Below, piece by piece: positions 1 through 23,813 of a stretch of DNA of 23,813 bases. Each line of letters starts with the position of its first letter. The stretch's first letter is position 1. The stretch is from a virus: positions 1 to 23,813 of IMG/VR virus record IMGVR_UViG_3300020183_002793; one strand, given 5' to 3'. Position numbers and translations under genes: made by a program. The notes beneath the pieces were generated by a model that saw only the letters and a list, made by a program, of their open reading frames with translations, was not told where the DNA came from and ran no database searches.

Positions 1-497
1 GTATCACCTGGACCATATAGATTACATGATAGCATAGACTTATAATCAAAACCGCTGGCACGCGCCATTCTAACCGCCTCTATGACATGCATCTTGGCTA
101 GAGCATAACCTAGGTTTGTGGGTTCTAGAGGACCAGAACCAAGCATTACCTCACGCATGGGTTGAGCACAATTTTTGGGGTATACACATGAAGATGATAT
201 ATTATAGAAATGTTTGATGCGATGAGATACACAAACATCGATAATGTTTATGCCCATTTGAGTATTCTTGACCAGAAAATTAAACTGATTTTCAATATTC
301 TTCAAGATACCGCCAACTAAACCAGCGCAGTGAAAGACTCGATTTGGTTTTTCACTACTGATAATCATATCAATTTCATCAATGTAAGTCATATCACAAA
401 CCGCACTACCTAGTGCAATTACAGGACCATCCTGCTCAAGCCTTTTAACTAGGGCTTGACCTAGCATACCGGAACCACCAAATACCAAGGTTTTCAT
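1..497 (-). CDS. GDP-L-fucose synthase / GDP-colitose synthase-like SDR (3' end outside window)
   Basis: This is an extended short-chain dehydrogenase of the GDP-fucose synthase (Fcl/WcaG, ColC) type. The family epimerises and reduces a GDP-4-keto-6-deoxyhexose with NADPH. I translated 165 codons from an ATG at 497. Seen in the sequence: an N-terminal nucleotide-binding loop FGGSGMLG (residues 6-13), SSSCVYP near residues 101-107, the catalytic Tyr-x-x-x-Lys as YALAK after GPLEPTN, and NLYGPGD at the truncated end. SSCxYP, GPLEPTNxxYAxAK and NLYGPxD are typical of GDP-fucose synthases. The gene continues past position 1. Its start overlaps the stop of the upstream ColD-like gene by ATGA, which implies coupled translation and a shared pathway. 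With a ColD partner, the product could be GDP-colitose (ColC role) rather than GDP-fucose; the sequence seen here cannot separate the two. Confidence 0.85.
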   Translation of the reverse strand, partial: MKTLVFGGSGMLGQALVKRLEQDGPVIALGSAVCDMTYIDEIDMIISSEKPNRVFHCAGLVGGILKNIENQFNFLVKNTQMGINIIDVCVSHRIKHFYNISSSCVYPKNCAQPMREVMLGSGPLEPTNLGYALAKMHVIEAVRMARASGFDYKSMLSCNLYGPGD

Positions 498-1654
498 GTA
501 CTAAGCGTCCGGTCGATTAACTGTCTTGCATGCTTAATTTTATTACCTAAGTTACGATGATCATTACCCAAGAAAAAACCATCCTTGTCTAATCTCTCTG
601 CATTGGTCAGATCGCCAAAGATTTTGTGTTGAAACCGACGAATCACAGGTTGATTTACGAAATTACCAGTTACTATAGGTCGAGTCTCAATACCTTCAGC
701 TTTCAAAGCATCAACGACATCTTTGCGCCGGCCACTATGTTGATAAGGTAATACAATGGCAAATCCAAACCAGCTAGACCTCAGACCATTTGTTTCTATC
801 TGGCGATAATAACCTGAGAACTCACATTCAAATATCTTTGCATTTTTTCTGCGATAAGATATAAACTTATCCATCTTTTTGAGCTGAACTGATCCGATTG
901 CACCGCTCATCTCAAGAGGTCTAAGACAATAACCTGGTAAGATAAACTTAAAACTATCTTCAAAAGAATCACCTGTTTTTTGATATAATACATTCGTTCT
1001 TAAATCGCGCACCCAACCGTGGGCTCTAATAGACCTCATATAATCAGCAAGCACATCATCATCGGTGACAATCATTCCACCTTCCATAGTCTGAAGATGA
1101 TGACTAAAAAAGAAAGAAAATGTACCCGCGATGCCAAATGTACCTGCCTGTTTATCATTTAAAGTAGCGCCATAGCTTTCGCAATTATCCTCAATCAAAA
1201 TTATTTTATTAGATTTGCATAAGTCTCGAAGCACATCAAGGTTTGCCGGCATACCTAGCAGATTGACCGCAAAAACTGCTCTGGTGCGACAGGTTATGGC
1301 CTTGCGAACACTAATCACATCGATATTATAATTTGCATCCACATCTATGAATACTGGAATCAAACCTAGCTGTGTCAATGGAAAATAGGTAGTGCTCCAA
1401 CTAACTGCTGGAACTATCACCTCATCACCTGGTTGCAGATCATAAGGACCTTCGACCAGAGCAGATAACATGACTAGATTAGCCGAACTACCACTATTCA
1501 CCATGATAGCATTTCTTGAGCCGATTTTTTTGGCAAACTCATCCTCAAACTTTCGGACATATTCACCCATAGTATATTGACCCTTTGCCATGACCTTTAA
1601 GATCGCCAGCTTCTCACGCCAATTCCAGCTATTGCTGGCTAATGAATATATCAT
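494..1654 (-). CDS. colD: ColD-like GDP-4-keto-6-deoxy-D-mannose 3-dehydratase (PLP-dependent, DegT fold)
   Basis: This 386-residue protein has the DegT/DnrJ/EryC1 aminotransferase fold but looks like a dehydratase. The usual PLP-binding Lys in SFxxxK is replaced: the stretch reads SFFFSHHLQTMEGG, with His185-His186 in the Lys position. That His substitution is the hallmark of ColD, which removes the C3 hydroxyl of GDP-4-keto-6-deoxymannose, and of the CDP-sugar dehydratase RfbH. Other ColD-like stretches by recall are TMGEYV (28-33), VPAVSWSTTYFPL (81-93), EDNCES (155-160, with D156 expected to contact the PLP nitrogen), RAHGW, FKFILPGY, RPLEMSGAIG, SSWFGF and RPIVTGNF. Length matches E. coli ColD (about 388). 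The start ATG overlaps the gp46 stop (ATGA) with AGGAG about 10 bases upstream, so it is co-transcribed with gp46/gp47. No GDP-mannose dehydratase lies in the window; it may lie outside or come from the host. Confidence 0.88.
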   Translation of the reverse strand: MIYSLASNSWNWREKLAILKVMAKGQYTMGEYVRKFEDEFAKKIGSRNAIMVNSGSSANLVMLSALVEGPYDLQPGDEVIVPAVSWSTTYFPLTQLGLIPVFIDVDANYNIDVISVRKAITCRTRAVFAVNLLGMPANLDVLRDLCKSNKIILIEDNCESYGATLNDKQAGTFGIAGTFSFFFSHHLQTMEGGMIVTDDDVLADYMRSIRAHGWVRDLRTNVLYQKTGDSFEDSFKFILPGYCLRPLEMSGAIGSVQLKKMDKFISYRRKNAKIFECEFSGYYRQIETNGLRSSWFGFAIVLPYQHSGRRKDVVDALKAEGIETRPIVTGNFVNQPVIRRFQHKIFGDLTNAERLDKDGFFLGNDHRNLGNKIKHARQLIDRTLST

Positions 1655-3372
1655 TGTGATTCAGCTCCTACTATGCGAGAGAAGTTTTTATGCTTCTCAA
1701 ATCTTAATATATTCTTAAACTTATCCTGAAGGATATCACCCTTATGAGATATGATGAATGTATTGGTATTATCTAGTGTCTGCATAAGCTTCAAAAATTC
1801 ATCACATCCATTGGTATCAAGAGAGGCATCAAAAACTTCATCAAGTATGAGTAGGTTTGTGCTGGCGCTATTCTTCATCTTAGCAATGGCGCGCCAGGTA
1901 AATAACAGTGCGAGATCGATACGCATTTTCTCACCCTCGCTAAATGAATCATATGTAAAGTCATCGCGATGACGTGACAGAATCTTTTCCTCGAATGATT
2001 CATTCAAATCAAACTTGACAAAGAAATCCAACGCGGCCAAATACTTGTTGACTAGATTATTAATGACAGGAATGTATTGTTTGATAATCCTAGACTTGAT
2101 ACCAGAGTCGCGCAATATTACTGTAGCAATCTCAAGTAATTCTTTTTGCTTTAGTCCATCAATCTTCTTAATATTTGTAGCTTTTAGTCTAAGAGATAAA
2201 TCTTCTACGATATTTGAATCTGGTTTTGTTTGTGGCTTAGAAAGGTCTCCAATTTGGCGCAGTAAAGTCTTGATTTCACGTTGATCAGCTGTGATAGACT
2301 GTAATACCTGTGTTTTTTGCGTATGTAGTTTGTCAATCTCTTTGAGCTTATTATTAGTATCATTGATAGTCACACCAAGCAAATCTATATTATCAGTTAG
2401 CTTGATCAGAGCTTGATCTAGATCATCAATACTCTTTTTCTTTGACTCAATCTTATCATTCTTAAATGATTCACTAATAGTTTGGTTACAAGTTGAGCAG
2501 GTGTCATTATCAATATAAAACTGCACAAAACGTTTGGCCTTATTACGCTTCTGATCAATTGATTTCTCAAGCTCACGAAGCTTAGTCATTTTCTCACGCA
2601 AGATAGTGATATCAGGCATATCTTCACCAACTCTTGCGATTTCACTATCCATCTCAACAGATAGTATTTCTTGGGCCTCAATTTTTTTCTGGATAAGCTC
2701 AATACTTTCATTAATTTTTTTGATGGTGTCGGCACGAATTTGTTCATCATATTCATCACGTGCCTTTTGCACGGATATCATATCTTCGATTGAAGATAAT
2801 TCTTTGTCAAACAAAGATAGCTCATGCTTATTATTGACCATACGTTCTTTCAATAAAGATGACATCGTGGAGAACATGCGAATATCCAGCAAGTCTTCGA
2901 TCACCTCACGTCGAGTCGAAGTTGATAGCTGCATAAACGGCAAGAATGATGCTGAACCAAGTATGACTATCTGTGTAAATGACTTGATATTCAATCTAAG
3001 AATATTGCGCTCAAGCATCTCCTGCTGATCGCGCGCGGCCGCAAGCTGGTCAAGCATTACATTATCACGATAAATCTCAAATATATTTGGCTTGATACCA
3101 CGGCGCACCATATAAGATGCGCCACCTGTCTTAAACTCAATCTCAACCATACCATCTCTCAGGTTGATTGAATTGAGTAGCTGATCTTTCTTGATCTTAC
3201 GAAATGGCTTACCAAACAGACCAAAACATAGTGCATCCAAAATAGTTGACTTACCCGCGCCATTGCATCCAACGATTAATGTATTTGGTGATAAATCAAG
3301 TTGAACTTCTGTGAATGCGTTACCTGTTGATAGCAAGTTTTTCCAACGTGCCTTCTCAAAATGAATAGCCAT
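1651..3372 (-). CDS. 46: gp46 recombination endonuclease subunit (SbcC/Rad50-like SMC ATPase)
   Basis: This 573-residue protein is the ATPase half of the gp46/gp47 complex (bacterial SbcCD, Rad50/Mre11), which resects DNA ends for recombination-dependent replication and degrades host DNA. Seen: Walker A GCNGAGKS (residues 35-42), long charged coiled-coil arms on either side of a zinc-hook CSTC (Cys292, Cys295), the ABC signature SEGEK (478-482), Walker B LLILDE (507-512), and the H-loop His in ISHKGD (His543). T4 gp46 is 560 residues, so the length is normal and the protein looks complete. The ATG overlaps the gp47 stop by one base (TAATGG), and the stop overlaps the ColD-like gene. It should be read from the promoter at 4544-4573. 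Confidence 0.97.
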   Translation of the reverse strand: MAIHFEKARWKNLLSTGNAFTEVQLDLSPNTLIVGCNGAGKSTILDALCFGLFGKPFRKIKKDQLLNSINLRDGMVEIEFKTGGASYMVRRGIKPNIFEIYRDNVMLDQLAAARDQQEMLERNILRLNIKSFTQIVILGSASFLPFMQLSTSTRREVIEDLLDIRMFSTMSSLLKERMVNNKHELSLFDKELSSIEDMISVQKARDEYDEQIRADTIKKINESIELIQKKIEAQEILSVEMDSEIARVGEDMPDITILREKMTKLRELEKSIDQKRNKAKRFVQFYIDNDTCSTCNQTISESFKNDKIESKKKSIDDLDQALIKLTDNIDLLGVTINDTNNKLKEIDKLHTQKTQVLQSITADQREIKTLLRQIGDLSKPQTKPDSNIVEDLSLRLKATNIKKIDGLKQKELLEIATVILRDSGIKSRIIKQYIPVINNLVNKYLAALDFFVKFDLNESFEEKILSRHRDDFTYDSFSEGEKMRIDLALLFTWRAIAKMKNSASTNLLILDEVFDASLDTNGCDEFLKLMQTLDNTNTFIISHKGDILQDKFKNILRFEKHKNFSRIVGAESQ

Positions 3373-4437
3373 TAGGTAGCAGACTCCATCGATAGAGCCT
3401 CATTATAAAGGCCTCGCATCAATTTCTCCAAATCACCCTTATCAACACCAATCTCAAGACCTTGAATATATTTTGATAAAATTGTCAAAGTATCTTCAGC
3501 TTCGCTTATCAATTCTTCATCAGAGATAGCATCCATATTGCGATGGTCTTCCACGATAGTAACATCAAGTGCGCCTTCTTCATAGACCTTACCCATGAAT
3601 AGATCAAACCAGTATGGGTTAGTCTTTGATTGCACAATCACCTTGACTTGCTTATTCTTTACGATAGGAAATGAATCTAGCAGTCCCTCAAGAGTCGTAT
3701 TTTCATCATTATACCATATCTTCTGAAACATCTGGTAAGGGTTTGCGATAAATTCAAGCTCACGAGTCTGGGTATCAAAGATATGAAAGCCTCGAACATC
3801 GCCCCAATCTGACCAGATCATCTCATATGGCGCGCCCAGATAATGAATATTACCTTTGCGTGACATATGATGATAATGACCAGAAAATACCATATCAAAC
3901 TTGTCAAATGTGGCTGGTTCAAAACCCTCATGAGAAGGCATACCACGGTACATATCAAAGCCTTTGACTTCGAGGTGACCCATTGCAACCTGGGCCTTCG
4001 TGCTATTGATTAATTCCACACTTTGTTGGTAGTTTTCTTGATTAATCCAAGGCAAAAATAAAATATTACAGTCACCTATTATTACCTCTTCTGGGTCCAT
4101 GTATAGTTTAATATTAGGCTTACCCACAAAAAGTTCGCGCGTTGCATTAATATCATTAGTATTCTTATATGGAATATCGTGGTTGCCCACAAGCACATGC
4201 ACATCATATTCGTCAAGCTTATCAATAAAGCTTTCACGCATATGACGCAATGTAATATAGCTAATAAACTTTCTACGATCAACAATATCACCAAGATGCA
4301 ATACTGTCTTGATCTCGCGCAACTGCAACGTAGGAAAGAATATATCCTGATAGAACCTTATGAAATAATTGAGAAACTCTTGACTATCATTACGGACACC
4401 AAAAGTGGGTGTCCGATATAATCGCAATTTTGCTCAT
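3372..4437 (-). CDS. 47: gp47 recombination endonuclease subunit (SbcD/Mre11-like), with apparent +1 frameshift near its start
   Basis: This is the nuclease partner of gp46, a calcineurin-like metallophosphatase. In the long frame the motifs GDIVDRR, GNHD, GHLE and GHYHH are present, but motif I (Asp-x-His) is missing and the only available start would be a TTG at 4427 without a ribosome-binding site. In another frame an ATG at 4437, seven bases after AGGAG, reads MSKIAIISDTHF, which is the expected N-terminus, and then runs to a TAA at 4390-4392. Skipping one T of the four Ts at 4401-4404 joins the frames as DTHFGVRND, giving about 354 residues with Asp9 and His11 (T4 gp47 is 339). The extra T could be a sequence error, a real mutation or programmed +1 frameshifting: UUU-U allows perfect re-pairing of tRNA-Phe. 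It is followed by gp46 with a one-base overlap. Confidence 0.93.
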
Positions 4438-4469
4438 TTCGAACTCTCCTTTCCATCAAAGATTTCAAC

Positions 4470-4511
4470 AAAAAAATAGCTCGTTGTATTAGCAATCTAA
4501 CCGCGATAGCT
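4470..4511 (-). terminator. possible weak terminator or attenuator in the gp47 leader
   Basis: Read on the minus strand, AGCT and CG (4504-4511) can pair with CG and AGCT (4478-4483), with an inner TTAG/CTAA pairing. The structure is followed by A and seven Us (4470-4476). It lies about 30 bases before the gp47 start codon and after gene 55, so it could end late gene-55 transcripts or attenuate the downstream promoter. The stem is interrupted and AU-rich, so this is tentative. Confidence 0.3.
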
Positions 4512-4543
4512 TTATTACAGATAGATGTTGCATCTTATTTTGT

Positions 4544-4573
4544 ATTATACTATATCCTCAGGACTCTTGTCAA
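4544..4573 (-). promoter_or_regulatory. consensus sigma-70 promoter for gp47-gp46-sugar operon
   Basis: On the minus strand TTGACA (4568-4573) is followed, after 18 bases, by TATAAT (4544-4549). Both hexamers are perfect. The promoter overlaps the last codons and stop of gene 55, and transcription should begin near 4537, about 100 bases before the gp47 ATG. It would let host RNA polymerase transcribe 47, 46 and the two sugar genes before late transcription starts. Confidence 0.7.
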
Positions 4574-5105
4574 CGGCTTTCTTACGCTTTTTACGTTTTT
4601 TCATACTCTCGTCAAAGCTTGTCATAAATCTTTCCATTTGCTCTTGAGACCACTCACCATAGCTTACCTCGTCATTGAATCGAGTGCCAGACCTCTTATC
4701 ATGCTCTTGAACCTCGCTGGTCTCATCCATGAGGTTGGCTCGTTCAATGGCCGCATATTTTGTATAGAGATATTTCTTTTCTTTTTGAATGCGACGAATA
4801 AAGGCAAAATAGATGATCTGAGTGAAATATGCAAAGGGATTTTGAGATTTGGTTGGGTCAAAATTATCGATATATTGTAAGCAGTTTTCAATCCCATCTG
4901 AGATCATTTCATCTCGAAAAGTATAATTAGAGAAATTATGCTTATATGCTAGATGAGTGGCGATCTTCATTATACATTCGCCAATGTATATCGGAATGCG
5001 TGGCTTTGTGGCATCGGCTTCGCGGGCTGCAACTACACTCTTTCGATATTCAACCATGGCCGTGTATAAATCTGCGTTCTTCACATAGTGATTTTTGCTT
5101 GACAT
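4545..5105 (-). CDS. 55: gp55 RNA polymerase sigma factor for late transcription
   Basis: This 186-residue small sigma-70 relative directs host RNA polymerase to T4-type late promoters (TATAAATA), together with the sliding clamp and gp33 in T4. Seen: the gp55-type core NFSNYTFRDEMISDGIE, then CLQYIDNFDP, NPFAYFTQIIYFAFIRRI and QKEKKYLYTK, equivalent to sigma region 2, followed by a basic, acidic-ended tail with KKRKKRKKA. T4 gp55 is 185 residues. A TTG lies two codons upstream (5111), but I chose ATG 5105 because GGAG at 5114-5117 sits eight bases from it and only two from the TTG. Eight matching late boxes in this window agree with its role. The downstream operon promoter overlaps its 3' end. 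Confidence 0.95.
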   Translation of the reverse strand: MSSKNHYVKNADLYTAMVEYRKSVVAAREADATKPRIPIYIGECIMKIATHLAYKHNFSNYTFRDEMISDGIENCLQYIDNFDPTKSQNPFAYFTQIIYFAFIRRIQKEKKYLYTKYAAIERANLMDETSEVQEHDKRSGTRFNDEVSYGEWSQEQMERFMTSFDESMKKRKKRKKAVDKSPEDIV

Positions 5106-5155
5106 TTTCAAAACTCCGTGTATAATAGGTTTTGCCGTTTACAGGATATACTATA

Positions 5156-6595
5156 TTAGTTCTTTAGCCTAATCGTATGCATCTCATATTTGAAGCCTTC
5201 TTGATTATACATCTTAACACGTTCAATAAGATGGTTTAGCGTGAAGTTCTTCAAAGTCTTTGACGACATATCATCCGCGACATCAAATACTACACAAGAA
5301 TCTTTATCATCTCCCTTACGAAGGCCTCGCCCGATTGACTGTAAGGTGCGGATCCGACTCTTTGTGGGTGATGCAAAGATGATATTGTGAAGATTACGAA
5401 TATTAATACCAGTGCTGAATGTACCATAAGATGCTACAATGATATTATCACTGGTTGATTCTGCCATAGCACGAATAGTTTCACGATCTTCTGCCTCAGT
5501 ATCACCGGCAACAAAGCATACTGATTTACCTTCACCTTTAGCTTTGATCATATCATATAGCACCTGACCGTGTTTTTCAACCAAAGCATATAATACAAGA
5601 GTATTACCTTTGAGAGATAAAACAAGATTGCGAATAAAACGATTGCGAGCTTCGCTTGATACTATCCGTTCAATTTCATCTTGGTAAGATGATTCGCGAG
5701 GCATTGGAATATCATGCTTTAATACTAGAACCTTAATGCTTAAATCTGCCACATGACCCGCATCCATAAGATCCTTGGTCTTCACCAGTCGCTCAATGCG
5801 ACCAAATAAACCCTCTAATACTAATTCATTTACCTCTGCGCCATCAAGGGTACCTGTCATACCAAAACGATATTTTGTAGTTGACATTTTTGACATGATA
5901 CCGATTAGACTCTTAGCCTTGAATAAATGAGCCTCATCACCTATGATAATATCAAACTGCGAAAAGAAATTCTCATTCATTTCATATACAGATTGCCAAG
6001 TAGATACAGTGACACCATCGGATGCGACTTTTTCTTGACCACCTCTGATACCATGTATTGGACCAATATAACCATAATCTTGAAAGTCTTTTGTCATCTG
6101 CATAACTAACGATATGGTAGGTACCACAACCAGTGTGCGACCACCAAACCACTGAGAAATGAGATATGCTACCATCGACTTACCACTGGCCGTTGGTGAT
6201 ATTAATACTGCTCGTCTCATACGAATAGCTAGTGCCAGAGCACGTATCTGATAATCTCTTGGTTCTATCGGTAGTTTTAAATTCTTGATGAAATCTTGTA
6301 TCTCAATAAGTGAGACACTATCCTCAGAAATTAAATCATCATCAAATGTTACCGAATAATCAGCATCTTGTAGAAAGTCACGCACATTATGTGCTAGGCC
6401 CGCATATATGGTGTAGTTACGAGCATTGAATAGACGAACCTTGCCATCCCATACTTTGCTGCGAAATGACGGCATAAACTTTGCGCCTGGGACTTCAAAG
6501 GTAAATCTTTCTGATATCTCTCTGGCAACTGAAGCTGAGCATTCAAGCCGCATCATTGATTCATTCACCTTATGCAGGTGTATAGATTCTGTCAA
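5156..6595 (-). CDS. uvsW: UvsW helicase (SF2, recombination and R-loop unwinding)
   Basis: UvsW is an SF2 DNA/RNA helicase that unwinds branched DNA and R-loops, moves Holliday junctions and switches T4 from origin- to recombination-driven replication. Seen (numbering from TTG 6595): an N-terminal domain with RSKVWDGKVRLF, RDYQ before Walker A SPTASGKS (133-140), DEAH (220-223), motif III GMTGTL, VASYGTFSTGIN, and motif VI QSIGRGLRKG (about 419-428). Length is 479 residues versus about 503 in T4. The open frame extends upstream to GTG 6622, but that would overlap uvsY by 31 bases without a visible ribosome-binding site. TTG 6595 overlaps the uvsY stop as TTGA, and its TESIHLH fits the T4 N-terminus by eye. 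The start is therefore inferred; the protein identity is firm. Confidence 0.95.
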   Translation of the reverse strand: MTESIHLHKVNESMMRLECSASVAREISERFTFEVPGAKFMPSFRSKVWDGKVRLFNARNYTIYAGLAHNVRDFLQDADYSVTFDDDLISEDSVSLIEIQDFIKNLKLPIEPRDYQIRALALAIRMRRAVLISPTASGKSMVAYLISQWFGGRTLVVVPTISLVMQMTKDFQDYGYIGPIHGIRGGQEKVASDGVTVSTWQSVYEMNENFFSQFDIIIGDEAHLFKAKSLIGIMSKMSTTKYRFGMTGTLDGAEVNELVLEGLFGRIERLVKTKDLMDAGHVADLSIKVLVLKHDIPMPRESSYQDEIERIVSSEARNRFIRNLVLSLKGNTLVLYALVEKHGQVLYDMIKAKGEGKSVCFVAGDTEAEDRETIRAMAESTSDNIIVASYGTFSTGINIRNLHNIIFASPTKSRIRTLQSIGRGLRKGDDKDSCVVFDVADDMSSKTLKNFTLNHLIERVKMYNQEGFKYEMHTIRLKN

Positions 6596-7029
6596 CGCAT
6601 ACCCACAGTGAGCTTTCTCCACTCAATGACGTTTTTTATTTGAAATCCACGATTGTTTATAGATTTCATGATTTCTTCTAATACCATAACGGTTTCTTGA
6701 TGAGAACCAAGCATGGTTTCAAGCTTCACCATCGCAGAATCATTTGTGATGCGATCCTCGATGTTACCTCTTAATATTCGCTCAAGAAACTGCTCACGAC
6801 CAAGCTTATCCAGCTCATCTTGCGTGGCTTTACCTGTATAATAAGAAGTCAGAAGACGAGTTAAAGTCTTTTTGCTAGCAAATAACTCACGAACTTTAGT
6901 TCTCTCCTTAGAGAGTAAAGCGAGATATTTGCCGTGAAGCACTGGGACCTTGATACTCTCGAGGTCCAAGTTTAGGTCATCCAATTGCGTATCTTTTGAC
7001 CAATTATCTAATATATCTTGAATTTGCAT
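6592..7029 (-). CDS. uvsY: UvsY recombination mediator
   Basis: This 145-residue protein occupies the uvsY position directly before uvsW and matches the family in length (T4 UvsY is 137) and pattern. UvsY loads the UvsX recombinase on single-stranded DNA coated with gp32. Seen: an N-terminal helix with IQDILDNWSKDTQLDD, then VPVLHGKYLALLSKERTKV, a basic helical middle (LFASKKTLTRLLTSYYTGK) and a C-terminal coiled segment ending ..NVIEWRKL. WSKDxxLD, VPxLHxKY and the FxxRxFQIKNxIEWxxF-type ending are typical by recall. No clear ribosome-binding site precedes ATG 7029. A possible host-type promoter lies just upstream (7039-7067). The stop overlaps the chosen uvsW start. Confidence 0.88.
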   Translation of the reverse strand: MQIQDILDNWSKDTQLDDLNLDLESIKVPVLHGKYLALLSKERTKVRELFASKKTLTRLLTSYYTGKATQDELDKLGREQFLERILRGNIEDRITNDSAMVKLETMLGSHQETVMVLEEIMKSINNRGFQIKNVIEWRKLTVGMR

Positions 7030-7038
7030 GATCTAGCC

Positions 7039-7067
7039 ATCATACCAGGTTTCCACATGAATGTACA
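7039..7067 (-). promoter_or_regulatory. possible extended -10 promoter for uvsY
   Basis: On the minus strand TGTACA (7062-7067, 4 of 6 to TTGACA) precedes, by 17 bases, TATGAT (7039-7044, 5 of 6) with a TGn extension. Transcription would begin within a few bases of the uvsY ATG and leave almost no leader, which weakens the case. Confidence 0.35.
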
Positions 7068-7071
7068 GGGT

Positions 7072-7614
7072 TTAGATAGGCTGTAATGAATATTTCCTAT
7101 AGGAAAAAGTAGCTGTCGCTTCTAGATAATCAATATCATTGGCCATCGATGTGAAGCGAAGGGCTGATAGCGAAATTGGAAATGTATCTTCAAATACAGC
7201 ATTCAAACCGGGATTTTTATGGCTTGTCAATACGGTTAGCGTAGCATCTGAGGTCAGAGTTTGCATCTTACCGATGTTGTCAGCCATTGCTATCGGTGAT
7301 GAACGAGATAGGTCACGAAGCTGCTGCAATGAATTTGGGTGACCAAGACCTTCGATCCAATTGACCATCTCGATATAATTTTTCATATCTTCATCGACAC
7401 GAAACGTGATTGTCAGTGGATCATAGACCAGCTTGTCACCCGGTCTAATCAGAGTACCTACAGGAGTATATGTGGCCACTGGCGTCATGCTAATAGCAGG
7501 AATATCGACCGACTGACAAAAATAATTGACGGTTGGCAGACGACGCAAAGCAAATCTAAAGCCAAGCGGTGATAGGTAATTTAAATTAGTAGGTTGATCG
7601 GCCCTAGTATTCAT
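7072..7614 (-). CDS. tail-tube-fold protein in the gp3 (tail completion/sheath stabiliser) position
   Basis: This 180-residue protein starts at ATG 7614 with GGAGG at 7621-7625. Seen: FRFALRRLPTVNYFCQSVDIP, then a long beta-rich stretch with PGDKLVYDPLTITFRVDEDM, NYIEMVNWIEGLG, and a C-terminal YLEATATFSYRKY. This pattern (a YFCQ.V.IP strand, GDkl.y.pLtitF.vDEDf.nY) is shared by proteins annotated gp3 tail completion and sheath stabiliser in T4-like marine phages, by recall, and it resembles the gp19/Hcp tube fold. The position just after gp23 and before uvsY agrees with the cyanophage gene order. The likely role is capping the end of the tail tube. It has its own ribosome-binding site and a late-type box after the gp23 terminator. 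The fold is fairly certain; the exact gp3 equivalence is less so. Confidence 0.72.
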   Translation of the reverse strand: MNTRADQPTNLNYLSPLGFRFALRRLPTVNYFCQSVDIPAISMTPVATYTPVGTLIRPGDKLVYDPLTITFRVDEDMKNYIEMVNWIEGLGHPNSLQQLRDLSRSSPIAMADNIGKMQTLTSDATLTVLTSHKNPGLNAVFEDTFPISLSALRFTSMANDIDYLEATATFSYRKYSLQPI

Positions 7615-7632
7615 TGTTGCCCTCCGTGATAC

Positions 7633-7640
7633 TATTTAGG
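7633..7640 (-). promoter_or_regulatory. late promoter box (CCTAAATA) before gp3-position gene
   Basis: The minus strand reads CCTAAATAGTA here, the same TAAATA core as other boxes in this window and almost identical to the one before gene 13. It is 18 bases from the start codon, which gives a very short leader. It lies four bases downstream of the U-tract of the gp23 terminator. Confidence 0.5.
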
Positions 7641-7643
7641 CAC

Positions 7644-7674
7644 AAAAAAACCCCGTGAGATTTCTCCCACGGGG
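7644..7674 (-). terminator. intrinsic terminator after major capsid gene
   Basis: On the minus strand CCCCGTG (7668-7674) pairs with CACGGGG (7651-7657); an inner GAG/CTC pairing is also possible. The stem is followed by seven Us (7644-7650). It begins 30 bases after the gp23 stop and should end the highly expressed capsid transcript. Confidence 0.9.
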
Positions 7675-7703
7675 CTCTTATTGCTCGGCGTGAGCCTGAT
7701 ATC

Positions 7704-9092
7704 TTACATCAGGTTTGTCACGGCCACAAAGCGGTAGTAGATATTGGCCTTCGCATCGCCGAATGAACCAATCGTGCCGTCGGCTGTAGATGTAGCAAAC
7801 GGGTTGGCCACCAGACCATAACGAGTCTTGAAGCCAATCTTCGGCTGGAAGGTATCCTGACCGATGGCGCGCACCATCTGGAGCGGCACATACGGGCAAT
7901 AGAACAGACCGGCATCGAAGGCGCTTGAGCCCTTGTAGCCAACTGTCAGATACTGCTTACCTGAAGATGATGAGAAGTACGGATCGACATACACACGCAT
8001 ACGGCCATTTAGCACACCAGCAAAGGTGTTGCCTGTGTCGTCAACTTGAAGATTCGCTGACAGAGCAGGTGTATAATCAAGCACACCAGCCATTGACAGA
8101 GCTGAAGCAACGTCTGATGAGCAGATCATCACGTTGCCCTTACCGCGACGGGTAGCCTTCGCGATTTGGTTAGCTTCACGCTCGATCTGGAACAGCAGAC
8201 CCTTGAACTTCTCAACCATCCAACGACCATTTGAGTCAACGTCAAGATTGAATGTGCCGGTTGAGGTCACATTTTCCTGAGCGCCGGATGTCGCTGTGTA
8301 GTTGATTGTACGAACCACTTCGCGGTTGATTTCTGAGAGAATTTCCGCTGACAGAATATTCGCAAGTTCTGATTCGGCGTCCAGACCATGGATCGCCTTC
8401 AGGTCTTGCGCCAATTCCATCGTGTATTCAGCCTTCAGCGCACGAGACACAGCGGTCACGGCAACCTTCTCGACTGAAAATGCCATTTGCTGGAATGCAT
8501 TTGTCGCACCGTCACCAAGAGCTTCTGCGCGAGTTGTTGACATACCAGTTGAAACGGTATAGCCAGAAGCACCGGCCTTTACGCGAGCTGTCGGGTCATT
8601 GCCGTCCTGCACGCGGCCTGAAGCCGTATTCGCAACCACAAAGCGAGAAGCTGTATTGCCGCCTGCCGCGGAAGAAAACGTGGTGTTGGCTTCGTTGAAC
8701 AGCGCTTCCGTGCCTGTCTGCGAGTCAAAGCGTGAGCGCAGAGCGAAGATCAGGCCTGTTGGACCAGTCATCGGCTGCACACCGCAAATATCATAAGCAA
8801 TCAGGTTTGGCATTGAGCGACGAACCAGTGAGATAAGCACTGGGTCGAAGATATCAATATTACCAGCGGAGGCTACTGACGAAGATGTGCCCATCGCATT
8901 CGCGGGAGCGGCTTCACCCAGAAGACCAGGCGCGCGATAACCGCCAGAGCCAATGGCTTGCTGACGAGCATCGTATTCTTGATTTTCCAAAAGCTGAGCC
9001 AGAACGGCGCGCTTGTGGGAATCCTTGACGGTAGGGAGGTCACCATGGTCGATGACCGCGCCCCACTTCTGGATCAGAGACTCTGTATTCAT
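7704..9092 (-). CDS. 23: gp23 major capsid protein precursor
   Basis: This 462-residue protein is the T4-type major capsid protein (HK97 fold), which forms the hexamers of the head. Seen: MNTESLIQKWGAVIDH, a charged N-terminal prohead segment, then YRAPGLLGEAAPAN; LLGE60 followed by Ala61 matches the gp21 protease site (L/I-x-E before a small residue), so residues 1-60 should be removed during maturation. Next come FDPVLISLVRRSMPNLIAYDICGVQPM and PTGLIFALRSRF, strongly conserved in the family, and NVMICSSDVASAL, PYVPLQMVRA and FKTRYGLVANPF near the C-terminus. It is shorter than T4 gp23 (521). AAGGAGG and GGAG lie upstream of ATG 9092. Codon use is richer in G and C than its neighbours, as often seen for abundant capsid proteins. 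A late box lies at 9127-9134 and a strong terminator follows. Confidence 0.97.
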   Translation of the reverse strand: MNTESLIQKWGAVIDHGDLPTVKDSHKRAVLAQLLENQEYDARQQAIGSGGYRAPGLLGEAAPANAMGTSSSVASAGNIDIFDPVLISLVRRSMPNLIAYDICGVQPMTGPTGLIFALRSRFDSQTGTEALFNEANTTFSSAAGGNTASRFVVANTASGRVQDGNDPTARVKAGASGYTVSTGMSTTRAEALGDGATNAFQQMAFSVEKVAVTAVSRALKAEYTMELAQDLKAIHGLDAESELANILSAEILSEINREVVRTINYTATSGAQENVTSTGTFNLDVDSNGRWMVEKFKGLLFQIEREANQIAKATRRGKGNVMICSSDVASALSMAGVLDYTPALSANLQVDDTGNTFAGVLNGRMRVYVDPYFSSSSGKQYLTVGYKGSSAFDAGLFYCPYVPLQMVRAIGQDTFQPKIGFKTRYGLVANPFATSTADGTIGSFGDAKANIYYRFVAVTNLM

Positions 9093-9126
9093 GGTACTCT
9101 CCTTTTCCTCCTTAGGGAATTATGGC

Positions 9127-9134
9127 TATTTATT
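9127..9134 (-). promoter_or_regulatory. late promoter box (AATAAATA) before gp23
   Basis: The minus strand reads AATAAATAGCC, seven of eight bases of the T4 late box TATAAATA, 34 bases upstream of the gp23 ATG. The spacing matches the boxes of gp22 and gp18. It overlaps the last codons and stop of gp22 closely, so gp23 can be transcribed separately from the scaffold gene. Confidence 0.6.
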
Positions 9135-9136
9135 TT

Positions 9137-10192
9137 TTAAGCCTTCTTGGAAATGCGTGACAGGGCCGCGACATACTGAGCCATCGGACCCGTAGGTGTC
9201 TTCTCATCTGTATTGTCGATAGGATCGACATCAAGAGATTCCGTGAGAACCGACTTTAGTGCAGCCTTGCGACCTGAGGGGAAATAGCTCTCGCGAAGAG
9301 ACTGCACCTTCTCGCCGAAAGATTCGGCATTATCAAAGGTGATGGTCTCTGTTAGCTTCACCAACTTTTCAACCTGCACATCTGTAAGACCGTCTGTAGC
9401 TTCAGCGACGACAATTTCGCGCACCAGAGCTTCATTCTCTGTGCGTAGTTCGACTGAAGCTTCGATCTCCTTATTAAGGGCCGCTGTCAGCTCCTCAACC
9501 TGAGAAGCGAGATTTTCTACGATGTCTTCTTTACCTTCTGGTACATCAATATAATGCTCGGTGAATAGGTTGCGAAGACCTGACATGAAGGATTCTACAA
9601 TTTCAGCACGGAGGCCTGTCTCAACAGCAAGCTTATTCTCTTCCATCCACTGCTCGACAACGTGGTCAAGATATGAATCGACTTGATCAATAAGCTCTGA
9701 AGTCTTTGACTCAACAGCTTCGCCGATCTCAATTTGCTGAATAGCAGCCATTTCTTCCAGCTTCTCATTAATTTTTGTCACAAGCGCGATTTGGAAAATA
9801 TCCGAAACTTTAGACTTGAAGTCTTCAGAAACTTCAGCACCTTCGAAGATTGCATGAATGTCATCAGAGACATCGACATCTTCTGATGTCACGCGAGGAG
9901 GCTGCACGATCTTTGAAGTACCCTGCATTTGGTATTCTTGTTCACCGTCAGGAAGACCCATGACCTTCGCATAAGTGGCTTTTAGCTCACCCTTTGTCAT
10001 TTTTGATACTGTATTCACGATGGCTGAAACCATCGATGAACGTGACGCAGGATTCACAGATGTCGGTGAAGTGCGGATGGTATCATGCTCGCCGTCCTTA
10101 TCGCCGCCAGGAGGTGTGACCTTGTCGCCGACTGGACCAGGAACATGTGCGCCTGGCGCATCCGCTTCGTCGATCTGCTTAACTTGGCTCAT
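9137..10192 (-). CDS. 22: gp22 prohead scaffold protein
   Basis: This 351-residue acidic, largely helical protein sits between the protease and major capsid genes, the position of the T4 gp22 scaffold (269 residues), which forms the prohead core and is later cut to peptides by gp21. Seen: an N-terminal Pro/Gly-rich segment (residues 11-40), a repeated-type peptide HDTIRTSPTSV followed by SRSSM, MTKGELKATYAKVMGLPDG, then long Glu/Lys-rich heptads with INEKLEEMAAIQQIEIG, TSELIDQVDSYLDHVVEQWMEEN and VENLASQVEELTAALN. IDxVxxYLDyVVeeWxxEN is typical of gp22 in marine T4-like phages by recall. GAGGAG lies before ATG 10192, and a perfect TATAAATA box lies 40 bases upstream. Confidence 0.9.
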   Translation of the reverse strand: MSQVKQIDEADAPGAHVPGPVGDKVTPPGGDKDGEHDTIRTSPTSVNPASRSSMVSAIVNTVSKMTKGELKATYAKVMGLPDGEQEYQMQGTSKIVQPPRVTSEDVDVSDDIHAIFEGAEVSEDFKSKVSDIFQIALVTKINEKLEEMAAIQQIEIGEAVESKTSELIDQVDSYLDHVVEQWMEENKLAVETGLRAEIVESFMSGLRNLFTEHYIDVPEGKEDIVENLASQVEELTAALNKEIEASVELRTENEALVREIVVAEATDGLTDVQVEKLVKLTETITFDNAESFGEKVQSLRESYFPSGRKAALKSVLTESLDVDPIDNTDEKTPTGPMAQYVAALSRISKKA

Positions 10193-10232
10193 TTTGGTAT
10201 CTCCTCAGGACCTTGATGGAATTGCCCGGTGA

Positions 10233-10240
10233 TATTTATA
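10233..10240 (-). promoter_or_regulatory. late promoter TATAAATA before gp22
   Basis: A perfect T4 late box on the minus strand (TATAAATATC), 40 bases before the gp22 start. It is preceded by an A/T-rich stretch and lies in the 59-base gap after gp21. Confidence 0.8.
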
Positions 10241-10251
10241 AAATTTGAATA

Positions 10252-10902
10252 TTACAGCTTGGAAACGAAGTCGCGAAATACACGCAAGACTTCTTCTTCC
10301 GTGCGGCGACTGCGTGCACCTTTATTAATATGCTTTCTATAGGATGCAACCTCAACTTCTTTCAGGACACCGTTGTCCCAAACCCATTCTTTACCTTCCA
10401 TAATGCCATGAACAAAAGCATCCGGAGCTGATGGGTCAGCAACGATATCACCTGCGGTAGCTAGGTGAAAGTCATCTTGCACTTCCATGCAACCATTGCG
10501 TTCTTTTAGAGAACCCATGCCTCTTGTAGAGACACCAAGACGAGCACCCTCATCCATCAAGTTTTTGACGATGTTACCGTAAGGTGTTTCCATGATCTTA
10601 GCACGACCGATGTAATTATTACCATCTGGACGTAGTTCTTTGATCATATGTGAAACCCGCTCTAGATTGATGGTTGGGCCCGATGGGTGACCAAGCTCAC
10701 CATAAGCGCGGTTTTGTTCAATATGCTCGCGAATGTAACGATTGACTTCACGTTCCATAATCTGCTTAGGATATAGGCGGCCGTTACGATTCTTCTGCTC
10801 AGCCTGCATAAAAACACCTTCAATGAAGTAGCTCTTACCACCGCGCTCATTAGCTTCTGTGATGATCTTGAGCTCCTCGTTGACTTCGCAGATGAGTTTC
10901 AT
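10252..10902 (-). CDS. 21: gp21 prohead core protease
   Basis: This 216-residue serine protease matures the head by cutting gp23, the scaffold and core proteins. Length is close to T4 gp21 (212). Seen: FMQAEQKNRNGRLYP (31-45), the catalytic His motif GELGHP (His72), the catalytic Ser in GVSTRGMGS (Ser125), and GDIVADPSAPDAFV (151-164), all strongly conserved in this family. The predicted substrate site LLGE-A in gp23 lies in the same cluster. An AAGGA ribosome-binding site overlaps the end of the preceding 127-residue gene, so it is probably read together with that gene from the late box at 12301-12308. Confidence 0.95.
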   Translation of the reverse strand: MKLICEVNEELKIITEANERGGKSYFIEGVFMQAEQKNRNGRLYPKQIMEREVNRYIREHIEQNRAYGELGHPSGPTINLERVSHMIKELRPDGNNYIGRAKIMETPYGNIVKNLMDEGARLGVSTRGMGSLKERNGCMEVQDDFHLATAGDIVADPSAPDAFVHGIMEGKEWVWDNGVLKEVEVASYRKHINKGARSRRTEEEVLRVFRDFVSKL

Positions 10903-10916
10903 CTCAGGTATCCTTA

Positions 10917-11300
10917 TTAGTAAGATGATCCGCCAGTGATGGCAGGACGCTTGTGTAGCTTGATTACCAGAGATGCGGGACCTGTACCTGCCCTAGTCAC
11001 AACAACATTAGCAGATGCTTCACCCCCTGTCTCAAGACCGATGCCCGCCGCCTGAAAATCAAATACGCCGGATAGGGCTAGATTAAGCACAGTATTGGCA
11101 CCACGCTTAATATTAAATGTCACACCGTTTGATGTTGACCATGAAACTACAGAGATAAACATCTCCTGAACTGTCTCACCGACTGAATTGGCTGCCACTA
11201 CTGCATTTGAGCTGTTTAGCTGAATTGCGCCGCCGGCAGCAAAGTTGCCAACAACATAACCACCCTTGATGCCTTTTGAAACTACGCGATCAATCGCCAT
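10917..11300 (-). CDS. unrecognised 127-residue beta-rich protein in head cluster
   Basis: I do not recognise the family. The protein is Gly/Ala/Val-rich with few charged residues and alternating hydrophobic strands: YVVGNFAAGGAIQLN, VQEMFISVVSWSTSNG, VTFNIKRGANTVLNLAL and a C-terminal ASLVIKLHKRPAITG. It has no signal peptide or membrane span. Its composition resembles a small structural beta-sandwich. It starts at ATG 11300, overlapping the stop of the upstream gene by one base (TAATG), and ends 15 bases before gp21. The position between core and protease genes suggests a head component, perhaps a decoration or core protein; this is inference from context. Confidence 0.8.
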   Translation of the reverse strand: MAIDRVVSKGIKGGYVVGNFAAGGAIQLNSSNAVVAANSVGETVQEMFISVVSWSTSNGVTFNIKRGANTVLNLALSGVFDFQAAGIGLETGGEASANVVVTRAGTGPASLVIKLHKRPAITGGSSY

Positions 11301-12085
11301 TAGTCAGTCTCCTCAACATCTGGATTCAATACAAAGTCAATAATATCACGAAGACCTTTAGCACTCATTGAACCAATCTCAATGAATTTTGCAGCATTCT
11401 CACCTTCTAGAAGAGAATAAACCTCAGCCAGTTTAGCCGCCAGATCATTATCGACATCTACATGACCATCTTCGAAAATAACTCGACCACCAATCTTAGA
11501 TTCAATAATACGACGAATGCCAAATTGCATTGATTCGCGGAATTGCTTGATTGATGTCTTAGATGTGCGAACCACATCCTTCTCACCACTCTTTTCCGCG
11601 GAGCTTGGTGCGGGATTGCTTTCAACAGCCTTAATCGAAACGCGAGGTGATTTTATAGAATATGGCTCCACCGCAGACGGTGATATGCGAACCACTGAAG
11701 TATCACCACCACGCTTATCCGCATAATTTGGCGGAGTTTGCTTTGTATATGAACCTAGATTATCCGCAGCAACCTTAGACATATCTTGCCGAATCGGAGT
11801 GCGCTCACCAATTTTTAATTCATCACCGGCACGGTGATTAATACGCTTTTTTGTATCAGCCTGATTGATATTCTTGTCTTGATCACCAAAGTCTGTTATA
11901 GTTGATGTATGCATTTTCTTGAATGCACGTTCACCAGCAGCTTTAGGCTCTAGCGACCGAGACTCATCATCATCGACAAATGTATCTGAGCGATATGTAC
12001 GCTTCTTAGCAGGCACGGTCGCAACGTAGGCGGCCTCGCGGAGGCGTCGAGCCGCCTCTTTAATATCAGCTAGCCTCTTAGGCAT
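11300..12085 (-). CDS. unrecognised prohead core-type protein in the gp68 position
   Basis: This 261-residue basic-then-acidic protein is of unknown family. It starts at ATG 12085, which has GGAGGA five bases upstream and overlaps the previous stop by eight bases; the frame stays open to ATG 12124 but without a ribosome-binding site. Seen: MPKRLADIKEAARRLREA helix at the N-terminus, a low-complexity polar middle, two copies of a short peptide, DTSVVRISPSAVEP (residues 128-141) and EKDVVRTSKTSI (168-179) followed by FRESM, and a helical C-terminus with LAAKLAEVYSLLEGENAAKF. The same peptide occurs once in gp22. In T4, gene 68 (a prohead core protein) follows gene 67 here, so a core role is plausible, but I see no direct gp68 similarity. 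Confidence 0.8.
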   Translation of the reverse strand: MPKRLADIKEAARRLREAAYVATVPAKKRTYRSDTFVDDDESRSLEPKAAGERAFKKMHTSTITDFGDQDKNINQADTKKRINHRAGDELKIGERTPIRQDMSKVAADNLGSYTKQTPPNYADKRGGDTSVVRISPSAVEPYSIKSPRVSIKAVESNPAPSSAEKSGEKDVVRTSKTSIKQFRESMQFGIRRIIESKIGGRVIFEDGHVDVDNDLAAKLAEVYSLLEGENAAKFIEIGSMSAKGLRDIIDFVLNPDVEETD

Positions 12086-12275
12086 CTTGCTCCTCCGACG
12101 GTTCCTGTTGCGTGGAATCGGCATTGAACATCTGAGATGCGATGTTTACCTTCTCGATGTCCATACGATCCACTAGCTTATCCATCAACGCAGCCTGAAT
12201 ATTTTGCGAAAATGCAAGTGGATTGCCGCTTATTAGACCACCAATAGCAGCTTCAATTCTTTCTGTGGGCGTCAT
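12078..12275 (-). CDS. 67: gp67-like prohead core protein
   Basis: This 65-residue protein (66 if the adjacent ATG at 12278 is used) lies where T4 has gene 67. By eye it aligns without gaps to the T4 gp67 helical region: AAIGGLISGNPLAFSQNI, then AALMDKLVDRMDIEKVNIASQMF, followed by an acidic Gln/Glu-rich tail as in gp67 (80 residues). T4 gp67 is an abundant prohead core protein cut by gp21. ATG 12275 has AGGAG seven bases upstream, while ATG 12278 is only four bases away. A perfect late box at 12301-12308 precedes it, making it the first gene of a 67-like, 68-position, 127-residue, gp21 transcript. The assignment rests on weak sequence similarity plus gene order. Confidence 0.7.
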   Translation of the reverse strand: MTPTERIEAAIGGLISGNPLAFSQNIQAALMDKLVDRMDIEKVNIASQMFNADSTQQEPSEEQDA

Positions 12276-12300
12276 CATTCATCTCCTTATTTAATATCCA

Positions 12301-12308
12301 TATTTATA
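12301..12308 (-). promoter_or_regulatory. late promoter TATAAATA before gp67-like gene
   Basis: A perfect late box on the minus strand (TATAAATATGG), 25 bases before the chosen gp67-like start and just after the stop of the collagen-like fibre gene. Confidence 0.8.
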
Positions 12309-12323
12309 ACTTTGTTAATTGCC

Positions 12324-13967
12324 TTATAAGAAATATGGAATCTTATATACAATACCTGATATGGTTATTCTCAAGTGTCCAGCAGGATTAGCGACTATTG
12401 CGGAGTTTAATGTCAGATCAGCTTGACGAGTCGATATAGACGCTGTATTAGATGCAGATACCGTCAATGAACTAAAAGCATTGGATACCTGCAATCTTGT
12501 AGCAATAGCTAGATTTGTATTGGCTAATGCTGCTCTTTCAATAGATTTTGTTTGATATATGCTGGCAGCATTAGCTACTTGTAATCTATCAGAAATCAAA
12601 ATACGAAGAGCAGTATTTGTTGATGTCAGATTATTTTTGACATTAATAATTGCTAGATTTGTATTGGCTAATGCTGCTCTTTCAATAGATTTAGTCTGAA
12701 ATGTTGTCGTAAGAAATGAATTTGAAACCAAATTCTCAACCTGACCGGCTTTAGTGATGACTTTAAGCTGGCCAGTGGTGCTTGATTTTAGTGTCGTATT
12801 ACCAAGAAATATTGTGCTACCGCTAAGATAAAGATTTGCAAACCTGCGCTCGGATGATCCTATATTAAAGGTATTATTTGATGCAGGTATAATCGTTTTA
12901 GTTTGTAGGGTTGTTGATATATTATTACCAATTGCTGCGCTCTGTATTTGTATGACAGTAGAATTACCAGATGCAGTTACTGTCGCGCCAACAAAATCAA
13001 TCTGAGTAACATTATTACCTATTACAGTGCCTTCTTCTTTGATGGTGATAGATCCACCACCACCACCACCACCACCACCAGCAGCTGTATTAGCTTGCCA
13101 CTTACCTAATGTAGAGTTCCATATCAAAGACTGCCCATTTGTTGGTGATAGTGTAGAATTATAATCAACATCATCAAGACGTCGAAGCAATACTTCACCT
13201 GAGCCCGTGCCACCACCACTTGTTACCGCAGCTGTGGTTGCTAGCCTGCTAATCTGTGTAGCAACTCTTTGTTCTAGGGTGCTAAACTTTTTTTCTACTA
13301 TTGTAAGATCGATTGGTGGACCCTGTGGGCCCACTTCACCTTGTAAACCTTGTGGCCCCATTGGACCAGAATCGCCTCTATCACCTTTATCACCTTTTGG
13401 TCCTATTAGACCTCTAGGTCCCTGCTCACCTTGTAAACCTTGTTCACCCCGCCCACCCTGTGGTCCTTGAGGACCCTCAGGCCCCTGTTCACCTTGTGGA
13501 CCTCGGTCTCCTCTTTCACCTTGTAGACCTACAAAACCTCTTTCTCCTTGAGGCCCTTGAGGGCCCTCAGGTCCAGCTGGTCCAATATCACCTTTAGGTC
13601 CTCTATCACCTTTATGGCCAGGCTCACCTCTAGGACCCTGATCACCTTTTGGTCCTAAATCACCACGGTCACCCTTTTCGCCCTTGAATCCTCTCTCGCC
13701 TCGAGAACCTTTCTCACCTGGTGCGCCATCTTTACCAGGATTACCTTTATCACCAATATCCCCCTTTTCTCCCCTAGAACCTGGGTGACCTTGAGGACCA
13801 GCGGGGCCCTGATGACCGGGAGGGCCAGGTGGACCACCGGGAGGACCCGGCGGACCTTGAGGTCCTTCCTTGATCTCATTGATAATCTCAGCTTTTATCT
13901 TAGTGGCTTCAGTTTGAGCTATTTTGACAGCAGCAGCTAAGACTTTGGCTGATTGAAGAACATCCAT
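12324..13967 (-). CDS. collagen-repeat fibre protein (head/neck or tail fibre)
   Basis: This 547-residue structural protein has three parts. Residues 1-32 form a helical start (VLAAAVKIAQTEATKIKAEI). Residues about 33-216 are nearly continuous Gly-x-y triplets with frequent GPQGPQ, GDKGDRG and GEKG units, a collagen triple-helix domain with one break near GPPGGPP. The rest has a helical stem (LEQRVATQISRLATTAAV), a run of nine Gly, a beta segment NIGSSERRFANLYLSGSTIFLGN typical of phage fibres, and two copies of QTKSIERAALANTNLAI. The C-terminus ends GIVYKIPYFL. It would form trimeric fibres. It starts nine bases after the portal gene stop and lies among head genes, so an attachment to head or neck is possible. 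No chaperone or peptidase S74 domain is seen. Confidence 0.9.
   Translation of the reverse strand: MDVLQSAKVLAAAVKIAQTEATKIKAEIINEIKEGPQGPPGPPGGPPGPPGHQGPAGPQGHPGSRGEKGDIGDKGNPGKDGAPGEKGSRGERGFKGEKGDRGDLGPKGDQGPRGEPGHKGDRGPKGDIGPAGPEGPQGPQGERGFVGLQGERGDRGPQGEQGPEGPQGPQGGRGEQGLQGEQGPRGLIGPKGDKGDRGDSGPMGPQGLQGEVGPQGPPIDLTIVEKKFSTLEQRVATQISRLATTAAVTSGGGTGSGEVLLRRLDDVDYNSTLSPTNGQSLIWNSTLGKWQANTAAGGGGGGGGGSITIKEEGTVIGNNVTQIDFVGATVTASGNSTVIQIQSAAIGNNISTTLQTKTIIPASNNTFNIGSSERRFANLYLSGSTIFLGNTTLKSSTTGQLKVITKAGQVENLVSNSFLTTTFQTKSIERAALANTNLAIINVKNNLTSTNTALRILISDRLQVANAASIYQTKSIERAALANTNLAIATRLQVSNAFSSLTVSASNTASISTRQADLTLNSAIVANPAGHLRITISGIVYKIPYFL
12508..12548 (-). repeat. 41-base direct repeat, copy 2 (in fibre gene)
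   Basis: A 41-base stretch identical to 12652-12692, offset by exactly 144 bases (48 codons), so both copies are read in the same frame. It encodes SIERAALANTNLAI-type sequence in the distal part of the fibre protein and likely arose by duplication. Confidence 0.9.
12652..12692 (-). repeat. 41-base direct repeat, copy 1 (in fibre gene)
   Basis: Identical to 12508-12548. The flanking bases differ on both sides, so the perfect match is limited to 41 bases. Recombination between copies would delete 48 codons in frame. Confidence 0.9.
13054..13080 (-). repeat. trinucleotide repeat, nine TGG units (poly-Gly linker)
   Basis: Nine CCA units on the plus strand (TGG on the coding strand) encode nine consecutive Gly between the helical stem and the beta-rich distal part of the fibre. 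Slippage would change the linker length without breaking the frame. Confidence 0.9.
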
Positions 13968-13975
13968 CCTATCTT

Positions 13976-15637
13976 TTACCCCTTGAGGTCTTCGATCAGT
14001 ATGGTATCTTCCAGGACCCTAGTCATCCTTTCAATCAGCTTTTTATCTTCCTCTGTCAGAGGTTTTACTTGTTCCTCCACTTGAGGTTTATCTTGATCAG
14101 ATTCTTCATCTTCAATCTCAGGCTGATTCTTAGCATCAGTTATTTTCTTATCCATATCATCTGCATCTATCTCAGCAATTTCAGATTCCATTTCTTCGAT
14201 ATCATCATCTGACATACGAAGCACATTCTTCTGAATCCACTTTTTAGTAAAATATTTACCTGTATATTGATCGACTTGACCAAGCAATGAAAGACGAGAT
14301 GTCATAATTTCTTGGTCTTTAAGCTCAGAAAAATAATTATCTTTCTGGAAGTCATATTTAATATATGACCTCATTTCATGCCATTCTTCCCGTGACATGA
14401 CACCAGTTAGTGCTAGCTGAATCTCAAGTAGATGATCAAATAGCAATGTAAATCTATGACGAAGACGTGCCACAAACTTATTGAACTTAATCTCATCACG
14501 AGTTATCTCACTGGATCTACCTAAGCTAAATTGTCCTTCAGGCTCAAGACGGCTAATAGGTACACTCAATGCTTGATATAATTTCTTTTTGAAATATTCA
14601 ACATCAGCCATCTCACCTAAGTTTTGACCACCTGGTAGTGTTGTGATTTCAGTGCCACGCGCACCCTCGCGCCGAGGTAACCAGAAATCTTCAAGCATTG
14701 TCATGAATTTGCGGTCATCGCGCACTTCGCCGGTTGAAGCATCATATACAAGACGGTTTTTATGACGTATCATCATATCGCGTAAATATTGCTCAGCCTT
14801 AGGCTTCGGTAAATTACCTACGTCGATGTAGAATATACGGCGTTCAGGAGCACGGCTTAGTCGATAGATAACAACGGCATCTTCTAACATGCGTACTTGA
14901 TTAAGGGGCTTGATCGCCTTATGCAGGTATGAAAGCACCATACGATTGCGATTATCAAGCAATCCACAATTAACATAGCATACGGAATCAGGTGAAATCT
15001 TGGTGCCCTGCGAATATGCCGAACCTGCCAATCCTGATGGATTATACAGATAATATTCAGAATATGCAGGCACCATAGGATTATTGTTTTTGGGCGCATC
15101 AGAATTAATTTTCTTCTGCGGGATGCGAACCTTACGAATACGTCGAGGATCAATATAACGTAGCTCTTTGATACCAGCTCGAGGATTTTTTACATCGATC
15201 ATGATATGATAATAGAGTCTACCATCAACATACCAGCGACGGAAAATCTCATAGCAGATATTAGAAAAATCTAAGAGCTCAAGAATATTATCAAATTCTT
15301 GCTCAATCCGCTTTTTGACTTTATCTGGTTGCTTTAGGTTATCCATGTCAATACGTATTATGCTAGCATCACCGTCAGAGACCAAAGCTTCATTTACAAT
15401 GTCATCAATAGCAGCTTCAACCTCAGCATTCATCGACATCTCACGATATCGAGTGATTAGCTCAGCTTCACTCTTGGCTGTACCTTCAAGATCAACGAAC
15501 GTGCCATAGGCACCACCAGGTGCTATCTCTACTGCGCCGTCATCTTTCTGCTCTGGTACGAAAGACGGTATTTCTACTGCCTTTCTGGCCGCGTCTTCCG
15601 CCTTACCGATGCGAAAGCCAAATAATTCTATGGCCAT
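13976..15637 (-). CDS. 20: gp20 portal protein
   Basis: This 553-residue protein (T4 gp20 is 524) forms the dodecameric portal at the head vertex through which gp17 packages DNA. Seen: ELITRYREMSMNAEVEAAIDDIVNEA, conserved near the N-terminus of gp20; RRWYVDGRLYYHIMID; GIKELRYIDPRRIRKVR; MVLSYLHKAIKPLNQVRMLEDA; VIYRLSRAPERRIFYIDVGNLP; QYLRDMM; LEDFWLPRREG; and GRSSEITRDEIKFNKFV, all typical of T4-like portals. A Glu/Asp/Lys-rich tail (about 480-553) ends the protein. ATG 15637 has GAGG at 15645-15648. A terminator whose hairpin contains a late box lies just upstream, separating it from gp19. It is followed after eight bases by the fibre gene. Confidence 0.97.
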   Translation of the reverse strand: MAIELFGFRIGKAEDAARKAVEIPSFVPEQKDDGAVEIAPGGAYGTFVDLEGTAKSEAELITRYREMSMNAEVEAAIDDIVNEALVSDGDASIIRIDMDNLKQPDKVKKRIEQEFDNILELLDFSNICYEIFRRWYVDGRLYYHIMIDVKNPRAGIKELRYIDPRRIRKVRIPQKKINSDAPKNNNPMVPAYSEYYLYNPSGLAGSAYSQGTKISPDSVCYVNCGLLDNRNRMVLSYLHKAIKPLNQVRMLEDAVVIYRLSRAPERRIFYIDVGNLPKPKAEQYLRDMMIRHKNRLVYDASTGEVRDDRKFMTMLEDFWLPRREGARGTEITTLPGGQNLGEMADVEYFKKKLYQALSVPISRLEPEGQFSLGRSSEITRDEIKFNKFVARLRHRFTLLFDHLLEIQLALTGVMSREEWHEMRSYIKYDFQKDNYFSELKDQEIMTSRLSLLGQVDQYTGKYFTKKWIQKNVLRMSDDDIEEMESEIAEIDADDMDKKITDAKNQPEIEDEESDQDKPQVEEQVKPLTEEDKKLIERMTRVLEDTILIEDLKG

Positions 15638-15648
15638 AGGTTTTCCTC

Positions 15649-15680
15649 AAAAAAAAGGTCCGCTATATTTAGCGGACCTT
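15649..15680 (-). terminator. intrinsic terminator after gp19, with late box inside
   Basis: On the minus strand AAGGTCCGCT (15671-15680) pairs perfectly with AGCGGACCTT (15655-15664) around a six-base loop, and a run of eight Us (15649-15656) follows. It begins 26 bases after the gp19 stop and should end the neck-tail-terminase transcript. Confidence 0.92.
15666..15673 (-). promoter_or_regulatory. late promoter box (GCTAAATA) before gp20, inside terminator hairpin
   Basis: The minus strand reads GCTAAATATAG across the stem edge and loop of the gp19 terminator, 28 bases upstream of the gp20 ATG. The TAAATA core and spacing match other late boxes here, so the same element can end one transcript and start the next. 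Confidence 0.55.
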
Positions 15681-15706
15681 TGGTAGTTTATACTTGGGCG
15701 TTATTC

Positions 15707-16264
15707 TCAGACCGTTAACTCGCCCGTAATACCTGGAGTCACGAGATCCCAATAGTCATAAGCAAATTCGACTGGGAATGTCTCGATCTGATCGCCGTTT
15801 GCCCAAGCAAGATCGATAGCACCAATCTCGGTTGGGAAAATATTGACGAAACGATATGTACGAATCGCTTCGCCTGTTTTTGCATACTGTGTCACCGTAG
15901 CAGTGGTCCGATAAGATGCAGAAGTAGCAAGCTGTGGAGCACGAAGATTCGCTTGATGACGATTGATTTCATTGCTCCACACTTCCATCGCATGGCGCAC
16001 CTGGAAATCTTCGTCGTTGAGAACGTCGACTCTCCAGTTAGCAAATGTACGAGTGCCAGCAATTTTAATGCGGCGACCGTAGTATGACTGCTCGATTACG
16101 CCAATTGAACTACCAGGAATCTGAGATGCCTGACCAGTGAATGAGATGCGAGCACCAATATTGGGCACGCCTGACGGCGTGTCGACAATGACGCTAAAGA
16201 GCGACGGCCGCGCACCACCAAATGGAAGGCCTGCGGACGAAAACTCTGATACATTAAAAGCCAT
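15707..16264 (-). CDS. 19: gp19 tail tube protein
   Basis: This 185-residue protein (T4 gp19 is 163) forms the hexameric rings of the inner tail tube. Seen: LFSVIVDTP, FTGQASQIPGSSIGVIEQSYYGRRIKIAGTRTF with the conserved GxxIkvaGdRTF-type strand, WRVDVLNDEDFQVRHAMEVWSNEIN, a middle strand ending VTQYAKTG, then YRFVNIFPTEIGAIDLAW and a C-terminal ETFPVEFAYDYWDL. These match gp19 (FtfqCkatalP, DxxWtVtvmND, lWPtnvgeleLdW, fevtlayDYWe) by recall. An AAGGAG ribosome-binding site precedes ATG 16264. It follows gp18 closely and ends before a strong terminator, as expected for an abundant virion protein. Confidence 0.95.
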   Translation of the reverse strand: MAFNVSEFSSAGLPFGGARPSLFSVIVDTPSGVPNIGARISFTGQASQIPGSSIGVIEQSYYGRRIKIAGTRTFANWRVDVLNDEDFQVRHAMEVWSNEINRHQANLRAPQLATSASYRTTATVTQYAKTGEAIRTYRFVNIFPTEIGAIDLAWANGDQIETFPVEFAYDYWDLVTPGITGELTV

Positions 16265-16286
16265 ATCTGTATCTCCTTACCGCGCC

Positions 16287-18218
16287 TTAAGCCCGACCGA
16301 CGATTTCAGAGAACTCGACGCCGGTGCGGACGGCGACGAAGTTCAATTGGATAAAGTTGATAGCCCGCGCCGGCTTGACATAGATATCACCGATAAACTC
16401 GTTACGATCAATCACCTCTGGTGTATTATTGGTTTCATCGCAGACCACGCGGAAGTCATAAATGCCGCGGCGACCTTGCACATCACGCAGGAACGGCTCG
16501 ACAAGATTGCGGAACTGTGCGCGTGTAAACTCATCATTAAATTCAAACAAGGTAAACTTCGCAGCAGTCGCGATGGCCTTCTCAAGGACAATGAATAGGC
16601 GGCGTACGTTGATGCGGTCAAAAGCTGATGGTTTTGCAAGCAGCGTCTTATCACCGAACAATACAGTACCTTGACCTGGGAATGTTGACACCGGATTAAT
16701 ACCGCTCTTATAGAGCTGATCGCGCTGGGCTTTGGTTGGATTAAACGAAAGCTTGATCACATTCTTAACCTGGCCGCGATTGAATCCAGCGGGTGAGAAC
16801 CAAGGATCGCGCTCATTGTCTGTGCGAACCATGAGACCAGCTGTGTCACCATTTAACGGAATGTAGCGATACAAGTCATTGTATTTGTCATATATGTATT
16901 TGTAACCACTATCCATTACCGCATAAGATGATGACGGTAGCAGATCGCGGAATGTGATGGAGTCATCAGATTCCTTACCCACATAGCTTGAATTATTCAC
17001 AGCATCTGAGCGACGCGGAGAGATTATCGCGATACAATCTTTGCGAACTTCAGCAATATTATTGATGACGTGAATCGCTTTAGTTTGATTACCATCACCT
17101 GTGAGAATCAGCGAGACATCAACCTCTTCAGGATTAGCAAACTTATTATATCCGACGATATAGTCAGCTTGGCGAGGTAATGCGCCATCGCGACCAAGTG
17201 TTAGCGATGCATTGATAGGACGCGCCTGGCTGCCACCACCAAAATTGGTGCCCAAAGCTGTCTTACCGGCATTTGCGATGGATGAGCTATGAGCAGTCCA
17301 CCAAAGCCACTGAGACCGCTCATTAATCACATTCTTGTAGAAATTAGTTGCACCGTCAGCTGTTAGCGCATCTGAGGCCTTGGATAACGCGGGGTAGCGT
17401 TCAATGACTGTATTAGCACGACCGTAAATCGCACCATCTTCATCAGCCATAATGAAATGAATCTCATCGCTTGATCCGCCCTGGCGGGAGACAAACTCTG
17501 ATGTGCCTGGGGCAGCATCGAAGAAGTTATAAAACTCCCAGCGACGCGACACAGATGACTGTGATGCCACTGTATTGCCGACGTATTTTGACCTTAATGT
17601 CAAACTCGTATTATTGGATACGGTGGCAACTTGCACTTCTGTCCTGTCAGGACCAGCAAGCAAGAGGTCGCCGACACGAATCTGCGTATTAAAAGCAGAA
17701 CCTGAGCCTGTGACAGTAGTGCTGTTGTTTGTAAATGCCAGAGTGCCAGTCAAAGTGCTTTGCCAGGCATTAGCTGTTGGGCAGATTGACCAGCGAATAC
17801 TATTACCAAGAGCACCTGGGTACTTTGCGACAAATTCACCAACACCAGTGATACCTGATGAAAAATTTAGCTCATAGTCATCATCGCTCTTGATAACCGT
17901 ATTGGTCGTATTGGCCGCATTTGACGTCGCATTACGACCGTTGCTGGTAGAGCCCGCCTCATTGATGACGCGAACGACATACAGCTTATTGCCATAACCG
18001 AGAAAGCTGGCTGCTGTGAAGAAGTCAGCCGCTGTGTTAGAATCCGGCTTACCGAACTGCACAGCAAGCGTATCCTCGTTATCAACAAGCACACGTTTCT
18101 GTACTGGGCCCCAACGAAAAGCGCCTGCAATGGCGCCTTCCGTGGTGCTGACGGCAGGAACGATCGTTGAGAGATCAATCTCACTCACGTTTACGCCGGG
18201 GGAAATCTGAAATGGCAT
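16287..18218 (-). CDS. 18: gp18 contractile tail sheath protein
   Basis: This 643-residue protein (T4 gp18 is 659) makes the contractile sheath. Seen: the conserved N-terminus QISPGVNVSEIDLSTIVPAVSTTEGAIAG split over residues 4-32, RWGPVQKRVLVDNE, FGKPDSNTAADFFTAASFLGYGNKLYVVRV, VSLILTGDG, and the conserved C-terminal block NPVSTFPGQGTVLFGDKTLL, RINVRRLFIVLEKAI, FTRAQFRNLVEPFLRDVQGRRGIYDFRVVCDETNN, and VKPARAINFIQLNFVAVRTG. ATG 18218 was chosen because AGGAGG (18227-18232) is eight bases upstream; ATG 18224 is only two bases from it. A perfect TATAAATA box lies 41 bases upstream. Confidence 0.97.
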   Translation of the reverse strand: MPFQISPGVNVSEIDLSTIVPAVSTTEGAIAGAFRWGPVQKRVLVDNEDTLAVQFGKPDSNTAADFFTAASFLGYGNKLYVVRVINEAGSTSNGRNATSNAANTTNTVIKSDDDYELNFSSGITGVGEFVAKYPGALGNSIRWSICPTANAWQSTLTGTLAFTNNSTTVTGSGSAFNTQIRVGDLLLAGPDRTEVQVATVSNNTSLTLRSKYVGNTVASQSSVSRRWEFYNFFDAAPGTSEFVSRQGGSSDEIHFIMADEDGAIYGRANTVIERYPALSKASDALTADGATNFYKNVINERSQWLWWTAHSSSIANAGKTALGTNFGGGSQARPINASLTLGRDGALPRQADYIVGYNKFANPEEVDVSLILTGDGNQTKAIHVINNIAEVRKDCIAIISPRRSDAVNNSSYVGKESDDSITFRDLLPSSSYAVMDSGYKYIYDKYNDLYRYIPLNGDTAGLMVRTDNERDPWFSPAGFNRGQVKNVIKLSFNPTKAQRDQLYKSGINPVSTFPGQGTVLFGDKTLLAKPSAFDRINVRRLFIVLEKAIATAAKFTLFEFNDEFTRAQFRNLVEPFLRDVQGRRGIYDFRVVCDETNNTPEVIDRNEFIGDIYVKPARAINFIQLNFVAVRTGVEFSEIVGRA

Positions 18219-18259
18219 GAACATTTCCTCCTAGGTATCTGATGCTAGTCTATCGTCGA

Positions 18260-18267
18260 TATTTATA
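18260..18267 (-). promoter_or_regulatory. late promoter TATAAATA before gp18
   Basis: A perfect late box on the minus strand (TATAAATATCG), 41 bases before the chosen sheath start, in the gap after the terminase gene. It is nearly identical in context to the gp22 box. Confidence 0.8.
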
Positions 18268-18276
18268 AAATAGCCA

Positions 18277-19908
18277 TCAGACTCTTATCCAACGATCCAT
18301 CGAATCATCTTCACTGAATGAATTACCTCCATCCAGTGACATAGGATCTTCTCCCATACCATCATCATAAAATCCTGCTGGGAGAAGATCCTCGTCCATC
18401 TCTCTCAGCTTTTCATCAGCAATCCTTTGACGTATATCTATATCGGTAAGTTCTTTAAAATATAACTGCTTGGTCAACCATCCAAATAAAACTAAAGTCA
18501 TTACAAGATCATCATTATAACCTTCTTCAGCCTCAAAAGAGCTGCCTTTTGATACAAAGTTTGATAGCTCCTCAATGACATCAAAGTCCTCGACTATAAG
18601 CTTATCACCCTCAATTAACTCTTTCAGATTAGCACAACCAACGGCCTTGACAAATCTAGATGTTGTCACCCCAAGCTGGGATCTACCAGAAAAACCTGTG
18701 CTAAGTTGTTGCCCAGCGCGGCCCATCTGAGTAGTCGATAATACATTTTCACATTCTAGGTCTCGTTGCAATACCTCCGCAACCGTCTTACCTATATCAT
18801 TTGTTTCGACTAGAATATAAGAATTATTATATGCTTTTGCATATCTAGCTATGATTTCAGGGTAAAAAGACGGAACTACATTATTGCTTCGGTATTTTGC
18901 AACCATCTTATATGGTACTTTAGATACATCAAATATTATAAATGCAGAATAATCTAAACCAACTCCATGACTAGTATCAACCACGGTAACATAGGTATGC
19001 TTATATTCAGGGTTTTCATAGATATCAACACCCCAGCCATCGCGAGACACACTGCGAAAGGGCATAGACCTTAGCTTGACACCTGATATTAGTGTAAGAG
19101 TACTACCAAGAAATTCAGTTTCAAATTCTTGTTTGAACTGCTCTTCACTGGTATTTCGAATTGTCTGTTCACGCCATTTATCATCGCGCCCAGGTGTATC
19201 ACGCCAATGAACTTCAATAGACACATATTCGCTGCGCTTTTCAGCAGCATCAATCCACATCTTATAATAATGATTTAGACCATTTGGTGTTGATACAACG
19301 ATAATCTTAGAAGTCTTACCGGAGCTAATAGTAGGATAAACGGATGCAAAAAACTCATCTGCTATATTTCTGGGTACAAATGCAAATTCATCAAGGAAAA
19401 TTGTATTAAAGCTACCACCACGGATCGCACTTGCTGAGGTCGCAGATGCAAGTATCTTTGAACCATTTTCAAGCTCAATATTACCTTTGTTCCAAACAAC
19501 AATACCTTGCTGAATCCACTTTGGTAGATGCTCATATGCTAGCTGAATTTTACCAAGCATATCACGGGATAAACTACCTTTGTTAGCTAGAATGGCAATG
19601 CTTTGATTGTCTTGAAATAGAACAGTCCATAAAAGATAACCTGTAACCACAGTAGATTTACCAGATTGACGTGGCATCTTACAGATAGTAAATCGATTAT
19701 CTTTAAATGTATTTACCATCTTACGTTGATATTTGTACATATTAAAATTTACTAGACCTTTATCTACATTCACAATCTTCATATAACTTGAAATAAAGTA
19801 TTCTGGATCTTTAGCACATTTGTGATATTCGCGAACTTGCTCTTCGGTATAGTTTACTTTAACACCAGCTTTCTTCAGATTAGGATTGCCTAGATAGTTT
19901 TCAGACAT
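18277..19908 (-). CDS. 17: gp17 terminase large subunit
   Basis: This 543-residue packaging motor (T4 gp17 is 610) combines an ATPase that translocates DNA through the gp20 portal with a headful nuclease. Seen: FTICKMPRQSGKSTV with Walker A at residues 78-85 (Arg80, Lys84), Walker B TIFLDEFAF (Asp173, Glu174), the coupling motif VSTPNG (206-210), then the nuclease domain with the RNase H-like acidic residues Asp311 (VVDTSHGVGLDYSAF), Glu371 (YILVETNDIG) and Asp469/Asp470 (GYNDDLVMT), corresponding to T4 D401, E458 and D542. An acidic C-terminal tail ends the protein. The start overlaps the end of gp16 by eight bases. No intron or intein is visible. Confidence 0.97.
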   Translation of the reverse strand: MSENYLGNPNLKKAGVKVNYTEEQVREYHKCAKDPEYFISSYMKIVNVDKGLVNFNMYKYQRKMVNTFKDNRFTICKMPRQSGKSTVVTGYLLWTVLFQDNQSIAILANKGSLSRDMLGKIQLAYEHLPKWIQQGIVVWNKGNIELENGSKILASATSASAIRGGSFNTIFLDEFAFVPRNIADEFFASVYPTISSGKTSKIIVVSTPNGLNHYYKMWIDAAEKRSEYVSIEVHWRDTPGRDDKWREQTIRNTSEEQFKQEFETEFLGSTLTLISGVKLRSMPFRSVSRDGWGVDIYENPEYKHTYVTVVDTSHGVGLDYSAFIIFDVSKVPYKMVAKYRSNNVVPSFYPEIIARYAKAYNNSYILVETNDIGKTVAEVLQRDLECENVLSTTQMGRAGQQLSTGFSGRSQLGVTTSRFVKAVGCANLKELIEGDKLIVEDFDVIEELSNFVSKGSSFEAEEGYNDDLVMTLVLFGWLTKQLYFKELTDIDIRQRIADEKLREMDEDLLPAGFYDDGMGEDPMSLDGGNSFSEDDSMDRWIRV

Positions 19909-20332
19909 CAGTCATCTCACCATCAATTATATCATCATTTTTGCGACCGTTTATAATTGCTTGAAGTTCAGCTGTGCTACCTATGAATACAGCATTATTG
20001 ACTACAGTGCTGGATGAAGCAGTTTCACCACGTATATCTTTTACTCGCTTCTGTAGGTCGATAAGGTCTTTGCTAACATCGGATATTGTTTTGATAAGCT
20101 GACCAACAACTTCATAAGCTCTGGGAGAATCTGTGCTCTGTGCCAAAAGCAAAAGACCTTCTAATGCATCCTTACCTTTACCAATCACATCTTTTAGATT
20201 TTTGCGAGCCTCATCATAATCAACATCTAGAGGATCGCCAACTTTCTCCTCGATGATTGTTGGTAAGCTTTCTTTCTTCTCTGGTTCTGGTAGTCCTAAA
20301 GTATCTCGTAGACCATCATGTAAACTGCTCAT
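19901..20332 (-). CDS. 16: gp16 terminase small subunit
   Basis: This 143-residue protein (T4 gp16 is 164) regulates gp17 and helps start packaging. Seen: an N-terminal LHDGLRDTLGLP, YDEARKNLKDVIGKGKDALEGLLLLAQSTDSPRAYEV and VGQLIKTISDVSKDLIDLQKRVKDI, which form the central coiled-coil helices typical of small terminases of T4-like phages, then a variable end. The order 15-16-17 and the overlaps with gp17 (eight bases) and close spacing after gp15 support it. Confidence 0.92.
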   Translation of the reverse strand: MSSLHDGLRDTLGLPEPEKKESLPTIIEEKVGDPLDVDYDEARKNLKDVIGKGKDALEGLLLLAQSTDSPRAYEVVGQLIKTISDVSKDLIDLQKRVKDIRGETASSSTVVNNAVFIGSTAELQAIINGRKNDDIIDGEMTDV

Positions 20333-20333
20333 A

Positions 20334-21251
20334 TTACGTATCCTGCCCTGTTATCGGATCGTATTTGCGGCCATCTGCATGGAAAAATGTATTAGGTGCA
20401 TATTTCCAAGCTGAATTTGCTTGAATTAGATTTAGACTAATTGATGCTGCACTATTAGCTGTACCAACACCATTAGCATGTAATCCTGGCTGCACTTGAA
20501 CCCTAGAATTCCATAATGATTTCTTGATTTCTTCATCCGTGATATCAATAGTGATGCCATATAGGGTATTAGCTTTAGCACGTGTATCAAGCGAATGCAA
20601 ATTGATTTTGGTGCGCTTAATGATACCACCGGCAGAATTATTACGCACAGGACCAAAGAACCAACCCTTCATTGTGAAATTATAAGTGTATATTAGCGCC
20701 CTGCGATTTTCATAGTCACCTTCATAGGTATCATCTATTGATAAACCATTCAATATTGTCGGCACATCCATTGTAATCCCCATCTCTGGGATCAAGTTTA
20801 AAGAATTTGTCCACTCAGGACCAAAATAAGGTAAAATCTGCTCCATTATCTGAACACCATCATCTGCATTTCTGACATATGAGTGAAGGGCAAATGATAT
20901 ATTCCAAGGAACTGGTGTTCTTTGATATTTGAATAGGTTTGTATCTGTGTTGGATATTGCAACATTGCGCGTGATAGATGAAAGCCGCCTAGAACCATCA
21001 TATTCAAATCCAGTAATCTCAAATGCAAGGCGAGGTAGAATAGTCTGTACTTGAGCTGTTAGATCAGGATTATTGCGGACCCTAGCAAGCCATTTTTCTT
21101 TCGGGCTATATGATATGGGCACAGCAATTGTCTGCAATGACTTACCAGCTGCATCAATTCTCTCGACGGTCAAATCATTGAACATATTACCAAACGCGAT
21201 CACATATTTGCGTAGTGTCTGGTGGTAAAAAGTCGATCCAAATATTGGCAT
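20334..21251 (-). CDS. 15: gp15 tail sheath stabiliser / tail terminator
   Basis: This 305-residue protein (T4 gp15 is 272) caps the sheath and tube and joins the tail to the neck. Seen: FYHQTLRKYVIAFGNMFNDLTVERID near the N-terminus, then VPISYSPKEKWLARVRNNPDL, LPRLAFEITGFEYDGSRRL, PVPWNISFALHSYVRNADDGVQIMEQILPYFGPEWT and YTYNFTMKGWFFGPV, all strongly conserved in gp15. The C-terminal 70 residues are variable. It starts at ATG 21251 just after gp14 and ends one base before the gp16 start (TAATATG). Confidence 0.96.
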   Translation of the reverse strand: MPIFGSTFYHQTLRKYVIAFGNMFNDLTVERIDAAGKSLQTIAVPISYSPKEKWLARVRNNPDLTAQVQTILPRLAFEITGFEYDGSRRLSSITRNVAISNTDTNLFKYQRTPVPWNISFALHSYVRNADDGVQIMEQILPYFGPEWTNSLNLIPEMGITMDVPTILNGLSIDDTYEGDYENRRALIYTYNFTMKGWFFGPVRNNSAGGIIKRTKINLHSLDTRAKANTLYGITIDITDEEIKKSLWNSRVQVQPGLHANGVGTANSAASISLNLIQANSAWKYAPNTFFHADGRKYDPITGQDT

Positions 21252-21254
21252 GGC

Positions 21255-22097
21255 TTAATACCTATCTATTTCGCTAAATGGATTTCTCTCGCTGAAATTC
21301 ACATCAATAAATGATCTCTGAGTAAACAGCTCATTGTTAGCAGTAGATGCAACGGTTTCGATGCGATATTCTTGAATCAAATAGCTACCTTCTTCTTGCA
21401 CCAATAGATCGGAGTTTTCCATAAGGTAACCCTGCTGTTGCAGATCACGAGATAGTCTAGTCTCAATAATATCAATATCATTATTACCAGTATCAAGGCG
21501 ATCTGAGCTATAGCGAAATAGCTCGCATGTCATCTCATAGGTATAAAGCTTACCATGTTGATAGAATATGCGTTCATGTTCCACAAACTTGATTTCATAT
21601 ATCGCACCATTACCATTATTGATAAATGGAATGTATATCAAATCACCTTCAAGTGGTCTTGATGATGATATTGAATAACCGTTTGCAGATCCAACTTCTA
21701 GCAGATAATTATCGGTATTTGATGAATATGAATCTGAATTAGTTTCGACCAAGTATATATTACCAACTTCATCAGATAGCTTCTCGGTGCGTATCTGATC
21801 CCAGCGGCGGCGTGCCATGGTCAATGTGATCTGATCGCGTATTTCCAGATTGAACTTGCTTAGAAAGTCACCTTCACCCTGAAAGTTTTCCAGATTGTTG
21901 ACATATACTTCAATTGGTACAGCCAAATTAAACTGTGAGAGAGGATCTTCACCAAATTCCTCAATCTCATTGAAAATAGTACGAGGCATATACTGAACAT
22001 CAACGCCATAAATCTTGATGACTTCAACAATCAGATCATCCTCGACCCTTTGTTCACGGCCGTAGCTATAATTTTGAAAATATTTGTTAACCGACAT
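21255..22097 (-). CDS. 14: gp14 neck protein
   Basis: This 280-residue protein (T4 gp14 is 256) forms part of the neck that seals the filled head and binds the tail. Seen: an N-terminal VNKYFQNYSYGREQRVEDDLIVEVIKIYGVDVQYMPR, where the YGxeQxLxeDLvxExIkiyG.dv.YiPR pattern is typical of gp14; DPLSQFNLAVPIEVYVNN; FQGEGDFLSKFNLEIRDQITLTMARRRW; PLEGDLIYIPF; FEIKFVEH-like IKFVEHERIFYQHG; and TYEMTCELFRYSSDRLDTG. It starts one base after the gp13 stop and ends three bases before gp15, so it is translated within a tight operon. Confidence 0.95.
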   Translation of the reverse strand: MSVNKYFQNYSYGREQRVEDDLIVEVIKIYGVDVQYMPRTIFNEIEEFGEDPLSQFNLAVPIEVYVNNLENFQGEGDFLSKFNLEIRDQITLTMARRRWDQIRTEKLSDEVGNIYLVETNSDSYSSNTDNYLLEVGSANGYSISSSRPLEGDLIYIPFINNGNGAIYEIKFVEHERIFYQHGKLYTYEMTCELFRYSSDRLDTGNNDIDIIETRLSRDLQQQGYLMENSDLLVQEEGSYLIQEYRIETVASTANNELFTQRSFIDVNFSERNPFSEIDRY

Positions 22098-22098
22098 A

Positions 22099-22842
22099 TC
22101 AATTCTGCATGTCCATAACTGGTAAGCTATAGCCGCTATTCATTTCTCTCTCAAGGATATTGATCTCATCATTTGCTTCATCCCAAATCTTCTGACCATT
22201 AAACTTAACACCGCCGGGCAAATTCATACCTTCAAACTTCTTGAGGTTTTCACCCCACTGCTTTTTGATAAGAGAAGTCGCATATTTCTTTAGCCAAGGA
22301 TCTGACCACACATCACTGTATGTCTCTGAATCCAAAGTGCGGTAGCAATCTATGATCACAAAATCATCGACCTTTACATCTTTATCCCATTTCATATCAA
22401 CATAGAGTCGATTATTATGTCGATTAAAACGAATTGGTTTGCTACCAACAAAAATCTGCTCTAGCTCTTCAATATGACGCATACCCATAACATATGGCAC
22501 ATAGGTAGTGCTTGTGAAATCAAAGAGATCATTTAGATGGATCTGATAGCGAATATTGAATAGATTTGATACGCTGGTTGCACGACCGATATCAAAAATG
22601 CGAATGACATAATTGATATCATCCGGCAAAGTTATGAACTTGTCATCCACATCAGACTGTGTGATTTTATATGACAGATATACATGCTCGGTGCCGTCAA
22701 AATGAAAATCGCGATAATATGCGAGAGCATCATCGATGCGATCATCAAGCTGACCATCATCGACATTGATATCAATTACAGGATAACCGAGCCGACGAAG
22801 GCAATAATCCTTAAATAGCTTGCGCGTCGTGGGTACAGCCAT
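22099..22842 (-). CDS. 13: gp13 neck protein
   Basis: This 247-residue protein (T4 gp13 is 309) is the head-completion neck protein that binds the portal and gp14. Seen: LFKDYCLRRLGYPVIDINVDDGQLDDRIDDALAYYRDFHFDGTEHVYL, with the YClRrLGyPvi.INV.ddQ.dDrid.AL.yy.dyh.dg pattern typical of gp13; PDDINYVIRIFDIG; YVPYVMGMRHIEELEQIF; RFNRHNNRLYVDMKW; and a C-terminal WLKKYATSLIKKQWGENLKKFEGMNLPGGVKFNG. GGAGG lies just upstream of ATG 22842, and a late-type box is 25 bases before the start. Confidence 0.95.
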   Translation of the reverse strand: MAVPTTRKLFKDYCLRRLGYPVIDINVDDGQLDDRIDDALAYYRDFHFDGTEHVYLSYKITQSDVDDKFITLPDDINYVIRIFDIGRATSVSNLFNIRYQIHLNDLFDFTSTTYVPYVMGMRHIEELEQIFVGSKPIRFNRHNNRLYVDMKWDKDVKVDDFVIIDCYRTLDSETYSDVWSDPWLKKYATSLIKKQWGENLKKFEGMNLPGGVKFNGQKIWDEANDEINILEREMNSGYSLPVMDMQN

Positions 22843-22867
22843 AATTACCTCCGAGACTGAGCCAGAC

Positions 22868-22875
22868 TATTTAGG
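22868..22875 (-). promoter_or_regulatory. late promoter box (CCTAAATA) before gp13
   Basis: The minus strand reads CCTAAATAGTC, almost the same as the box before the gp3-position gene. It lies in the gap between the holin gene and gp13, 25 bases before the start codon. Confidence 0.55.
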
Positions 22876-22877
22876 AC

Positions 22878-23393
22878 TTACTTCTTTCCAGCCGCAGCGG
22901 CTTCATCTTTTGCGCGAGATCCAGCCGAAGAACCAAAATAGAAAGATACGATAGCACCCCAAGCAGTACCTAATGTACCTAGCATCACAAGCATGGCCTC
23001 ACCACCACCGGCGGCAGGCAATCCAAACATGAGCATGTACATCAGCACACCGAAAAACCCAATTGTGATGACTGCTGCTAGAGCTCGAGGTGTCCAATCT
23101 CTTGTACTCATGGCCATCTGACGGGCGCTGCCGCGGTCACCTGCGCTGATACGCTCCAGGTCAACATCGAGCTTTTTCATCTCGAGCTTGAACTGATTTT
23201 CAGCATTCTTGAGGGCTAGGAGCTGCTCCGGTCTCGCATTCGCGGCGGCCGCCGCCAGCTCTTCTTCGCTGCCGTCAGGCTTACCCAGGAGAGCCTCAGA
23301 TAAGGTGCGTACAGCCATACCAGCAAGCGGCCCACCCATCGCCGTAGCAATAGATGGTGCAACTGTTCTTACTATATTAAGAAGCTGATCCAT
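22878..23393 (-). CDS. GTA-type 3TM holin-like membrane protein
   Basis: This 171-residue protein resembles the three-helix holin family first described for gene-transfer-agent release (GTA_holin_3TM). Seen: a hydrophobic N-terminal helix IVRTVAPSIATAMGGPLAGMAVRTL (about 7-30), a charged coiled middle with LAAAAANARPEQLLALKNAENQFKLEMKKL, then DRGSARQMAMSTRDWTPRALA, a membrane helix AVITIGFFGVLMYMLMFGLP, a second AMLVMLGTLGTAWGAIVSFYFG, and GSSAGSRAKDEAAAAGKK. The DR.SAR..., D.WTPR.LA and YYFGSS.GS..K patterns are family features by recall. Holins open the inner membrane at lysis; no endolysin is seen in this window. It follows the 62-residue membrane protein after four bases. A membrane role is firm and holin function is inferred. 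Confidence 0.8.
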   Translation of the reverse strand: MDQLLNIVRTVAPSIATAMGGPLAGMAVRTLSEALLGKPDGSEEELAAAAANARPEQLLALKNAENQFKLEMKKLDVDLERISAGDRGSARQMAMSTRDWTPRALAAVITIGFFGVLMYMLMFGLPAAGGGEAMLVMLGTLGTAWGAIVSFYFGSSAGSRAKDEAAAAGKK

Positions 23394-23397
23394 TGAA

Positions 23398-23586
23398 TCA
23401 CTTCCTTATAAAGTTAGCAGATATCATTCCTACAAAACAACCGACTACGGTATGAAATGCAGGACCAATGATTTCAAATATTTTATCATTAAAAAAGCTA
23501 TTTGCTTCTTTTGCTAATAATAGTTCAAAAATGGAAGACTCTGGTGTAGAGGCAGCCATGGTATTGCCTTTGTTTTCTTCACTCAT
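23398..23586 (-). CDS. small single-span membrane protein next to holin
   Basis: This 62-residue protein has a polar N-terminal half and a single hydrophobic C-terminal segment, IIGPAFHTVVGCFVGMISANFI (about 39-60), ending in Arg-Lys. I do not recognise the family. A GGGGGA ribosome-binding site sits eight bases before ATG 23586, and a late-type box lies 52 bases upstream. Its spacing of four bases from the holin-like gene suggests a shared transcript and possibly a lysis-related or antiholin role, which is inference. Confidence 0.7.
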   Translation of the reverse strand: MSEENKGNTMAASTPESSIFELLLAKEANSFFNDKIFEIIGPAFHTVVGCFVGMISANFIRK

Positions 23587-23638
23587 TTTTGTATCCCCCA
23601 GCTATGCTGTCATTTTATGGTATAACTGTGTCACCGCC

Positions 23639-23646
23639 TATTTAGA
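23639..23646 (-). promoter_or_regulatory. late promoter box (TCTAAATA) before the membrane-protein pair
   Basis: The minus strand reads TCTAAATAGGC, with the TAAATA core shared by the other late boxes. It lies after the stop of the 43-residue ORF and 52 bases before the 62-residue membrane protein gene. Confidence 0.5.
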
Positions 23647-23661
23647 AGTAAATCGTAATTC

Positions 23662-23793
23662 TTATATTAGACCTATTTTCTCAAGGATTTTAGTAGCTGA
23701 GATGGCATGAATTTCATCAGTGAATGTCTCTTGCTCAATTTTATATTCAACATCTTGACCATATGTAATATTCACTATATTAGAAACTACCAT
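23662..23793 (-). CDS. small hypothetical protein (43 residues)
   Basis: This short ORF reads MVVSNIVNITYGQDVEYKIE and continues with a helical tail EIHAISATKILEKIGLI. It has ordinary amino-acid composition and no recognised domain. The ribosome-binding site is weak (GAGA a few bases before the ATG). It lies upstream of the membrane-protein pair on the same strand and fills most of the otherwise gene-free 227 bases at the right edge. Confidence 0.45.
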   Translation of the reverse strand: MVVSNIVNITYGQDVEYKIEQETFTDEIHAISATKILEKIGLI

Positions 23794-23813
23794 TATCTCA
23801 TATGATTAGTTAT

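Follow-up and report, generated by a model that had tools for sequence, protein, structure and literature searches.

In T4-like phages, PeSLs (promoter(early)-stem-loop elements) have promoters of the early type and are associated with the shuffling of genes in variable regions. As far as the passages we draw on describe them, they are composites of a promoter and a terminator stem-loop placed between genes. Another arrangement is that of T4 gene e and I-TevI, where, according to passages of PMC3014915 and PMC2988022, RNA from a late promoter lacks the 5' portion of a hairpin that hides the ribosome-binding site (RBS) and so escapes its inhibition; similar layouts of late promoter and hairpin are described there for I-TevII, I-TevIII, segB, and mobE of Aeh1. 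As to the late promoters themselves, passages of PMC1524935 place the T4 late box at -13 to -6 and give the Aeh1 late motif as CTAAATA, with C at -12, and a passage of PMC2984593 gives the late motif of S-PM2 as NATAAATA.

Here, we focus on the junction between the tail tube gene gp19 and the portal gene gp20 in a 23,813-nt stretch of viral DNA (positions 1 to 23,813 of IMG/VR virus record IMGVR_UViG_3300020183_002793), referred to as the window. The junction holds a terminator-like hairpin with a late-type promoter box at the edge of its 5' arm and in its loop, and, judging from the sequence, we consider it quite probable that this is a nested signal that would end one transcript and restart transcription for the next. 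As in gene e and I-TevI, as far as those passages present them, the late RNA of the window would lack the 5' strand of the hairpin, given the geometry and T4 spacing; unlike in these systems, a T-run follows the hairpin, which does not cover the RBS and has the appearance of an intrinsic terminator. The element resembles PeSLs in combining a promoter with a terminator stem-loop between genes but differs from them in that its box is a late one, lies in the loop, and is placed between the core genes gp19 and gp20 rather than in a variable (hyperplastic) region; no minus-strand σ70-like site was listed at 15638-15720. Its box is of the types of Aeh1 and cyanophage late promoters, although hairpin nesting is not described for those in the passages covered (PMC1524935 and PMC2984593). 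In the search listings and article passages covered, with the PeSL papers represented by citing text and reference titles, no late promoter within the loop of a terminator is described. The element thus appears to extend the known T4-type composite signals by joining a terminator-like hairpin, a free RBS, and a late box in the loop.

Late genes and late promoter boxes in the window

PHROG matches identify T4-type virion genes on the minus strand of the window, for which we use the T4 gene numbers that they presumably correspond to by gene order. These are gp13 (head-tail adaptor, 22842-22099), gp14 (head closure), gp15 (sheath stabilizer), gp17 (large terminase), gp18 (sheath, 18224-16287), gp19 (the upstream cistron of the junction, an ORF at 16264-15707; phrog_45, E=1e-47), gp20 (the downstream cistron, 15637-13976, with its ATG at 15637; phrog_213, E=1.6e-205), gp21 (protease), gp22 (scaffold), gp23 (major head protein), and a second tail-tube-family gene at the gp3 position. 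A helicase (UvsW position), an SbcD-like subunit (gp47 position), and, on the minus strand, the late sigma transcription factor gp55 (4545-5111; phrog_234, E=3.8e-57) were also matched. Downstream, gp20 is adjoined by a collagen-like/tail-fiber gene (12324-13967), where T4 has gp67. The ORFs at 11300-12124 and 12078-12278 have no PHROG match, and the latter has TATAAATA and another TAAATA just before its start. Residues about 154 to 228 of gp18 match tail-fiber PHROG families, which suggests a shared inserted domain.

The hexamer TAAATA is not overrepresented in the window overall (15 found versus 20.6 expected). Nine of its 12 minus-strand copies are intergenic and lie 9 to 52 nt before an ORF start, as compared to 0 of the 3 plus-strand copies, and intergenic DNA makes up 878 of the 23,813 bases. 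The copy only 9 nt from its ORF start (12288-12293) is doubtful as a promoter. The nine intergenic boxes read TATAAATA (three times), CCTAAATA (twice), AATAAATA, ATTAAATA, TCTAAATA, and, between gp19 and gp20, GCTAAATA. The last differs at two positions from the T4 consensus, TATAAATA, and its C at -12 recurs in three other intergenic boxes. Two features of a T4-type late promoter system are found, a TATAAATA-like box at a suitable distance before a late gene and an encoded late sigma factor. Given the intergenic placement of the boxes, the C at -12 as in Aeh1, and the presence of gp55 in the window, GCTAAATA (minus strand, 15673-15666, with TAAATA at 15671-15666) can credibly be taken for a late box; its predicted +1, at 15660, is a G within the 3' arm of the hairpin.

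Other late boxes of the window are arranged differently. The gp18 box (TATAAATA, minus strand, 18260-18267) is not in a terminator. It sits within a bulged dyad, GTCTGATGG...CATCAGAC/T, which spans about 18242-18287 in the window (-12.4 kcal/mol) and is also present in loci L002 and L107, with folding energies from -10.7 to -12.4 kcal/mol and no T-tract. Before the gp3-position gene, a terminator-like hairpin recognized by eye (about 7644-7675) precedes the box (CCTAAATA, minus strand, 7633-7640) as a separate structure, so that the same phage also has an un-nested layout. In a fold-based test, none of the gp22, gp23, gp3, and gp13 boxes of the window was listed inside a hairpin.

Anatomy of the gp19-gp20 junction

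The gap between gp19 and gp20 is 69 bases long and contains, on the minus strand, AAAGGTCCGCTA-AATA-TAGCGGACCTTT-TTTTT-GAGG. A pairing scan and RNA folding place here a perfect 12-bp terminator-like hairpin with six G-C pairs (15681-15654), composed of a 5' arm (15681-15670), a 4-nt loop AATA (15669-15666), and a 3' arm (15665-15654). A run of eight T's (15649-15656) follows, five of them beyond the stem (15653-15649), and hairpin and T-run together form one 33-base element. The initial annotation had described a perfect 10-bp terminator after gp19: the perfect hairpin holds, while its length has to be corrected, as the 10 bp are a core that two A-T pairs extend to 12. The hairpin RNA has a minimum free energy of -19.1 kcal/mol (z -5.1), with none of 200 shuffles equally stable, and none of the other minus-strand terminator-like sites listed for 10000-23813 has as many pairs or as many G-C pairs. 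On both strands together, the terminator-like scan found 19 sites versus 9.9 (standard deviation, 3.0) in shuffles. A GC-containing stem followed by a U-run, as found here, has the form of an intrinsic terminator.

The box was said to span the edge of the stem and the loop, 28 bases before gp20, and both points are borne out: GCTA of GCTAAATA lies in the 5' arm, AATA is the loop, and the distance from the end of the box, recomputed to the ATG at 15637, is 28 bases. The probable RBS of gp20, GAGG (15645-15648), lies beyond the hairpin and stays single-stranded when the read-through RNA is folded. If the box occupies -13 to -6 as in T4, the late leader is predicted to be 23 nt long (15638-15660), with +1 at about 15660 (G), and to lack the 5' arm altogether and the 3' arm except for its 7 distal bases; for a 33-nt segment from 15662 onward, the predicted fold is weak (-3.7 kcal/mol; z +0.24). 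A further sequence considered as the real gp20 promoter, TATAAACT (15684-15691), was rejected: it is absent from the closest relatives of the window listed, and its RNA would hold the whole hairpin.

The box is kept within changing stems

No near-identical match to the gp19-gp20 region was found in phage records, and the comparison was therefore carried out through proteins and IMG/VR loci. In tblastn, 2504 phage records contained gp20 relatives, all below 60% identity. IMG/VR loci came from searches with gp20 of the window, gp19 of the window, and gp20 of four relatives (best 80 per search), and the regions of 16 named phage records were added for the main analysis, with 5 more later. The resulting 341 sequences, which include the window and of which many overlap, yielded 333 with a gp20 start and enough upstream DNA and finally 152 distinct 90-nt upstreams. 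As these sequences are related, the changes among them are not independent events.

The initial annotation had proposed that one element may both end the tail transcript and start the head transcript, and a check set beforehand was whether the box is kept while the stem changes. This is the case in 56 of the 152 distinct gp20 upstreams, which are nested by a stem-scoring rule that misses bulged stems (L251 and the AT-rich group L032, L055, and L203), and the comparison thus lends support to a dual role of the element. The remaining upstreams have a separate terminator followed by the box (45, among them L059, where the rule scores a hairpin within the coding region), a box only (31), or no box (20). 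A looser fold threshold gave 66 of 152 upstreams and 29 of 64 gp20 clusters (85% identity) as nested, although this count takes in weak folds (AS-zj, -10.0; L189, -9.6; S-P4, -9.0) and one wrong box (L113). In the gp20 cluster of the window itself, all 13 distinct upstreams are nested. The stem of the window, GGTCCGC-TAAATATA-GCGGACC, compares with GGGCCCGTCGT-TATAAAT-ACGACGGGCCC in L026, GGGATTGCCTA-AATAA-TAGGCAATCCC in L061, GAGGTCGATA-AATA-TATCGACCTC in L225, and AAAAGGGGTTGCC-ATAAATATA-GGTAGCCCCTTTT in L255, examples taken from a scan that misses bulged stems. The 22-base palindrome of the window family is present in 32 IMG/VR stretches, with one copy in each, and many of these stretches are already among the fetched contigs. 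Overall, single linkage joins the 31 distinct 8-nt arm cores into 5 groups, by a rule too lenient for purine-rich arms; loops reach 12 nt (L037 and L113), and stem mismatches occur.

The reverse situation, a stem kept with its box lost, would speak against a dual role. One clear case exists in the wider clade of the window, L118, a sister of the nested L259, in which the stem is kept and TAAATA has become TATATA; otherwise, the box is kept in many changed stems. Beyond this case, DLP6 has a stem with CTACATA and no TAAATA, TAAATA is missing from the hairpins of PVA8 and C48C1, the terminator that precedes gp20 in L153 and L155 is accompanied by no box within the scored region, and many cyanophage-like loci have terminator and box side by side. 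Given the 31 upstreams that have a box without a scored hairpin and the 20 without a box, nesting is, on the sequences compared, one frequent solution among several and not a rule. On a gp20 tree of 90 rows, nested versus other states require at least 9 changes, against a mean of 26.4 and a minimum of 22 in 100 shuffles; the tree is a quick IQ-TREE run (LG+G4) with long-branch warnings, and the change count cannot separate gain from loss.

The hairpin could instead be a 3'-end stabilizer or processing signal of the gp19 RNA rather than a terminator, with the promoter part unchanged. Nested hairpins without a T-tract are consistent with such a function, both those seen by eye in MD-2021a, Acj9, AB1I1M-1, and AbTZA1 and those found by the stem rule in L061, L159, L341, and L244. 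However, a T-tract follows 51 of the 56 nested hairpins, that of the window included, as compared to 5 without, one of which is that of MD-2021a, and we regard this explanation as unlikely.

Nesting occurs mainly at the gp20 junction

In the fold-based test, TAAATA within 75 nt of gp20 was nested in 59 of 134 distinct contexts, 39 of them with a T-tract. The rest of the coding strand gave 34 of 1152, 2 of them with a T-tract, and the other strand 16 of 415, none with a T-tract. Given a nested share of about 2 to 6% for the other A4T2 hexamers elsewhere, TAAATA away from gp20 is at background level; AAATAT, AATATA, and ATAAAT also score near gp20, as shifted readings of the same box.

Since much of this "elsewhere" is coding DNA, a comparison per gene is fairer. 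In this comparison, which omits loci L347 and above, 57 of 151 distinct gp20 upstreams are nested and 46 have a terminator and then a box. None is nested among the upstreams of gp18 (0/114; 112 with a plain box), gp19 (0/143; 97 with a plain box), gp22 (0/11; 8 with a plain box), gp23 (0/42; 27 with a plain box), or gp3 (0/30; 11 with a terminator and then a box), and those of gp14 to gp17 and gp21 mostly have no box, with none nested. A second junction is that before gp13, where 4 of 33 distinct upstreams are nested (S-PM2, L162, L231, and L329); the element of S-PM2, AAATCCCTATCTGATAAATACAGGTAGGGATTTTTAG (L281:11043-11075), scores a T-run.

These counts bear on the possibility that the hairpin is an ordinary terminator with a chance box in its loop, gp20 being expressed by read-through or from another promoter. 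The two deviations of GCTAAATA from the T4 consensus and the lack of TAAATA overrepresentation in the window would fit a chance occurrence. We nevertheless hold it to be very unlikely, as the box is kept in over a third of the upstreams (56/152) with many different stems and is nested with a T-tract in 39 of 134 contexts near gp20 versus 2 of 1152 elsewhere.

Predicted starts lie beyond the 5' arm and the loop

For a test independent of nesting, we took the best T-tract hairpin in the last 110 nt of each of the 152 upstreams and ignored the box in this choice. A hairpin and a box were found in 98 upstreams, a hairpin without a box in 2, and no T-tract hairpin in 52. The distance between hairpin center and box center has two peaks, with the box within 5 nt in 51 upstreams and 20 to 60 nt downstream in 47; in none of the 98 does it lie between these peaks or upstream of the hairpin. 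Assuming T4 spacing, the predicted +1 is in the 3' arm in 51 of the 98 and beyond the hairpin in 47; none of the 98 starts is predicted in the 5' arm, in the loop, or upstream of the hairpin. An RNA started from the box would therefore not contain the terminator in either layout. A purine (G or A) is predicted at +1 in 44 of the 56 nested upstreams; that all 56 of these have no 5'-arm base after +1 is a consequence of the selection rule and not evidence.

Starts beyond the 5' arm would also be expected under control of the gene e/I-TevI type, in which the hairpin would hide the gp20 RBS in RNA started upstream and late starts would free it. The principle is documented in T4 in passages of PMC3014915 and PMC2988022, and the predicted outer stem extends as far as the RBS region in Acinetobacter phages MD-2021a and AbTZA1. 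In the window, however, the hairpin does not include GAGG, which the predicted fold leaves unpaired, and such control is highly improbable there.

Stem changes point to an RNA hairpin

In the wider clade of the window, 11 distinct stems have CCGC (10/11) or CCTC at the top beside TAAATA, and their outer pairs change on both sides. Of the 121 cells of these stems, 117 are paired, as compared to 39 to 54 when one arm is slid by 1 to 3 positions; the stems stem from 25 hand-picked loci, with the register chosen for best pairing. Stem changes are thus compensated. Among the stem-core mismatches of 50 distinct nested hairpins, read on the coding strand, 29 are G.T and 2 are A.C, and 34 other hairpins upstream of boxes, for which no T-tract was required, show 26 G.T and 0 A.C, in a test that scored all non-Watson-Crick cells alike. 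Since RNA accepts G.T as a pair but not A.C, selection appears to act on the coding-strand RNA. Both the wobble bias and the compensating stem changes are what an intrinsic terminator would show.

It had also been suggested that the palindrome could form a cruciform that affects opening of the promoter, a proposal that the wobble bias on the coding strand does not support. That the palindrome acts as DNA, as a cruciform or a dimeric protein site helping to open the late promoter, is favored by the perfect dyad in the window and the weaker bulged dyad round the gp18 box of the window, L002, and L107, but is extremely improbable, as a cruciform, which involves both DNA strands, would be expected to show no preference between G.T and A.C (29 versus 2), the stem sequence is not kept as a protein site would require, loops of up to 12 nt and mismatches occur, and 112 of 114 gp18 upstreams have a box of which none is nested.

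A proposed terminate-and-restart mechanism

Under the terminate-and-restart explanation that we favor, a polymerase coming from gp18-gp19 would transcribe the whole palindrome, and its RNA, predicted to fold into a GC-rich hairpin followed by a U-run, would cause it to stop. RNA polymerase with the late sigma factor, presumably gp55, would recognize GCTAAATA at the edge of the 5' arm and in the loop and start about six bases downstream, inside the 3' arm, if the T4 spacing applies. The late gp20 RNA would have no 5' arm and would therefore form no terminator, leaving a short open leader and a free RBS. The outcome would be a compact boundary between the tail-tube and portal messages. In the virion, the copy number of the tail tube is high and that of the portal is low, and the element may serve to uncouple the high-copy tail-tube gene from the low-copy portal gene.

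Termination and reinitiation might even be coupled in place, such that a polymerase at the U-run, about 10 to 15 bases from the promoter start, restarts with gp55 and the clamp on the same DNA. We consider this improbable; if it were so, the element would pass polymerases from the tail to the head operon with the message reset, and the repeated placing of the start in the 3' arm across lineages would reflect selection for such a hand-over.

If correct, the terminate-and-restart explanation describes a very compact operon end and start, in which the terminator is harmless to the downstream gene and which recurs with changed stems mainly at the tail tube-portal junction of T4-like phages. It would suggest that neighboring genes with different needs can be uncoupled within about 33 bp, and it predicts exact RNA ends. 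It also calls for caution with annotation tools that separate promoters from terminators and offers a ready design for an insulated promoter.

Variant layouts before gp20

Several relatives show other arrangements of box and hairpin before gp20. T4 has a box and no enclosing hairpin. In Acinetobacter phages Acj9, AB1I1M-1, AbTZA1, and MD-2021a, CCGATTG-type hairpins surround TATAAATA without a T-run, as seen by eye; the function of such strong box hairpins, found in the Acinetobacter phage loci L293, L342, L343, and L344, may differ. An AT-rich dyad around the box, AGTATTG...CAATACT, also without a T-run, is found in L032, L055, L059, and L203. In RB16 (L292; box only by the stem rule) and IME13 (L346), the box lies just before a hairpin recognized by eye, and a T4-spaced start in the 5' arm would weaken the hairpin of the late RNA. 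Finally, L034, L035, L041, and their relatives have a gp19-gp20 gap of about 490 bp that opens with a start codon, apparently an inserted gene, and here the nested element stays directly before gp20.
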